From Thermaerobacter sp. PB12/4term (lineage in GTDB: Bacteria; Bacillota; Sulfobacillia; Thermaerobacterales; Thermaerobacteraceae): DNA of 64,000 nt. The stretch is taken from positions 248,001-312,000 of the forward strand of contig NZ_CP048407.1 in NCBI RefSeq assembly GCF_003403315.2. Direction: 5' to 3'. Below, one piece after another: positions 1-64,000 of this stretch (position 1 is the first letter of the stretch; every line of letters starts with the position of its first letter). The translations under genes were made by a program, and so were the position numbers. The notes under the pieces were generated by a model. That model was given only the letters and a program-made list of their open reading frames with translations. It ran no database searches and was not told where the DNA came from.

Positions 1-1064
1 CCGTCGGCGTAGATCTCGCCGCCCTGGCGCAAGTCGCAGATCATGTCCCAGTGGATGGCGGACCGGTTCTTCCCCCCGGTGATGGGGTAGCTGGCCCCCA
101 GGGCCAGGTGGACGGTGCCGCCGATCTTCTCGTCAAAGAGCAGGTTGCGGCTGAAGCGGGTGATCTGGTCGTTGGTGCCGATGGCGAACTCGCCCACGTA
201 GCGGGCGCCCTCGTCGGTGCCCAGCAGCGCCTCCAGCAGGTCCTGCCCGCGGGCCGCCCGGGCTTCCACCACCCGGCCGTCCTCGAAGCGGAGGCGGATG
301 TCCTCGATCTCCTTCCCCTGGAAGATCCCCGGAAAGCTGAAGCGGATGGTGCCGCGGACGCTCTCTTCCACCGGGCCGGTGAACACCTCGCCGTCGGGGA
401 AGTTGATGTGGCCGTCGGCGTTGATCCAGGTCCGGCCGGCCACCGAGAGCGTCAGGTCGGTGCCGTCACCCACCACCCGGATCTCCCGCACGCCGTTCAG
501 GAATTCCACCAGCCCCTGCTGGCGCCGGCTCACGGCCTGCCAGGAGGCCACCGGGTCGTCGTCGTCCAGGCGGCAGGCCGCGAAGACGAACTCCTGATAG
601 TCGCTCAGCGACATGCCGGCTTCCTGGGCGAGGGCCTGGGTGGGGAAGAGGGTGACGCAGTACTTGCCGCCCTGGCCGATGCGGGACATGAGCTTGTCGG
701 CCAGGGGCCGCCGCGCCTCCTGCATGATGGCCAGGCGGCGGGGGTCGACGCCGCTGAGGGCCTTGACGTTGTGGGGCGCGTGGATCACCAGGGCGTGCCG
801 GTATTCCTCAAAGGCGATCCGCTCCAGAGGGGTCAGCACCCGCAGCTGCTCTTCCGACGCTTCCTTCAAGTAGATCTCACCCAGCCCCTCCAGCTGGGCT
901 AGGACCTGGGGGAAGGCACCCACCCGGAGGGCCTCCCGGTAGATGGCCTGGACCAGGGGCGTGGCCAGGTCGGACGTCTGGATGAGGAAGTGGTCGCCGG
1001 CCTCGAGGCCCAGGGAGTAGCGCACCAGCACCTGGGCCAGCTTCCGCACGCGGGGGTCGGTCAC
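1..1064 (-). CDS. M29-family metal-dependent aminopeptidase, 3' end outside the window
   Basis: The first 354 codons of a thermophilic-type (AmpS/AmpT/PepS) M29 aminopeptidase. It removes N-terminal residues from peptides in the cytoplasm using two metal ions. Likely metal ligands in family order are E226 (in GEVFTGP), E292 (GEFAIGTN), H319 and Y326 (FDEKIGGTVH..ASY), and H338/D340 (HWDM). The N-terminal part, with its early LGLEAGDHFLIQ segment, fits the family from its first residues. GTG at 1064 is chosen because GAAAGGAG lies about 9 bases upstream and homology begins there. The gene runs off the left edge after the HWDM motif, so roughly the last 50-60 residues are missing. It fits the peptide-use theme of the right end of the window, but is 45 kb away. 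Family assignment is firm; substrate preference is not visible. Confidence 0.93.
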   Translation of the reverse strand, partial: MTDPRVRKLAQVLVRYSLGLEAGDHFLIQTSDLATPLVQAIYREALRVGAFPQVLAQLEGLGEIYLKEASEEQLRVLTPLERIAFEEYRHALVIHAPHNVKALSGVDPRRLAIMQEARRPLADKLMSRIGQGGKYCVTLFPTQALAQEAGMSLSDYQEFVFAACRLDDDDPVASWQAVSRRQQGLVEFLNGVREIRVVGDGTDLTLSVAGRTWINADGHINFPDGEVFTGPVEESVRGTIRFSFPGIFQGKEIEDIRLRFEDGRVVEARAARGQDLLEALLGTDEGARYVGEFAIGTNDQITRFSRNLLFDEKIGGTVHLALGASYPITGGKNRSAIHWDMICDLRQGGEIYAD

Positions 1065-1233
1065 CGTCGTCGCTCCTTTCCGGTCTTAGGATTGCGACGC
1101 GGGGGCGCGGGGTTCCTCCCGGTGACAAACTACCGGTACAGTAGCACGGGGAACGACCAGTCCCGGCCGTCGTCCTGCTGGCCGGGGAGCCCGGGCCGCC
1201 GTTCGGGGTCAGAATGAAGGGGGAGGTGGGGGT

Positions 1234-1926
1234 ATGGCATGCCCGCCGTTTTCGTCGAACCACGACGGTGCGGCCAACCACCCTGCGCCGGAGGCTGTGC
1301 GCCACGGGCACACGGGCCACGGTGCTGGGCACCACGGACCGTGGGAGGCCCAGGTCTCCTGGGCGGAGATCTTCGAGCACCAGAAACGGCGACAAGCCCT
1401 GGTGGAGGAATGGTTGAAGTGGCTGGATCTCCGGCCTGGGGATCACCTGGTGGACCTGGGTGCGGGCCCGGGGCTCACCAGCCTGCTGGCCGCCCGCCGG
1501 GTGCTGCCCCATGGCCGCGTGTACGCGGTGGACCACTGGCCCGAGGCCCTGCGCTTTCTGCGCCGGCAGGTGGAGGGAGAGGGACTCGACAACGTGCACG
1601 CCGTCCAGGCGGACATCGCCCAGGACGACCTGGCCGGGGTCATCCCGCCCCAGCACGCCCGCAAGGTGGTCCTGGCCCATGTGCTCCACCATGTTCCGGA
1701 TCCGAGGGCAGTCCTGGGTCGCCTTCACCGCTGGCTGTTGCCGGGCGCCCGCATGGTGGTGGCGGAGTTCGATCCGGAGGGGGCCGGTGAGGTGGGCCCG
1801 CCCCGGGAGGAGCGCATTGCCGAGGCGGACCTGGCCGGATGGTTGACCGGTGAGGGTTTCAAGATCCTGGGTCGCAAGCACCATCCGGAGCATGAGCAGT
1901 ACGCCATCCTGGTCGAGCCGGCTTGA
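1234..1926 (+). CDS. class I SAM-dependent methyltransferase with His-rich N-terminus
   Basis: A 230-residue Rossmann-fold methyltransferase of the UbiE/Methyltransf_11 type; the methyl acceptor is unknown. Motif I is DLGAGPG at residues 74-80, and the acidic residue binding the SAM ribose is D100 (VYAVD). A VVLAHVLHHVPDP segment follows as motif IV/post-motif. ATG 1234 follows GGGGGAGG by a normal spacing. Residues 10-34 hold seven histidines and precede the core fold, so they may bind metal, but nothing proves it. The gene stands alone, convergent with the disulfide oxidoreductase gene, with a hairpin between them. The fold is secure; the function is open. Confidence 0.85.
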   Translation: MACPPFSSNHDGAANHPAPEAVRHGHTGHGAGHHGPWEAQVSWAEIFEHQKRRQALVEEWLKWLDLRPGDHLVDLGAGPGLTSLLAARRVLPHGRVYAVDHWPEALRFLRRQVEGEGLDNVHAVQADIAQDDLAGVIPPQHARKVVLAHVLHHVPDPRAVLGRLHRWLLPGARMVVAEFDPEGAGEVGPPREERIAEADLAGWLTGEGFKILGRKHHPEHEQYAILVEPA

Positions 1927-1990
1927 CCGGGGTGGGCATCCTTGCCCCTGCCGGCCGTCCTTGCCCGCCGCCCTGGCGGCGGGGTGCCAC

Positions 1991-2029
1991 GACAACCCGC
2001 CGGCCTCCCCTGGAGACCGGCGGGTTGTC
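1991..2029. terminator. hairpin between convergent genes, probable bidirectional terminator
   Basis: A perfect 13-bp stem, GACAACCCGCCGG (1991-2003) against CCGGCGGGTTGTC (2017-2029), with a 13-base loop. It lies between the methyltransferase stop (1926) and the oppositely oriented oxidoreductase stop (2048), where a shared terminator is expected. No clear T-run is present on either side, so the call rests on stem and location. Confidence 0.55.
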
Positions 2030-2047
2030 ACGGCCGAGGGAACCCTG

Positions 2048-2698
2048 TCAGGAAAGGGCCTCCTTGATCAACGCCAGCAGGTGCGGTTCCGGCGCCGCGC
2101 CTTCAACGGCAGCCGACCCGTTCACCACGGTCTTGGGAACACCGAAGACCGCGAACCGGTTGGCCAGATCGGGGAACTCCATGGCCTCGATGGCGTCAGC
2201 CCGCACCCGGTCGCTGGCGAGGGCCATCTTATGAGCCAGGCGGACCGCCCGGGGACAGTACGGTCACGTCGGCGTGACGAACACCTGCAGGTGGACGTCG
2301 GTGTCCAGCGACCGCAGGTACGCCTCGGTTTCCGGGGACAGCCCCGCGACACCGCGGGAGACGTCGACGATGTCGTCGATCAGCGTCCCGAACTCGTAAC
2401 CGGCCGGAATGCCGTAAAACCGCATCCCGGTGTCGCTGCCGTCCGCCCGGGCGAACAGGATGGCCGGGACCATGTCGACGCCGTGGCGCTCGGCCAGCTC
2501 GGGTTCCAGGTCGACATCGTGGACCTCAAGGGTGATGCGGTCGTCGAGCTCCGCCACCGCTTCCAGCAGCTGGCGGGTGTCCTCGCAGTAGGGGCACTCG
2601 TCTTTGTCTGCGCGGACGAACAGCTTGAGGACCACCGGTGATTCCATCGCCTCAAAGCGCCGCTGGATCTCCCGCCGGTCCTGATCGGAGATCTTCAT
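2048..2698 (-). CDS. tandem-thioredoxin-fold protein disulfide oxidoreductase, probable selenoprotein (in-frame TGA at 2264-2266)
   Basis: A PDO/glutaredoxin-like protein of two thioredoxin folds (216 residues if TGA is read through; family usual about 215-230). The first fold has C35-P-Y-C38 and the cis-proline P78 (DMVPAI). The second has x145-P-Y-C148 after FVTPT and the cis-proline P188 (FGVPKT). Codon 145, where the family has the attacking cysteine, is TGA. The frame stays open and homologous for 71 more codons to a true TGA at 2048. ATG 2698 follows a full AGGAGGTGA site. These are observations. Reading the TGA as selenocysteine is inference, supported by its exact position and by the hairpin just after it. 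The alternative is a TGC/TGT-to-TGA nonsense mutation giving a 144-residue one-domain product. An inverted repeat of GGGATCC (2720-2743) lies in the 5' leader. The neighbour upstream on the same strand is a CoA-disulfide-reductase-like flavoprotein, a plausible electron donor. Confidence 0.82.
2232..2266 (-). promoter_or_regulatory. candidate bacterial SECIS element following the in-frame TGA
   Basis: Read on the minus strand, the RNA starts with UGACC, which can pair with GG(C)UCA at 2237-2232. The apical hairpin is GGC-GGUCC-GCC at 2249-2239, extended by CC/GG across a small internal loop. GGUC in the loop begins 18 nt after the UGA. In the E. coli fdhF SECIS the comparable GGUC loop starts about 19 nt after UGA. 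The pairing was done by eye; no energy calculation was made. Confidence 0.5.
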
Positions 2699-2895
2699 CT
2701 CTTTCGTCACCTCCTCTCGGGGATCCCTCTCTTCGCGGATCCCGGGAGCCCCGGCCGGGCGGCGCGCCTGCCCGGTGATCGCCGAACACGCACCGTCCGA
2801 CCGGAAACCTTCAAAACCAGTGAAACCAGCGCTCTCTCGGGAACAGTGTGCCCGCCTGCCGGGGCGACCGGCTGCATGCACCGTCGGAGACGCAT

Positions 2896-4275
2896 CTAGT
2901 CCGACACGCCCCGGATGGCGTTCATGGCCTGGCGTGCGGCCACCAGCACCGGATCCCACACGGGCGCGAAGGGGGGTGCGTAGGCCAGGTCCAGTTCGTA
3001 GAGCTGGTCCACCGTCATGCCTGCATGGAGGGCCGCCACCAGCGTGTCGATGCGCAAGACGGCGTCGACCGGTCCCGCCATCTGGGCGCCCAGCAGGCGG
3101 CCGTCAGGCCCGTGGACCAGCCGGACGTGGAGCTTGCCGGCACCGGGGTAGTAGTGGGCGCGGGAGCCGTGGCGGATCGTCGTGGCCCCGGCCTCCAGGC
3201 CCGCCAACGCGGCCTCGCGGGCGGTCAGACCCGTACGGGCGACGCCCAGGTCGAATACCTTGACGATGGCCGTACCCAGTACCCCGGGGAAGCGGGCGTG
3301 GCCGCCGGCGGCGTTCTCGCCGGCCACGCGCCCCTGCTTGTTGGCCGTGGTACCGAGGGGAATGTAGGCGCGCCGGCCGCTGACCCGGTGGACGGTGTCG
3401 GTGCAGTCGCCGGCGGCATAGACGGACGGGTGCGACGTGCGCATGAACTCGTCCACCTTGATCGCCCGCCCGGCGCCCAGCTCGATGCCGGCCGCCTCGG
3501 CCAGCTCGGAATTGGGCCGCACGCCCACGGCCACCAGGACCAGATCGGCCGGCAGGGTGCGGGCGTCGGTGTCCAGCGCCCGCACGCGGCCACCGTCGCC
3601 CAGCACGGCCCGCGCCCCCTCGCCCAGATACAGCGCCACACCGTGACGGCGCAATTCATCGTGGACCAGCTCGGCCATCTCCCGGTCGAGGTTGGGCATG
3701 ACCTGGGGGAGACGCTCGACGATGGCCACCTCCATGCCGACGGTGACCAGGGCCTCGGCCATTTCGAGCCCGACGTAGCCACCGCCGATGACGACCGCCT
3801 TGCGTCTCTCCTGGGCCACCAGGGCCCGGGCGTGCTCGCGGATGGCGATGCCGTCCTCGACCAGCCGCAGGAAATGGACACCCTTCAGGTCGAGGCCGGG
3901 AATGGGCGGCTCGACGGGGCGGGCGCCCGTGGCGAGGATCAAGGTGTCGAACTCCACCTGCCGCTGGCGCCCGGTCACGAGGTCGCGTACCTCCAGGTAG
4001 TGTTCGTCCGGATGAATGGCCGTGACCTCGTGCTGGACGTGAACGGCGATGTTGCGTTTCTGGCGGAAGAACTCCGGAGTGTAGACCACCAGCTCGCCGG
4101 GTTCGCGGATCAGGCCGCCGACGAAGTAGGGCAAGCCGCAAGAGCCGTACGAGACGAAGCCGCTGCGCTCGAACACCTCGATCTCCAGGTCAGGATCGAG
4201 GCGACGCGCCCGGGAGGCGGCGCTCATGCCGGCCGCGACGCCCCCGACCACCACCAGGCGCTTTCTCCGGGACAT
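2896..4275 (-). CDS. FAD-dependent pyridine nucleotide-disulfide oxidoreductase, CoA-disulfide/polysulfide reductase type
   Basis: A 459-residue flavoprotein of the CoADR/NADH oxidase/Npsr group, which uses NAD(P)H to reduce CoA disulfides, persulfides or polysulfide. The N-terminal FAD motif is VVVGGVAAGMSAA (8-20). The single redox cysteine is C46 in YGSCGLPYFVGG, as in CoA disulfide reductases. The NAD(P)H-binding motif is VIGGGYVGLEMAEAL, and the second FAD segment is YAAGDCTDTVHRVSG. Tyrosines typical of the C-terminal dimer domain are present near DLAYAPPFAPVWDP. ATG 4275 follows CAGGAGATGG. The gene lies in the same direction as the DUF302 and ArsR genes upstream and the disulfide oxidoreductase downstream, consistent with one thiol-redox unit. 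A rhodanese domain, fused in some relatives, is absent here. Confidence 0.88.
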   Translation of the reverse strand: MSRRKRLVVVGGVAAGMSAASRARRLDPDLEIEVFERSGFVSYGSCGLPYFVGGLIREPGELVVYTPEFFRQKRNIAVHVQHEVTAIHPDEHYLEVRDLVTGRQRQVEFDTLILATGARPVEPPIPGLDLKGVHFLRLVEDGIAIREHARALVAQERRKAVVIGGGYVGLEMAEALVTVGMEVAIVERLPQVMPNLDREMAELVHDELRRHGVALYLGEGARAVLGDGGRVRALDTDARTLPADLVLVAVGVRPNSELAEAAGIELGAGRAIKVDEFMRTSHPSVYAAGDCTDTVHRVSGRRAYIPLGTTANKQGRVAGENAAGGHARFPGVLGTAIVKVFDLGVARTGLTAREAALAGLEAGATTIRHGSRAHYYPGAGKLHVRLVHGPDGRLLGAQMAGPVDAVLRIDTLVAALHAGMTVDQLYELDLAYAPPFAPVWDPVLVAARQAMNAIRGVSD

Positions 4276-4385
4276 GGTCCACCATCTCCTGTGGGCTCGG
4301 GGCGGCGGCGGGTACGCTGGGCCGCTCGCCCCGCATCGGTCCCCACCGGCGCGGCCTGGCCGCCCCGGAAAAGGATGCGGCGGCC

Positions 4386-4787
4386 TCAGCGGGCCGCCGC
4401 ATCCACCACCGCGCGCAGCTCCTGTTCCACCTCGGTCGCCAGGTCACGAAACCGCTCGTCGCCCAGCAGGCCGATCAGCGTCTGCGGGCGCAGCAGGCCG
4501 ATCTTCGTGCGGTTGCCGTCGTTGCGGTCGGCGTACACCACGATCTTGCAAGGCAGCAGGTAACCGACCTTCTGATCGGTCTCTAGGGCCTGCTTGGCCT
4601 TGGCAGGATTGCAGACCTCGAAGATGTGGAACTCGGGTTCGAGGTGGAAGCCCTTCTCTTGCAGCTTCTCGTTGACGTGCAGGTGCCAGAGGGCGCTGAA
4701 CTTCCGTTCCGCCAGCGCGGACTGCAGCGCTTGGATGGCCTCGTCCACCGGCTTGTCCGTGGCCACCGTGTAGTCCAGCTCCGCCAT
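4386..4787 (-). CDS. DUF302 domain protein
   Basis: A 133-residue soluble protein matching the DUF302 family through most of its length: an N-terminal YTVATDKPVDEAIQALQSAL segment, a central HIFEVCNPAKAKQAL, and LLPCKIVVYAD before a C-terminal helix. The biochemical role of DUF302 is unknown; members often sit with sulfur-oxidation or thiol-redox genes, as here. Two cysteines (in FEVCNP and LLPCKI) sit at positions common in the family. ATG 4787 follows GGAGGGAT at 7 bases. The gene is between the ArsR repressor gene and the flavoprotein gene, same strand. Confidence 0.85.
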   Translation of the reverse strand: MAELDYTVATDKPVDEAIQALQSALAERKFSALWHLHVNEKLQEKGFHLEPEFHIFEVCNPAKAKQALETDQKVGYLLPCKIVVYADRNDGNRTKIGLLRPQTLIGLLGDERFRDLATEVEQELRAVVDAAAR

Positions 4788-4954
4788 CGCCGATCCCTCC
4801 CTGCGGTTCCCGCCTGCGCTGGGCCCTGACCCGTTCGGCTGATGCGTCAACGGGCCGGTGGGCCCGGTTGGGGTTGTGCGGCGTTGACCTGCTCGGTGCG
4901 GGGCGCCGGCGTGCTTGGGCAGCCCCGCAAAGCCTGGCGTACGGGTTCGCCTCG

Positions 4955-5320
4955 TCACGGCTGCCCGGGTTGCGGACCGGCGCCGCTCTGAGCGGCCAGC
5001 ATCGCACTGCGCCGCAAGTGCTCGAGGAGCACGTGGCGAACGGCCTGGCACGCTTCCAGGATCTCGCGCGAGGCGAGCCGGTAATACACGTTGAGCCCTT
5101 CCTTCCGCGACTCCACAAGTCCGTACTGGCGCATGAGGGCCAGGTGCTGGGAGAGGTTGGCGGTGGTGGTGTCGACGACCCGCGCCAGCTCACCGGCCGT
5201 CATCTCACCGCCGGCCAGGGTATACAGAATCTCCAGGCGCTTGGGGCTGGCCAGCACATGACAGAGTCGCGCCTGCAGCTCCAGCAACTGCTTTTCCGTG
5301 TCCGTCCGCTCCGCAGTCAT
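4955..5320 (-). CDS. ArsR/SmtB-family transcriptional repressor, probable thiol/persulfide sensor
   Basis: A 121-residue winged-helix repressor. The core runs from about residue 13 to 90 with the recognition helix in TTTANLSQHLALMRQYGLV and the wing in ESRKEGLNVYYRL. Classic metal-site motifs (ELCVCDL, DxHxxxH) are missing. Two cysteines, C20 (RLCHVL) and C91 (EACQAV), are available. Known persulfide sensors of this family (SqrR, BigR, YgaV) also use a cysteine pair, although not at identical places. The gene is divergent from the rhodanese operon and has its own promoter with TAAG...CTTA repeats near the start. This suggests it represses both arms. That it senses sulfane sulfur is inferred from context. 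Confidence 0.85.
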   Translation of the reverse strand: MTAERTDTEKQLLELQARLCHVLASPKRLEILYTLAGGEMTAGELARVVDTTTANLSQHLALMRQYGLVESRKEGLNVYYRLASREILEACQAVRHVLLEHLRRSAMLAAQSGAGPQPGQP

Positions 5321-5666
5321 GGGCTACCGCTTCCCCGGCTCCTTGCTAAGTAACTTCTTAACTACTCCCAATATGATCCCCCATGCGCCCGCTGTCAAGT
5401 CGATCTTCTCCTGCGCCCCGGCACGTCATCCGGATCACGGCGGGCGCACCGCGTGCCCCCGGCCCTACCCGGCGCGCGGTCCGGCTGGAACGGCCGGCAC
5501 GAATCCGCATGGGGGTTGCACGCGGGGCAGGCACCTCGTAAACTGGTTGCTAGTTTCAGTAGTTGCTTAATCTCAAATAAGAATAGGCGTCATCCGGCTG
5601 AGCCCGGCAGGGTCGCCAGCAGGCGCCCCGGACCGCCGGTCCGGCCGGGGCCAAGGGGGGAACACC
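5321..5666. promoter_or_regulatory. divergent regulatory region with repeated AGTAGTT/TAAG half-sites
   Basis: This 346-base gap separates the two arms of the sulfur locus. It contains two AT-richer patches. Near 5346-5366 the sequence TAAGTAACTTCTTA is an inverted repeat (TAAG..CTTA) followed by ACTACT. Near 5547-5583, AGTAGTTGCTTAATC precedes AAATAAGAATAG. The heptamer AGTAGTT occurs at both, in opposite orientation (reverse complement AACTACT at 5359-5365; direct copy at 5559-5565). This is what two operators for one divergent repressor would look like. A -35-like TTGCTA (5547-5552) and a -10-like TAATCT (5568-5573) could form the plus-strand promoter, but the spacing is short (15). Confidence 0.5.
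5370..5398 (-). promoter_or_regulatory. sigma-A promoter of the arsR arm
   Basis: On the minus strand a perfect -35 TTGACA (5398-5393) is followed after 17 bases by CATATT (5375-5370, four of six matches). The predicted start falls about 40 bases before the arsR ATG at 5320, inside the putative operator. Confidence 0.65.
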
Positions 5667-6008
5667 ATGGCGATGCGCGCTCCGTGGCCGGACACCGTCA
5701 CGCCCGAGGAGCTGCGCCGGCGGCTCGAGGCGGGCAACGCCCCGCTGATCGTCGACGTACGCGAGCCCGACGAGTACGCCGGCGGGCACATCCCGGGCGC
5801 GCGGTTGCTCCCGCTGGGGCAGGTACCCATACGGTACCGGGAGTTGCCGTCCGACCAGGAGATCGTCCTCGTCTGCCGGAGTGGGAACCGCTCCGGCCTG
5901 GCCCAGCAATGGCTGCAGGGGATGGGTTTCCGCAACGTCCGCAACCTGGTGGGCGGCATGCAGCGGTGGAAGGGCCCGGTGGAATACGGCCCCGGGCGGG
6001 GTCGATGA
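5667..6008 (+). CDS. single-domain rhodanese sulfurtransferase
   Basis: A 113-residue rhodanese. Conserved VDVREPDEYAGGHIPGA (29-45) leads to the catalytic loop C70-RSGNRS, where the cysteine carries persulfide sulfur. GGMQRWKGPVE at the C-terminus is typical. ATG 5667 follows CCAAGGGGGGAA. It is the first gene of the plus-strand arm. The next gene starts 15 bases after its stop, so the two are likely co-transcribed. Likely role: accept or donate sulfane sulfur with the downstream rhodanese-MBL and TusA-rhodanese proteins. Confidence 0.9.
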   Translation: MAMRAPWPDTVTPEELRRRLEAGNAPLIVDVREPDEYAGGHIPGARLLPLGQVPIRYRELPSDQEIVLVCRSGNRSGLAQQWLQGMGFRNVRNLVGGMQRWKGPVEYGPGRGR

Positions 6009-6022
6009 GGGGAGGGACAGAG

Positions 6023-7234
6023 GTGGACCCAAGGACGCGTACTCCCTCGGAAATCGATGCCGCTGAGCTCAAGCGGATGCTGGACCGGGGCGAAACCCCG
6101 TTCCTGATCGATCTCCGCAATGACGAGGAGTTTCGCCGCTGGCGGATCGAAGGCCGCCAGCCCCTGCAGATGATCCACGTGCCGTACTACGAGATCCTGG
6201 CCGAGGCCGAGGAAGACGACCTCATCGCATCCGCCAAGGCCTACGCGCGCCGGCACTGGGTGGACCACCTGCCCCGGGAAGGGCGGATCGTGGTCGTGTG
6301 CGCCCACGGCGGCACCTCCGGGTATGTGGCCCAGGGGCTCCGCGAGCTGGGCTATGACGCCGTCAGCTTGCGCGGCGGTATGATCGCCTGGGGCGACCAC
6401 TACGAGTTTGTCCCCGTGGTGGAGGAAGAAGGCCTTGCCGTTTATCAGATCAACCGCCCGGCCCGCGGCTGCCTGAGCTATCTGGTGGCCTCGGAGGGGG
6501 AGGCGGTGATCATCGACCCCCTGCGCCACGCCGAGCGCTACCTGGAGTTCTCGCGCCGGCACGGCCTGACCATCACGCGGGTCCTGGACACCCACGCCCA
6601 CGCCGACCACATCAGCAGTGGCGCCGAGCTGGCAGAACAACTGGGCGTGCCCTATCACCTGCACCCCTACGACGCCATTCACCCCATGGACGTGTTGCCC
6701 GCTACCTTCCGCTACCAGCCGGTGTACGACGGGCAGGAGTTCCGTGTGGGCCGTGCCACCTTGCGTGCAATCCATGTGCCCGGCCACACCCTGGGCCAGG
6801 TGGTCTACCTGCTGGACGGTCGCTACCTGTTCAGCGGCGACACCATCTTCGTGGAGTCCATCGCCCGACCGGACCTGGGTGGCCGGGCCGAGACCTGGAC
6901 GCCCCTTTATTACCGGTCCCTTCTGCGCCTGATGGAACTGCCTGACGCGACGCTGGTTCTTCCCGGGCACTTCAGCCGGCCGCAGGAGGCGGACGCCCGC
7001 GGCCGCGTCGCCGGTACGCTGGGCGACCTCAAGCAGTCGAACGAGGGCCTGCAGGCCCTGGCAGCGGGCGAGCGGGCCTTCGTCGACTTCATCATGGGCC
7101 GCTTGCCGGAGTTCCCGCAGCAGTACGTGGACATCAAGCGGGTGAACACCGGTTTGCTGCGGCCGAGCGAGGAGCAGGCGTCCGAGCTCGAACTGGGGCG
7201 CAACGTCTGCGCGCTGGCGGAAGAAGCGGCCTGA
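6023..7234 (+). CDS. rhodanese-metallo-beta-lactamase fusion, persulfide dioxygenase type
   Basis: A 403-residue fusion. Residues about 10-135 form a rhodanese domain with catalytic C93 in VVVCAHGGTSG. The rest is an ETHE1/glyoxalase-II-like MBL domain with H191-A-H193-A-D195-H196, then HVPGHTLGQ, FSGDTIF and LPGHF. Enzymes of this family oxidise glutathione or CoA persulfide to sulfite with O2 (persulfide dioxygenase); the rhodanese part can move sulfur on or off. In CstB/PRF-type fusions the domains may be in the other order, so the N-terminal rhodanese is worth noting. GTG 6023 follows GGGAGGGAC at a good distance; an upstream open extension in this frame overlaps the rhodanese gene and is not used. 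Sulfite made here could leave by the TauE-like exporter. Confidence 0.88.
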   Translation: MDPRTRTPSEIDAAELKRMLDRGETPFLIDLRNDEEFRRWRIEGRQPLQMIHVPYYEILAEAEEDDLIASAKAYARRHWVDHLPREGRIVVVCAHGGTSGYVAQGLRELGYDAVSLRGGMIAWGDHYEFVPVVEEEGLAVYQINRPARGCLSYLVASEGEAVIIDPLRHAERYLEFSRRHGLTITRVLDTHAHADHISSGAELAEQLGVPYHLHPYDAIHPMDVLPATFRYQPVYDGQEFRVGRATLRAIHVPGHTLGQVVYLLDGRYLFSGDTIFVESIARPDLGGRAETWTPLYYRSLLRLMELPDATLVLPGHFSRPQEADARGRVAGTLGDLKQSNEGLQALAAGERAFVDFIMGRLPEFPQQYVDIKRVNTGLLRPSEEQASELELGRNVCALAEEAA

Positions 7235-7249
7235 GGGAGGGAGTCGTCC

Positions 7250-7858
7250 GTGAACGCTACGTTCAAGCCGAGCGCCACCGTGGATGCCCGCGGCCTTTCC
7301 TGCCCGTTGCCGATCGTGCGGGCGCGCAAGGCGATCGATGCCCTGCAGGTCGGGGAGATCCTCGAGGTGCTGGCGACCGACAAGGGCGCACCTGCCGATT
7401 TCCGGGGCTGGTGTGAGCAGACGGAGCACAAGTTCCTGGGCGTGGTGGAGGACGAAGGTTTCCTCCGGCTGTATGTCAAGAAGCTGGTCCCGGAAACCAA
7501 GGAGAAGGGACAGCTCTTCGAGCGCGAGATCAGCAGCCAGGAACTGGCCCGGCGCCTCGAGGCCGGGGACACGCTGACCGTTCTCGACGTGCGGGAACCG
7601 GAGGAGTACGAGGCCGGCCATATCCCCGGTGCCCTCTCCGTACCCATCGAGACGCTGTCCGAGTTTGCCGCCAAGCTCGACCGCACGGCGGAGATCGCCG
7701 TGGTCTGCCGCAGCGGCCGCCGCAGCGCCTATGGCTGCCGCATCCTGCAACAGGCCGGCTTCGAGAAGGTGGTCAACGTCGTGCCGGGCATGTCCGCCTG
7801 GTCGGGCCCGGTCGAGCAGGGCGGTGCCGGGGCTGCCCCGGCACCGGCATCCCGCTGA
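7250..7858 (+). CDS. TusA-rhodanese fusion sulfurtransferase
   Basis: A 202-residue two-domain sulfur carrier. Residues about 8-80 match TusA/SirA: VDARGLSCPLPIVRARKAID, with C18 in the CPxP motif, then an ATDKGAPADFRGWCEQT segment. Residues about 95-195 are a rhodanese with VLDVREPEEYEAGHIPGAL and catalytic C153 in VVCRSGRRS. TusA passes persulfide sulfur between proteins; the fusion would couple it to a rhodanese. GTG 7250 lies 15 bases after the previous stop with GGGAGGGAG in front. It sits directly before a DsrE-like gene, repeating the TusA-Rhd-DsrE combination of sulfur oxidisers, here in fused form. Confidence 0.9.
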   Translation: MNATFKPSATVDARGLSCPLPIVRARKAIDALQVGEILEVLATDKGAPADFRGWCEQTEHKFLGVVEDEGFLRLYVKKLVPETKEKGQLFEREISSQELARRLEAGDTLTVLDVREPEEYEAGHIPGALSVPIETLSEFAAKLDRTAEIAVVCRSGRRSAYGCRILQQAGFEKVVNVVPGMSAWSGPVEQGGAGAAPAPASR

Positions 7859-7933
7859 CGTCACGCCGGCATTCGGGTGCCACGGGTCAAAACGGGCTTC
7901 CGGCACGGCGAAATCAGGAGGGAGGGGTACGCG

Positions 7934-8332
7934 GTGTCCGTCCGTCGCGTGGCCATCATCGCCAGCCACGGGAACATCGACGACGCGTACAAGGTGCTGA
8001 ACATCGCCACGGCAGCTGCCGCCATGGGGGCGGAGGTCCAGGTCTTCTTCACCTTCGATGGCCTGAAGATCATCCATAAGGAAGCGAACCGGCAGTTGCC
8101 GGTGCCGGAGCACCTGCAGCCGGCGCTGGAGGGCTTCAAGAAGAACAACGTGCCTTCGGTGCCTGAGCTGCTGGAGATCGCCAGGGAATCGGGAGTCAAG
8201 CTGATCGGCTGCCAGATGACCATGGACGTCATGGGCATCGGCCTCGACGAGCTGGTGGACGGGGTCGAGCCTGGTGGCGCGGCCACCTTCCTGGCCTTTG
8301 CGGCCGAGGCCGACGTCAACGTCACCTTTTGA
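7934..8332 (+). CDS. DsrE/DsrF-like (DsrE2-type) sulfur carrier
   Basis: A 132-residue DsrE-fold protein. It opens with VAIIASHGNIDDAYKVLNIATAA and carries VFFTFDGLKII, both typical of DsrE2/DsrE3 proteins. A single conserved cysteine lies in LIGCQMTMDVMG, the usual persulfide-carrying position. The best start is GTG 7934, after CAGGAGGGAGGG; the longer open frame back to 7877 lacks a ribosome site. Unlike many DsrE2 proteins it shows no long N-terminal membrane segment. It probably exchanges sulfane sulfur with the TusA-rhodanese protein encoded 75 bases upstream. Confidence 0.85.
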   Translation: MSVRRVAIIASHGNIDDAYKVLNIATAAAAMGAEVQVFFTFDGLKIIHKEANRQLPVPEHLQPALEGFKKNNVPSVPELLEIARESGVKLIGCQMTMDVMGIGLDELVDGVEPGGAATFLAFAAEADVNVTF

Positions 8333-8448
8333 ACGGTGGGACCGGGCGCCCGGGCCCGGTCCCGGGCGCCCGGTGCACCCCGCGGCCACGTGCGGTAACG
8401 GGGCGCTTCAGGAATCTGAGGACATGAGACAAGGGGAGGAAGGCCCGG

Positions 8449-9222
8449 ATGAGCGCCCTCCTTTTCGTGATCGGCCTGGCTGGCGGGTTCTTCTCGGGAT
8501 TGCTGGGGCTCGGCGGTGCGATCCTCATGGTTCCACTGCTCCTGTTCGTCCCGCCGCTGTTCGGCTTCCCGGCCCTGGACATGAAGCAGGTGGCCGCCAT
8601 CACCATCGTGCAGGTGTTCTTCGCAGCGCTGTCCGGCATGGTGGTCCACTGGCGCAACCGGTTCGTCCACAAGGATCTGGTCCTGACCATGGGAGGAGCC
8701 AGCGCCCTCGCCGCCCTGGTGGGCGGCCTGCTGTCCGATCTGGTGAACGCCCGCGCGTTGCTCCTTCTCTTCGCCGGCGTTGCCACGGCCGCGGGCGTGC
8801 TGATGTTCCTGCCCCGCCGGGAAGAAGATCCGGACGCGACGGCGGACCACGTCCGCTTCAATCGGCCGCTGGCGGTGGCCATCGCCCTGGCGGTGGGGTT
8901 GGTGGGCGGGCTCGTCGGGGCGCCGGGCGCCTTCATCTATGTGCCCTTGATGATGTACCTGCTCAAGATTCCTACCCGGGTCACCCTGGGCTCGACCCTG
9001 GCCATCGTCCTCTTCACCGCCGCCTTCGGCATGGTGGGCAAGGTGGCGACGGGGCAGGTCGACTGGCCGCTGGCGCTGGCGCTGGTGCTGGGTTCGGTCC
9101 CCGGGGCCCAGGCGGGGGGGTATCTGTCGAAACGGGTCCGCGCCGGTGCGCTGCGCTGGATGGTCGCAGTCGTGGTCTGGGGGTCCGTGGTCCAAATGTG
9201 GCGCCAGGCCGTCTCCGGGTAA
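8449..9222 (+). CDS. TauE/SafE-family membrane exporter, probable sulfite/sulfonate permease
   Basis: A 257-residue integral membrane protein with about eight hydrophobic segments in two homologous halves. Each half opens with the family pattern: FVIGLAGGFFSGLLGLGGAI near the N-terminus and LAVGLVGGLVGAPGAFIYVP in the middle. TauE/SafE proteins export sulfite, sulfoacetate or related anions, or move sulfane sulfur compounds. ATG 8449 follows GGGGAGGAAGG. It is the last gene of the persulfide operon, and the upstream dioxygenase would make sulfite, so sulfite export is the simplest role. The substrate itself cannot be read from the sequence. Confidence 0.87.
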   Translation: MSALLFVIGLAGGFFSGLLGLGGAILMVPLLLFVPPLFGFPALDMKQVAAITIVQVFFAALSGMVVHWRNRFVHKDLVLTMGGASALAALVGGLLSDLVNARALLLLFAGVATAAGVLMFLPRREEDPDATADHVRFNRPLAVAIALAVGLVGGLVGAPGAFIYVPLMMYLLKIPTRVTLGSTLAIVLFTAAFGMVGKVATGQVDWPLALALVLGSVPGAQAGGYLSKRVRAGALRWMVAVVVWGSVVQMWRQAVSG

Positions 9223-9284
9223 CAGATTGTGCCGGCCGGGCAGGCCTCATCTCAAGAGGATTTCGGTCGCCAACACCGAATACG

Positions 9285-9335
9285 GTGCAAGTGATATGGA
9301 AGTGCAAATGATACGGAAGTGCAAGTGATACGGAG
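9285..9335. repeat. three tandem 17-bp repeats upstream of the cytochrome c lipoprotein gene
   Basis: Copies are GTGCAAGTGATATGGAA (9285-9301), GTGCAAATGATACGGAA (9302-9318) and GTGCAAGTGATACGGAG (9319-9335), with one or two differences between them and no spacer. They lie about 120 bases before the ATG at 9456, in an otherwise non-coding, AT-richer patch. A phased array of this kind suggests cooperative binding of a regulator, but no known site is recognised. Confidence 0.8.
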
Positions 9336-9455
9336 CTTCGATGCCGCGGTGACCGGCTGCCTGCGGGCCAGCGATGCCCTCAACATCTCAGGCCTGTGCG
9401 TCCAAGGCGCTGGTTCTCCGCGGCAGTGTCGTGCCTTGAAGGGGGTCCGTCGATC

Positions 9456-11093
9456 ATGGGAGGGCACCGTCACGCGTCCGTGGAGCCATGCCGTGCTCGC
9501 GTACGTCCCGGCTCGCATGGGGCCACCCGCCTTGGCCTGGCCGGGCTGGTGGCCGCATCGCTGTTGCTCGCCGCGTGCGGCGGGGTGATGACCCCGGCGG
9601 CGACCTTCGATCCCGACTACGAGGTGCGCTGGTACGAGTCCCAGAACGCTGCCGGGCCGGAACTCGATCCCAAGTGGGACGGTAACGGCTGGCTCTACGT
9701 CGCCGACGAGGTGAGCCAGGGTGTCACCGTGGTCGACCTGGCCACGGGCGAGCCGGTGCAGTTCATCCGCACCGAGGGCGGGGTACCGCACCACCCCTAC
9801 ATTACCAAGGACCAGCGCTGGGTGCTGGTGACCATCCGCTACGGCGACTGGGTGGCGGCCATCGACACGGACAACGGCAACAAGGTACGCCGCATCGACC
9901 TGCCCAAGTCGGCCGACGGCAAGCCGGCGGGACCGCTGCACATGGGGCTGACGCCGGACGGCCGGTACGCGCTGGTCACGTTGAACGGCTCCGGCGCCGT
10001 GGCGGTGCTGGATGCCACGGACCCCAAGTTGTTGCGTGTGGTGGAGGTCGGGAAGAAGCCGCGTGACGTGGTGGTCACCCCCGACAGCAAGAAGGCGTAC
10101 GTGAGCCTGCAGGCCGACACGCGGGTGGCGGTCCTCGACCTGGAGACCTGGAAGGTCGAGCACATCACGCGGACGGATACGGACTACGGTAGCGGTTCCG
10201 GCAGCGGCCTGGGGATGTCGGCCGACGGTAAGTACGTGGCCGTCGCCAATACCCTGGATGATGAAGTGATCATCATCGACACGGCGACGGACCGGATCGT
10301 CCACCGGGTCGGGAACGTGCCCAAGCCGGTGAACGTGGAATTCTTGGGCAAGACCCACGTCATCTCCACCGGCAACCGTTCCGACGGCTCCTTCTCCTTC
10401 ATCGATGCGGACAAGGGCCAGCTGATCAGGACCGTCAAGACGGGCGGCGGGGCCAACATCGCCTACTACGGTCCCGACGGCAACGTGTGGGTGAACCACA
10501 ACGGCGCCCAGCACATCAGCGTGCTGGACTTCGAGACCTTCGAGGTCATCAAGGAGATCCCGGTCGTCCAGAACCCGCACTGGATCTACTTCTCGCCGGA
10601 CGGGAAGACCGCCTACGTCACCAACTGGGGCGCCAACTCGATCTCCATCATCGATGTGGAGAAGATGGAGCGCGTCAAGAACGTGACGGTGGGCCTCAAC
10701 CCCAACGGCTTGGCGCTGAAGTCCAACGTCCCGCCGGACGTCATCGCCCGGTGGCAGGAGAACAAGGACCAGGCCAAGGAGGTCGTCGCCAAGGCCGCCA
10801 GGCTGGTGATGCCGGAGCCCCGCTCGGAGGCCGAGGCGTTATTCTTCCAGAAGTGCACGATCTGCCACGACGTGGGCCGCATCATCCGCAACAACGCCAG
10901 GGGTGACCAGTGGGACGCCATCGTGGAGAAGATGCGGGGCAACGGTGCGCCCATCGACGACCAGGAGGCCAAGATCATCGCCGAATACCTGAAGACGGAC
11001 CAGCACCGCAGCTTGACCATCAAGACGGAGTTGCAGATCGAGCAGCCGCTGGATCCGGCGAAGGGCTACGAAGACGACGCCGCGGTGCAGTGA
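9456..11093 (+). CDS. lipoprotein with YVTN beta-propeller and C-terminal cytochrome c domain
   Basis: A 545-residue exported electron carrier. A lipobox LLLAAC places the acylated cysteine at C41, so the protein is anchored outside the membrane. Residues about 60-420 are a beta-propeller with repeated YVTN-type blades (for example GKTAYVTNWGANSISIIDV), related to the propellers of cytochrome cd1 and nitrous oxide reductase. The C-terminal domain has one haem site, C467-TIC470-H471, with a methionine in EKMRGNG as possible distal ligand. ATG 9456 follows GAAGGGGG and gives a normal signal peptide; an earlier GTG-type extension (9396) is less likely. Downstream is a terminator and then the ba3 oxidase genes, so donation of electrons to that oxidase is plausible. 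The propeller's substrate is unknown. Confidence 0.8.
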   Translation: MGGHRHASVEPCRARVRPGSHGATRLGLAGLVAASLLLAACGGVMTPAATFDPDYEVRWYESQNAAGPELDPKWDGNGWLYVADEVSQGVTVVDLATGEPVQFIRTEGGVPHHPYITKDQRWVLVTIRYGDWVAAIDTDNGNKVRRIDLPKSADGKPAGPLHMGLTPDGRYALVTLNGSGAVAVLDATDPKLLRVVEVGKKPRDVVVTPDSKKAYVSLQADTRVAVLDLETWKVEHITRTDTDYGSGSGSGLGMSADGKYVAVANTLDDEVIIIDTATDRIVHRVGNVPKPVNVEFLGKTHVISTGNRSDGSFSFIDADKGQLIRTVKTGGGANIAYYGPDGNVWVNHNGAQHISVLDFETFEVIKEIPVVQNPHWIYFSPDGKTAYVTNWGANSISIIDVEKMERVKNVTVGLNPNGLALKSNVPPDVIARWQENKDQAKEVVAKAARLVMPEPRSEAEALFFQKCTICHDVGRIIRNNARGDQWDAIVEKMRGNGAPIDDQEAKIIAEYLKTDQHRSLTIKTELQIEQPLDPAKGYEDDAAVQ

Positions 11094-11197
11094 AGGCTAG
11101 CCGCGGTGGCGAGCCCGGCCGGTGACGGGGCCCTTCGCAACGGAACAGGGCCACGCGGCGATCCGCGGTGGTAGGTTCGCTGTGACACGTTTGCATC

Positions 11198-11236
11198 ACG
11201 GGACCTGTGGGAACGACCCCCCGGTCCCGTTTTTGT
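11198..11236 (+). terminator. Rho-independent terminator after the cytochrome gene
   Basis: Stem ACGGGACC (11198-11205) pairs with GGTCCCGT (11223-11230), loop 17 bases, followed by TTTTGTTTGT. The remaining 190 bases of this 334-base gap lead to the oxidase genes; I see no convincing promoter in them. Confidence 0.8.
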
Positions 11237-11427
11237 TTGTCTTCCTCCTTCAAAAGAGAACCGCGTTCGCTTTCTCAGCCGGCGATCAGGTTCTACTCAG
11301 CTTGTGCTCAGGGTCGTGGCCGACAGTTAAGGTGGCGCCCGCCCCGGCGGCTGCGCGCCAGGGTTGCCCCAGTTCATGCGGGGGATTTCACCCCATGGAG
11401 GCGTTGAAACCTGGGAGGTGGGGAGGA

Positions 11428-11607
11428 ATGGCCACGAGCATGCGGACCCCGGCGGAACGGCAGGCGCCGGCCCGGTCCATCCGGCCCAGGGCACGGGCGG
11501 AGGACATCCAGGCCCCGAAGGGGACGGTCCTGGTCACGTTCCTCTACCTGCTGGCGATTGCCGCGATGTGGGGCTTCATGTATCTCACGTTGCTGCGCAG
11601 TGCTTGA
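11428..11607 (+). CDS. small single-span subunit (IIa-like) of the ba3 oxidase
   Basis: A 59-residue protein with a charged N-terminus (many Arg) and one C-terminal membrane helix, about residues 36-56 (TVLVTFLYLLAIAAMWGFMY). Its size, topology and place directly before subunit II match the small subunit IIa/CbaD of ba3-type oxidases. Sequence identity in this family is too weak to prove it. ATG 11428 is preceded by GGGAGGTGGGGAGGA, an unusually strong site. A longer open frame from 11122 covers the upstream terminator and is not credible. Confidence 0.72.
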   Translation: MATSMRTPAERQAPARSIRPRARAEDIQAPKGTVLVTFLYLLAIAAMWGFMYLTLLRSA

Positions 11608-11691
11608 TACTCCCGTTCCCATGAACGCTTCGGGGCCGCACGGCGGCCGGCCCGCCGGCGGCAGCCTGGTTGGGGGTAGGGGGCGAGCGTA

Positions 11692-12174
11692 GTGCACGTC
11701 GACCGTTACGAAAAAACGTGGATTGTGATCAGCGCGGCCTTTCTCGTCGTGCTGATCCTGGTGATCGCTTACACGACCTTCGGAATGAACATCCACCTGC
11801 CCGACTCGGGAAGCGCCCACGCGGCCCACGGGCAGGCGGCCCACGTCACGGCGAATGACCCGCCCTTCACCTCGCCCGGTATGCGCGCGGTGGGGTCCAA
11901 CCAGTATGAGGTGGTCATGACCGCGCAGGTCTTCGGGTATGAGCCCAGCGAGATTCGCGTCCCCCGCGGCGCGGCGGTGGAATTCGTCCTGACCAGCAAG
12001 GACGTCATCCACGGCTTCCGCATTCCGGGTACCACGGTGAACGCCATGGTGGTCCCGGGCCAGGTAACACGGGTCCGCTACACCTTCGACCGGCCGGGCG
12101 AGTACACGTTCTTCTGCCACGAGTACTGCGGGATAGGGCACCACCTCATGTCGGGGCGGATCGTGGTCGAGTGA
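11692..12174 (+). CDS. cbaB: cytochrome c oxidase subunit II, ba3 type
   Basis: A 160-residue protein with one N-terminal membrane anchor (residues 10-28) and a cupredoxin domain outside the membrane, the short form typical of ba3 oxidases. All CuA ligands are visible: H107 (DVIHGF), C142, C146, H150 and M153 (CHEYCGIGHHLM), with E144 giving its backbone carbonyl. It takes electrons from cytochrome c or a membrane cytochrome. GTG 11692 gives the expected short N-terminus. The subunit I gene starts 26 bases after its stop. A His-rich linker (HAAHGQAAH, 43-51) is extra. Confidence 0.93.
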   Translation: MHVDRYEKTWIVISAAFLVVLILVIAYTTFGMNIHLPDSGSAHAAHGQAAHVTANDPPFTSPGMRAVGSNQYEVVMTAQVFGYEPSEIRVPRGAAVEFVLTSKDVIHGFRIPGTTVNAMVVPGQVTRVRYTFDRPGEYTFFCHEYCGIGHHLMSGRIVVE

Positions 12175-12199
12175 GGGGAGCGGCTGAAAGGGGGCCACG

Positions 12200-13855
12200 A
12201 TGATGTACACCGGCAACGTTCCCGCGGAGTTTCGCCAAGATTACGCCGACGTGCGCAGGCATCTCTTCACGGCCATCTTCTTCGGCCTCGTGCTTGGCGT
12301 CTTGATGGGTCCCTTGCAGGCCCTGGACAAGGCGCGCATCGACTTGTATCCGTACGTGCCTTTCCTCAAGAGCTACTATCAGGGCCTCACCTTGCACGGC
12401 GTGGCCTTGGTACTGGTCTGGACCAGCTTCTTCAACGTCGGCTTCCTCACGTTCACCGCCGTGCGGGGCTTCGGCCGGCCCCTGCAAAGCCGGTTCCTCA
12501 GCCGCGCCACACTGGTGGTGATGTGGACCGGGCTGGCGCTGGCCCTGTGGGCGATTCTCACCGACCGCGCTACCGTCCTGTTCACCGCCTACGCACCCTT
12601 GAAGGGCCACTGGACCTTCTACCTCGGCGTGGCGCTGTTCGCCGTCATCGGCACCTGGTTGCTGGCCGCCAACGTATTCCTGACCTATCGCTCCTGGAAG
12701 CGGGACAATCCCGGCGCTAGGACGCCGCTGCTGGCGTTCGGTACGCTGGTCACGCTGGCCATGTGGACGCTGGCGACCGTCGGCGTGGCGGTGGAATTCG
12801 TGGTCTACCTGATCCCATGGTCGCTGGGCCTGCGCGAAGGCGTCGACCCGCTGTTGACCCGAAGCCTGTTCTGGCTGACCGGCCACCCCATCGTCTACTG
12901 GTGGCTGCTTCCGGCCTATATCTCCTGGTATTTCATGCTGCCGCGCCAGGTGGGGGGCAAGCTGTTCAGCGAGTCCATGGCGCGCCTTGCACTGCTGTTG
13001 TTCATCCCCTTCTCGCTGCCGGTCGGTGTTCACCACATGTACACCGATCCCGGCGTCGCCACCACCAGCAAGATGGTGCACGCGTTCCTCACCTTCGTGG
13101 TCTTCGTGCCCAGCCTGATCACGGCTTTTACCGTGGTGGCGTCCCTGGAGATCGGCGGCCGGCAGCGCGGGGGCCGGGGCTGGCTGGGCTGGATCCGGGC
13201 ACTGCCGTGGAGTGAGCCGTCGGTGGCCGCGCAGCTGCTGGCCATGGTGCTCTTCACGATCGGCGGCGCCTCCGGCCTGATCAACGCCTCCTATGTGCTG
13301 AACCTGCTGGTCCACAACACGCTGTTCGTCGTCGGCCACTTCCACCTGACCGTGGGCAGCGCCGTGACCCTCACCTTCATGGGCATCTCCTACTGGCTGA
13401 TTCCCGAGCTGACAGGCCGCCCGCTGCGCGGCAAGCGGGTCGCACTGGCCCAGGCGTGGCTGTGGTTCCTGGGCATGGCCGTCATGGGGCGGGGCATGGC
13501 CGTGATGGGGCTCGAGGGAGTGCCGCGGCGCACCTGGTGGTCCCAGGCGGCCTATCAGATCCCGGGGGCCCAGGACGGTGGCGTGCTGACGGCCGTGGGT
13601 GGGGCGCTGCTGTTCATCAGCATGCTGCTGTTCGTAGGCGTCATCGTCGCCACGATGCGTGGCGCCGAAGTTCCGGCCCGGCAGGAGGTCCCCGTTGCCG
13701 AGCCCCTGGACGGCGGCTTGCCGGTGCCGCCCTGGCTCAACCGCCTGACCCCCTGGGTCGTCGGGACCGTGATCCTCACCGTGCTGGCCTGGGGCCCCGT
13801 GGTCTGGGGACTCTTGCACTCGCCCTTCAGCGTTCCGGGCCTCAGGGCATGGTAA
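12200..13855 (+). CDS. cbaA: cytochrome c oxidase subunit I, ba3 type
   Basis: A 551-residue haem-copper oxidase catalytic subunit with about 13 membrane helices. Key residues are visible: the haem b ligand in LTLHGVALVLVW, the CuB histidine and its cross-linked tyrosine in GHPIVYWWLLP, VHHMYTDPG for the next two CuB histidines, and VGHFHLTVGS for the high-spin haem and haem b ligands. No D-channel Asn/Asp motif of A-type oxidases is seen, in line with the B-type (ba3) group using a K-channel analogue. It reduces O2 to water and pumps protons, with high O2 affinity in known relatives. ATG 12200 follows GAAAGGGGG; ATG 12203 is an equal alternative. Nothing encoding subunit III follows, as usual for ba3 operons. 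Confidence 0.95.
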   Translation: MMYTGNVPAEFRQDYADVRRHLFTAIFFGLVLGVLMGPLQALDKARIDLYPYVPFLKSYYQGLTLHGVALVLVWTSFFNVGFLTFTAVRGFGRPLQSRFLSRATLVVMWTGLALALWAILTDRATVLFTAYAPLKGHWTFYLGVALFAVIGTWLLAANVFLTYRSWKRDNPGARTPLLAFGTLVTLAMWTLATVGVAVEFVVYLIPWSLGLREGVDPLLTRSLFWLTGHPIVYWWLLPAYISWYFMLPRQVGGKLFSESMARLALLLFIPFSLPVGVHHMYTDPGVATTSKMVHAFLTFVVFVPSLITAFTVVASLEIGGRQRGGRGWLGWIRALPWSEPSVAAQLLAMVLFTIGGASGLINASYVLNLLVHNTLFVVGHFHLTVGSAVTLTFMGISYWLIPELTGRPLRGKRVALAQAWLWFLGMAVMGRGMAVMGLEGVPRRTWWSQAAYQIPGAQDGGVLTAVGGALLFISMLLFVGVIVATMRGAEVPARQEVPVAEPLDGGLPVPPWLNRLTPWVVGTVILTVLAWGPVVWGLLHSPFSVPGLRAW

Positions 13856-13943
13856 CGGGCTCTACCGTGGCCCGTGACAGCGGTATTGACGGCGGACCTG
13901 TCCGGTCCGAGCTGGTGGCGCACCCGGGCCGGCAGCCGCCGTC

Positions 13944-13972
13944 CCGGCCCCGGCGGGGCCGGTTCGTCTTTT
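13944..13972 (+). terminator. terminator of the oxidase operon; rest of the gap appears empty
   Basis: Stem CCGGCCCC (13944-13951) and GGGGCCGG (13955-13962), loop GGC, then TTCGTCTTTT. The rest of the 405-base gap (13856-14260) up to acpS has several GC-rich partial repeats (GGACCGG-type) and no recognisable gene or promoter. Confidence 0.75.
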
Positions 13973-14260
13973 AGAGGCGACATGGTGACGCCCCTCCGAG
14001 CACGCGGCCCCGCGACTCCCCCACTTTCCTTTGTTCGGGAGCCCCGGGTTTTCTGGCGCGGGGACCGGGTGGTCCCGCGACCCGTGCCGGACCGGCTCGG
14101 CCGGTGCCTCCGCCGTCCCCAAGCGTTTCGACGGATCCCTCTCACGTCTCGAACCTCTTCGGCCCGTCCGTCACCCCTCGCCCGTCCCGGACCGGTTCCG
14201 CCGGTCCCTTTCACCCGGGCGCCGCCTGCGCTAGAAAGAGGACAGAGAGGAGCGACGGGC

Positions 14261-14656
14261 GTGATCGTCGGGACGGGGATCGACCTGGTCCAGGTCCAGC
14301 GCATCGAGGCCATCTTGCGCCGCCGCGGCTGGCGCTGGGCGGAGCGGGTCTTCTCGCCGGAAGAACTGGCCGCCGCCGGCACGGGGCCTCACCGGGCCCG
14401 GCGCCTGGCGGCCCGCTGGGCCGCCAAGGAGGCCTTTGCCAAGGCCCTGGGGACGGGCCTGCGGGGGTTTCGCTGGCGGGACATCCGGGTCCGCCAGGAC
14501 GGCAGCGGCCGGCCCTGGCTCGAGGCCGGCGGGCGGGCGGCCGAACTGGCGCGGGCGGCGGGGGTGCGCCGGATCCACCTCAGCCTGTCCCACGACGGCC
14601 AGTGGGCCGTCGCCCAGGTGATCCTGGAGGGCGACCCCGAGGAGGGAAGGCCGTGA
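14261..14656 (+). CDS. acpS: holo-[acyl-carrier-protein] synthase
   Basis: Transfers 4'-phosphopantetheine from CoA to apo-ACP, activating fatty acid synthesis. The protein has 131 residues (usual 120-130). Signature motifs are GIDLVQVQRIE with Mg ligand D8 and RWAAKEAFAKALG with E57, then a C-terminal HLSLSHDG. GTG 14261 follows GAGAGGAGCG. Its stop overlaps the GTG of the NAD(P)HX repair gene (GTGA), an arrangement common in Firmicutes, where acpS, nnr and alr are neighbours. Confidence 0.95.
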   Translation: MIVGTGIDLVQVQRIEAILRRRGWRWAERVFSPEELAAAGTGPHRARRLAARWAAKEAFAKALGTGLRGFRWRDIRVRQDGSGRPWLEAGGRAAELARAAGVRRIHLSLSHDGQWAVAQVILEGDPEEGRP

Positions 14657-16710
14657 GGGGGGAAACCGCACCCATCGATCCTGCCCCGGGGCTCTGGGTC
14701 CTCTCGGCCGCTGCGGTCCGCCACGGCGATCGCCTGGCGGCGGCCCAGGGGCTGGAGGGCCTGGTGATGATGGAGACGGCGGGCCGGACCGCCGCCGCCC
14801 TGCTGTGGAAGCTGGCGGGCCCCTTCTCCCCCCGGCAGCCGGTGGTGGTCCTGGCCGGGGGCGGCAACAACGGCGGCGACGGGATGGTCCTGGCCCGCTG
14901 GATCGGCCGCTGGGCCGGACCGGCCGCGACCGAGGTCTTCCTGCTGGCATCCCCGGGCCGGCTGCGGGGTGAGGCGGCGGTGCAATGGTCCTTGCTGGCC
15001 CGGTCGGGTATCCCGGCCACGGCTCTGGAGGATGAGCCGGCCGGCGGCGATCAGAGCGATCCCGCCGGCGCCGGCCCCGGCCCGGACACCTTCCTGCAGC
15101 GGCTTACCAGGGCGGCCGCCCGGGCCCGAGTGGTGGTCGACGCCCTGCTGGGCGTGGGGGCCCGCGGCTCCCTGCGCCCCCTGGCCGCCCGGGCCCTCGA
15201 GGCCGTCAGCGGGGCGGGCGTGCCGGTGTTCGCCCTGGACCTGCCGTCGGGCCTCGACGCCGACACCGGGGAGGCAGGCTCGGCGGTCCCCCGCGCCCGG
15301 TGGACGGCGACCTTCGCTGCGGCCAAGTGGGGGCTTCTCCTGGGCGACGGCCCGGAACGGGCGGGTCAGGTCTTCGTGGTCGATATCGGCTGGCCGCGGG
15401 TGCCGCCGGGGGAGGGGATCCCCAGTGGTGAGGACGGGGCCGGCTCCACCCCCACCAGCGAGGCCGGCCCTGTCTCTGGGCCCGCCAGCCGGGCTGGGGC
15501 CGGCTTTCCCGCCGCCCGGGTGCTGGACGCCGCCCAGGTGGCGGCCCTGTTGCCGCGGCGACCCTGGGCGGCCCACAAGGGCTGGGCGGGCCACGTCGTG
15601 GTGGTGGGAGGCCGCCCGGGCCAGGTGGGCGCCGCCGTCCTGGCCGGCATGGGCGCCCTGCAGGCCGGAGCGGGGACGGTCACCCTGGCCCTCCCGGCTC
15701 CCCTGCGGCCCGAGGCTGCCGCCCACCTGCCCGAGGTCATGACCTGGGGACTGCCGGCGACGCCGGAGGGTGAATGGGATGCTCAAGCGGCGGCCGCGCT
15801 GACGGTGCGCGAAGGGGAGCGCCGGGGCCGGGTCGTGCGGGTGGTGGGGCCCGGCCTGGGCCAGAGCCCGGGCGCCGCTGCCTGCCTGGCCACCTGGATC
15901 GGGGTCGGGGGGGCGTCCTCCGTCCCTGCCCCCGGCAACCCCGGCATCCCGGGCGATCCCCGGGGCCGGGGTGAGCCCGTCCCCCGCGGCCCGGCCGGAG
16001 ACCGGGATGCCCCTGCGACCTCGCCGACGTCGAGCACTTCCGGGTACCGGGGAGGCCCCGTGGCCCGGCGTGACCCCGCGGACCCCGGCGATCAGGCGGC
16101 TGCTACCGGCGCCTTTCCACCCACCGTTCTCGACGCAGACGGGTTGAACCTGGCGGCCGCCCTGGGTCTCGACCGGCTGCGGCAGCGACCCGGTGCCTTC
16201 CCGCTGGTGCTGACGCCCCACCCCGGCGAGGCGGCCCGCCTGCTGGGGTGGACCACGGCTCAGGTTCAGGCCAGGCGGCCCCTGGCGGCGCTGGAGCTGG
16301 CGCGTCGCGCCGGCGCCGTGGCGGTGCTCAAGGGCGCCGGCACCCTGGTGGCAAGCCCCGACGGGCAGCTTTTCATCTGCACCCGGGGTCACCCCGGCAT
16401 GGCCAGCGCCGGCATGGGCGACACCCTCGCGGGGATCACCGGGGCGATGCTGGCCCAGGGGCTGGAACCCCTGGCCGCCGCCCTGGCGGCCGTGTACCTC
16501 CATGCCCTGGCGGGAGAGCTGGCTGCGGACCGTGCGGGCGTCCCCGTGCGGGCCACCCGGCTGATCGACCGGTTGCCGGCGGCCCTGGATCTCACCTGCC
16601 TCGGCCTGCCGGAGACGGCCGACGCCCTGGGCGTGCCGGGGGCCATGTGGCTGCGGGCGCCTCTCTCCGCCCGTGGGGTCGCCTCCACCGGGGTGGAACC
16701 CGGCCCTTAG
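14653..16710 (+). CDS. nnr: bifunctional NAD(P)H-hydrate repair enzyme, unusually long
   Basis: Repairs hydrated NAD(P)H: an N-terminal YjeF_N epimerase domain followed by a C-terminal ADP/ATP-dependent dehydratase (YjeF_C/NnrD). Epimerase motifs are VVVLAGGGNNGGDGMVLAR and DALLGVGARG with LDLPSGLDADTG. In the dehydratase KGWAGHVVVVGGRPGQ, LTPHPGEAARLLG, KGAGTLV and HPGMASAGMGDTLAGITGA are clear. The protein has 685 residues against a usual 500-520. The excess sits in two Pro/Gly/Ala-rich stretches: the linker (about 254-285) and a second one (about 430-485) inside the dehydratase, before VLDADGLN. GTG 14653 overlaps the acpS stop. The inserts carry no motif and are probably disordered loops. 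Confidence 0.93.
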   Translation: MRGETAPIDPAPGLWVLSAAAVRHGDRLAAAQGLEGLVMMETAGRTAAALLWKLAGPFSPRQPVVVLAGGGNNGGDGMVLARWIGRWAGPAATEVFLLASPGRLRGEAAVQWSLLARSGIPATALEDEPAGGDQSDPAGAGPGPDTFLQRLTRAAARARVVVDALLGVGARGSLRPLAARALEAVSGAGVPVFALDLPSGLDADTGEAGSAVPRARWTATFAAAKWGLLLGDGPERAGQVFVVDIGWPRVPPGEGIPSGEDGAGSTPTSEAGPVSGPASRAGAGFPAARVLDAAQVAALLPRRPWAAHKGWAGHVVVVGGRPGQVGAAVLAGMGALQAGAGTVTLALPAPLRPEAAAHLPEVMTWGLPATPEGEWDAQAAAALTVREGERRGRVVRVVGPGLGQSPGAAACLATWIGVGGASSVPAPGNPGIPGDPRGRGEPVPRGPAGDRDAPATSPTSSTSGYRGGPVARRDPADPGDQAAATGAFPPTVLDADGLNLAAALGLDRLRQRPGAFPLVLTPHPGEAARLLGWTTAQVQARRPLAALELARRAGAVAVLKGAGTLVASPDGQLFICTRGHPGMASAGMGDTLAGITGAMLAQGLEPLAAALAAVYLHALAGELAADRAGVPVRATRLIDRLPAALDLTCLGLPETADALGVPGAMWLRAPLSARGVASTGVEPGP

Positions 16711-16853
16711 GGCGCGCCGGGACCGGTGCCGGGGCGCCTTGGGCGAGGAGGACCCCCGGCGACGAGGATCCCTTGGCGACACCATGACCCGGCGATGGGA
16801 CTCCCGGCGACAGGGTCCGGCGCCCCGGGCGCGAAGCTTCAGGGGGAGGAGGA

Positions 16854-18044
16854 ATGGCCGTGGAAGGGCCGGGCCGGGTGCGCCCGACACGCCCCACCTG
16901 GGTGGAAGTCGACCTGGATGCCATCGCCCACAACGTCAGGACCCTCGAGCGGCTGGCGTCCCCCGCCCAGCTCATGGCGGTGGTCAAGGCGGATGGTTAC
17001 GGGCATGGTGCGGTGATGGTCGCCCGCACCGCCCTGGCCCACGGTGCCCGCCGCCTGGCCGTGGCCGTAGTGGAGGAGGGCATCCACCTGCGCCAGTCCG
17101 CCATCGCCTGTCCCATCCTGGTCATGGGCTGGACCCCGCCCTGGCAGTACGGCCTGGCCCTGCGGTACGAGCTGGAGCTGACCGTCAGCAGCGAGGACGA
17201 GGCCCGGGCCCTGGCCGAGGCCGCCCGCCGCGACGGGCGCAAGGTGCGGGTGCACGTCAAGGTCGACACGGGCATGGGCCGCCTGGGCCTGCGCTGGGAC
17301 CACCTGCGCCTGGCGGAGACCATCGCCCGCATCGCCGGCCTGGGGGGTCTCGAGGTCGCCGGCATCTTCACCCACCTGGCCACGGCCGACGACCCCGAGG
17401 CCCCCCTCACCGAAGACCAGCTCAACCGTTTCGCCCGGGTGCTGCAGTCCCTTGAGGAACGCGGCCTGCGGCCCGTGCTGCGGCACGCCGCCAACAGCGC
17501 CGCCCTGCTGCGGCTGCCGGGGGCACGGTACGACTTGGTGCGGCCGGGCATCGCCCTGTACGGGCTGGAACCCTTCCCCGGGGCGGTGGCGGCCTTTGGC
17601 CTCCAGCCGGCCCTGGCGTGGAAGACCCGGGTTGCCCTGGTCAAGGAGGTGCCGCCGGGGACTCCCATCAGCTACGGCGCCACCTTCGTCACCCGCCGCC
17701 GCTCCCGCATCGCCACCCTGCCGGTCGGGTACGCCGACGGGTTGCGCCGGGCCCTGTCCAACCGCGGGCAGGTACTGGTGGGAGGCCGGCGGGTGCCCAT
17801 CGTGGGCCGGGTCTGCATGGACCAGGTGATGGTCGACGTCACCGATGCCGGCCCGGTGGCGGTGGGCGACGAGGTGGTCCTGATCGGGCGCCAGGGGGAC
17901 GAGCAGGTCACCGCCGACGAGATGGCCGGCTGGGTGGACACCATCGGTTACGAGGTGGTGACCGGCATCGGCCGCCGGGTTCCCCGCATCTACTTACGTG
18001 GGGGCCGTCCCGTGGCGCAGGCACCGCTGTCCCACCTGTTGTGA
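16854..18044 (+). CDS. alr: alanine racemase
   Basis: PLP enzyme making D-alanine for peptidoglycan. The protein has 396 residues (usual 370-390). The PLP lysine is K45 in AVVKADGYGHG, the catalytic tyrosine Y274 in ISYGATF, and the substrate-contact motif RVCMDQVMVD is intact. A fold-III barrel segment VKVDTGMGRLG and C-terminal beta-domain complete it. ATG 16854 follows GGGGGAGGAGG. Location before mazE/mazF is the same as in Bacillus (alr-ndoAI-ndoA). Confidence 0.96.
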   Translation: MAVEGPGRVRPTRPTWVEVDLDAIAHNVRTLERLASPAQLMAVVKADGYGHGAVMVARTALAHGARRLAVAVVEEGIHLRQSAIACPILVMGWTPPWQYGLALRYELELTVSSEDEARALAEAARRDGRKVRVHVKVDTGMGRLGLRWDHLRLAETIARIAGLGGLEVAGIFTHLATADDPEAPLTEDQLNRFARVLQSLEERGLRPVLRHAANSAALLRLPGARYDLVRPGIALYGLEPFPGAVAAFGLQPALAWKTRVALVKEVPPGTPISYGATFVTRRRSRIATLPVGYADGLRRALSNRGQVLVGGRRVPIVGRVCMDQVMVDVTDAGPVAVGDEVVLIGRQGDEQVTADEMAGWVDTIGYEVVTGIGRRVPRIYLRGGRPVAQAPLSHLL

Positions 18045-18202
18045 GGCGCCGTTGAGAGGCTGCCGAGGGCGCAGCGGCGGGGCAGCGGCAGAGCGGAAGA
18101 ACCCGGCCGAGGCCGCTGCGGCGGGCCGGCCGGGGCCGGCTGAAGGCCGGCGCGGCCGGTTCGTCCGGAACGGGGAGCGAGGACCACGAGGGGTGATGGA
18201 CG

Positions 18203-18424
18203 GTGGCGGGAGACGCCCAATGGCCGGCGGTAGCTGCTGCTGCCCCATCGCCTTGTGTCCCGCCGGCGGGTGCCGGGACGGGGGCGACAGGGCCTTCTCT
18301 GACGGAAGAGGGTTTGCGCCGCGGCTATCAGGAGATGGGCCCCCTCAACCAGCGGCTGGCGGAGGAGTGGATTCCCGGGGAACTGGAACCCCGGCGCTGG
18401 GATTGGGGTGGGGAGGGCGGTTGA
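18203..18424 (+). CDS. mazE: MazE/EndoAI-type antitoxin lacking the ribbon-helix-helix domain
   Basis: A 73-residue open frame ending one base before the toxin start. Residues about 37-63 ([19 protein letters not shown] and onward) match the C-terminal, toxin-binding half of the CopG-like EndoAI antitoxins, where RRGYxEMxxxN is typical. The family's N-terminal ribbon-helix-helix DNA-binding part (a KISLP strand, then ELIxxAxxxY helices) is absent; residues 1-35 are instead Ala/Pro/Gly-rich. I looked in the other two frames upstream and found no displaced RHH, so this is not a simple frameshift. GTG 18203 follows GAGGGGTGATGG. It may neutralise MazF but not bind its own operator. The antitoxin match is by eye over a short stretch. 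Confidence 0.62.
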
Positions 18425-18425
18425 A

Positions 18426-18776
18426 GTGGACGTCCGCCGCGGCGACATCTTCTTTGCCGACCTGAGCCCCGTGGTGGGGTCCGAACAGGGCGGCATCCGC
18501 CCCGTGCTCGTCGTCCAGAATGATGTAGGCAATCGGTACAGCCCGACCACCATCGTGGCGGCCATCACCTCCCAGATCAACAAGGCCAAGCTTCCCACCC
18601 ACGTGGAACTGCCGGCCGGCAGCTACGGCTTGGAGAAGGACTCGGTGGTCTTGCTGGAACAGATCCGCACCATCGACAAGCAGCGGCTCCTGGAGCGGGT
18701 GGCGCGACTGGATGCGGGCGCCATGCGCCGGGTCAACCTGGCCCTGGAGATCAGCCTGGGGCTCCGCGAAATCTAG
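18426..18776 (+). CDS. mazF: MazF/EndoA endoribonuclease toxin
   Basis: A 116-residue sequence-specific mRNA interferase, the same length as B. subtilis EndoA. The fold starts at [20 protein letters not shown], and the catalytic pair is R25 (GIRPVLVV) and T48 (AAITSQ). [21 protein letters not shown] and the C-terminal helix are well conserved, so the toxin looks active. GTG 18426 follows GGGGAGGGCGG and gives the exact family N-terminus. The gene is immediately after the reduced antitoxin gene and probably translationally coupled to it. Confidence 0.94.
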
Positions 18777-18812
18777 GTCACGACCGATGTCATGGTGATT
18801 GGAGACGGTGGC

Positions 18813-19844
18813 ATGGATCCGGAATTGCTGGTGGAAGTGACCCGCGGCGGCTGGGTGGAGAGCCGCCACCACGGCCACGCGGTGGTCGTGGACAAGCAGG
18901 GCCGGCTGGTGGCGGCCGTTGGCGACCCCGAGCACGTAACCTTCCTGCGCTCGACCCTCAAGCCCTTTCAGGCCCTGGCGGTAGTGGCCTCGGGCGCCGC
19001 GGACGCCTTCGGCTTCGACGACGCCGAGGTGGCGCTGATGTGCGGTTCCCACGCCGGGGAACCGGAGCACGTGGAACGGGCGGCTGCCATGCTGGCCAAA
19101 CTGGGGCTGGAGCCGGAGCACCTGGCCTGCGGGCCCCACCCCCTGTCCAGCCCCGCGGCCCTCGAGGCCCTAAAGGCGGCGGGCGGCGAGCCCACCCGGC
19201 TGCACAACAACTGTTCGGGGAAGCACGCCGGCATGCTGGCACTGGCGCGGCACCGGGGCTGGCCGGTGGAGGGCTACCACCAGCCGGACCACCCGGTACA
19301 GCAGGCGGTACGCCAGCTGGTGGCGGCCCTGACGGGTCTCGAGCCCGGCGGTCCCCGCTGGCGTGAGGCGGTGGACGGCTGCGGCGTGGTCACCTTTGCC
19401 TTGCCCCTGGTGGACGTGGCCCGCATGTTCCGGTATCTGGGGCGTCCCGACCTCTTGCCCCCCGGCCTCGACCACCTGGTACCGGCTCTGGAACGGATCC
19501 GGCGGGCGCTGATCGCCCATCCCACCATGATCCGCGGGGCCGGCCAGTTCGACACCGAGGTCATCCGGGCCACGGGCGGGGCGTGGATCGGCAAGGTGGG
19601 GGCGGAGGGATATTACGCCGGAGCCCTCCACACCGGGCACGCCGTGGCGCTGAAGATCGCCGACGGCCAGGACCGGGCCCGGCCCGTGGCCATCCTGGCC
19701 CTGCTGGGGCGGCTGGGCCTCCTGCCGCCGGGCGCCGGGTCCCTCCAGGCGCGGTGGGGCCGGGTGGCGGTGACCAACACCCGGGGTGAGACGGTGGGCG
19801 AGATCCGGCCGGCGGGGCGGCTGGCCGGCGGGCCCGCGAGGTAG
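18813..19844 (+). CDS. L-asparaginase, thermolabile/Rhizobium type II family (Asparaginase_II)
   Basis: A 343-residue protein of the asparaginase_II family (R. etli AspII-like), unrelated to the E. coli enzymes. Family blocks are EVTRGGWVESRHHGHAVVVD at the N-terminus, FLRSTLKPFQAL, MCGSHAGEPEHV, NNCSGKHAGMLALARH, DGCGVVTFALPL and the C-terminal GKVGAEGYYAGAL. It should hydrolyse asparagine to aspartate and ammonia, probably in the cytoplasm, as no signal peptide is seen. ATG 18813 has GGAG eight bases upstream; ATG 18792 is in frame but has no ribosome site. It follows mazF by 36 bases. Confidence 0.9.
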   Translation: MDPELLVEVTRGGWVESRHHGHAVVVDKQGRLVAAVGDPEHVTFLRSTLKPFQALAVVASGAADAFGFDDAEVALMCGSHAGEPEHVERAAAMLAKLGLEPEHLACGPHPLSSPAALEALKAAGGEPTRLHNNCSGKHAGMLALARHRGWPVEGYHQPDHPVQQAVRQLVAALTGLEPGGPRWREAVDGCGVVTFALPLVDVARMFRYLGRPDLLPPGLDHLVPALERIRRALIAHPTMIRGAGQFDTEVIRATGGAWIGKVGAEGYYAGALHTGHAVALKIADGQDRARPVAILALLGRLGLLPPGAGSLQARWGRVAVTNTRGETVGEIRPAGRLAGGPAR

Positions 19845-19898
19845 GCGGTCCCCGCGGCGAGCGGGACCGGCGGCCGGTGCAGGAGGCGGCCTGGTATC

Positions 19899-20759
19899 GT
19901 GGCACGACCGGAAGCCGAGCTGATGCGCATCCACGACATGGCGACGCTGGAGCAGGTGGTCAAAGGCTGCACCGCCTGCGGCCTGCGGGCAGGGTGCCGG
20001 GGGGTGGTCTTCGGTGACGGCAACCCGTCGGCCCGCCTGATGCTCATCGGCGAGGGGCCCGGGGCCGACGAAGACCGCCTGGGGCGGCCCTTCGTCGGCC
20101 GGGCCGGCCAGCTGCTGGACCGCATCCTGGCGGCTTGCGGGTTCGACCGGCAGCGCCACGTCTACATCGCCAACATCGTCAAGTGCCGGCCGCCCGGCAA
20201 CCGCACCCCCACCCCGGAAGAACGGGCCGCCTGCCTGCCCAACCTGCGGGCCCAGATGCGGCTGGTGCAGCCCGTGATCGTGGTGCTCCTGGGAGCCACC
20301 GCCCTGCAGGCGCTGATCGACCCCGCCGCCCGCATCAGCCGGGCCCGCGGCCAGTGGATCGTCCGGGACGGGGTCTGGTACATGCCGACCTACCACCCGG
20401 CGGCCCTCTTGCGCAACCCGGCCCTGAAGCGGGAGTGCTGGCACGATTTCAAGAAGGTGATCGACAAGTACCGGGAGCTGGTCGACCCGGCCCACGTGGC
20501 GCCCCATCACCCGCCGGGTGCGGAGGGGCAGGCGCCGGCCCCGTCGGCGGACCGGCGCAGCGTCCCGGCGGGCGCGGAACCCTGGGCGGCGGGCAGCACC
20601 GGAGGGCCGGCGGCCGCCACGGAGGAAGCGGCCGCGGCCAGGGAGCCCGAGGACGGGGCCCCGCCGGCCGGCCCCGGGGACGGCGTCCAGCCCGGGGACG
20701 AAGTCCACCAGTTGAACCTCTTTGACGAGGCAGGCGGCGAGGGGAGGGGCCGCCGGTGA
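19899..20759 (+). CDS. udg: type-4 uracil-DNA glycosylase with C-terminal QLNLF tail
   Basis: Removes uracil from DNA; the iron-sulfur type common in thermophiles. Four cysteines fit the [4Fe-4S] ligands: C24 and C27 (CTAC), C96 (IVKCRPPGN) and C112. Active-site motifs are GEGPGADEDRLGRPFVGRAG and YHPAALLRNP. The catalytic domain ends near residue 200. An Ala/Pro/Gly-rich tail follows and ends in Q271-L-N-L-F275, which matches the QL(S/D)LF pattern of sliding-clamp binding peptides. GTG 19899 follows AGGAGGCGG. The stop overlaps the GTG of tsaE. Confidence 0.94.
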   Translation: MARPEAELMRIHDMATLEQVVKGCTACGLRAGCRGVVFGDGNPSARLMLIGEGPGADEDRLGRPFVGRAGQLLDRILAACGFDRQRHVYIANIVKCRPPGNRTPTPEERAACLPNLRAQMRLVQPVIVVLLGATALQALIDPAARISRARGQWIVRDGVWYMPTYHPAALLRNPALKRECWHDFKKVIDKYRELVDPAHVAPHHPPGAEGQAPAPSADRRSVPAGAEPWAAGSTGGPAAATEEAAAAREPEDGAPPAGPGDGVQPGDEVHQLNLFDEAGGEGRGRR

Positions 20760-21241
20760 CGGGCCACCGGACCGTAACGATCCCCTCCGCGGAGGCGATG
20801 GAGCGGCTGGGTGAAGGCCTGGCCGCCGCCCTGGCCCCGGGCGACTGGATCGCCCTGACCGGGCCCCTGGGGGCCGGCAAGACCACCCTGGTCAGGGGAC
20901 TGGCCCACGGGCTGGGCTACCGCGGGCGGGTGGCCAGCCCCACCTTCACCCTGGTCCACCTCTACCGGGGCCGCCTGCCCCTGTATCACCTGGACCTTTA
21001 CCGCCTGGAGGGCGAGGAGGCCTTGCGGGACGTGGTCGACCCGGCGGAGATGGAGGCGTCCGGCGCCGTGGTGGTGGAATGGGCCGACCGGGCGCCAGGG
21101 TGGATCCCCGCCGAGGCCCTCTGGCTGGAGCTGGCTCCCCTGCCGGCGGGGGAGGGCCGCCGGGTGACGGCCCGGGCCCAGGGGCGGCGGGCCGCGCGTC
21201 TCCTTGACGCCCTCCCGGGAAAGGACGGCGGCTGGCATTGA
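20756..21241 (+). CDS. tsaE: tRNA t6A synthesis ATPase TsaE
   Basis: A 161-residue P-loop ATPase that, with TsaB and TsaD, adds threonylcarbamoyl to A37 of ANN-decoding tRNAs. Walker A is GPLGAGKTTLVRGLA (about 39-53), followed by SPTFTLVHLY and the Walker B-like LYHLDLYRLEG. VVVEWADR near residue 105 is a family landmark. Both ends overlap neighbours: GTG at 20756 over the UDG stop, and its TGA over the TTG of tsaB. First of four linked t6A-locus genes. Confidence 0.95.
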   Translation: MTGHRTVTIPSAEAMERLGEGLAAALAPGDWIALTGPLGAGKTTLVRGLAHGLGYRGRVASPTFTLVHLYRGRLPLYHLDLYRLEGEEALRDVVDPAEMEASGAVVVEWADRAPGWIPAEALWLELAPLPAGEGRRVTARAQGRRAARLLDALPGKDGGWH

Positions 21242-22311
21242 CCTGGATCCTGGCCATCGATACCTCGGGACCCCGCTGCGGGGTGGCCCTGGTACGGGAC
21301 GGGGAGCCCGCCGGGGCGGAAGAACTGGCCGCGCCGGGCACCAACCGCACCCTGATGCCGGCGGTGGACCGGCTCTGCCGGCAGGCCGGCATCGGCCCCC
21401 GGGATTTGGGCGGGGTGGCGGTGGCCCTGGGCCCCGGCTCCTTCACCGGCCTGCGCATCGGGCTGGCGGCGGCCAAGGGTCTGGCGGTGGCCCTCGGCTG
21501 CCCCCTGGCGGGCGTGGGGACGCTGGATGCCGTGGCCCTGGCGGCCGCTGGGGCGCCCTCCGCGCCCTCCCGGGACGGGGCGGCAGGCCGCCTGTGGCTG
21601 GTGGCGCGGCCCGCCCGGCGCGGGGAGTTTTACGCAGCGATCTACTCGCCGGGCGACCGTGGGGCCGAACCCGCCGGTGGGTTTGCCGCGGCGAACTGGC
21701 CCGCGGGGACGGCGGCGAGCGACCCGGCGGCCGTGGCCCGGCCGGCAGGCAGCATCCGGCCCTTCCGGCGCCTGTGGGGTCCCGGCCTGGTGGGTACCCA
21801 GGTGTTGCGGGAATGGCTGGCCGGGCCTGCGGCGGTGCCGGCGGTACCCACGGTGCCGGTGGTGCCGGTGGTGCCCGCGGTGCCGGCCGATGCCTCCTGC
21901 CCGGCCGGCGAAGAACACGACACCCGGTCGACCCCGGGGGTGGCGGCCGGAGGCTGGGTCCTGGTCGTCGACCCGGTCCACGGGGCGGAGCTGGCGCCAG
22001 GTGGCCGGGATGGGGCAACGGCGGACCAGGAAGACCGGGGGGACCGGGGTGGCCGGGCCGCGGCGCCGGCGGGGGAGGGCCCGGCAGGTTCGACTCCCGG
22101 CCCGGGACCGGGGCCGGGCCCCATGGTGGTGCCCGACCCCGGGGCCGTTCCCCTGGCGGTGGCCCGGCTGGCCCAGGACCGGCTGGCGGTGGGGGGCGAC
22201 GACCCCGGCACCCTGGCGCCCCTGTACCTGCCCGCCGGTTCGACCTACCGGCCTTACGTTCTTCCCGCTGCCCAGCCCACCCCCCCGTCCGGGACGGGGC
22301 GCAGCTCCTGA
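21238..22311 (+). CDS. tsaB: TsaB, t6A synthesis scaffold protein, with large disordered insert
   Basis: An ASKHA-fold partner of TsaD. The N-terminal domain is standard: ILAIDTSGPRCGVALVRDG, NRTLMPAVDRLC and VALGPGSFTGLRIGLAAAKGLA. The C-terminus keeps PLYLPAGSTYRP. The protein is 357 residues against a usual 220-240. The extra length is mainly an Ala/Gly/Pro/Val-rich insert (about 190-300) with a run of VVPVVPAVPA-type repeats. The TTG start at 21238 overlaps the tsaE stop, so translation is coupled. The insert is in frame and has the strong GC bias of its neighbours. Confidence 0.92.
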   Translation: MTWILAIDTSGPRCGVALVRDGEPAGAEELAAPGTNRTLMPAVDRLCRQAGIGPRDLGGVAVALGPGSFTGLRIGLAAAKGLAVALGCPLAGVGTLDAVALAAAGAPSAPSRDGAAGRLWLVARPARRGEFYAAIYSPGDRGAEPAGGFAAANWPAGTAASDPAAVARPAGSIRPFRRLWGPGLVGTQVLREWLAGPAAVPAVPTVPVVPVVPAVPADASCPAGEEHDTRSTPGVAAGGWVLVVDPVHGAELAPGGRDGATADQEDRGDRGGRAAAPAGEGPAGSTPGPGPGPGPMVVPDPGAVPLAVARLAQDRLAVGGDDPGTLAPLYLPAGSTYRPYVLPAAQPTPPSGTGRSS

Positions 22312-22501
22312 CGGGCAGGTGGGCTGCGGTGCACGGGTTTCCCCCGCCCGCCCACTGGCCGGGGCGGGACATGGCCCACCGCCCGAAGGCCCCCGGCTGC
22401 CCGGGGGGAGCCGGCGACGCGCGGTAACCCCTGCCGTGGCCCGACACGCACCGGCAGGGCAAGATGCTATGATGGAACTGCCCTCGCGGGAGGTGAGCGG
22501 G

Positions 22502-23107
22502 GTGGCCCTATCCCATGACGTGCAGAGCCAGCCCGGCGAGATCCGTATCGACCCCATGACGCCGGGCGATTTGCCGCTGGTGCTGGCCATCGAGCGCCGC
22601 TCCTTCCCCACCCCCTGGTCGGAGCGGGCCTTCGCCAGCGAGCTGCGCGACAACCTCTACGCCGACTACATCGTGGCCCGCCGCGGGCACCGGCTGGTGG
22701 GGTACGCGGGCATGTGGTGCATCCTGGACGAGGCCCACGTCACCACCATCGCCGTCGACCCCGAGTTCCGGGGCCGGGGGATCGGCAACCGCCTGCTCAC
22801 CGCCCTGGAAGAACGGGCCCTGCGGTACGGCTGCCGGCGCATGACCCTGGAGGTGCGGGTGAGCAACCACGTGGCGCAGCGGCTCTACCTGCGCCATGGC
22901 TTCCGCCCCTGCGGGATCCGGCGGGGCTATTACGTGGACAACGGGGAGGACGCCATCATCATGTGGCGCGACCGCCTGGACCCGCCGGGACCCGTGGCGG
23001 CGGAGGGGGATGACGCCCCGCCAACCGGCCGGGATGCCGGGCTCCAGTCCGGGACGGAGCCGGCCACCGGTGCCGGCGCGGCCCCTGGCGGGAGCGAGCG
23101 CCCGTGA
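22502..23107 (+). CDS. rimI: RimI-type ribosomal/protein N-acetyltransferase
   Basis: A GNAT-fold N-terminal acetyltransferase, usually coded between tsaB and tsaD as here. Motifs are IERRSFPTPWSERAFASEL, ITTIAVDPEFRGRGIGNRLL-like (acetyl-CoA loop RGRGIG) and VRVSNHVAQRLYLRHGFRP. The core is about 150 residues; a Gly/Pro/Ala-rich tail brings the total to 201. GTG 22502 follows GGGAGGTGA by five bases and is preferred; ATG 22469 and 22472 are in frame upstream but have weaker sites. The stop overlaps the GTG of tsaD. The gap before it (22312-22501) shows no gene. Confidence 0.92.
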   Translation: MALSHDVQSQPGEIRIDPMTPGDLPLVLAIERRSFPTPWSERAFASELRDNLYADYIVARRGHRLVGYAGMWCILDEAHVTTIAVDPEFRGRGIGNRLLTALEERALRYGCRRMTLEVRVSNHVAQRLYLRHGFRPCGIRRGYYVDNGEDAIIMWRDRLDPPGPVAAEGDDAPPTGRDAGLQSGTEPATGAGAAPGGSERP

Positions 23108-24165
23108 GCCGGCCCCACCTCACCCTGGGCATCGAGACCAGCTGCGATGAGACCAGCTTCGCCGTGGTGGCGGGCGGCCGCCGCATCCTGGCCAACGTGA
23201 TCCTCAGCCAGACGGGCGAGCACGGCCGCTACGGCGGCGTGGTGCCCGAACTGGCGTCCCGGCGCCACGTGACCAACGCCGTGCCCTTGCTGCAGGAGGC
23301 CCTGGCCCGCAGCGGCATCACCCTGGCGGAGGTCGACCTGGTGGCGGTGACCCGCGGGCCGGGTCTGGTGGGCGCCCTGCTGGTGGGGGTTTCCCTGGCC
23401 AAGGCCCTGGCCTGGGCACTGGACAAGCCGCTGGTGGGCGTCCACCACCTGGCGGGGCACATCTATGCCAACTTCCTGGCCGGCCCCGGGGACGAACCGG
23501 CCCCTGAGCCCCGCTACCCCGCGGTGGCGCTGGTGGTGTCGGGCGGCCATACCGACCTGTTCCACCTGCGGGAGGGCGGGGGCCTGGCCTGGCTTGGCGG
23601 CACCCGGGACGACGCCGCCGGCGAGGCCTTCGACAAGGTGGCCCGGGAGCTGGGGCTTGGCTACCCGGGCGGGCCGGTCATCGACCGCCTGGCCGAGCGG
23701 GGCGATCCCCAGGCCTTTCCCTTCCCCCGGGCCATGCTGGACGACGACTCGCTGGATTTCAGCTTCAGCGGCCTCAAGACCGCGGTGCTCTACGAGCTGG
23801 AGCGCCGCGGCTGGCGCGACCCGCAGCGGCGGGGCGAACTGGAGGCCCGCCTGCCCGACCTGGCCGCCAGCTTTCAGCAGGCGGTGGTGGACGTCCTGGT
23901 GGCCAAGACCCTGCGGGCCGCCCGGCAGGTGGGGGCGCGCCAGATCTACCTGGCCGGCGGCGTGGCGGCCAACCGGCGCCTGCGCCGGGACCTGGAGGCC
24001 GCAGCCCGGGAGGCCGGCCTGAACCTTGCCTGCCCGCCCCCGGTTCTCTGCACCGACAACGGGGCGATGATCGCCGCGGCGGGTTATGCCGCCTGGCGGC
24101 GGGGGCGCCGGGACGGGCTGGAGCTGGACGTCGATCCCGACCCGCCCCTGGACGAATGGTTTTAG
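23104..24165 (+). CDS. tsaD: tRNA N6-adenosine threonylcarbamoyltransferase TsaD
   Basis: Catalytic subunit of t6A formation, an ASKHA-fold metalloprotein. It has 353 residues, usual 330-350. IETSCDETSFAVV opens the protein. Metal ligands H115 and H119 are in GVHHLAGHIYAN, and the later aspartate in LCTDNGAMIAAAG. VSGGHTDLF and FSFSGLKTAVLY are intact. GTG 23104 overlaps the rimI stop (GTGA). Last gene of the overlapping udg-tsaE-tsaB-(gap)-rimI-tsaD run. Confidence 0.96.
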   Translation: MSRPHLTLGIETSCDETSFAVVAGGRRILANVILSQTGEHGRYGGVVPELASRRHVTNAVPLLQEALARSGITLAEVDLVAVTRGPGLVGALLVGVSLAKALAWALDKPLVGVHHLAGHIYANFLAGPGDEPAPEPRYPAVALVVSGGHTDLFHLREGGGLAWLGGTRDDAAGEAFDKVARELGLGYPGGPVIDRLAERGDPQAFPFPRAMLDDDSLDFSFSGLKTAVLYELERRGWRDPQRRGELEARLPDLAASFQQAVVDVLVAKTLRAARQVGARQIYLAGGVAANRRLRRDLEAAAREAGLNLACPPPVLCTDNGAMIAAAGYAAWRRGRRDGLELDVDPDPPLDEWF

Positions 24166-24181
24166 CGCGGGAGGGGTGGCC

Positions 24182-24832
24182 ATGGTGGCGGCAGGGGACG
24201 GGCAGGCCCAGGCGCGGCGCGGCGGCGGCCGGCCGCCGGGGGAGATGGCCTGGGCCCAGGCCCTGGTGGCCGCCGGAAGCGGCAGCCCAGGGCCGGGTGG
24301 GGCCGGCTCGTCCGGCGGGGAGGGGGCCTGGCAGGCGGTGCCGCGCCAGCAGCGGCTGCGCCGGCACCCGGTGCCGCCGGGGCGCAACTCGCTGCACTAC
24401 TGGCGGGAGGCCAAGAGCCTGCCCCGGGTGGCGTGGAACTTCCTGGTGATCTCCCTCTGCCGGATCCTGCCCTGGTTCGGGGTGAAGAACTTCCTCTACC
24501 GGCGCCTGGGGATGAAGGTGGGCCGGGACGTGGCCTTCGGCCTCATGGCCATGGTGGACGTCTTCTGGCCGGAACTGGTCGAGGTGGGCGACAACAGCAT
24601 CATCGGCTACAACACCGTGCTTCTGGCCCACGAGTTCCTCATCGGCGAGTACCGGACGGGGCCGGTGGTCATCGGCCGCAACGTGATGATCGGAGCCAAC
24701 TGCACCATCCTGCCCGGCGTGGTGATCGGCGACGGCGCCGTCGTGTCGGCCCATTCCCTGGTCAACGCCGACGTGCCGCCGGGCGCGGTGGTGGGCGGCG
24801 TGCCGGCCCGGCCCATCGGCCGCCGGGGCTGA
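24182..24832 (+). CDS. left-handed beta-helix (hexapeptide) acyltransferase
   Basis: A 216-residue protein whose C-terminal 100 residues are hexapeptide repeats (VGDNSIIGYNTVLL, VIGRNVMIGANCTILPGVVIG, VVGGVPARPIG) of the WcaJ/NodL/xenobiotic acetyltransferase group. The expected catalytic histidine is in LLAHEFLIG. Homology seems to start near residue 70 (GRNSLHYWREAKSLPRVAWN); the first 65 residues are Gly/Ala-rich and may be an artefact of start choice. ATG 24182 follows GGGAGGGGTGGCC; ATG 24245, after GGGGGAG, is an alternative. Substrate not known; it may act on a cell-envelope sugar, since murC follows. Confidence 0.82.
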   Translation: MVAAGDGQAQARRGGGRPPGEMAWAQALVAAGSGSPGPGGAGSSGGEGAWQAVPRQQRLRRHPVPPGRNSLHYWREAKSLPRVAWNFLVISLCRILPWFGVKNFLYRRLGMKVGRDVAFGLMAMVDVFWPELVEVGDNSIIGYNTVLLAHEFLIGEYRTGPVVIGRNVMIGANCTILPGVVIGDGAVVSAHSLVNADVPPGAVVGGVPARPIGRRG

Positions 24833-25114
24833 GGGCGGTGGTTCCGAGCATGCCGCCGGGGCTGACGGCGGCGGTCCGGAGCAGGCCGCCGGGTTCCTGG
24901 ACGGGCCGGTCCCGCCTGGTGCGAATGTTTTCCAGCCCGCGACCCCAAGCTAGCCTTTAGAGGCAGCGGTTGCAGGCCCCGGCAGGCTGCCGTGGCAACC
25001 CGCGGGCCCGCGGCATACATCGTGAAATGCGCCGGCCGGGCGGCGGTGGACAAGGGAACGGGCGGGGCGATGCGAATTCATGGGGGCATAGATGCAGGGA
25101 AGGTGGAACGGGCG

Positions 25115-26551
25115 ATGGAGGAACCGGGGTACGCGCCCCCCATGGACTGGTCGGGCAAGCGGGTGCACTTCATCGGCATCGGCGGTTACGGCATGAGCGG
25201 CCTGGCGCGCGTGCTCCTGGCCCGGGGCGCCCGGGTCAGCGGGTCGGACGTGCGCCCCTCCGATCGCACCCGGTGGCTGGCCGGGAACGGGGCGGAGGTC
25301 CACATCGGCCATGATGCCCGCCACGTGGCGGGTGCGGACCTGGTGGTCTACAACACCGACGTGCCGGCCGACAATCCGGAGCTGGTCGCCGCCCGCCAGG
25401 CGGGCATCCCCATCTGGCACCGTTCCCAGGTCCTGGCCGACCTGATCAACCACCGGCAGGGCGTGGCGGTGACGGGCACCCACGGCAAGACCACCACCAC
25501 GGCCATGACGGGCCTGGTGCTGGTGGCCGGCGGGTTCGACCCCACGGTGCTGGTGGGCGGGGAGGTGCCGGAGTTCGGCACCGCCACGGCGCGGCTGGGA
25601 CATGGCCCCTGGGTGGTGGCCGAAGCCTGCGAGAGCGACGGCACCTTCCTGCGCTACTTCCCCCGGATCGCCGTGGTCACCAACGTGGAGCCCGAGCACC
25701 TGGACCACTATGAGGGCGACTTCCGGCGGCTGCTGGATGCCTTTCGGGGTTTCCTCGGCAACGTCCGGCCGGGCGGCCTGGTGGTGGCCTGCGGGGACCA
25801 CCCCGTGGTCCGGCAGCTGCTGGCCGGTCTTCCGGCGGGCCGGGTGCGGGTCGCCCGTTACGGCGTGGAGGCCGAGGACTGCCACCTGCGGGCCCGGGAC
25901 GTCCAGACCGGCCCGGAGGGAACGCGCTTCAGCGTCTGGCAGGACGGCCGGCCGCTGGGCGAGGTCACCCTGGCGGTGCCGGGGGAGCACAACGTGCTGA
26001 ACGCCCTGGCCGCCCTGGCGGTGGGGCTGGAGGTGGGCGTTCCCTTCGGCGTCGCGGCGCAGGCCCTGGCGGGGTTCCACGGTGCCAAGCGGCGCTTCCA
26101 GGTGATCTACGACCGGGACGGCATCCTGGTGGTGGACGACTACGCCCATCACCCGACGGAGATCCGGGCCACCCTGCGCGCGGCGCGGCAGCGCCGGGGC
26201 GCCGCGGGGCGGGTCATCGCCGTCTTCCAGCCCCAGCGCTATTCCCGCACCCGCCTGCTGATGGACGAGTTCGCCCGGGCTTTCGGCGACGCCGACAAGG
26301 TGATCCTTACGGAGATCTACGCCCCGCCGGGCGAGCGCCCCATCCCTGGCGTCTCCAGCGCCGTCCTGGCCGAGCGTATCGCCCAGGAAGAGGGGCGTCC
26401 CGTGGATCTCTTCTCCAGCCGGGAGGACCTGATTGAGCACCTGCTGGCCACGGTGCGGCCCGGCGATCTGGTGCTGACCATGGGCGCCGGCGACATCTGG
26501 ACGGTGGCCCGGGACCTGGCCCGGCGCCTCCAGGCGGTGACGCCGGCCTGA
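25115..26551 (+). CDS. murC: UDP-N-acetylmuramate--L-alanine ligase
   Basis: Adds L-Ala to UDP-MurNAc in peptidoglycan precursor synthesis. Rossmann start [15 protein letters not shown], then the P-loop [13 protein letters not shown] (about 120-132), [14 protein letters not shown], and the C-terminal [16 protein letters not shown] and FQPQRYSRT, all diagnostic of MurC. The frame is open to 24992, but ATG 25115 has a GGGAAGGTGG site and gives 478 residues, close to family length; ATG 25070 is another option. The 280 bases before it contain only GC-rich sequence. Confidence 0.95.
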
Positions 26552-26590
26552 CGAGCCGGCCGCGGCCCGCACGCTGGTTTCCGGCCCCCA

Positions 26591-28235
<1,645 letters not shown>

Positions 28236-28283
28236 ACACGGGCTGGAAGAACCGGCCCGGCCGCCCGAGGTGGGACGTAAGGG

Positions 28284-29708
28284 TTGCAGGAACGCAAGAC
28301 CGGTGCGGAGGGACGGGCGCCGGGCCAGGAGGCGGTGGCCTACCTGCAGGGGCTCGGCCGCTTCGGCATGCGCCTGGGGCTGGAGCGCATCCGTGGCCTG
28401 CTGGAGCGGCTGGGCCACCCCGAGGAGGGCCTGCCGCCCGTCTACCACATCACCGGAACCAACGGCAAGGGGTCGACGGCCAGCCTGATGGAGGCCATCC
28501 TGCGGGCGGCGGGCTACCGGACGGCCCTCTTCACCTCCCCCCATCTGGTCCACTACGAGGAGCGGTTCCGCTTCGACGGCCGGCCGGTGTCCGGGGTGGA
28601 GCTGGCCGCCGCCGTCGAGCAGGTGCGGCGGGCGGCGGCGGCCCTGGCGGCCGGCGGAGGGGTGGAGCCGCCCACGGAGTTCGAGGTGGCGACGGCCGTG
28701 TTCTTCCTGCTGGTCCAGGCGCGGCGGCCCGACGCCGTGGTGCTGGAGGTGGGGCTGGGCGGCCGCCATGACGCCACCAACACGGTGCCGCGGCCGGTGG
28801 TGGCGGTGGTCACCAACGTGGCCCTGGACCACACCGACCGGCTGGGGCCCACGGTGGAAGCCATCGCCTACGACAAGGTGGGCATCGCCCGGCCCGGTGT
28901 CCCTCTGGTGACGGGCGCCCTGGATCCGGCGGCCCTGGCAGTCCTGCGCCGGGAGGCGGCGGCCCTGGGGGCGCCGTTGTGGGAGGTGCGTCCCGAGGAG
29001 GCGGCGCTGGAGGCGCGGGATCCGCGGGACCAGGGCGGGCAGGCGGCCGTGGCCACCTACCGGCTGCGTTCGGCGGGTCCGGACGGGTCCTGCTGGGACT
29101 ACCGGGGGCCGGCCCCGGCCCCCGCCCGCTGGGACCGGCTGCCCCTGACCCTGGCCGGACCGCACCAGGTGGCGAATGCCGCGGTGGCGGTGACGGCGCT
29201 GCTGGCCGCCGCCGCGACGGAACGGGGCCTGCCGGTGACCCGGGAGGCGGTGGAACGCGGCCTGGCCGCTGCGCGCTGGCCCGGCCGCATGGAGCGGGTC
29301 CGGTGGCGGGGCCGGGAGATCTGGCTGGATGGGGCCCACAACCCGGCCGGCATGGCGGCCCTGGCCCGGACGGTGGCGGCCCTCTGGCCCGATCGCCGGG
29401 TGGTGCTGGTGGCCGGCATGCTGGACGACAAGGACGTGGAACAGGCGGCGGCAGCTATCGCCCCGGTGGCGGCGCGGGCGGTGGTGACGGAACCCCCCTC
29501 GCCCCGGGCCGCCCGGGCGGAGCGGCTGGCCGGGGCGCTGGCCGGACGTGGGGTGCCGGTGGCCATCCAGCGGGAGCCTCTGGCGGCCCTGGAGCGGGCC
29601 CTGCAGGAAGCAGGACCGGGCCAGCCCGTGCTGGTCTGCGGCAGCCTCTACCTGGTGGGAACGGTACGCGCCCAGGTGCTGGCCCCCACGGCGGCACCCG
29701 GCGGCTGA
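28284..29708 (+). CDS. folC: folylpolyglutamate synthase/dihydrofolate synthase
   Basis: Mur-ligase-fold enzyme adding glutamate to (dihydro)pteroate and folates. The P-loop is GTNGKGSTA (about 58-66). Family segments LFTSPHLVHYEERFR, LEVGLGGRHDATN, VVTNVALDHTDRLG, RMERVRWRGREIWLDGAHNPAG and LVAGMLDDKD are all present. 474 residues (usual 420-440); the excess is again an Ala/Gly-rich loop (about 230-275). TTG 28284 follows GAGGTGGG. It starts 48 bases after guaB and may be co-transcribed. Confidence 0.93.
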   Translation: MQERKTGAEGRAPGQEAVAYLQGLGRFGMRLGLERIRGLLERLGHPEEGLPPVYHITGTNGKGSTASLMEAILRAAGYRTALFTSPHLVHYEERFRFDGRPVSGVELAAAVEQVRRAAAALAAGGGVEPPTEFEVATAVFFLLVQARRPDAVVLEVGLGGRHDATNTVPRPVVAVVTNVALDHTDRLGPTVEAIAYDKVGIARPGVPLVTGALDPAALAVLRREAAALGAPLWEVRPEEAALEARDPRDQGGQAAVATYRLRSAGPDGSCWDYRGPAPAPARWDRLPLTLAGPHQVANAAVAVTALLAAAATERGLPVTREAVERGLAAARWPGRMERVRWRGREIWLDGAHNPAGMAALARTVAALWPDRRVVLVAGMLDDKDVEQAAAAIAPVAARAVVTEPPSPRAARAERLAGALAGRGVPVAIQREPLAALERALQEAGPGQPVLVCGSLYLVGTVRAQVLAPTAAPGG

Positions 29709-30019
29709 CCTTGCGGTAGGCGGTCCCGGGAGCGGCGGGCCGCAGGGGCTGCTCCGCCGGGGCTTCCGCGCGACGGCCGTGCAGGGAGGGCGCCCGCCGG
29801 GGGAAGCTGACCGGTGCTGGGTGCGGGCGGTACTGGGCGCGGGCAGCGCTCAAGGGGCTTTGCCCGAGGACGGCACGACGCAGGGAACGGGCCCTTGCAA
29901 CCCGAACTGCCCGGTAGAGGCCGGCCCGGTCGCCCCGGCGGGTTCGCCGGCGGCGTCCTTGGGGGCGGGGCATCGCCCCGGGTTTGCCCCATCGGCCGGC
30001 CGTGCGGGGGGAGAGTTCG
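29709..30019. other. intergenic gap, nothing recognised
   Basis: 311 bases of very GC-rich sequence between folC and the thiolase gene. No hairpin with a T-run, no promoter-like boxes and no supportable open frame were found; overlapping frames here are by-products of base composition. Confidence 0.5.
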
Positions 30020-31204
30020 GTGAAGCAAACCGTGATCATCGACGGGGCACGGACGCCCTTCGGCAAGTTCGGCGGGGCCTTGAAGGACGTCCCGGCGGTC
30101 GAACTGGGCGCCGTGGCGATCCGGGCGGCCCTGGAACGGGCCGGGGTTGCCGGCGACCAGGTGGACTACGTCCTGATGGGCATGGTCGTCCAGGCGGGGG
30201 CGGGCCAGATTCCGTCGCGCCAGGCGGCGGTCAAGGCGGGGTTGCCGGTGACGGTGCCCTCGGACACCATCAACAAGGTCTGCGCCTCCAGCCTGCGGGC
30301 CGTGAACCTGGCGGATGCCCTGATCCGGGCCGGGGATGCGGCCGTGGTGGTGGCGGGCGGCATGGAGAGCATGAGCCAGGCGCCGTACCTGGTGCGCCAG
30401 GCCCGTTGGGGCGCCCGCATGGGCCACGGCGAGCTGGAGGATGCCCTGCTCACCGACGGCTTGCTCTGCGCCTTCGGCGGCTGCCACATGGGCGTGTACG
30501 GCAGCCGGGTGGCGGCGGAGTACGGCATCACGCGGGAGGAGCAGGACCGCTGGGCGCTGCGCAGCCACCAGCGGGCCGTGGCGGCCATGGACGCGGGGCG
30601 GCTGGCGGAGGAGATCGTCCCCGTGGAGGTGCCGGGGCGCAAGGGCCAGGTGACCCGGGTGGAGGCCGACGAGGCGCCGCGCCGGGACACCAGTTACGAG
30701 AAGCTGGCCGCCCTGCCCCCGGCGTTCGAGAAGGACGGCACGGTGACGGCGGGCAACGCCCCGGGCATCAACGACGGCGCCGCCGCCCTGGTCCTCATGG
30801 AGGCCGAGCGGGCCCGGGCCCTGGGCCTCAAGCCCCTGGCCACCATCGTCAGCCAGGGGCAGGCCTCGCTGGACCCGCCCTACCTGCACACCGTGCCCTA
30901 TTACGCCGCCGAGCGGGCTCTCCAGAAGGCGGGCCTGCGCCGGGACGACATCACCCTCTTTGAGGTCAACGAGGCCTTTGCCGCCGTGGCCCTGACCACC
31001 ATGAAGCTGGGCGACTGGGACCCGGAGAAGGTGAACGTCAACGGCGGGGCCGTGGCCCTGGGGCACCCCATCGGCGCCAGCGGCGCCCGCATCCTCCTGA
31101 CCCTGGCCTACGAGCTGCGCCGCCGGGGCGGCGGGTACGGCATCGCCACCATCTGCAGCGGCGGCGGCCAGGGCGAGGCCACCCTGATCCGGGTGGATCC
31201 CTGA
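30020..31204 (+). CDS. acetyl-CoA C-acetyltransferase (thiolase)
   Basis: Condenses or cleaves acetoacetyl-CoA/acetyl-CoA. 394 residues, the standard size. The N-terminal block [14 protein letters not shown] leads to the acyl-carrying C88 in [15 protein letters not shown]; the C-terminal histidine is in [15 protein letters not shown] and the second cysteine in [17 protein letters not shown] is present. GTG 30020 follows GGGGGGAGAG. It stands alone, without beta-oxidation or polyhydroxybutyrate genes nearby, so biosynthetic versus degradative use cannot be told from context. Confidence 0.92.
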
Positions 31205-31620
31205 GGCCCGGGCGCCCGGCCGGTCAAGGCGGCGGCCCGCCATCGCCGATCCCGCGGTCACGGGGCCGCTCGACCGGTCACGGGGCCCGCCCGGGCGCCC
31301 GCTTGCGGCCAGTCGCCGCGCCGGCCCGCCATGGCCCCGGCCCCTGTCGCGGGTGGCCCGGGCCGCGGCCGGCCGCCGGGCAAGCGCGTACACCAGGAGG
31401 CGGCCGGCACCGGACGCCGCAAGGAGCAGCAACGGCCTGCGGGGAACGCGGTAGGGGCCAGCCGCAGCCCCGGGGGCGAGCCGCCGGCTGGGAGGATAGC
31501 GGCCGGCTGCCGACAGCTGCGAACAGGACACAGGCCGAGGTAGACCATGGAACGCCAGCGGGCGTGAAGGCGGTCTGGGACGTCCCGGGCCGCAAGACCC
31601 GCGCCCAGGGAGGTGCCGCC
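31205..31620. other. intergenic gap before the molybdenum cofactor genes
   Basis: 416 bases between the thiolase and moeA. The moeA frame is open upstream to 31303, but the low-complexity translation and lack of a ribosome site argue against use of that extension. No Moco riboswitch-like fold or promoter was recognised by eye. Confidence 0.45.
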
Positions 31621-33051
31621 GTGGCGGGGTACGAACCCGAACCAGGCCACGAACCGGAAGCCGCGGCCCGTGCCGCGGAGGCCCAGGCCCCGGCGCCCGC
31701 GGGGGCGGCAAGCGCGGCCGGTACCGCATCCCAGGAACCGGTCCGGGATCCGGGAGGTTCGCCGGCGCCGGCGTCCCCGCGGGACACCGGCCTGCCGGGG
31801 GCTGGCTTCCGGGCGCCCTTCCCCAGCGCCGGGCTCCCTACGGTGGCCGAGGCCCTCCAGCGGATCCTGGCGGCGGCGGGCCGGCCGTCCCTGGCGACGG
31901 AAGAGGTGCCCCTGGCCGCGGCCCTGGGCCGGGTGCTGGCCAAGCCCGTCTACGCCCCCGAGGACGTACCGGGCTTTCACCGGTCGACCGTCGACGGATA
32001 CGCCGTGCGCAGCCAGGACCTGCGGGGCGTGGAGCCCGGCCGGCCGGCCCGCCTGCAGGTGGCGGGCCGGGTGCTGGCGGGCCAGCCCGCCCGGGTGACG
32101 GTGGAACCCGGCCAGGCCGTGGCCGTGCCGACGGGCGGGATGCTGCCGCCGGGCGCCGATTGCGTGGTCATGTTCGAGCACACCACCCGGGAGGGACCGT
32201 GGCTGCTGGTTCACCGCTTTGCCGGCCCCGGCGACAACGTCATCGCCCGGGGCGAGGACGCCGCCGCCGGCCTGGCCCTGTTGCCGGCCGGGCGCCGGCT
32301 GGGGCCCGCGGAGCTGGGCGCCCTGGCGGGCGCGGGTGTCACCCGCCTGACCGTGGCCCGGGGACCCCGGGTCGCCCTGCTGCTGACCGGCGACGAGGTG
32401 GTCCCTCCCGGCCAGGTGCCCGCACCCGGCCAGATCCGGGACATCAACGGGGTGGCCCTGGTCGCCGCTCTGCGCCAGGATGGCGCCGAACCCCTCGACC
32501 CCGTCTACGTGCGGGACGAGCCGGACGCCTTCCGTCAGGCCCTGGGGGCCGCCCTGGCGGCTGCCGACCTGGTGCTGATCTCGGGCGGCAGCTCCGTGGG
32601 CGAGCGCGACCTGACGGCCGAGCTGGCCGCCGAGCTGGAGCCGCCCGGGGTGATCCTCCACGGCATCGCCCTCAAGCCGGGCAAGCCCACCCTCTTCGCC
32701 ATGGCGGGGCGCAAGCCGGTGTTTGGCCTTCCCGGCAATCCCGTCTCGGCGCTGGTGGTCTACCGGCTGCTGGTGCGGCCGCTGATCCAGCGCTGGCTGG
32801 GGCTTGCACCCGAGCCCGGTCCCGGCCCCCGCATCCGGGCGCGCCTGGAGACGGCCCTGCGCCGGCCGCCGGGCCGGGAAGAGTACGTACCCGTGGCCCT
32901 GATCTGGCGCGGGGGCGAGTACGGTGCCCGGCCCCAGCCCCGCAAGTCCGGCCTGATCTCGGCCCTCACGGGGGCCCAGGGGCTGGTCCACCTGCCCCTG
33001 GAGATCGAGGGCCTGCCGGCGGGTGCGCAGGTGGAGGTGATCCCCTGGTGA
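31621..33051 (+). CDS. moeA: molybdopterin molybdenumtransferase MoeA
   Basis: Inserts molybdate into adenylylated molybdopterin. The MoeA core starts near residue 78 with [17 protein letters not shown]. Conserved [58 protein letters not shown] and [11 protein letters not shown] follow. The C-terminal domain IV is complete. 476 residues; the first 75 are Ala/Pro/Gly-rich and not part of the fold. GTG 31621 follows GGGAGGTGCC. Its stop overlaps the moaC GTG. Confidence 0.93.
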
Positions 33052-33677
33052 GGGAGCCCTTGCCGGCCGGGCAGGGAGCGGAACCCGGCCCCGGCCGGGC
33101 CGGGGCGCCGGCCGGCGCCGGAGGGACCGGGTCAGGCCTTGCGGCAGGGTCCCAGGAATGGACCCACCTGGACGGGACGGGCCGGGCCCGGATGGTGGAC
33201 ACCAGCGGCAAGCCCGTCACCCTCCGCGAGGCCGTGGCCCGGGGCCGGGTGCGCATGGCGCCGGCCACCCTGGCCCGCCTGCGCGCGGGCGACGTGCCCA
33301 AGGGGGACGTCTGGGCCGTGGCCCGGGTGGCGGGCATCCTGGCGGCCAAGGAGACCGGCCGGCTGATTCCCCTGTGTCATCCCCTGCCTCTTGATGCCGT
33401 GGCCGTCGACTTCCGGCTCAGCGCCGAGGGCGTGGAGATCCAGGCCACCGCCCGCACCGCAGCGCGCACGGGGGTCGAGATGGAAGCCCTGACGGCGGTC
33501 ACCGTGGCCGCCCTGACCCTGATCGACATGTGCAAGGCCCTGGACCGGGGCATGGTGATCGAGGCCGTCCGCCTGGTGCGCAAGACCGGCGGGCGCAGCG
33601 GCGAGTACACCCGCCCGGACGAGCCGGCCTGGGAGGACCTGGGCGAGCCGGTGGGGCCCCCGGGCCCGCAGCCATGA
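33048..33677 (+). CDS. moaC: cyclic pyranopterin monophosphate synthase MoaC
   Basis: Second enzyme of molybdopterin synthesis, making cPMP with MoaA. Core begins at [37 protein letters not shown] and [24 protein letters not shown] are the strongly conserved active-site blocks, with KTGGRSGEY near the end. The GTG at 33048 overlaps the moeA stop (GTGA) and yields 209 residues, about 40 more than usual, because of an N-terminal Gly/Ala-rich stretch. moaA is not in the window. Confidence 0.93.
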
Positions 33678-33744
33678 CGGAAACCCCTGCCCCCGGGGCC
33701 CCGCAGACCCGCAAACCGGACGACCGGAAGGGAAGGTGAAGGCC

Positions 33745-34269
33745 GTGCGGGTGGCGATCCTGACCGTGAGCGACGGGGTGAGCCAGGGCTGGCGCCGGGA
33801 TGACAGCGGCGAGTACCTGGCCCGCTGGGCTGCCGAGGGCGGGGCGGTGGTGGTGGACCGCGGTGTCGTGCCCGACGACCGGGACGCCATCGCCCGCTGG
33901 CTGCGGGCGGCGGCCGGGCGGGCGGACATCATCTTCACCACCGGCGGCACCGGCCTGGGTCCCCGGGACGTCACGCCGGAAGCCACCCTGGACGTGGTGG
34001 AGCGCCTGGTGCCCGGGCTGCCCGAGCGGATGCGGTCCGCCACGGGCGCGGCCAACCCCATGGCCTACCTTTCCCGGGGGGTGGCGGGCATCCTGGGCCG
34101 CACCCTGATCGTCAACCTGCCGGGCAGCCCCCGGGGGGTGGCCGAATGCCTGGCAGCGCTGGAACCCTTGCTGGCCCATGCCGTGGCCATCCTGCAGGGG
34201 GGCGGTCACGACGCTCCGGGCCACCCTCTCCCGCCCCCGCCCTCAGGCGCACCATCCGGCCATGCCTGA
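33745..34269 (+). CDS. mog: molybdopterin adenylyltransferase (Mog/MoaB family)
   Basis: Adenylylates molybdopterin before metal insertion by MoeA. The family opening VRVAILTVSDGVSQG and the substrate-binding TTGGTGLGPRDVTPEAT, then RGVAGILGRTLIVNLPGSPRG, are intact. 174 residues. GTG 33745 with GGAAGGTG upstream gives the family N-terminus; GTG 33736 is an alternative three codons earlier. Third gene of a moeA-moaC-mog operon; ends about 75 bases before the groES promoter. Confidence 0.92.
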   Translation: MRVAILTVSDGVSQGWRRDDSGEYLARWAAEGGAVVVDRGVVPDDRDAIARWLRAAAGRADIIFTTGGTGLGPRDVTPEATLDVVERLVPGLPERMRSATGAANPMAYLSRGVAGILGRTLIVNLPGSPRGVAECLAALEPLLAHAVAILQGGGHDAPGHPLPPPPSGAPSGHA

Positions 34270-34344
34270 CCGGCCACGCATAAAGCGCCCCTCGCGCGGG
34301 AACAGGATAAGCGGCCGAGTTGGGAGCGGCGGCCAAATCGGGGC

Positions 34345-34373
34345 TTGACGACCGTTTTTGGCCGCCTTACCAT
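34345..34373 (+). promoter_or_regulatory. sigma-A promoter of groESL
   Basis: TTGACG (34345-34350), 17-base spacer, TACCAT (34368-34373). The predicted transcription start lies at the edge of the CIRCE element, where HrcA binding blocks initiation. Confidence 0.75.
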
Positions 34374-34383
34374 AGTCGGTGGC

Positions 34384-34410
34384 TTAGCACTCTCCGGAAG
34401 GGAGTGCTAA
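34384..34410. promoter_or_regulatory. CIRCE operator (HrcA-binding)
   Basis: Perfect consensus TTAGCACTC (34384-34392), nine-base spacer, GAGTGCTAA (34402-34410). It shows heat-shock control of groES-groEL by the HrcA repressor, whose gene is not in the window. Confidence 0.97.
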
Positions 34411-34543
34411 CAGGACAGGCGTCCAGCGGCCCGGGGGCTCCGGCCCGCCGGCCCGCCGGCCGGTCATCCTGCAACCCATCATCCAATCGCTGTGGCCGGG
34501 CGCCCCGGAACCAACCTGCATCCTTTCAGGGAGGTGCACGGCG

Positions 34544-34870
34544 GTGAGCGTTCAGCCGCAGCCCAAGGGAGGGACCGTTTCGGTGAAGCTGCGCCCTCTC
34601 GGCGACCGGGTGGTCGTCAAGGTGCTGGAGGAAGAGGAGCGGACCAAGGGCGGGATCATCCTGCCGGACACGGCCAAGGAGAAGCCCCAGCAGGGTGAGG
34701 TCCTGGCCGTGGGCACGGGCCGCATCCTCGAGAATGGCCAGAAGGTGCCCCTGGAGGTCAAGGAAGGTGACCGGGTCATCTTCTCCAAGTACGCCGGCAC
34801 CGAGGTCAAGCTGGATGACGAGGAGCTGCTGATCCTCAGCGAGCGGGACATTCTGGCCATCGTTCAGTAA
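34544..34870 (+). CDS. groES: co-chaperonin GroES
   Basis: Ten-kDa lid of the GroEL chamber. The family sequence [21 protein letters not shown]-type start, the mobile loop [18 protein letters not shown] and the C-terminal strand [14 protein letters not shown] are clear. GTG 34544 (after CAGGGAGGTGC) gives 108 residues. A second in-frame GTG at 34583, itself preceded by AAGGGAGGGACC, gives the 95-residue form usual in bacteria. Both may be used; the shorter matches the family better. Confidence 0.95.
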
Positions 34871-36508
<1,638 letters not shown>

Positions 36509-36582
36509 TCCGGTCGCCACGAAGGGACCGGCCCGATAGGGTGGCCGCAAGCCGCTGGCGCGCGGCACCCTTCCCGGAACAC

Positions 36583-36620
36583 AGCACGCCGCGGGGTGGA
36601 ACCCCGCGGCGTGCTCTTTC
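36583..36620 (+). terminator. strong terminator after groEL
   Basis: A perfect 15-bp stem, AGCACGCCGCGGGGT (36583-36597) with its complement at 36601-36615, loop GGA, followed by CTTTC. Confidence 0.85.
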
Positions 36621-36651
36621 AGGGGGGACCGGCGTTTCAGGGGGGACCGGC
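36617..36651 (+). repeat. 17-bp direct repeat between groEL terminator and guaA
   Basis: TTTCAGGGGGGACCGGC occurs at 36617-36633 and again at 36635-36651, with one G between. It overlaps the end of the groEL terminator and precedes a -10-like TATCAT (36669-36674) in front of guaA. Function unknown. Confidence 0.7.
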
Positions 36652-36702
36652 TTCGGGCCGGACCATGGTATCATGCCGTCAATGAAAAGGAGCGATGGGA
36701 CC

Positions 36703-38277
36703 ATGTCCGATGCCCGTTCCCCCCTTTCCCCGGCCGAACCCGCCGAGCGGGTGGTGATCCTGGACTTCGGCTCCCAGTACGGCCACCTCATCGCCCGCCG
36801 GGTGCGGGAGCTGGGGGTGTACTCGGAGGTCCTGCCCCACAACGCGCCGCTGGCCCAGATCCTGCGCCACCGGCCGCGGGGCGTGATCCTTTCCGGCGGT
36901 CCGGCGAGCGTCTACGAGCCCGGTGCCCCCCAGTGCGATCCCGGCCTGTGGCATGCCGGGGTGCCCGTTCTGGGCATCTGCTACGGCATGCAGCTCATGG
37001 TCCACCAGCTGGGCGGGCGCGTGGCCCGCGCGGAAGAGCGGGAGTACGGCCCGGCGACCCTGGAGGTGGAGGAACCCGGCCGCCTGCTGGCCGGCCTGGG
37101 GCCGCGCCTGGAAGTGTGGATGAGCCACGGCGACCGGGTGGAAACGCTGCCGCCGGGCTTCACCGTCCTTGCCCGCACGGCCGCCTCGCCCTTTGCCGCG
37201 GTGGAGGGAGGCGGCGGCCGCTGGCTGGGGGTCCAGTTCCACCCCGAGGTGGGCCACACCCCCCGGGGCCGGGAGATCCTGGCCAACTTCCTCTACGGCG
37301 TGTGCGGCTGCCGGGCCGGCTGGACCATGGCCGGCTTCGTCGAGGAAGCGGTACCCGCCCTGCGACGCCAGCTGGAGGGCGCTCGGGCCCTCTGCGCCCT
37401 TAGCGGCGGGGTCGACTCCACCGTGGCGGCGGTTCTGGTCCACCGGGCCATCGGCCCCCGGCTGGCCTGCGTGTTCGTCGACACGGGCCTGTTGCGGGCG
37501 GGGGAGGTGGAGGAGGTCCAGGAAAGCCTGGCCGGGCTGGGCATTGACCTGCGGGTGGTCGACGCCCGGGACCGGTTCCTGGCCGCCCTGGACGGCATCG
37601 CCGACCCCGAGGCCAAGCGCAAGGCCGTGGGCGAGACCTTCATCCGCGTGTTCGAGGAAGAGGCCCGGCAGCTGGCCGAGGAACTGGGGTCCATCCCCTT
37701 CCTGGTGCAGGGGACCACCTATCCCGACGTGATCGAGAGCGGGGGCGGCGCCGCGGCGACCATCAAGAGCCATCACAACGTGGGCGGCCTGCCCCCGGAC
37801 CTGGCGTTCCGGCTGGTGGAGCCGCTCCGCTACCTGTTCAAGGACGAGGTGCGGGAGGTGGGGCGCCGCCTGGGGCTGCCGGAGGCCATCGTCCAGCGGC
37901 AGCCCTTCCCCGGCCCGGGGCTGGCCATCCGCATGGCGGGGCCCGTGACCGCCGAGCGGCTGGAACGGCTGCGGGCCTGCGACCGCATCGTCCGGGAGGA
38001 GATCCGGCGGGCCGGGCTGGAGGGTCGCCTCTGGCAGGCCTTTGCCGTCCTGACGGGCACGCCCACCGTGGGCGTGATGGGCGACCGGCGCACCTACGGC
38101 GAGGCGGTGGCCGTGCGGGCGGTGACCTCGGGGGACGGCATGACGGCTGACTGGGCCCGCCTGCCCCACGAGGTCCTCGACCGTATCGCCCGCCGTCTGG
38201 CCAATGAGGTAGAGGGCGTCAACCGCGTGGTCTACGACATCACGTCCAAGCCCCCGGCTACCATCGAGTGGGAGTGA
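36703..38277 (+). CDS. guaA: GMP synthase (glutamine-hydrolysing)
   Basis: Converts XMP to GMP. N-terminal class I amidotransferase with [19 protein letters not shown] and the nucleophile C93 in [10 protein letters not shown]; the PP-loop ATP pyrophosphatase [13 protein letters not shown] follows, then [22 protein letters not shown] and the C-terminal dimerisation domain ending [14 protein letters not shown] 36703 is ten bases after AAAAGGAG and gives 524 residues; an in-frame ATG at 36673 overlaps the -10-like box. No guanine riboswitch is seen upstream. Confidence 0.96.
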
Positions 38278-38340
38278 CGCCGGGGGGTCAGGCCTGTGGG
38301 AGTGAGCCGTGGGGAGGCGTCAGACATGGGCATGGCCGCC

Positions 38341-38366
38341 GGAACCCGGCCCGGAGGCCGGGTTCC
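38341..38366. terminator. hairpin after guaA
   Basis: Perfect 11-bp stem GGAACCCGGCC (38341-38351) and GGCCGGGTTCC (38356-38366), loop CGGA. There is no T-run after it, so it is a terminator only by location. The remainder of the 38278-38772 gap holds an AT-richer patch near 38592-38670 (CCTATTTTTTCG, TTAGGAGGATC, TTGTCG), which may contain a promoter for the small gene downstream. Confidence 0.45.
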
Positions 38367-38772
38367 GGGCTTCCGGACCCCTGCCCGGCCGGTGGCCCCG
38401 GGCGCATGGGTCCGGCCCCAGACCGAGGGGATCCCGGCCCGTGGCCCTGGACCCAGGGGGTGGGCCCCGGGTCCCAGACGCCGTTCGACAAGAAGGGCGC
38501 CCGCGCGAGGGACAGGTTGGCCGTGGCGGCGGCGAAGGATGTATGTAGCCGGACCGGTAGCGGCGCTGCAGCCGGCCTGTGCCACAACATGACGAAAAAG
38601 GTCGAAGCACGGTCCTATTTTTTCGAATTTAGGAGGATCTTGCGTGGGCTTGTCGTAACCTTTTCCTAGCAGGGCCGGAGGGAACTGGCCGGGCCGCGAC
38701 AAGGAACGGCCGGTCGCCGCCCGGGATCAGCGGGAGGGGCGGGACCGGCCGGACGCGGGTGGAGGTGACGGA

Positions 38773-38859
38773 ATGCTTTACCGTGCGGCGAAGCTGCTGG
38801 CCGGTGTGCTGGCGGCGCTGACCATCGTGGTGAACTATCAGGTCAGCTGGCCCATGTAA
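38773..38859 (+). CDS. 28-residue hydrophobic peptide with a near-perfect ribosome-binding site
   Basis: ATG at 38773 follows GGAGGTGACGG, close to the best possible site, and opens 28 codons ending TAA. The peptide has a basic start (MLYRAAK), a run of about 14 hydrophobic residues (LLAGVLAALTIVV) and a short polar end (NYQVSWPM). It looks like a single-span membrane peptide. There is no cysteine, so it is not an AgrD-type autoinducer. It lies in an 880-base gap, 300 bases before the sensor kinase. I recognise no family. Short frames occur by chance, but the ribosome site, stop and hydrophobic profile together favour a real gene. Confidence 0.5.
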   Translation: MLYRAAKLLAGVLAALTIVVNYQVSWPM

Positions 38860-39045
38860 CCCCTTGCCGGAAGGGATGGGCCCGGACCCGCAGCCCTGGC
38901 CGGCCTGGCTGCAGGCACCACCGCACCCCTCGCACCCGGGTTACCACCATCAAAACACGGGCGCCGGTGGGGTGTAAAGGCAGGTGGAACCGGTCCGGCC
39001 GGCCCGGCCGGCCCTCCGGCCGGGGCTGCGGAGCTGGCTGCTGCG

Positions 39046-39087
39046 ACGCGAAAGCCGCGTTCGCCGGGGCGAACGCGGCTTTCGCGT
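39046..39087. repeat. 20-bp perfect inverted repeat upstream of the sensor kinase
   Basis: ACGCGAAAGCCGCGTTCGCC (39046-39065) is followed by GG and then its exact complement (39068-39087). As RNA it forms a very stable hairpin about 70 bases before the kinase start. No T-run follows. It may end the small-peptide transcript, bind a regulator, or affect kinase translation. Confidence 0.75.
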
Positions 39088-39158
39088 GGGCAGGGGCACC
39101 GGCACCGCGATCCCGGCCCGGGCTCCTGCGGCTGCGCGCCGCCGGGGAGGGTTGCCGC

Positions 39159-42158
39159 ATGGACCAGCGAAGTGGAACCGCCATGAAGCCTTCGGGGACC
39201 GTCGCCCGGTACATGCTGGCCGTGGCCACCCTGGGCCTGGCGGGCCTGGTGGTCCAGGCCGTGCTCTGGCCGGTGCCGCCGTCGGTGCTGGTGCTGGTGC
39301 TGGGTTGCGCCCTGCTGGTGGCCGAGCTGTACCAGGTGCCCGCGCCCGGCGGGGAGGCGGTCTCCATGGGCTCTCTGGTGGTCCTGGTGTCCCTGTGGCT
39401 CCTGGGGCCGCCCGTGCCCATCTGGGCCGAGGTGGTGGGCTGGAGCTTGCTGGCCCTGCGCCGGCGCTCCGTCGGCCTGGTCACGGCCTTCAACATCGGC
39501 CAGACGGTGCTGGCCGTGCTGGCCGCCGCCGCGGCCTTCCGCCTCACCGGCGGGGCGTGGGGCCTGCCCCTCGTGGCGGGCGACACCGCCACCCCCTACC
39601 TGGCCAGCGCCGTGGCCTTCGGCCTGGTCAACGCCACCCTGGTGACGGTGGCCTTCGCCCTCTACAAGCGGGTTCCCCTGGGGCAGCAGGTGCGCACCTA
39701 CCTGGTGGCCGACAGCTGGCGGCTGGCGGTGTCCGCCCTGCTGGCCCTGGGCGTCTACATCCTCTTCACCCGCCACGGCTATCCCCCCGCGGCCCTGGCC
39801 GCCTTCCCCGCTTTGACGGTGGTCCACCACTACGTGGCCACCGTCTGGACCCGCCACCTGCGGCAGCGGGCGGTGGAACGCTTCCTGCGCACCCTCCAGG
39901 CCGACCCCCAGTGTCTGCGCCGGACCGACATGCTGGTGCGGCTGGTCACCGAGCTGGCCGAAGCGCTGGGGGTTTCCGGCCGGGACGTCGACAACCTGCG
40001 CCAGGCCGCGCTTCTGCACGAGGCAGGCGGGCCGCGCCCCCTGGGCATGGACGACGGCGATCCCGCTCCGGCCCAGCTGGCCCGCCACGCCGTGGCCTCG
40101 GCCCGGGAGGTGGCGCGGATCGCGGTGCTGGAGCCGGTGGCGAGGGTCCTCCGGCACCACCACGAGCATTGGGACGGCAGCGGCGGGCCCGACGGCCTGG
40201 GAGGCACGGCCATCCCCCTATGCAGCCGGATCCTGGCCGTGGCCGAGGCCTATCTTTTCGCCCTGCAGCGCTGGGGCGATCCCGGGGCGGCCTGGGAGGC
40301 GGTGCAGGGGCGGGCCGGCAGCCGGTTCGACCCCCAGGTGGTGGAGGCCCTGGGACAGGTGCGGGGCAGTGTGGCCTGGCTGCCCGAGCGGGGACTGAGC
40401 GTGGCCGGGGAGCTGGCCGTGGCGGTCGAGCAATTGCGCCGGTTCGTCCGGGAAGAGGGGCGGGGAGCGAAGGGCCGGGGTACCGGCTTCGACGACGAGG
40501 TCCTGGTGCGGCAGGCGGCGGGGGCGGTGGTGGCCCTCTCCCACCTGGCCCGGGTGATCAACGCCACCCTGCGCCCGGACGAGGTGGCCGAGCGGGTCCT
40601 GGACACCTTCCTGCAGGTCGTGGGCGGGCGCGTGTTGTGGCTGGTTCCGGGGGGCCGGACCGGCGTGCTGCGGGTGGCGGCCCTGCGCAACGGGCCGCCG
40701 GGCCTGGTGGGCGGAGAGCTGGATCTGCACCGTCCGCCCTTCCAGCGGCTGCTGGAAGGGCGCAGGCCGCTGCTGGCCCGGCTGGAACCCGGCCAGGGGC
40801 CGGACTGGCTGCTGGCGGGCCAGCGGCGGTGGGTGCTGGCCCTTCCCCTGGTGGCCAGGGACCAGCTGCTGGCGGCGGTGGTGGTGGTCCGGGACGAGCC
40901 CCTCCCCCAGGCCCTGAGCCAGACGGACCTGCTGGCGGTGGTGGCCAGCCAGGCGGCCCTGAGCCTCGACAACGCCCGGCTGTTCGAGCAGGTCCAGGCG
41001 CGCCTGCAGGAGCTCACCGCCCTGAAGCGGTTCCAGGACCTGATCTTCGAGCAGGTGGGGACAGGCATCGTCGCCGCCGACGCCGCCGGCACGGTCACCC
41101 TGGTCAACCGCGCGGCGGCGGCCATCCTGGAGCGGGCCGGCTGGGCGCCGGCTGTGGTATCGCGGCCGCGGCCCTTGGGGGCGAGCAACCCCTGTGATAG
41201 CATGCTGCTGGAACAGCTGGAGGCGCCCGAGCCCCTGCCCCCGCGCCTCCTGGAGCTGGAGGGGCGGGACGGGTCGCCGCTGGCCGTGGCGGTCCGCGCC
41301 TTTCCCCTGGTGGGACCGGACGGGGAGAAGGCCGGGGCCGTGGTGCTGTTGCAGGACGTGACCCAGGAACGGGAACTGGAACTGCGGGCGCGGCGCTCGG
41401 AGCGCCTGGCGGCGGTGGGCCAGCTGGCGGCGGGCGCTGCCCACGAGATCCGCAATCCCCTGACCGCCATCAAGGGGTTCATCCAGCTCCTGGACCGGCG
41501 GCTGGAAGGCGAGGCAGCGGGCTACATCGACATCGTCCTGCAGGAGATCGAGCGGATCGAGACCATCGTCAACGACCTGCTGCTGCTGGCCCGCCAGCCC
41601 CGGCTGCGCCTGCGCCGCGTGGATGTGGGCGCGCTGCTGCAGCGGCTGGTGGACATGATTCGCCTGGACCAGGCGGCCCGGAGCTGCGCCGTGGAGCTGC
41701 GGGTGAGGGAGCCGCTGCCGCCCGTGGTGGCCGACGAGGGCCAGCTGCGGCAGGTGTTCCTCAACCTGATCCGCAACGGCCTGGACGCCATGCCGGAAGG
41801 CGGCTGCCTGCAGATCCGGGCCTTCGCCAATCCCGCGGCGGGGACCGTGGTGGTCGAGGTGGAAGACCGCGGGCCCGGGATTCCGCCCGAACACCTGGGC
41901 CGGATTTTCGACCCCTTCTTCTCCACCAAAGAGGGGGGCACGGGCCTGGGCCTGGCGGTGAGCTACGGCATCGTCCGCAGCCACGGCGGGCACATCGACG
42001 TGGACAGCGAGCCGGGTCGGGGCACGCGGATGCGTGTGGTGCTGCCCGTCGACGGCCCCCCGTCCGCGGACGAACCGGCGGCCGCCGGCCCCCCGTCCCC
42101 GGGCGCGCAGCCGGGGCCGGCGGGCCGGGTGGGAGGACCAGGCCGGACCGGCTCCTGA
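39159..42158 (+). CDS. multidomain sensor histidine kinase: membrane domain, degenerate HD-GYP, GAF, PAS, HisKA, HATPase
   Basis: A 999-residue protein. Residues 10-220 hold about seven membrane helices (MASE-like). Residues about 260-400 resemble an HD-GYP domain (HHHEHWDGSGGPDGLGG..IPLCSRILAVAEAY), but the HD dyad is HE (LLHEAGG) and the late VADAY aspartate is Glu, so c-di-GMP hydrolysis is doubtful. GAF spans about 455-615 and PAS about 625-745. The phospho-acceptor is H762 (AHEIRNPLTAIKGF). The ATP-binding domain has NLIRNGLDAM, DRGPGIPPEHLGRIFDPFFS and GTGLGLAVSYG. ATG 39159 follows GGGGAGGG. No receiver or response regulator gene is adjacent. The ligand is unknown; the degenerate HD-GYP may act as a sensor or docking part. 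Confidence 0.88.
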   Translation: MDQRSGTAMKPSGTVARYMLAVATLGLAGLVVQAVLWPVPPSVLVLVLGCALLVAELYQVPAPGGEAVSMGSLVVLVSLWLLGPPVPIWAEVVGWSLLALRRRSVGLVTAFNIGQTVLAVLAAAAAFRLTGGAWGLPLVAGDTATPYLASAVAFGLVNATLVTVAFALYKRVPLGQQVRTYLVADSWRLAVSALLALGVYILFTRHGYPPAALAAFPALTVVHHYVATVWTRHLRQRAVERFLRTLQADPQCLRRTDMLVRLVTELAEALGVSGRDVDNLRQAALLHEAGGPRPLGMDDGDPAPAQLARHAVASAREVARIAVLEPVARVLRHHHEHWDGSGGPDGLGGTAIPLCSRILAVAEAYLFALQRWGDPGAAWEAVQGRAGSRFDPQVVEALGQVRGSVAWLPERGLSVAGELAVAVEQLRRFVREEGRGAKGRGTGFDDEVLVRQAAGAVVALSHLARVINATLRPDEVAERVLDTFLQVVGGRVLWLVPGGRTGVLRVAALRNGPPGLVGGELDLHRPPFQRLLEGRRPLLARLEPGQGPDWLLAGQRRWVLALPLVARDQLLAAVVVVRDEPLPQALSQTDLLAVVASQAALSLDNARLFEQVQARLQELTALKRFQDLIFEQVGTGIVAADAAGTVTLVNRAAAAILERAGWAPAVVSRPRPLGASNPCDSMLLEQLEAPEPLPPRLLELEGRDGSPLAVAVRAFPLVGPDGEKAGAVVLLQDVTQERELELRARRSERLAAVGQLAAGAAHEIRNPLTAIKGFIQLLDRRLEGEAAGYIDIVLQEIERIETIVNDLLLLARQPRLRLRRVDVGALLQRLVDMIRLDQAARSCAVELRVREPLPPVVADEGQLRQVFLNLIRNGLDAMPEGGCLQIRAFANPAAGTVVVEVEDRGPGIPPEHLGRIFDPFFSTKEGGTGLGLAVSYGIVRSHGGHIDVDSEPGRGTRMRVVLPVDGPPSADEPAAAGPPSPGAQPGPAGRVGGPGRTGS

Positions 42159-42243
42159 CCGGCATCGGGGCGGGGCCCCGGTCCGGCAGGACCGGCCCGG
42201 GGTGTTTCGGGACCGGCAGGCCCGGCGTTGGGAGGTTCTGGTT

Positions 42244-47105
<4,862 letters not shown>

Positions 47106-47414
47106 GGGGCCCGCTGTGCAGGGGTGCGGGATCCGGCGGCGCATCCGGCCATGCCCCGGTGGAACGGGAATCCGGCGAAGGCCTGGCGGGATGGGCCGGG
47201 GCAGGCATGACGGCGGACCTGCCCGGCCGGAGCCTTTGCAGGCCTAGGCGGCGCGCGGGGAGGGGGCCCGGCCGCCACCTCCGGCCGCCGACGGGAAGGA
47301 TCCCGGAATCGTGCAGCGAACCACTGCAGGGAATCGCCACCGGACATGCTGCGCACCGGGCGCCGCCGGCCCCGCCGGCGGCGCCCCGTCTACCGCACCT
47401 GGGAGGAACCCGCG
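47106..47414. other. intergenic gap before the first peptide-transport pair
   Basis: 309 bases of GC-rich sequence. The downstream frame is open from ATG 47346, but residues coded there are Arg-rich and low in complexity. No terminator with T-run or promoter was seen. Confidence 0.4.
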
Positions 47415-48776
47415 TTGCCCGAGGCAACCCAGTCCCCGTTTGCGGCCGCGGCCGGGACGGGAAGCCCGTTCCCCGGCCGGTCGCTGGCCCACTCCGGCCC
47501 CCCCTCGCCCTCGCCGGTCCCGCCCAGGACCGGGTCCCGGCCCGCTGGCGCGGCGTCCCGGGCCGGTACGGAACCGGCGGCGCCGGACCGGCGCGGGAGT
47601 GCCGAGCCCCTTCTGGAAGTGCGCGACTTGCGCACCGAGTTCCACGCCGGCGGGGTCCGCTTTGCCGCCGTGGACGGTGTCAGCTTCACCATCCACCGCG
47701 GCGAGACGGTGGGCCTGGTGGGGGAGTCCGGCTCAGGGAAGAGCGTGACCTCCCTTTCCATCCTGCGGCTCATCCCCTCGCCCCCCGGCCGCATCACCGG
47801 CGGCTCCATCCTGTTCGAGGGCCGGGATCTCTTGCGCCTCGGCGAGGCCGAGATGCGCCGCATCCGCGGCAACCGCATCGCCATGATCTTCCAGGAGCCC
47901 ATGACCTCGTTGAACCCCGTCTTCACCGCCGGCGAGCAGATCGCCGAGGCCCTGCGCTGGCACCGCCGCCTCTCCCGCCGGGAGGCGCAGGCCCGGGCGG
48001 TGGAGCTGCTCCGGCTGGTCGGCATCCCCGACCCGGAGGTGCGGGCGCGCCAGTACCCTCACCAGATGTCCGGGGGCATGCGCCAGCGGGTGATGATCGC
48101 CATGGCCGTGGCCTGCGATCCCCAGCTGCTCATCGCCGACGAGCCCACCACGGCCCTGGACGTGACGGTGCAGGCCCAGATCCTCGATCTCATGAAGGAC
48201 CTGCGCCGGCGCCTGGGCACGGCCATCCTGCTGATCACCCACGACCTGGGCGTGGTGGCGGACATGGCGGACCGGGTGCTGGTGATGTACGCCGGCCGCA
48301 TCGTGGAGGCGGCGCCGGTGGACGACCTGTTCGCCCGGCCGCTCCACCCCTACACGGAGGGCTTGCTGGCCTCCATGCCCCAGCTGCACCGGCGCGCCCA
48401 GCGGCTCCACGTGATCCCGGGCCAGGTGCCGAGCCCGGCGCGGCTGCCGGCGGGGTGCCGGTTCCACCCGCGCTGCCCCTACGCCATGGACATCTGCCGC
48501 CATCAGGAGCCGGCGTTGAAGCCCGCCGGCGAGGGGCGCTGGGTGGCCTGCTGGCTCCGGGACGAACCGGCCGCCGGCGGAGCGCCGGCGGCGGGCGCCG
48601 CCGGGGCGGGCGGTGCCCCGGGTGCCGGCGACCTCCCGGCCGGCGGCAGCCGAGCCGGCAGTGTCCCGGCAGCGAGCGGTGCCCCGGCCGGCGTTGACGG
48701 CCCGGCCGGCGTCGATCGCCCATCCGGTGGGACGCAGCAACGGCCCGGCGCGGCCACGGGAGGGATCCGCCCATGA
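47415..48776 (+). CDS. oppD: oligopeptide/dipeptide ABC transporter ATPase, OppD type (first pair)
   Basis: ATP-binding subunit of a peptide importer. After about 58 low-complexity residues come [16 protein letters not shown] (Walker A), the Q-loop [13 protein letters not shown], the signature [14 protein letters not shown], Walker [15 protein letters not shown] and the switch [15 protein letters not shown]. The C-terminal [16 protein letters not shown] cysteine motif typical of OppD/DppD is present, followed by a Gly/Ala-rich tail. TTG 47415 follows GGGAGGAA and is preferred to ATG 47346. It overlaps oppF (ATGA). No permease or binding protein gene belongs to this pair, so it may serve the oppABC products downstream. 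Confidence 0.9.
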
Positions 48777-49789
48777 GCCGCCCCCTGATCGAGATCCGCG
48801 GCCTGAAGAAGCACTTCCCCGCCGGCGGCGGCCGGCTGGGCCGCCCGCGCGGCTGGGTGCGCGCCGTGGACGGCATCGACCTCGACATCTTCCCGGGGGA
48901 GACCCTGGGGCTGGTGGGCGAGTCCGGTTGCGGCAAGACCACCACGGGGCGGCTCGTCCTGCGCCTGCTGGAGCCCACGGCCGGTTCGGTCCGGTTCGAC
49001 GGCACGGACATCTTCCAGCTGCGCGGCGCGGCCCTGCGCCGGCTGCGCCGGGACATGCAGATCATCTTCCAGGATCCTTTCGGGTCCCTCAACCCGCGGC
49101 TGACGGTGGGGGACATCATCGGCGAGGCCCTGGCCGTGCACGGCATAGCCCGCGGCCGCGCGCTGCGGGAGCGGGTCGCCGAGCTGCTGGAGCTGGTCGG
49201 GCTTGCCCCCGAGCACGCCCGGCGCTACCCCCACGAGTTCTCCGGCGGCCAGCGCCAGCGCATCGGCATCGCCCGGGCCCTGGCCCTTAACCCGCGGTTT
49301 GTCGTCTGCGACGAGCCCGTCTCGGCACTGGACGTGTCCATCCAGTCCCAGGTGATCAACCTGCTGGAAGACCTGCAGGACCGCTTCGGCCTGACCTACC
49401 TTTTCATCGCCCACGACCTGTCGGTGGTCCGCCACATCAGCGACCGGGTCGGGGTGATGTACCTGGGCAAGCTGGTGGAGCTGGCGCCGGTGGAAGACCT
49501 GTTTCGCCGCCCCCTGCATCCTTACACCCAGGCCTTGCTGTCGGCCGTGCCGCTGCCCGACCCGCCCCGCCAGCGGCAGCGGGAGCGCATCGTGCTGCAG
49601 GGCGACGTGCCCTCGCCGGCCAACCCGCCGGCCGGCTGCCGTTTCCACACCCGCTGTCCCTTTGCCGAAGCCGTCTGCCGCCAGGAAGAACCGGCCCTGC
49701 GGGCCGTGGAGGGCGGCCGCCTGGTCGCGTGCCACCTGGCCGAGAAGCTGCCTGCCACCGGTGCCTGGGAACCGGCCGGCTCCCCGTGA
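48773..49789 (+). CDS. oppF: oligopeptide/dipeptide ABC transporter ATPase, OppF type (first pair)
   Basis: Second ATPase of the pair, 338 residues. Walker [20 protein letters not shown]-loop [12 protein letters not shown], signature [16 protein letters not shown], Walker [14 protein letters not shown] and the switch histidine in [12 protein letters not shown] are all intact. The C-terminal [16 protein letters not shown] cysteine segment is present. ATG 48773 overlaps the oppD stop. The binding-protein gene follows after a 373-base gap, so this pair lies upstream of, not inside, the main operon. Confidence 0.92.
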
Positions 49790-50162
49790 GGTGCCGCGGG
49801 GACCCCGGCGAGCCTGCAGGCGCCCGTGCGCGCGGCATCGCCGGCGAGGCACGGGGGGATGGCCCCGAGCATGGTGAACCAGCGGGCGGCTCTGCGGAGT
49901 CCGGGCGGCGGTGGCTGCACGCGCCGGGCGGGGTCCGGCCAGCGGCACCGGCGGCGTCCGGAAGGGACTGGTGGTTGAAGGCTGGCGGCAGCGCCGCTTA
50001 TTCCCTGGCTGGCGGACAGCGGGCAAGAAGGAAATTGCTTACCTGGCGAGAACATTCCCACGGTGTATGCTGTTTGTCGAAAAACGACCGGCGAAAGGAG
50101 GTGAATCCCCATCAGGCCGGTCTGCGCCACCGGGCGCAAACCTGCATCAGGGGGGTACCCAT
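49790..50162 (+). promoter_or_regulatory. leader of oppA with an unused perfect Shine-Dalgarno and small hairpin
   Basis: This 373-base gap turns AT-richer after 50020 (GAAATTGCTTACC, then GGTGTATGCTG at 50062-50072, which has a -10-like TATGCT at 50066-50071), so the oppA promoter is probably here. At 50092-50105, CGAAAGGAGGTGAA is a full anti-16S match but has no start codon at the right distance. A 6-bp hairpin TGCGCC/GGCGCA (50119-50134) follows. The true oppA start at 50163 has only GGGGGG. Confidence 0.45.
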
Positions 50163-51917
50163 ATGTTGAAGCGGAACCGTAAGTGGCTGGCCCTTTATAG
50201 CCTGCTGGTGGTGGCTGCCCTCGTCCTCTCCGCCTGCGGAAGCGGCGGGGGCGGGCAGAGCACGGACAACCAGCAGCCCCAGCAGCAGGAGCCGTCTCAG
50301 GCCAGCGGGCCGGACAGCCCCAACTATCTCAAGCTGAACCTGGGCGACGAGCCGCCGAGCCTCGATCCCCAGCTTGCTACTGACACCATTTCCTTTGAGA
50401 TCATCGGCGCCACCTACGAGGGGCTGGTGCGCCAGGACGCCAACGGCGACTTCCCTCAGGGCAGCGGCATTGCCGAAAGCTGGGAGGTCTCCGAGGACGG
50501 GCTGACCTACACCTTCCACCTGCGTGACGCGCAGTGGAGCGACGGCAAGCCCGTGACCGCCAACGACTTCGCCTTCGCCTGGAAGCGGGCCATGGACCCG
50601 CGGACGGCCTCGCAGTACTCCTACATCGTCTACCCGTACATCAAGGGTGGCGATGCCGTGGCGGGCGCCTGCGGCGACGACGGCTCGTGCGAGGGCGACG
50701 ATGCCAAGATCGAAGAGGCGCTGAACAACGTCGGCATCGAGGTCGTCGACGAGAAGACGCTGAAGGTCACGCTCAGCCAGAACGTGCCCTTCTTCATGAA
50801 CCTGCTGACCTTCCCGGTCTGGCGGCCGGTGCGGCAGGACATCGTCGAGCAGTACGGCGACCAGTTCGCCACCGATGCCGACAAGGCCGTGTACAACGGT
50901 CCCTTCATCGTCAAGGAATGGAACCACAACAACTCGCTGCGCCTGGAGAAGAACCCGACCTACTGGGATGCCCAGAGCGTCAAGCTCGACTACATCGACT
51001 TCGTGATGGTCAGCGACGCGGCGGCCTACATCAACGCCTATGAGGCCGGCGAGATCGACATCACGGGCGTCCCGGCGGAGTTCAAGGAGCAGTTCGAGCA
51101 GACCCATGCCGACGAGCTGGGCCGCTACGCCGACGGCGCCACCTTCTACCTGGTGCTGAACACCACCAAGAAGCCCTGGAACAACCCCAAGGCGCGCCGG
51201 GCCGTGGCCCTGGCCATTGACCGGGACATCTACATCAACACCCTGAACAAGGGCATCGGCCTGCCGGCCGTCAGCTACACCAACCCGGTCATCACCTCGC
51301 CGGGCGAGCCGGGCGTGAGCTTCGAAGAGAAGTACGTGCGCCCGCTCAACCTGTTCCCCACCAAGGCCCAGCCGGAAGAGGCCAAGCGCCTCTGGCAGGA
51401 GGCCCTCCAGGAGGAAGGCATCAGCGAGCTGCCGACCCTGGAGTTCGTGGGTGACAACGGCGACGTGGTGAAGACGCGCCTGGAGTTCTTCCAGCAGCAG
51501 CTGAAGCAGAACCTGGGCATCGACATGCAGATCGTCCAGGTGCCCTTCGAGGAGCGGCTGGAGCGCCAGCGCACCCAGAAGTTCGACGTGATCATGGCCG
51601 GCTGGGGTCCGGACTACGACCACCCGCTGACCTTCCTCGACATGTGGGTGTGTGACGGGCCCTACAACGACGGCAAGTACTGCAGCGAGCAGTACGACAA
51701 CCTGGTCAAGCAGCTCCAGCAGGCGACCGATCCCGCCCAGCAGCGGGAGCTGGCCATCGAGCTGGAGAAGCTCATCGGCCAGGACGTGCCCATCGTGCCC
51801 ATCTACCACCGCGAGGTGCTGTATGCCCAGAAGCCTTACGTCAAGAACCTGATCCGGCGCGCCGTCGGCTTCAGCCCCGAATTCAAGTGGGCTTACACCG
51901 AGGGCCGCGGCAAGTAA
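50163..51917 (+). CDS. oppA: peptide-binding lipoprotein of an oligopeptide ABC importer
   Basis: A 584-residue extracellular solute-binding protein (SBP_bac_5 family). Signal peptide with lipobox LVLSAC, acylated C25, then a Gly/Ser/Gln-rich linker. The family blocks LGDEPPSLDPQLATDTISF, ESWEVSEDGLTYTFHLRDA, VTANDFAFAWKRAMDP and NTTKKPWNNPKARRAVALAID are clear. A disulfide may form in GACGDDGSCEGDD. It delivers peptides to OppBC. ATG 50163. The gap to oppB holds a strong hairpin, which could raise oppA mRNA level relative to the rest, as is common. Confidence 0.95.
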   Translation: MLKRNRKWLALYSLLVVAALVLSACGSGGGGQSTDNQQPQQQEPSQASGPDSPNYLKLNLGDEPPSLDPQLATDTISFEIIGATYEGLVRQDANGDFPQGSGIAESWEVSEDGLTYTFHLRDAQWSDGKPVTANDFAFAWKRAMDPRTASQYSYIVYPYIKGGDAVAGACGDDGSCEGDDAKIEEALNNVGIEVVDEKTLKVTLSQNVPFFMNLLTFPVWRPVRQDIVEQYGDQFATDADKAVYNGPFIVKEWNHNNSLRLEKNPTYWDAQSVKLDYIDFVMVSDAAAYINAYEAGEIDITGVPAEFKEQFEQTHADELGRYADGATFYLVLNTTKKPWNNPKARRAVALAIDRDIYINTLNKGIGLPAVSYTNPVITSPGEPGVSFEEKYVRPLNLFPTKAQPEEAKRLWQEALQEEGISELPTLEFVGDNGDVVKTRLEFFQQQLKQNLGIDMQIVQVPFEERLERQRTQKFDVIMAGWGPDYDHPLTFLDMWVCDGPYNDGKYCSEQYDNLVKQLQQATDPAQQRELAIELEKLIGQDVPIVPIYHREVLYAQKPYVKNLIRRAVGFSPEFKWAYTEGRGK

Positions 51918-52043
51918 GCTTGGCGTGAGGCCCGCGGCAGGCAGGGTCAAGGCCCGGTGCGCGGCGGGACGGCCGCCGCGCACCGCCGGCCGCGGGTTCC
52001 GGGCGGCAACCTGCAGCAAGGAACACGAGACCGGTTGGGACGG

Positions 52044-52077
52044 GACGAGATCCCGGCCTCGCGGCCGGGATCTCGTC
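52044..52077. terminator. hairpin between oppA and oppB, probable partial terminator
   Basis: Perfect 15-bp stem GACGAGATCCCGGCC (52044-52058) with its complement at 52063-52077, loop TCGC, then CGTCC without a T-run. Such hairpins after binding-protein genes stabilise or partly end the upstream message. Confidence 0.65.
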
Positions 52078-52114
52078 CGTCCTGCCCCTGTGGTGGCGGG
52101 AGGGGGGAGAACCA

Positions 52115-53044
52115 ATGCGGCGTTACGTAGCGCAGCGCCTGGTCTTGATGGTGATCTCCATCTGGGCCGTGGTCACGCTGACCTTCGTGATGATGCACGC
52201 CATCCCGGGGAATCCCTTTGCCGACCCCCGGTTGAGGCCCGAGATCCTGGCGCTGATGATGGACAAGTACGGGCTCAACGACCCTTTGTGGGAGCAGTAT
52301 CTGCGGTACTGGGGCAACCTGCTCCAGGGGGATCTGGGCGTTTCCCTGAAGAACATCGGCCAGAGCGTCAACCGGATGATCGCCGAAGGGTTCCCGTATT
52401 CGGCCTGGATCGGCGGGCAGGCCCTGATCTTCGCGCTGGTCGTGGGGCTTAGCCTTGGGACCGTCGCTGCCCTGAACCGCAACCGCTGGCCGGACTACAC
52501 GGCCATGGTCATCGCCGTGCTGGGTGTGTCGGTGCCCAGCTTCGTCATCGCCGTCTTTGCCCAGTGGCTGTTCGCCGTGAAACTGGGCTGGGTTCCGGTC
52601 CTGTGGAACGGTACCTGGAAGACCTCGATCCTGCCGTCGCTGGCCCTGGGCGGCACCATGCTGGCTACGCTGGTGCGCCTCATGCGCACGCAGATGCTGG
52701 ACGTCATGGGGCAGGACTACATCACCACCGCGCGGGCCAAGGGGCTGTCGCAGGGCGAGGTCATCTGGCGCCACGCCCTGCGCAATGCGATCCTGCCCAT
52801 CGTGACCATCATGGGCCCGCTGGTGGCGGGGATTCTGACCGGCACCGTGGTCATCGAGGCCATCTTTGGGATTCCTGGCCTTGGCAAGTATTACGTTGAT
52901 AGCGTGTACCAGAGGGACTATCCCTTGATTCTAGGGACCACGGTGTTTTACTTTGTGTTCCTGATCATCGCCAACTTCCTGGTCGACCTGTCCTACGGGA
53001 TCATCGATCCGCGGATCCGGCTGACCAATCGGGCCAGGGGGTGA
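52115..53044 (+). CDS. oppB: oligopeptide ABC transporter permease OppB/DppB
   Basis: A 309-residue membrane protein with six helices. Opening MRRYVAQRLVLMVISIWAVV and HAIPGNPFADPR are typical of DppB. The EAA loop for ATPase contact is DYITTARAKGLSQGEVIWRHALRNA, followed by GIPGLGKYYVDSVYQRDYPLI. ATG 52115 follows GGGAGGGGGGAG. oppC starts four bases after its stop. Confidence 0.95.
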   Translation: MRRYVAQRLVLMVISIWAVVTLTFVMMHAIPGNPFADPRLRPEILALMMDKYGLNDPLWEQYLRYWGNLLQGDLGVSLKNIGQSVNRMIAEGFPYSAWIGGQALIFALVVGLSLGTVAALNRNRWPDYTAMVIAVLGVSVPSFVIAVFAQWLFAVKLGWVPVLWNGTWKTSILPSLALGGTMLATLVRLMRTQMLDVMGQDYITTARAKGLSQGEVIWRHALRNAILPIVTIMGPLVAGILTGTVVIEAIFGIPGLGKYYVDSVYQRDYPLILGTTVFYFVFLIIANFLVDLSYGIIDPRIRLTNRARG

Positions 53045-53048
53045 ATCC

Positions 53049-54026
53049 ATGGCAGTCAACCGGGCGGCACCCGCCCAAGTCCCGGCGCCGGCGCGCCCCA
53101 CGCTGACGCCGGATCTGTTCCAACCGGCACCGGTGGCCGCGAGCGAGGCCGAGGCCATCGTTCGCCCAAGCCTGACCTTCTGGCAGGACGCGTGGATCCG
53201 CTTCCGGGCGAACCGGCTGGCCATGCTGGGCCTGGTGCTGCTGATCTTCATGGCCCTGGGGGCCATCTTTGGCCCGATCCTCTCGTTCCACCTGCAGGGC
53301 CACACCTTTGACTACCAGGACTACGCCAACATCAACAAGCCGCCCTCGGCCCAGTTCTGGTTCGGCACCGACCAGATCGGCCGGGACCTGTTCACCCGGG
53401 TCTGGATGGGCGGGCGCATCTCCCTCTTCATCGGCATCGTGGCCGCGCTGCTGGAGCTGATCATCGGCGTGCTGTACGGTGGCATCTCCGGCTACCTGGG
53501 CGGCCGGGTCGATGAGATCATGATGCGCATCATCGACATCCTGTACGGTATCCCGTACTTGCTGCTGGTGATCCTCCTGCTGGTGGTGATGAACCCGGGC
53601 CTGCCCACCATCATTCTGGCCATGGGCATGACCGGCTGGGTCGGCATGGCACGGCTGGTGCGCGGTCAGATCCTGCAGCTGCGGGAGATGGAGTTCGTCC
53701 TGGCGGCGAGGGTGCTGGGCGTGCCCACCATGGCATTGATCCTGCGCCACCTGGTGCCCAACGTGATGGGGCCCATCATCGTCAGCCTGACGCTTACCGT
53801 ACCGGGGGCCATCTTCGGGGAGGCGTTCCTGAGCTTCATCGGGCTGGGCGTGCCGCCGCCGCGGGCCAGCTGGGGTACGTTGATCAACGAAGCCTACACC
53901 GTGATGCGCATCTGGCCCTGGCAGTTCGCCTTCCCGGCCCTGGCGCTGAGCATCACCATGTTCGCCTTCAACGCCGTGGGCGACGGCCTGCGGGATGCCC
54001 TGGATCCGCGCCTGCGGGCCCGGTAG
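53049..54026 (+). CDS. oppC: oligopeptide ABC transporter permease OppC/DppC
   Basis: A 325-residue partner permease. The long N-terminus contains FWQDAWIRFRANRLAMLGLVLL, typical of OppC. Later blocks are FGTDQIGRDLFTRVWMGGRISL and the EAA loop REMEFVLAARVLGVPTMALILRH; the end is GDGLRDALDPRLRAR. ATG 53049 follows AGGGGGTGAATCC. The downstream truncated permease at 56.3 kb is a paralogue of its C-terminal two thirds. Confidence 0.95.
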   Translation: MAVNRAAPAQVPAPARPTLTPDLFQPAPVAASEAEAIVRPSLTFWQDAWIRFRANRLAMLGLVLLIFMALGAIFGPILSFHLQGHTFDYQDYANINKPPSAQFWFGTDQIGRDLFTRVWMGGRISLFIGIVAALLELIIGVLYGGISGYLGGRVDEIMMRIIDILYGIPYLLLVILLLVVMNPGLPTIILAMGMTGWVGMARLVRGQILQLREMEFVLAARVLGVPTMALILRHLVPNVMGPIIVSLTLTVPGAIFGEAFLSFIGLGVPPPRASWGTLINEAYTVMRIWPWQFAFPALALSITMFAFNAVGDGLRDALDPRLRAR

Positions 54027-54042
54027 AGAAAGGACGAAGGCC

Positions 54043-55053
54043 ATGGAGAAGCTGCTGGAAGTCCGCGACCTGCGCGTTCACTTCCGCACCCACGGCGGCG
54101 AGGTCCAGGCGGTCCGCGGCGTCTCCTTCGACCTGCACAAGGGCGAGACGCTGTGCATCGTAGGGGAATCGGGCTCCGGCAAGTCCGTCACGGCCCAGAC
54201 CATCATGCGCCTGATCCCCATGCCGCCGGGGCGGATCGTGAGCGGCAGCATCCGCTTTCAGGGGAAGGACCTGGTCAAGCTGCCCGAGCGGGAGATGCAG
54301 AAGATCCGGGGGCGGTCCATGGGCATGATCTTCCAGGATCCCATGACCTCCCTCAACCCGACCATGACCATCGGGCGGCAGATCACCGAACCGCTGATCA
54401 AGCACCAGGGGATGCGGCCCGACCAGGCCATGGCGCGCGCCATCGAGCTCCTGCAAATGGTCGGGATTCCGAATCCGGAGACCCGGGTGCGCCAGTACCC
54501 CCACCAGTTCTCGGGGGGCATGCGGCAGCGGGCCATGATCGCCATCGCCCTGGCCTGCAACCCGGCGCTGCTCATCGCCGACGAGCCCACCACGGCGCTC
54601 GATGTGACGATCCAGGCCCAGATCCTGGAACTCATGCAGGATCTGAAGCAGCGGCTGGGGACGGCCATCATCCTGATCACCCATGACCTGGGTGTGGTGG
54701 CGCGCATGGCCGACCGCATCGCCGTGATGTATGCGGGCCAGATCGTGGAACAGGGGACGGCGGACGAGATCTTCCACCATCCCAAGCACCCGTACACCGA
54801 GGCGTTGCTGCGGTCGATCCCGCGCCTGGACGACCGCCGGGACCGCCTGCAGGCGATCCCCGGAACGCCGCCCGACCTGTTCGCGCCGCCGGCAGGCTGT
54901 GCCTTTGCGGCTCGCTGCCCGTACACCATGCGCGTCTGCCACGACTACGACCCGGAGCTGGAGGAAATCCGGCCGGGGCATCTCGCCCGGTGCTGGCTCC
55001 ACCACCCGTACGCGCCGGTGGTCGGTCTCAACGCCGAGGAAAGGGGGGCGTGA
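54043..55053 (+). CDS. oppD: oligopeptide ABC transporter ATPase OppD (main operon)
   Basis: 336 residues. Walker [21 protein letters not shown]-loop IFQDPMTSLNPTM, signature [16 protein letters not shown], Walker [15 protein letters not shown], switch [15 protein letters not shown]; the C-terminal cysteine motif is GCAFAARCPYTMRVCHDY. ATG 54043 follows GAAAGGACGAAGG, 16 bases after oppC. Pairs with OppF just downstream. Confidence 0.95.
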   Translation: MEKLLEVRDLRVHFRTHGGEVQAVRGVSFDLHKGETLCIVGESGSGKSVTAQTIMRLIPMPPGRIVSGSIRFQGKDLVKLPEREMQKIRGRSMGMIFQDPMTSLNPTMTIGRQITEPLIKHQGMRPDQAMARAIELLQMVGIPNPETRVRQYPHQFSGGMRQRAMIAIALACNPALLIADEPTTALDVTIQAQILELMQDLKQRLGTAIILITHDLGVVARMADRIAVMYAGQIVEQGTADEIFHHPKHPYTEALLRSIPRLDDRRDRLQAIPGTPPDLFAPPAGCAFAARCPYTMRVCHDYDPELEEIRPGHLARCWLHHPYAPVVGLNAEERGA

Positions 55054-55056
55054 TCC

Positions 55057-56112
55057 ATGGCCAGGGACGGATCCGGAACCGCGACGGCACAGGCCCCGCG
55101 GCGGGCCGCGGCGCCGGACGCCACGACGCCGGCGGAAGAGCGCCCGCTGCTTGAGCTGCGCAACGTCAAGCGGTACTTCGAGGTGGGCCGGGGCGCGGTC
55201 CTCAAGGCCGTGGACGGCGTCTCCTTCAGCCTGCGGCGCGGCGAGGTGCTGGGGCTGGTGGGCGAGTCGGGGTGCGGCAAGTCCACGGTGGGCCGCACCG
55301 TGGTGCGCCTGTACGACCCGACGGAAGGCCAGGTGCTGTTTGACGGCCAGGACGTGCACAAGCTGGCTGGCAAGGACCTGATGCAGTTCCGCCGGCGGGC
55401 CCAGATGATCTTCCAGGACCCGTACGCCTCGCTGAACCCGCGCATGCTGGTGTCGGAGATCATCGGCGAGGCCCTGGACCTGCACGGCATGGTGAAGGGG
55501 CGCAAGGAGCGAACCGAGCGCATCCACGAGCTGCTGAACCTGGTGGGCCTGAACCGGGAGCACGCCAACCGGTTCCCCCACGAGTTCTCGGGCGGCCAGC
55601 GGCAGCGCATCGGCATCGCCCGGGCACTGGCGGTTCAGCCCGAGTTCATCGTCGCTGACGAGCCCATCTCCGCCCTGGACGTGTCGATCCAGGCCCAGAT
55701 CGTCAACCTGATGACCGACCTCCAGGAGCAGTTCGGGCTGACCTACATCTTCATCGCCCATGACCTGTCGATGGTGAAGCACATCAGCGACCGGGTGGCG
55801 GTGATGTACCTGGGACAGGTCATGGAGCTGGCGCCCAGCGACGAGCTCTACCTCCGGCCCCAGCATCCTTACACCCAGGCGCTGCTCTCGGCGGTGCCCA
55901 TCCCTGACCCCAGCGTGGAGCGGACCCGGGAGCGCATCGTGCTCAAGGGCGACGTGCCGAGCCCGGTCAACCCGCCGCGGGGGTGCCCCTTCAGCACCCG
56001 CTGCCCCCTGGCGGAGAAGATCTGCTTTGAAGAGCGCCCCGCGCTGGAGGAGATCGCCCCGGGCCACTGGGCCGCGTGCCACCTGGTCAAGGGGACCAGC
56101 GCCGCCGCCTGA
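55057..56112 (+). CDS. oppF: oligopeptide ABC transporter ATPase OppF (main operon)
   Basis: 351 residues. Walker [20 protein letters not shown]-loop [13 protein letters not shown], signature [16 protein letters not shown], Walker [14 protein letters not shown] and switch [15 protein letters not shown] are intact; [17 protein letters not shown] is the C-terminal cysteine segment. ATG 55057 is three bases after oppD. Last gene of the complete oppABCDF operon; a strong terminator follows. Confidence 0.95.
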
Positions 56113-56202
56113 GCGGGCTCCGGCGGCAGTCCTTGGCGCCACCGGACGAGAGGTCATGGCCAAGGCGCAGCCCGGGCGCAACCCCCGACTGGACGAACCG
56201 GC

Positions 56203-56246
56203 AAGGCGCCGGAGGACCGTCACGGTCCTCCGGCGCCTTGCTTTTC
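56203..56246 (+). terminator. strong terminator after the main opp operon
   Basis: Perfect 17-bp stem AAGGCGCCGGAGGACCG (56203-56219) with its complement at 56223-56239, loop TCA, then GCTTTTC. The truncated permease frame begins right behind it. Confidence 0.88.
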
Positions 56247-56295
56247 GCCTCTGATCGTCGCGGGGGATTGTCATGCCGGCGGGTGGGCCGATACC

Positions 56296-56898
56296 GTGTT
56301 GATGCGGCTCATCGATGTCATGCTCTCGTTCCCCTCCCTGTTCCTGAATATCCTGGTGCTGGCCATCTTCAGCTCGGATTTCAAGTATCTGATCTCCATC
56401 CTGGTGCTGACCAGCTGGATGGGGGTGGCACGGCTGGTCCGGGGCCAGTTCCTCCAACTGCGGGAGATGCAGTACGTGGAAGCGGCGCGGGCCATCGGCA
56501 CCCCGGCCTGGGAGATCATCGTCCACCACCTGCTGCGGAACGCCACGGCGCCTCTGATCGTCAATGCAACCCTCATGATCGGCGGGGCGATCCTGGCCGA
56601 ATCGGCCCTGTCCTTCCTCGGTCTGGGGGTCCAGCTGCCCCAGACCAGCTGGGGCCAGATGCTGAACAACGCCCAGGAGTACATGCTGACCAACCCCATG
56701 CTGGCCGTGTACCCGGGCGCGTGCATCTTCTTGACGGTCCTGGCCGTCAACTTCGTGGGCGACGGGATCCGCGACGCCCTTGACCCGCGGCAAAAGGAGC
56801 GGATCGGGCGCGGCATGCGGCTGGCCGCCCGGGCGGCCGTGGCCTTCGGCCGCCGCCATGCCGGCGAGCTGGAGGCCCGGGGAGGTGAGGCCCGTTGA
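56296..56898 (+). pseudogene. 5'-truncated OppC/DppC permease remnant
   Basis: The open frame from GTG 56296 codes for 200 residues equal to the C-terminal part of a DppC permease: LMRLIDVMLSFPSLFLNILV, EAA loop REMQYVEAARAIGTPAWEII, LSFLGLGVQLPQTSWGQML and DGIRDALDP. The frame is recognisable upstream to about 56254 (LIVAG....GGWADTV) without any start codon, and then ends at the oppF terminator. So about 90-100 N-terminal residues, with the first membrane helix and periplasmic part, are gone. No ribosome site fits GTG 56296 or ATG 56302. The most likely cause is a deletion that also removed a partner binding protein and permease. The ORF overlaps the next ATPase gene. A shortened but made protein cannot be excluded. 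Confidence 0.7.
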
Positions 56899-58145
56899 TC
56901 CGCAAGGCATGGGCTGCGTCGCCGGCCGGAGCATCGCTGCCGGCGACCGGTGCCGCCGGTGGTACCGGCGCGGAGAGGGCAAGCCGGCCCTTGCTGCAGG
57001 TGGAGGACCTGACCGCCGGGTTCATCACCCGGCAAGGCCCCATGCTGGCCGTGGAGGGCGTTTCCTTCCGCGTCGACGTGGGGGAGACGGTCTGCCTGGT
57101 GGGCGAGTCGGGCAGCGGCAAGAGCGTCACCTCCCTGGCCATCATGCGGCTGCTGGAATACGACAACGGGGCCATTTTTGGAGGCCGGATCCTGCTGGAC
57201 GGCACCGACCTGGCGGCCCAGAGCCAGGAGGCCATGCGCCGGATCCGCGGGCGCCACGTGGCCATGGTCTTCCAGGAGCCCATGACGGCGCTGAACCCGG
57301 TCTTTCCTATCGGCGACCAGATCGCCGAAGCGGTGATGCTCCACGAGGGCAAGAGCCGGGCGGAGGCCTGGTCCCGGGCGGTGGAGATGCTGCGGCTGGT
57401 GGGCATCCCCGAGCCCGAGGTGCGGGTGCGCCAGTATCCCCACCAGTTCTCCGGCGGCATGCGCCAGCGGGCCATGATCGCCATGGCCCTGGCGTGCCGC
57501 CCCCGGCTGCTGATCGCCGACGAACCCACCACGGCCCTGGACGTGACGATCCAGGCCCAGATCCTCGAGCTGCTGCGGCAGCTCAAGGCCGAGCTGGGCA
57601 TGTCCATCCTGCTCATCACCCACGACATGGGCGTGGCGGCGGAGATGGCCGACCGCATCGTGGTCCTCTATGCCGGCCGGGTGGTGGAGGAAGGACCGGT
57701 GGACCGGATCTTTGGACAGCCCGCCCACCCCTACACCATGGGCCTGCTGTCATCGGTACCGGATCTGGAGCGGCCGCGGCAGCGCCGGCTGTGGGCTATT
57801 CCCGGTTCGGTGCCCAGCATCGACCGGATGCCGCGGGGGTGCCGGTTCCACCCGCGCTGTCCCTATGCCGAGCCCCGTTGCAGGGAAGAGGAGCCGCCCC
57901 TGCGGCCCTGGGAGGGGGGCCACGTCGCCTGCTGGCTGGCCGAGCAGGTGGCCGCCCAGGGGCTGCGGTTCGGAGGCACCCCTGCCGGGCCGGCCGGGTT
58001 TACCATCGGAAACCCGGAGGAGGCCGGGGTGGTTGCAGGGGACTGGGGTACAGGGGACGGTCCGCCGGATTCTTCCAGCGGCCCGGCAGCTTTCGGCAAC
58101 GGCCGGGCGGAGGCAGCGGGCGGTGCTGGGGAGGTGACCGGTTGA
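56895..58145 (+). CDS. oligopeptide ABC transporter ATPase, OppD type (third pair)
   Basis: 416 residues. Walker [20 protein letters not shown]-loop [13 protein letters not shown], signature [16 protein letters not shown], Walker [15 protein letters not shown] and switch [15 protein letters not shown] are intact, as is the C-terminal [16 protein letters not shown] Gly-rich tail of about 60 residues follows. The TTG start overlaps the stop of the truncated permease, after GGAGGTGAGG. Its cognate permeases are missing or broken, so it may be idle, or may work with OppBC of the main operon. Confidence 0.88.
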
Positions 58146-59200
58146 TGGCAGCGGTCGAACCCGCAACCCCCACGGTCCGGCCGGCCGGAGCGGGGGGCGC
58201 CGGTGAAGCGCCAGGCCAGGCCGGCCAGGGGGGCGAACCCCTGGTCAGGGTTGAAGGACTCAAGAAGTACTTCCCCATCACCCGCGGCATCCTGTCCCGC
58301 ACCGTGGGGCACGTGCGGGCCGTGGACGGCGTGTCCATGGAGATCTACCCCGGGGAGACCTTCGGCCTGGTGGGGGAGTCGGGCTGGGGCGAATCGACCC
58401 TGGCGAGGCTGATCCTGCGGCTGGTCGACGCCACCGAAGGGAAGGTCTGGTTCGACGGCCAGGACCTGTTTGCCCTGCCGCCGGCCGCCATGCGGCGGGT
58501 GCGGCGCCAGATGCAGATCATCTTCCAGGATCCCTTCGGCTCGCTGAACCCGCGGTTCACCGTGGCGGACATCATCGGCGAGCCGCTGCGGGTGCACGGC
58601 ATGCGCCGGCGGGCCGACCGCGATCGCCGGGTGGCGGAGCTCCTGGAGCTGGTCGGGCTGAACCCGGCCTGGCGCCACCGGTTCCCCCACCAGTTCTCCG
58701 GCGGCCAGCGCCAGCGCATCGGCATCGCCCGGGCCATCGCCCTGAACCCGCGGTTTGTGGTCGCCGACGAGGCCGTCTCCTCCCTGGACGTGTCGGTGCA
58801 GGCCCAGATCCTCAACCTGCTGGCGGACTTGCAGGAGCGGCTGGGGCTGACGTACCTCTTCATCGCCCACGGGCTCAACGTGGTCCGCCACGTCTCCACC
58901 CGCGTGGGGGTGATGTACCTGGGCCAGCTGGTGGAAGTGGCGCCCGTGGACGAGCTGTTCCAGCACCCGGCCCACCCCTACACGGCGGCCCTCCTGTCGG
59001 CGGCTCCGGCACCCCACCCGCGGCGCCGCCGGGAACGCCTCGTCCTACAGGGCGACGTGCCGTTGCCGGCCAGCCCGCCGCCGGGTTGCCGGTTCCACCC
59101 CCGCTGCCCCTTTGCCCAGCCTCGCTGCCGGGAGGAGATGCCGGCGCTGCGGGTGCTGAGCCCGGGGCACGCGGTGGCCTGCCACTTCCCCCTGGAGTGA
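58145..59200 (+). CDS. OppF-type ATPase with defective Walker A (Lys to Glu), probably inactive
   Basis: 351 residues, overall OppF. Where functional relatives have GESGCGKS, residues 77-84 read GESGWGES: the ATP-phosphate-binding lysine is E83 and the usual cysteine is W81. Walker B is [11 protein letters not shown] in place of DEPxSALDVS, and the switch region is [12 protein letters not shown] in place of [10 protein letters not shown]. The signature [16 protein letters not shown] and the C-terminal [15 protein letters not shown] are normal. A glutamate at this lysine position should abolish ATP binding. Together with the truncated permease upstream this marks a decaying transporter cluster, although the frame is still open. 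ATG 58145 overlaps the previous stop. Confidence 0.85.
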
Positions 59201-59310
59201 AAGGATGTCCAGGGCGGTGGAACCGGCAGAGCCGGGCCCGCGCCCCTAGGCTCCGGCTTTGCCCCTGGCTGCTGCGAGCCTTGCCCCTTCCGGCGGCCCC
59301 CCAGGGCGCC

Positions 59311-59350
59311 CGGCCCCTGCCCGTGCAATACCCGCCACGGGCAGGGGCCG
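59311..59350 (+). terminator. hairpin after the third ATPase pair
   Basis: Perfect 15-bp stem CGGCCCCTGCCCGTG (59311-59325) and its complement (59336-59350), 10-base loop, followed by TCATGCC. It lies in a 351-base gap (59201-59551) that otherwise shows nothing recognisable. Confidence 0.65.
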
Positions 59351-59551
59351 TCATGCCGGGAGGGAATGCCCGCACGGCCGTGGAAGGTGGGTCCACCGGC
59401 GCCCCCGTTGCCACCCGCGCCATGGCTGATCAAAGGGCTCGCCATGGCGCCCCTGGCACCGGCCCCCGCGGCGCCGGCCCCACGCCGGCCGGCCGTTCCC
59501 TCACCCGGCCCCGCGGCCGGCCCACGCTGGTTGATGAGGAGGGATTCTCCC

Positions 59552-60907
59552 TTGGAAGGTGCCCTTGCCTACAGCCGGGCCCACCGGGAGACGGCGCTGG
59601 ACGACCTGCGCACCCTGCTGCGCCAGCCCTCGGTGGCGGCCCAGAACCTGGGCATGGAGGACTGCGCCCGGCTGGTGGCCGCGATGCTCAAGGGGATCGG
59701 CGCCACGGTGGAGGTGGTTCCCCTGGAGGGGGGCTTCCCCGTGGTCTATGGGGAGATCGACGCCGGTGCCCCCCGCACCCTGCTCTTTTACAACCATTAC
59801 GACGTCCAGCCGCCCGAGCCCCTGGAGGAATGGGAGGTCGACCCCTTCGCGGCCGAGATCCGCGACGGGCGCCTGATCGCCCGGGGCGTGGCCGACAACA
59901 AGGGCAACCTGATGACCCGCATCAAGGCGGTGGAGGCGTGGCTCAAGGGCGAGGGCCGGCTGCCCGTCAACGTCAAGTTCGTCATTGAAGGGGAAGAGGA
60001 GATCGGCAGCGTCCACCTGCACCAGTTCATGGAGCGGTACGCGGACCGGCTGGCCGCCGACGGCGTGGTCTGGGAGTCGGGCGGCAAGGACGCCCGGGGG
60101 CGGCCTGCCATCTCCGCGGGGTGCAAGAGCATCCTCTACGTCGAGCTGGTGGCCCGGGCGGCCAACCAGGACCTGCACTCCAGCCTGGCCGCCATCGTGC
60201 CCAACCCGGCCTGGCGGCTGGTGCAGGCCCTGGGCACCTTGAAAGACGTGGCCGCGGACCGGGTGCTGATCGAGGGCTTTTACGACGCCGTGCGCGGCCC
60301 GACCCCGGCCGAGCGCCGGCTCCTGGAGCAGTTCCCCCTGGAAGAAGACGAGATGCTGGCTTCCTGGGGGCTTGAGGAGTTCATCGGCGGCCTGCGGGGG
60401 ACGGCGCTGCAGGAAAAGCTGCTCTACGCTCCCACCTGCACCATCTGCGGCCTGGTATCGGGCTACACGGGCCCGGGGACCAAGACGGTGCTGCCCCGGG
60501 AGGCCCGGGCCAAGATCGACTTCCGCCTGGTCCCCGACCAGCGGGCCGATGACATCCTGGCGAAGCTGCGGGCCCACCTGGACCGCCACGGCTTCGGCGA
60601 CCTGGAGATCGTGGTGCTCGGCCCGGAAGACCCGGCCCAGACCGACCCGGACCATCCCCTGGTGGGGGTGATCCGCGACACGGCCCGGGAGGTTTACGGG
60701 GTCGAACCCGTGGTGCGGCCGCGGGCGGCGGGGACAGGGCCCATGTTCCTGTTCCACCGTATCGGCCTGACCGCCACCGTGGACGGGGTGGGCATCGGCC
60801 ACCACGGCTCCCTGGTCCACGCGCCCAACGAGAACGCCTACGTGGACGACTACTACCGCGGCATCGAGTACGTGATTCGCATCATCGACCGGTTTGCCCG
60901 GATTTGA
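59552..60907 (+). CDS. M20-family dipeptidase/peptidase (carnosinase-CPG2 type)
   Basis: A 451-residue cytoplasmic metallopeptidase. Two-metal site residues are visible in order: FYNHYDVQPPEP (His), GVADNKGNL (bridging Asp), EGEEEIGS (catalytic Glu and ligand Glu), then a late His in GIGHHGSLVHAPNEN. The lid/dimer domain lies between. Likely splits dipeptides delivered by the adjacent Opp systems. TTG 59552 follows GGAGGGA at seven bases; ATG 59534 is the alternative. The open frame extends to 59366, but that part covers the terminator region and is Pro/Ala-rich. Confidence 0.92.
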   Translation: MEGALAYSRAHRETALDDLRTLLRQPSVAAQNLGMEDCARLVAAMLKGIGATVEVVPLEGGFPVVYGEIDAGAPRTLLFYNHYDVQPPEPLEEWEVDPFAAEIRDGRLIARGVADNKGNLMTRIKAVEAWLKGEGRLPVNVKFVIEGEEEIGSVHLHQFMERYADRLAADGVVWESGGKDARGRPAISAGCKSILYVELVARAANQDLHSSLAAIVPNPAWRLVQALGTLKDVAADRVLIEGFYDAVRGPTPAERRLLEQFPLEEDEMLASWGLEEFIGGLRGTALQEKLLYAPTCTICGLVSGYTGPGTKTVLPREARAKIDFRLVPDQRADDILAKLRAHLDRHGFGDLEIVVLGPEDPAQTDPDHPLVGVIRDTAREVYGVEPVVRPRAAGTGPMFLFHRIGLTATVDGVGIGHHGSLVHAPNENAYVDDYYRGIEYVIRIIDRFARI

Positions 60908-60978
60908 CGCGCACTTCCGGATTCCACAGTCCATGGGCGCTTAACGGCGCACTGCACGGAGAGGGCGGCGATGGGACG

Positions 60979-62193
60979 ATGACCGTCAACACCGGTGGCC
61001 ACCAGCACGACTGGCGCATCAGCGACGCCGAGCTTCTGCGCCGGCGCCGCCGGGTTCAGGAGGAACTGGCCCGGCAGGGGGCGTCGGCCTTCATCACCTA
61101 TAGCCCCACGTCCATCTTCTACCTGACCAACTTTCACTTCATCCCCACCGAGCGGCCGGCCGCCCTGGTGCTGGACGAGGGCGGCCGCTGCGGCCTGCTG
61201 GTCCCCCGCCTGGAGCTGGAGCATGCCCAGCTGGTCGCCCCGGTGGACGAGGTGAGGGACTACCCCGAGTACCCCGGCGAGATCCACCCCATGGAGCACC
61301 TGGCCCGGTGGCTCAAGGACCGGGGCCTGGGGGCGGCCCATCTGCTGGCGGAGGCCGCGGGCTACGGCTCCTCCTGGGGCTACCAGGGGCCGGCCCTGGC
61401 CGACCTGCTGCCGGAGGCCCGCATCACCGTGGATGCCAGGCTCATCGAGCGGCATCGCCTGGTCAAATCGGCCGAGGAGATCGCCCTGATCCGGGAGAGC
61501 TGCCGCTGGGGCAACCTGGCCCACGAGCTGCTCCAGGAGTATTCGGTCCCCGGGGCCAGCGAGGTGGAGATCAGCCACCAGGCCTCCCACGAGGCCACCA
61601 TGGCCATGATCCGGGCCTTCGGCCGGGCACGTCGGCCGGTGGGACCGCTCTCGGCCTTTGCCGGCTTCCGCGGCCAGGTGGGACCCAACAGCGCCCTGCC
61701 CCACGCGGTGACCATCAACGCCATCCTGAAGCCCGGCGACGTGCTGGTGACGGGAGCCGCCGCCTACGTGGGCGGGTATTTGAGCGAGCTGGAGCGGACC
61801 ATGTTCGTGGGGGAGCCCAGCGCCGAGCAGGTCCGGTTCTTCCGGCACATGGTGGAGCTGCAGGAGGTGGCCTTTGCTGCCATCAAGCCGGGCGTGCCCT
61901 GCTCCGCCGTCGACCGGGAGGTGCGCCGCTATTATGACGAGCACGGCCTCTGGCCCTACTGGCGCCACCACGTGGGGCACAACCTGGGCCTGCTGGCCCA
62001 CGAGGCACCGTTCCTGGACATCGGCGACGAGACCCTGATCGAGCCGGGCATGGTCTTTTCCGTCGAACCCGGGCTCTATGTGCCCGGCCTGGGCGGCTTC
62101 CGCCACTCGGACACGGTGCTGGTCACCGAGACCGGGATCGAGCTTCTGACCTATTACCCGCGGGATCTGGAAAGCCTGATCTGCGGGGTGTGA
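60979..62193 (+). CDS. M24-fold (pita-bread) hydrolase lacking several metal ligands, creatinase/ectoine-hydrolase-like
   Basis: A 404-residue protein with a creatinase N-terminal domain ([20 protein letters not shown]) and an M24 C-terminal domain. True Xaa-Pro peptidases use Asp, Asp, His, Glu, Glu. Here the first Asp is replaced ([11 protein letters not shown], about T258), the second is E270 in SELERTMF, His is H334 (VGHNLGL), the next Glu is E363 (FSVEPG), and the last Glu is S377 (FRHSDTVLV). The GYxSxLERTMF segment recalls metal-free creatinase and ectoine hydrolase. So it is probably a C-N hydrolase of a small molecule, not a prolidase, despite lying after a dipeptidase gene. ATG 60979 has no strong ribosome site. 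Confidence 0.8.
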
Positions 62194-62266
62194 CGGGGGT
62201 GAGGCGACCCGTGCCTGCGGCGCCGGGCGGCGCTGCCGGTTCCTCCGGGGCCGGGAAGCCTTGGTG

Positions 62267-62272
62267 TATAAT
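62267..62272 (+). promoter_or_regulatory. -10 box TATAAT upstream of gatC
   Basis: A perfect TATAAT 24 bases before the gatC ATG, in a GC-rich region where this is unlikely by chance. No good -35 at 16-18 bases. Marks the start of the gat operon. Confidence 0.55.
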
Positions 62273-62295
62273 GGCCGCACGAGAGGAGGACGAGC

Positions 62296-62589
62296 ATGGC
62301 CGACATCACGCGGGAGGAGGTGCGGCGCATCGCCGCCCTGGCCCGGCTGGGGCTCGATCCGGCGGAAGAGGAGCGCCTGGCCGGCCAGATGGTCCGCATC
62401 GTCGAGGCCATGGCCCAGCTGCGCCGGGTCGAGACCGGCGACGCCCAGCCCCTGACCCACGTTCTCAGCGGCCTCGGCAACGTCACCCGGCCCGACGAGC
62501 CCCGGCCGGGGACCGACCGCGAGGCGCTGCTCGCCGCCGCCCCCGATCGCAGCGGCCCATTCCTGCGCGTTCCCCGGGTGATCGAATGA
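62296..62589 (+). CDS. gatC: Asp-tRNA(Asn)/Glu-tRNA(Gln) amidotransferase subunit C
   Basis: A 97-residue subunit that wraps and stabilises GatA in the GatCAB complex, which converts misacylated Glu-tRNA(Gln) and/or Asp-tRNA(Asn). The pattern [17 protein letters not shown], a central [12 protein letters not shown] helix and TRPDEPRPG are typical. ATG 62296 follows GAGAGGAGG. Its stop overlaps the gatA start. Confidence 0.95.
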
Positions 62590-64000
62590 TGGAGGAACTC
62601 TGGTTCGAACCGGCCCACCGCCTGGCCCAGCGCCTGGCGAAGGGGGAGGTCAGCTCGCGGGAGCTGACCCGCCTCTTCCTGGACCGGATCCAGGAGCTGG
62701 ACGGCACGGTGGGGGCCTACCTGACGGTGACGGCGGAGCTGGCCCTGGCCCAGGCCCGCGAGGAAGACGAAAGGCGCCGCCGGGGCGAGGCGGCGGGGCC
62801 CCTGGCGGGAGTCCCCGTGGCCATCAAGGACAACCTTTGCATCCAGGGCGTTCCGACCACGGCTGCCTCCCGGCTGCTGGCCGGCTACCGGCCGCCGTAT
62901 ACGGCCACGGCGGTGGAGCGGCTGCGCCGGGCGGGGGCCGTGATCCTGGGCAAGACCAACATGGATGAGTTCGCCATGGGGTCGTCCACGGAAAACTCCG
63001 CCTTCCGCATCACCCGCAACCCCTGGGATCCCCAGCGGGTTCCCGGCGGATCCAGCGGCGGGTCGGCGGCGGCGGTGGCGGCGGGCGAGGCGCCGGCGGC
63101 CCTGGGCTCGGACACCGGCGGCTCCATCCGCCAGCCCGCGGCCTTTTGCGGCGTGGTGGGTCTCAAGCCCACCTACGGCCGGGTGTCCCGCTACGGGCTG
63201 ATCGCCTTCGCCTCGTCCCTGGACCAGATCGGCCCCCTGGCTCGCGACGTCACCGATGCGGCCTTGCTGCTGGAGGCCATCGCCGGGCCGGATCCGGCCG
63301 ACGCCACCTCGGCGCCCGTGCCGGTGACCGCCTGGCGGGACGCCCTGACGGGGGAGGTGGAGGGCCTGCGCATCGGCCTGCCCCGGGAGTTCTACGGCGA
63401 GGCGGTGGAACCCCCGGTGGCGGAGGCGGTCCGGGCGGCGGTGGAGCGGCTGGTGGCCGACGGTGCCGTGGCGGAGGAGACCTCCCTGCCGTCGGCGGAG
63501 CACGCCCTACCCGCTTACTACCTGATCGCCACGGCGGAGGCTTCCTCCAACCTGGCCCGCTACGACGGCGTGCGGTACGGTTTCCGGGCCGAAGCCGGCG
63601 ACCTGGCGGGCATGTACCTGGAGACCCGGAAGAACTTCGGCCCGGAGGTCAAGCGCCGCATCCTGCTGGGCACCTTCGCCCTGCGGGAAGGCTACTACGA
63701 CGCCTACTACCGCAAAGCGCTGCAGGTGCGCCGGCTGATCAAGGACGACTTCGACCGGCTCTTCGCGACCTTCGACGTGCTGATCACGCCCACCTCGCCG
63801 GTGGTGGCCTTCCCCCTGGGCGCCCGCACCGAGGACCCGCTGGCCATGTACGCCGCGGACATCTGCACGTTGCCCGTCAACCTGGCGGGCCTGCCGGCGG
63901 TGTCGGTCCCCTGCGGCTTCGCCGGCGGGCTGCCCGTGGGGCTGCAGATCATCGGCCGGCCCTTCGCCGAGGACGCGGTGCTGCGCGTCGCCTACGCCAT
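62586..64000 (+). CDS. gatA: Asp-tRNA(Asn)/Glu-tRNA(Gln) amidotransferase subunit A, 3' end outside the window
   Basis: The first 471 or so codons of the glutaminase subunit (family about 485). The Ser-cisSer-Lys triad is K81 (VAIKDN), the cis-serine in [11 protein letters not shown], and the nucleophile S180 in [25 protein letters not shown] and the C-terminal [16 protein letters not shown] are present. ATG 62586 overlaps the gatC stop (ATGA), with ATG 62589 next to it. Only the last few residues are beyond the right edge; gatB should follow. Confidence 0.96.

Follow-up and report, generated by a model that had tools for sequence, protein, structure and literature searches.

The window analyzed here, a stretch of 64,000 nucleotides, covers positions 248001–312000 of the 2.82 Mb genome of Thermaerobacter sp. 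PB12/4term (one contig of 2,820,915 bp). On its minus strand lies a gene for a 216-aa member of the protein disulfide oxidoreductase (PDO) family containing, with TGA translated as U, a selenocysteine (Sec) (2048..2698; ATG at 2698–2696, terminal TGA at 2050–2048). A strong Shine–Dalgarno sequence, GAGGAGGTGA (2707..2716, minus strand), was read directly 8 nt 5′ of the ATG, and a gene for a flavoprotein lies directly upstream on the same strand. Between the PDO gene and a convergent methyltransferase gene, we also observed a perfect 13-bp inverted repeat (GACAACCCGCCGG ... CCGGCGGGTTGTC; 1991–2029) without a T run, which is possibly a bidirectional terminator. The plus-strand reading of 2048–2698 gave no meaningful protein.

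Both thioredoxin-fold domains of the predicted protein carry a redox motif. The first, C35PYC38 (2585..2596, minus strand, read from the translation), lies in the N-terminal domain, and the second, U145PYC148, stands in the frame as TPT-U145-P-Y-C148, with the in-frame TGA (2264..2266, minus strand) at the attacking position and 71 codons after it, including the cis-proline P188 within VFGVPK. In a profile search, residues 5–213 matched positions 2–208 of the 209 in TIGR02187 with 269.8 bits (cut-off, 185 bits), and the Pyrococcus PDO 1a8l aligned with the protein from end to end (E 8.3e-52), U145 falling on the first Cys of its TPTCPYCP. The sequence-only reading had described a two-domain PDO-like protein with a TGA precisely at the attacking cysteine and a frame that continues through the cis-proline and 71 further codons to a normal stop. 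All of this held in our comparisons, with two refinements: the minus strand has to be specified, and the frame does close there, but the closing codon is itself a TGA. Two other assignments were considered and rejected. The single-domain glutaredoxin model (PF00462) covers residues 139–194 only, while the whole protein is a PDO, and AhpF (TIGR03140) scored 71 bits against a cut-off of 503, the flavoprotein fusion being absent.

Decoding machinery and conservation of the TGA column

One rival reading needs no selenium: through readthrough or an altered genetic code, the TGA could be translated as Cys or Trp. Readthrough of UGA does occur among bacteria, and a PDO with Cys at this position would still work. 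Against such a reading, the same genome holds the full Sec machinery, for which the sequence-only reading had proposed a search: a tRNA-Sec with a TCA anticodon (82.2 bits), selA (578 bits), selB, and a selD with an in-frame TGA of its own (402.6 bits). Furthermore, the gene itself ends in a TGA that acts as a stop, selA co-occurs with the TGA-containing PDO, and the alternative at the column is always Cys, the residue that Sec replaces. We consider decoding without selenium very unlikely.

Two more Sec-PDO paralogues are present in the same genome, both on the minus strand (G000:C1:1919614-1920321, L086; G000:C1:2618453-2619235, L087), with UPHC at the second site, CPGC or CPRC at the first and a longer linker; L087 immediately precedes lepA. 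Formate dehydrogenase was considered as a further Sec protein of the genome and rejected, since its single match lacked a TGA and fell under the cut-off.

A single-protein search of genome contigs gave four relatives only and was replaced by a family search over 154 genomes of the class. A strong PDO match was obtained in 88 of these genomes, and 74 of the 88 have a TGA-containing PDO. The TGA is kept in all three other Thermaerobacter genomes, that is, in 4/4 of the genus, and stops inside PDO matches of this 154-genome search were, among the matches listed, always TGA, with no TAA or TAG. Among the loci fetched from the family search, the column holds TGA in 64 distinct gene contexts and TGC or TGT in 18; these contexts include Chloroflexi genomes with U, as well as one Thermoflexus and one spirochaete genome with C. 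A tree calculated with the Sec column left out requires at least 12 Sec/Cys exchanges, so that the U/C exchange for which an alignment of homologues had been suggested is plainly there. Within one genus, the PDO likewise occurs both with Cys and with Sec (L058 in G061, L065 in G062 and L059 in G032), the DNA being near-identical just past the codon.

The presence of selA follows the same division: it was found in 70 of the 74 genomes with a TGA-containing PDO compared with 8 of the 14 Cys-only genomes (Fisher p 8e-4, from counts that are not phylogenetically independent). A tRNA-Sec is present in two of the four TGA-PDO genomes without selA, and one of the four is a draft of 63% completeness. 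For G104, a 97%-complete draft with a TGA-containing PDO (G104:C5:5868-6488, L132), searches for selA and tRNA-Sec found neither, possibly because of missing contigs or a recent loss of Sec decoding.

These data bear on whether the gene is a pseudogene, cut by a nonsense mutation so that only the first domain is made. The TGA does interrupt the PDO frame, but it is shared by all four genomes of the genus and stands at the same column across dozens of genera, and neither TAA nor TAG takes its place among the matches listed. Compared with the copy of T. marianensis, the most distant member of the genus, dN/dS is 0.11 in the part 5′ of the UGA and 0.14 in the part 3′ of it, the latter at a dS of 0.39. 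The codons 3′ of the UGA are thus, as judged from substitution patterns, under purifying selection, and such a low ratio indicates that the sequence past the UGA is translated and serves a function. A pseudogene is extremely unlikely. An error of sequencing or assembly at 2264–2266, the true codon being TGC or TGT, would agree with Cys as the alternative letter in relatives; yet three further species of the genus, each assembled independently, have TGA here too, and the hairpin that follows it is of the Sec type. The chance of such an error is negligible.

The hairpin after the UGA

On the minus strand at 2236..2252, a bSECIS-type hairpin, CCGGGCG-GUC-CGCCUGG, can form a stem of 7 pairs (−10.5 kcal/mol for the isolated hairpin), with a loop that begins 17–18 nt past the UGA. 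The hairpin noticed in the sequence-only reading thus exists, and the apical loop GUC contains a G, as the bSECIS criterion asks. A stem of this length arose in 3.3% of synonymous resamplings of the gene, which is only mildly unusual, and the UGA region folded no better than its shuffles; the hairpin argument therefore rests on the comparison of relatives.

In that comparison, all six of six hairpin pairs were found in 49 of the 64 Sec contexts but in 1 of the 18 Cys contexts (p 5e-8; the counts are not phylogenetically independent). The Sec genes had a mean of 5.30 pairs compared with 4.03 in synonymous resampling (sd 0.12, maximum 4.42 of 2000), whereas the Cys genes showed no excess over resampling (3.56 vs 3.61). 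Pairing fell from 88% to at most 53% when the partners were slid. Some Sec genes without the exact stem show a shifted or compensated one, such as CAGGGC-GGUC-GCCCUG or CCGGCCGC-GGC-GCGGCUGG. About 4 of 7 independent supported tree pairs show the hairpin tracking Sec, and none shows the opposite, a number too small for significance. Taken across relatives, there is strong evidence that the hairpin tends to be kept with Sec and degraded with Cys.

Two observations stand beside this pattern. One Cys PDO (L082, G122:C128) retains the full Sec-type hairpin and looks like a recent Sec-to-Cys change. In the genus and its family, the Sec paralogues (five contexts) lack the canonical hairpin (best stem, 4 bp) and may use another SECIS layout.

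The frame, the family, the Sec machinery, the U/C exchange, the hairpin conservation and the purifying selection form the computed basis on which we assign the gene, and it almost certainly encodes a tandem-thioredoxin PDO in selenoprotein form, with Sec at position 145. Going by what is known of such families, a complex of SelB, GTP and Sec-tRNA(Sec) would bind the hairpin 17–18 nt past the UGA and bring about the insertion of Sec at 145, and the terminal UGA, in another context, would serve as a stop. The selenolate of Sec145 would then attack the substrate, a disulfide or a persulfide; Cys148 would resolve the intermediate as a selenenylsulfide, for whose re-reduction either a flavoprotein reductase or the Cys35/Cys38 pair in the first domain could serve.

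Gene neighborhood and probable role

The flavoprotein gene directly upstream (2896..4275, minus strand) encodes a CoA-disulfide-reductase-like protein with Pyr_redox_2 and dimerisation domains and the motif GSCGLPYF, the Cys form; it scored 452 bits against TIGR03385, under the model cut-off of 579. Beyond it, on the same strand, lie a DUF302 protein and then an ArsR-type regulator, and the divergent genes encode rhodaneses, a rhodanese/metallo-hydrolase, a TusA-rhodanese and a DsrE2-like protein. Some families of this sulfane-sulfur cluster have Sec forms elsewhere; in the window (2896–8332, flavoprotein through DsrE2-like protein), the open frames of the cluster carry no TGA. The flavoprotein adjoins the PDO in 3 of the 4 genomes of Thermaerobacter and likewise in G007 and G143, which are more distant, and it was not found in the examined flank of the T. 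marianensis PDO.

What might the protein do? It is most likely a thiol/selenol disulfide or persulfide reductase, and that it takes part in reducing disulfides or persulfides can reasonably be inferred. More tentatively, the gene neighborhood suggests that the adjacent flavoprotein could be its partner and electron donor and that low-molecular-weight (per)disulfides could be its substrates, although we regard this pairing as possible rather than probable. It is speculative, and on balance doubtful, that the three Sec-PDOs are main selenium users of Thermaerobacter besides selD, with the window copy and the flavoprotein forming a selenium-dependent relay for CoA-(per)disulfide reduction within the sulfane-sulfur cluster.

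Thermaerobacter has been described as strictly aerobic and thermophilic. Because the Sec-PDO is widespread in the class, with repeated Sec/Cys exchange, the family offers a good system for asking why bacteria, a strict aerobe included, keep or drop selenocysteine. Furthermore, a gene that simple gene calling would truncate is here very probably a working selenoprotein.

Comparison with known selenoproteins and PDOs

A search for papers on Thermaerobacter together with selenocysteine found none in the collection covered. The family, on the other hand, is not new. The sequence-only reading had treated a two-domain PDO with Sec in its active CxxC as apparently undescribed, and this does not stand: a 2006 survey gave, for Carboxydothermus and Symbiobacterium, Sec forms of a "homolog of AhpF, amino-terminal domain", the only two Sec-PDO cases in it (PMC1794560), and reviews of 2022 and 2026 count TIGR02187, with the motif UxxC, among the Sec families (PMC9312934, PMC13188914). 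The NCBI name of the TIGR02187 model is PDO_seleno_TRX. Consequently, the warning that ordinary gene calling would miss the catalytic domain applies to pipelines without selenoprotein handling and not to current NCBI annotation, whose model knows Sec. The Sec-PDO is thus already known, and the Thermaerobacter gene adds a new member.

The closest known system is the Sec form of that AhpF N-terminal homolog (ABB15282.1 of Carboxydothermus, and Symbiobacterium thermophilum), with which the window PDO shares TIGR02187 and UxxC. It differs from it in belonging to another genus, in having UPYC rather than UPRC or UPHC, in lying beside a CoA-disulfide-reductase-like gene and in being one of three copies in its genome; within the searched class, G028 has a PDO copy with UPRC. 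The Cys PDOs of Pyrococcus furiosus (1a8l) and Aquifex (2ayt/2ywm) share the two tandem thioredoxin folds, a redox motif in each and the end-to-end alignment, but have Cys at the attacking position of the second site, where the window PDO has Sec. The N-terminal domain of AhpF is likewise a tandem thioredoxin-fold unit, one that is fused to a flavoprotein reductase, whereas the window PDO, far under the cut-off of that model, stands alone. Finally, the Sec-containing single-domain thioredoxins and glutaredoxins have UxxC and the thioredoxin fold in common with the window PDO (PMC13188914), but they form separate families (PF00085 and PF00462) with one domain instead of two.

Follow-up and report, generated by a model that had tools for sequence, protein, structure and literature searches.

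The closest known systems to the locus described here are the staphylococcal and enterococcal cst operons (CstR, CstA, CstB, TauE, CoAPR), in which a persulfide-responsive repressor is found with rhodanese, TusA, DsrE, an MBL-rhodanese dioxygenase and an exporter. A second point of comparison is the SurR regulon of the Thermococcales (SurR, PDO, Nsr), a system of S0 reduction with hydrogenase links; Nsr is a member of the CoADR family, and we know of no dioxygenase or rhodanese arm in this system. Little is known of how persulfides are removed from proteins and how sulfur sensors are switched off in bacteria. According to PMC6196236, S. aureus TrxP and TrxQ reduce protein persulfides with TrxB. 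PMC7278568 and PMC6981617 describe the sulfur-responsive, ArsR-type SurR as controlling PDO and PDO as reducing SurR, the first of these, a review, presenting this as the resetting of the sulfur-oxidised regulator.

We analysed a window of 64,000 nucleotides, the whole stretch taken from Thermaerobacter sp. PB12/4term, in which positions 2048-9222 carry nine genes in two divergent series (Table 1). Gene calls and domain scans bore out the gene content of the initial annotation, all nine genes lying on the strands given there. The repressor had been placed between a thiol-reducing and a sulfur-transfer arm; it does lie at the divergence point, but it heads the minus-strand series ArsR-DUF302-CoADR-PDO rather than standing free between the arms, and the plus series (rhodanese, rhodanese-MBL, TusA-rhodanese, DsrE, TauE) diverges from it. 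Conservation of the set, proposed as a check, is found for eight of the nine genes, whose order is constant across all four congeners; the CoADR gene is present in three of them. We consider it rather probable that this is a sulfide/persulfide stress locus of cst-like kind, with the functions in separate genes and an ArsR repressor replacing CstR. We infer the activities, the inducer, the electron donor and the co-regulation, and the cluster would probably oxidise and export toxic reactive sulfur.

Table 1. Genes and candidate control elements at positions 2048-9222 of the window
Feature	Position	Strand	Remarks
Sec-PDO	2048..2698	-	two thioredoxin folds with sites CPYC (first) and U-P-Y-C (second); read through TGA
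SECIS-like hairpin	2236..2252	-	6 pairs, 5-nt loop; 14-30 nt past first UGA base
UGA codon 145 of PDO, read as selenocysteine	2264..2266	-	Sec machinery and congeners
CoADR-like flavoprotein	2896..4275	-	active-site Cys motif GSCGLPY; without rhodanese domain
DUF302 protein	4386..4787	-	PF03625; Cys C59 and C80 invariant
ArsR/SmtB-family repressor	4955..5320	-	NF033788, 80 bits; two Cys, C20 and C91
Possible operator half	5346..5358	-	AGAAGTTACTTAG
Minus-arm promoter	5370..5398	-	TTGACA-17-CATATT, promoter scan; -35 inside invariant run TGTCAAG
Possible plus-arm promoter	5516..5544	+	TTGCAC-17-TAAACT, by eye; weak, 3/6 and 4/6
Candidate operator	5554..5570	+	contains TTTCAGTAGTTGCTT (5554-5568), longest invariant noncoding run
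Single-domain rhodanese	5667..6008	+	PF00581; CRSGNRSG loop
Rhodanese-MBL fusion, candidate persulfide dioxygenase	6005..7234	+	PF00581 and PF00753; HAHADH, RPD
TusA-rhodanese fusion	7250..7858	+	PF01206 and PF00581
DsrE-family sulfur carrier, DsrE2-like	7934..8332	+	PF13686, 124 bits; NF047629, 101 bits, below cut-off
TauE/SafE-family exporter, predicted	8449..9222	+	PF01925, 162 bits

The cst grouping of sulfurtransferase, MBL-rhodanese and TauE genes is matched here, next to a repressor that would respond to persulfide. The differences are that the repressor is of the ArsR/SmtB instead of the CsoR family of CstR, that the rhodanese domain precedes the MBL domain, that DsrE and TusA lie in separate genes, that the flavoprotein is devoid of a rhodanese domain, that DUF302 and Sec-PDO are extra, and that no SQR gene is found within the locus. 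Persulfide dioxygenases (ETHE1, CstB, Blh) are recognized by the MBL ligands HxHxDH, H and D and by an R-x-D element. The rhodanese-MBL protein (P0006) carries all of them (THAHADH, PGHTLG, SGDTIF, RPDL) when aligned with 3tp9 and 3r2u, its closest solved structures, BpPRF and ETHE1 coming lower down; its score against the Blh model NF040641 is 68.6 bits, under the cut-off of 625.

The locus shares with the SurR regulon an ArsR-type regulator and a PDO, but the CxxC used by SurR is absent from the ArsR protein. This protein resembles SqrR, BigR, SoxR, sHdrR and HlyU in its ArsR fold, its two cysteines and its neighbouring sulfur genes. SqrR/BigR-type sensors have two conserved cysteines at shared positions, C50 and C116 in sHdrR (PMC12423496). 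Here the cysteines lie elsewhere: the HlyU cysteine matches Y33, there is no cysteine past C91, and C91 is itself variable, being kept in 12 of the 16 aligned relatives, C20 in all 16. We thus rejected a SqrR/BigR-type identity, on account of Y33 at the first site.

Divergent co-regulation of both arms from the single intergenic region is plausible, because the elements of this region are conserved and include an invariant block of 15 nt. An invariant run of this length was reached in 14 of 20,000 column shuffles. The plus-arm promoter candidate was not among the predictions of the promoter scan; in the alignment its position and spacing are kept in four congeners, with TATACT in G002 and G003. 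The two candidate operator halves were as alike or more in 222 of 2000 shuffles, which is not significant. The pattern AGWAGTTRCTTAR has two exact matches in the genome (seven for the reversed control), a circular result since it was derived from these two sites; it does not recur beyond chance at the ArsR gene of L122, and in the congener G003 (L104) the plus-arm site alone was found with up to two mismatches. The paired-operator idea was dropped on these grounds and only the 15-nt block was kept. An Rfam search of positions 1-12000 gave no known regulatory RNA, all five matches being far below the gathering score.

The mechanism that we propose would run as follows. In the repressed state ArsR would sit on the intergenic region and silence both divergent promoters; sulfane sulfur would modify it, C20 being invariant and C91 mostly kept, and release both arms. 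The rhodanese-MBL protein would receive sulfane sulfur from the rhodanese, TusA-rhodanese and DsrE proteins and oxidise low-molecular-weight persulfide to sulfite (or thiosulfate), and TauE would export the anion. Sec-PDO would reduce protein persulfides and disulfides, plausibly including the repressor itself, with electrons mainly from the thioredoxin reductase of the genome. The CoADR-like flavoprotein would be an accessory, reducing CoA disulfide or persulfide, and DUF302 might partner the sensor through its cysteines. Several observations speak against this scheme: the ArsR cysteines are off the known sensor positions and C91 is absent in 4 of 16 relatives, the likeness of the operator halves is insignificant, the plus promoter matches the consensus weakly, the rhodanese-MBL protein falls below the Blh cut-off, the locus has no SQR gene, and PDO is not exclusively linked to sulfur.

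Comparison with relatives sustains the assignment to persulfide handling, Sec-PDO included. Their PDO genes lie repeatedly beside rhodanese, MBL, DUF302, DsrE or TusA genes and repressors of the CsoR or ArsR family. Several of these sulfur loci are independent of the present one. In L108 and L109 a CsoR-family gene diverges from MBL and Sec-PDO genes, with DUF302 also present; L047 combines a rhodanese-MBL gene (59% identical), TusA, DsrE, PF03601, a CsoR-family gene, a flavoprotein and PDO; and L038, L122 and L188 show PDO, flavoprotein, DsrE, TusA, flavoprotein and an ArsR of the same subfamily. Of the 35 class loci, 14 have a CsoR-family or same-subfamily ArsR gene no more than 4 kb from PDO and one has it farther out, and this association is commoner than the CoADR pairing. 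PDO cannot be regarded as a sulfur gene exclusively, as 17 of the 35 loci, including both further Sec-PDO genes of the genome, have none of 16 marker families near or far. The contig search for PDO loci used TPTCPYC, which favours Cys-PDO, and 80 of its 498 confirmed loci were taken; neighbours were clustered for 116 of 120 loci, the other four lacking a PDO match, and adjacency at contig ends can be missed in several fragmented genomes.

Could the neighbourhood have been assembled without forming one pathway? In that case PDO, CoADR and the sulfurtransferase series would be later additions, in this genus, to an older ArsR-DUF302 unit that perhaps served a thiol or metal response. ArsR-DUF302 does occur apart from the rest of the locus in G004, G005 and G146 (on short contigs in the first two), in G004 DUF302 is directly followed by the M29 peptidase, which in the window lies on the far side of PDO, and the rhodanese-MBL protein, at 1e-60, is confined to 9 of 154 class genomes in three genera. 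However, the remaining components accompany PDO again in lineages not related to this one (L047, L108, L109, L188), so that the association is not accidental, and gene order is kept in all four congeners. We judge this reading unlikely.

The initial annotation had also proposed a dedicated NAD(P)H-CoADR-PDO electron route. Members of the CoADR family have a single active-site cysteine for a small disulfide, which speaks against the proposal. The flavoprotein shows the superfamily match and the active-site motif, with 452 bits against TIGR03385 (CoA-disulfide reductase), below the cut-off of 579, and its closest solved structure is 6ruz. PMC9405070 describes E. faecalis CoAPR as a CoADR-family enzyme controlled by CstR and defines it by a rhodanese domain at the C terminus that brings a second catalytic cysteine; the domain scan found no rhodanese match in the flavoprotein (P0002). 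PDO and CoADR are same-strand neighbours in three of the four congeners; G007 (L107) and a pair of Chloroflexi records (L060, L086) also have them side by side, and in the 61-genome set they adjoin in 2 of the 11 genera having both genes. In a comparison of G000 with G003 the PDO-CoADR block reaches 98.3% and 96.7%, against 88.2% for the M29 peptidase and 82.5% for ArsR, as though it had been exchanged as one unit. On the other hand, G002 keeps PDO and the other seven genes with no CoADR orthologue (best 32%), and the two genes co-occur in 17 of 61 genomes when 14.8 are expected, that is, at chance level (cut-offs of E 1e-90 for CoADR and 2e-26 for PDO, G021 and G040, with only weak PDO matches, being scored as PDO-less). 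CoADR is missing from 13 of 30 PDO genomes and PDO from 13 of 30 CoADR genomes, a canonical thioredoxin reductase is encoded elsewhere in the genome, and among the 116 PDO loci listed thioredoxin reductase adjoins 9 and CoADR 5, kinship ignored. The dedicated route is thus left unsupported by the missing CoADR of G002, the chance-level co-occurrence and the thioredoxin reductase, and we regard it as improbable; an accessory link may exist, as the adjacency recurs in other lineages.

We favour instead persulfide reduction by Sec-PDO, with thioredoxin reductase as the main source of electrons, and possibly a resetting of the sensor as for SurR. More tentatively, and with the odds rather against it, Sec-PDO might be the eraser of the locus's own sensor, a fast thiol reductase built on selenocysteine, stripping the persulfide from the repressor and so ending the response. 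If so, one PDO kit would have been combined with repressors of unrelated fold (ArsR in this locus, L038 and L188; CsoR/CstR-like in L108, L109, L123-L126 and L137), a bacterial and mostly selenium-based counterpart of the Thermococcus SurR-PDO loop. A selenoprotein reductase genetically linked to persulfide-type repressors of two folds is a testable candidate for the removal and switch-off step, and the locus offers a possible reason for selenocysteine in thermophiles.

DUF302 had been counted in the thiol-reducing arm, for which we find no basis: it tracks the repressor and not the reductases, lying within 4 kb of it in 9 of the 17 genomes carrying the ArsR orthologue. Its C59 and C80 are kept in 10 of 10 aligned relatives and, being linked to both repressor types, it could be a relay between PDO and the repressor; the locus would also add this uncharacterised family to the sulfur-response genes. 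That ArsR is a metal or metalloid sensor and the locus serves metal stress seems very improbable. Similarity to ArsR/SmtB metalloregulators is at family level, and the methyltransferase adjoining PDO has arsenite methyltransferase as its best NCBIfam match, far below the cut-off; against this, the locus contains neither metal efflux nor arsenate reductase genes, and the CsoR-family repressors of the relatives have two cysteines, most without the His that marks the copper type.

The PDO protein in itself is nothing new, the novelty being its sulfur-locus setting. It scores 270 bits against TIGR02187 (PDO_seleno_TRX), above the curated cut-off of 185, the family name already implying selenoprotein members, and P. 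furiosus PDO (1a8l) matches it over residues 3-215. Within the open literature we found no report of selenocysteine with Thermaerobacter and no treatment of Sec-PDO in sulfide stress; 'protein disulfide oxidoreductase' and 'persulfide' came together in sulfur-metabolism work only in a Thermococcus proteome study. A genuine stop or a sequencing error splitting the PDO is scarcely credible and was rejected, since only the stop codon itself speaks for it, while all four congeners have the TGA at the identical codon and 24 of 35 class loci have one at the active site (two, L120 and L134, being unreadable by pattern), selA, selB and a tRNA-Sec (anticodon TCA) are encoded in the genome, and the hairpin goes with UGA. 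With an in-frame UGA, the machinery and a SECIS-like hairpin all present, the codon very probably specifies selenocysteine. Single-sequence folding 3' of the TGA gave z values of 0.56, -0.42 and 0.76, and the comparison of UGA with Cys genes alone separated the groups. In this comparison, drawn from 28 UGA and 70 Cys distinct sequences and restricted to the 17 and 28 sharing the amino-acid motif, all six pairs of the hairpin were found in 15 of the 17 UGA genes and in 2 of the 28 Cys genes, kinship being ignored.

The initial annotation had listed nine genes at 2048-9222 of the window, in divergent arms around an ArsR gene, and gene calls and family scans, the latter consistent with all nine assignments, confirmed this content and its strands. 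The window belongs to a 2.82-Mb genome, possibly of a Thermaerobacter-like thermophilic firmicute to judge by GC content and gene style; GC content in the window is about 0.64-0.73 over the first 14 kb vs 0.70-0.80 at 14000-34000. Downstream of TauE, a beta-propeller cytochrome c gene and the oxidase genes COX2/COX1 follow (9396-13855, plus strand); the position of COX2/COX1 is kept in the congeners G002 and G003, and the cytochrome gene is absent from G002.

Genes of the putative persulfide locus (window coordinates; PDO, protein disulfide oxidoreductase; MBL, metallo-beta-lactamase)
Gene	Position	Strand
PDO	2698-2048	minus
CoA-disulfide-reductase-like flavoprotein (CoADR)	4275-2896	minus
DUF302	4787-4386	minus
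ArsR	5320-4955	minus
rhodanese	5667-6008	plus
rhodanese-MBL	6005-7234	plus
TusA-rhodanese	7250-7858	plus
DsrE	7934-8332	plus
TauE	8449-9222	plus

Like the initial annotation, we infer a persulfide locus here, which is a variant of an already known kind of system. Reported precedents include a CoAPR under CstR control (PMC9405070), thioredoxin-like persulfide reductases working with TrxB (PMC6196236) and a CsoR-like protein of Thermus that represses sulfur oxidation and has a thioredoxin and a methyltransferase among its targets (PMC10318464). PDO is described both as the reductant of SurR (PMC7278568) and as controlled by it (PMC6981617), and sulfide sensing and CstB have been reviewed (PMC9774590).

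In an unbiased ORF clustering of 116 PDO loci, with families named from profile matches or by eye, the loci having a given family within 3 kb of PDO and at 4-10 kb numbered, respectively, 17 and 0 for glutaredoxin-like proteins, 14 and 6 for rhodanese, 10 and 1 for the CsoR family, 9 and 0 for methyltransferase, 5 and 2 for CoADR and 5 and 1 for DUF302. Sigma-factor-like (16 and 7) and zinc-finger-like (14 and 0) families, named by eye and mainly from Chloroflexi, were equally frequent, and the company of PDO is therefore not made of sulfur genes alone. At one locus, L097, the methyltransferase gene follows PDO immediately and has the same orientation. The window has a class-I methyltransferase at 1234-1926 (plus), convergent with PDO, whose best NCBIfam match, arsenite methyltransferase, scores far under the cut-off.

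A CsoR-family gene, or an ArsR gene of the same subfamily as the ArsR of the window, was found within 4 kb of PDO at 14 of the 35 loci of the class, with five CsoR genes at 140 bp or less on the strand of PDO; one more CsoR, at a greater distance, stands next to an apparent copper ATPase. A particular His marks the copper type of CsoR. Most CsoR proteins near PDO have two Cys and lack this His, the exceptions being the L090 protein and the second one in L126. At L108 and L109 a CsoR-family gene is divergent from MBL and the selenocysteine form, Sec-PDO, with DUF302 also there, and L038/L188 have the order PDO-flavoprotein-DsrE-TusA-flavoprotein-ArsR. L047, with the order rhodanese-MBL-TusA-DsrE-PF03601-CsoR-flavoprotein-PDO, is a cst-like operon with PDO. 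This Candidatus Bipolaricaulota locus (4846-10627 of L047) has its seven genes in a row on one strand; its PDO is the cysteine form, its rhodanese-MBL is 59% identical to the window protein and its PF03601 gene is an exporter. L152 has two flavoproteins 2-3 kb apart, one of which (11189-12361) bears a weak resemblance to the selenoprotein-type sulfide:quinone reductase family, at 147 bits against a cut-off of 525, and is a possible persulfide source outside the locus.

The dedicated NAD(P)H-CoADR-PDO electron route that had also been proposed is not supported. Among 61 genomes, PDO (2e-26 or better) and CoADR (1e-90 or better) each occur in 30, and together in 17 vs 14.8 expected under independence. 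They are adjacent in four of these 17 (G000, the genome of the window, G001, G003 and G007; 2/11 genera) and in two Chloroflexi records (L060, L086). From these counts, the two genes are neighbours above the chance-placement expectation, yet the link is not obligatory. CoADR is absent from G002, where an orthologue was sought throughout (best hit 32%, 1e-37). A thioredoxin reductase is encoded in the genome of the window (400 bits, cut-off 343), and its family lies within 3 kb of PDO at 9 of the 116 loci (at none at 4-10 kb), but near it at just one of the 35 class loci. On this evidence, we take the CoADR-like flavoprotein to be at most an accessory.

As for conservation of the gene set, eight of the nine genes keep their order in the four congeners and CoADR is found in three; in G002, which lacks it, PDO and DUF302 are 35 bp apart. 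In G003 (L104, 9403-10828) rhodanese-MBL is split near residue 382 by an insert of 1.4 kb that has inverted terminal repeats and carries an ORF of 428 aa, which we take to be transposase-like. Rhodanese-MBL (1e-60 or better) is present in 9/154 class genomes (3 genera) and the ArsR orthologue in 17/154 (10 genera), with DUF302 within 4 kb of it in 9 of the 17. In G004, of the same family, ArsR-DUF302 is directly followed by a peptidase, presumably M29, which in the window sits past PDO and the methyltransferase. This contiguity suggests that PDO and CoADR were added later. Identity between G000 and G003 is 98.3% for PDO and 96.7% for CoADR vs 88.2% for M29 and 82.5% for ArsR, as if the PDO-CoADR block had been exchanged as one unit.

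Within the intergenic region (5321-5666), a scan found a minus promoter (TTGACA-17-CATATT), and a weaker plus candidate (TTGCAC-17-TAAACT, 3/6 and 4/6) was seen by eye in the alignment and not in the scan. The three longest runs invariant in the four congeners are TTTCAGTAGTTGCTT, right after the plus -10, GGGGTTGC, spanning the plus -35, and TGTCAAG, spanning the minus -35; an invariant run of 15 nt was attained in 14/20000 column shuffles. After the minus -10 there is a 13-mer similar to the plus-side run, though not significantly so. Co-regulation of both arms is thus no more than plausible. In aligned relatives, ArsR C20 is Cys in 16/16 and C91 in 12/16, and the two align at positions different from the Cys of HlyU, a protein reported to group with BigR, SqrR and SoxR (PMC12423496).

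The TGA at PDO codon 145 occupies the first-Cys position of the second CPYC, is kept in 4/4 congeners, and is accompanied in the genome by selA, selB and a tRNA-Sec (anticodon TCA). Over the 35 class loci the active-site codon is TGA in 24, Cys in 9 and not determined in 2. A 6-pair hairpin 14-30 nt past the first TGA base has all pairs intact in 15/17 TGA genes vs just 2/28 Cys genes matched for amino-acid motif (Mann-Whitney p 7e-8, uncorrected for ancestry). Sec-PDO as such is already known, as the TIGR02187 family carries the name PDO_seleno_TRX; the searchable text of one selenoprotein survey mentions neither thioredoxin nor glutaredoxin (PMC5029168). Two more Sec-PDO genes are found in the genome (G000:C1:1919614-1920321 and 2618453-2619235), and none of 16 marker families sought beside them was found. 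L038 and L122, from two genomes of one genus, are the same PDO locus with Sec at the active site in one and Cys in the other.
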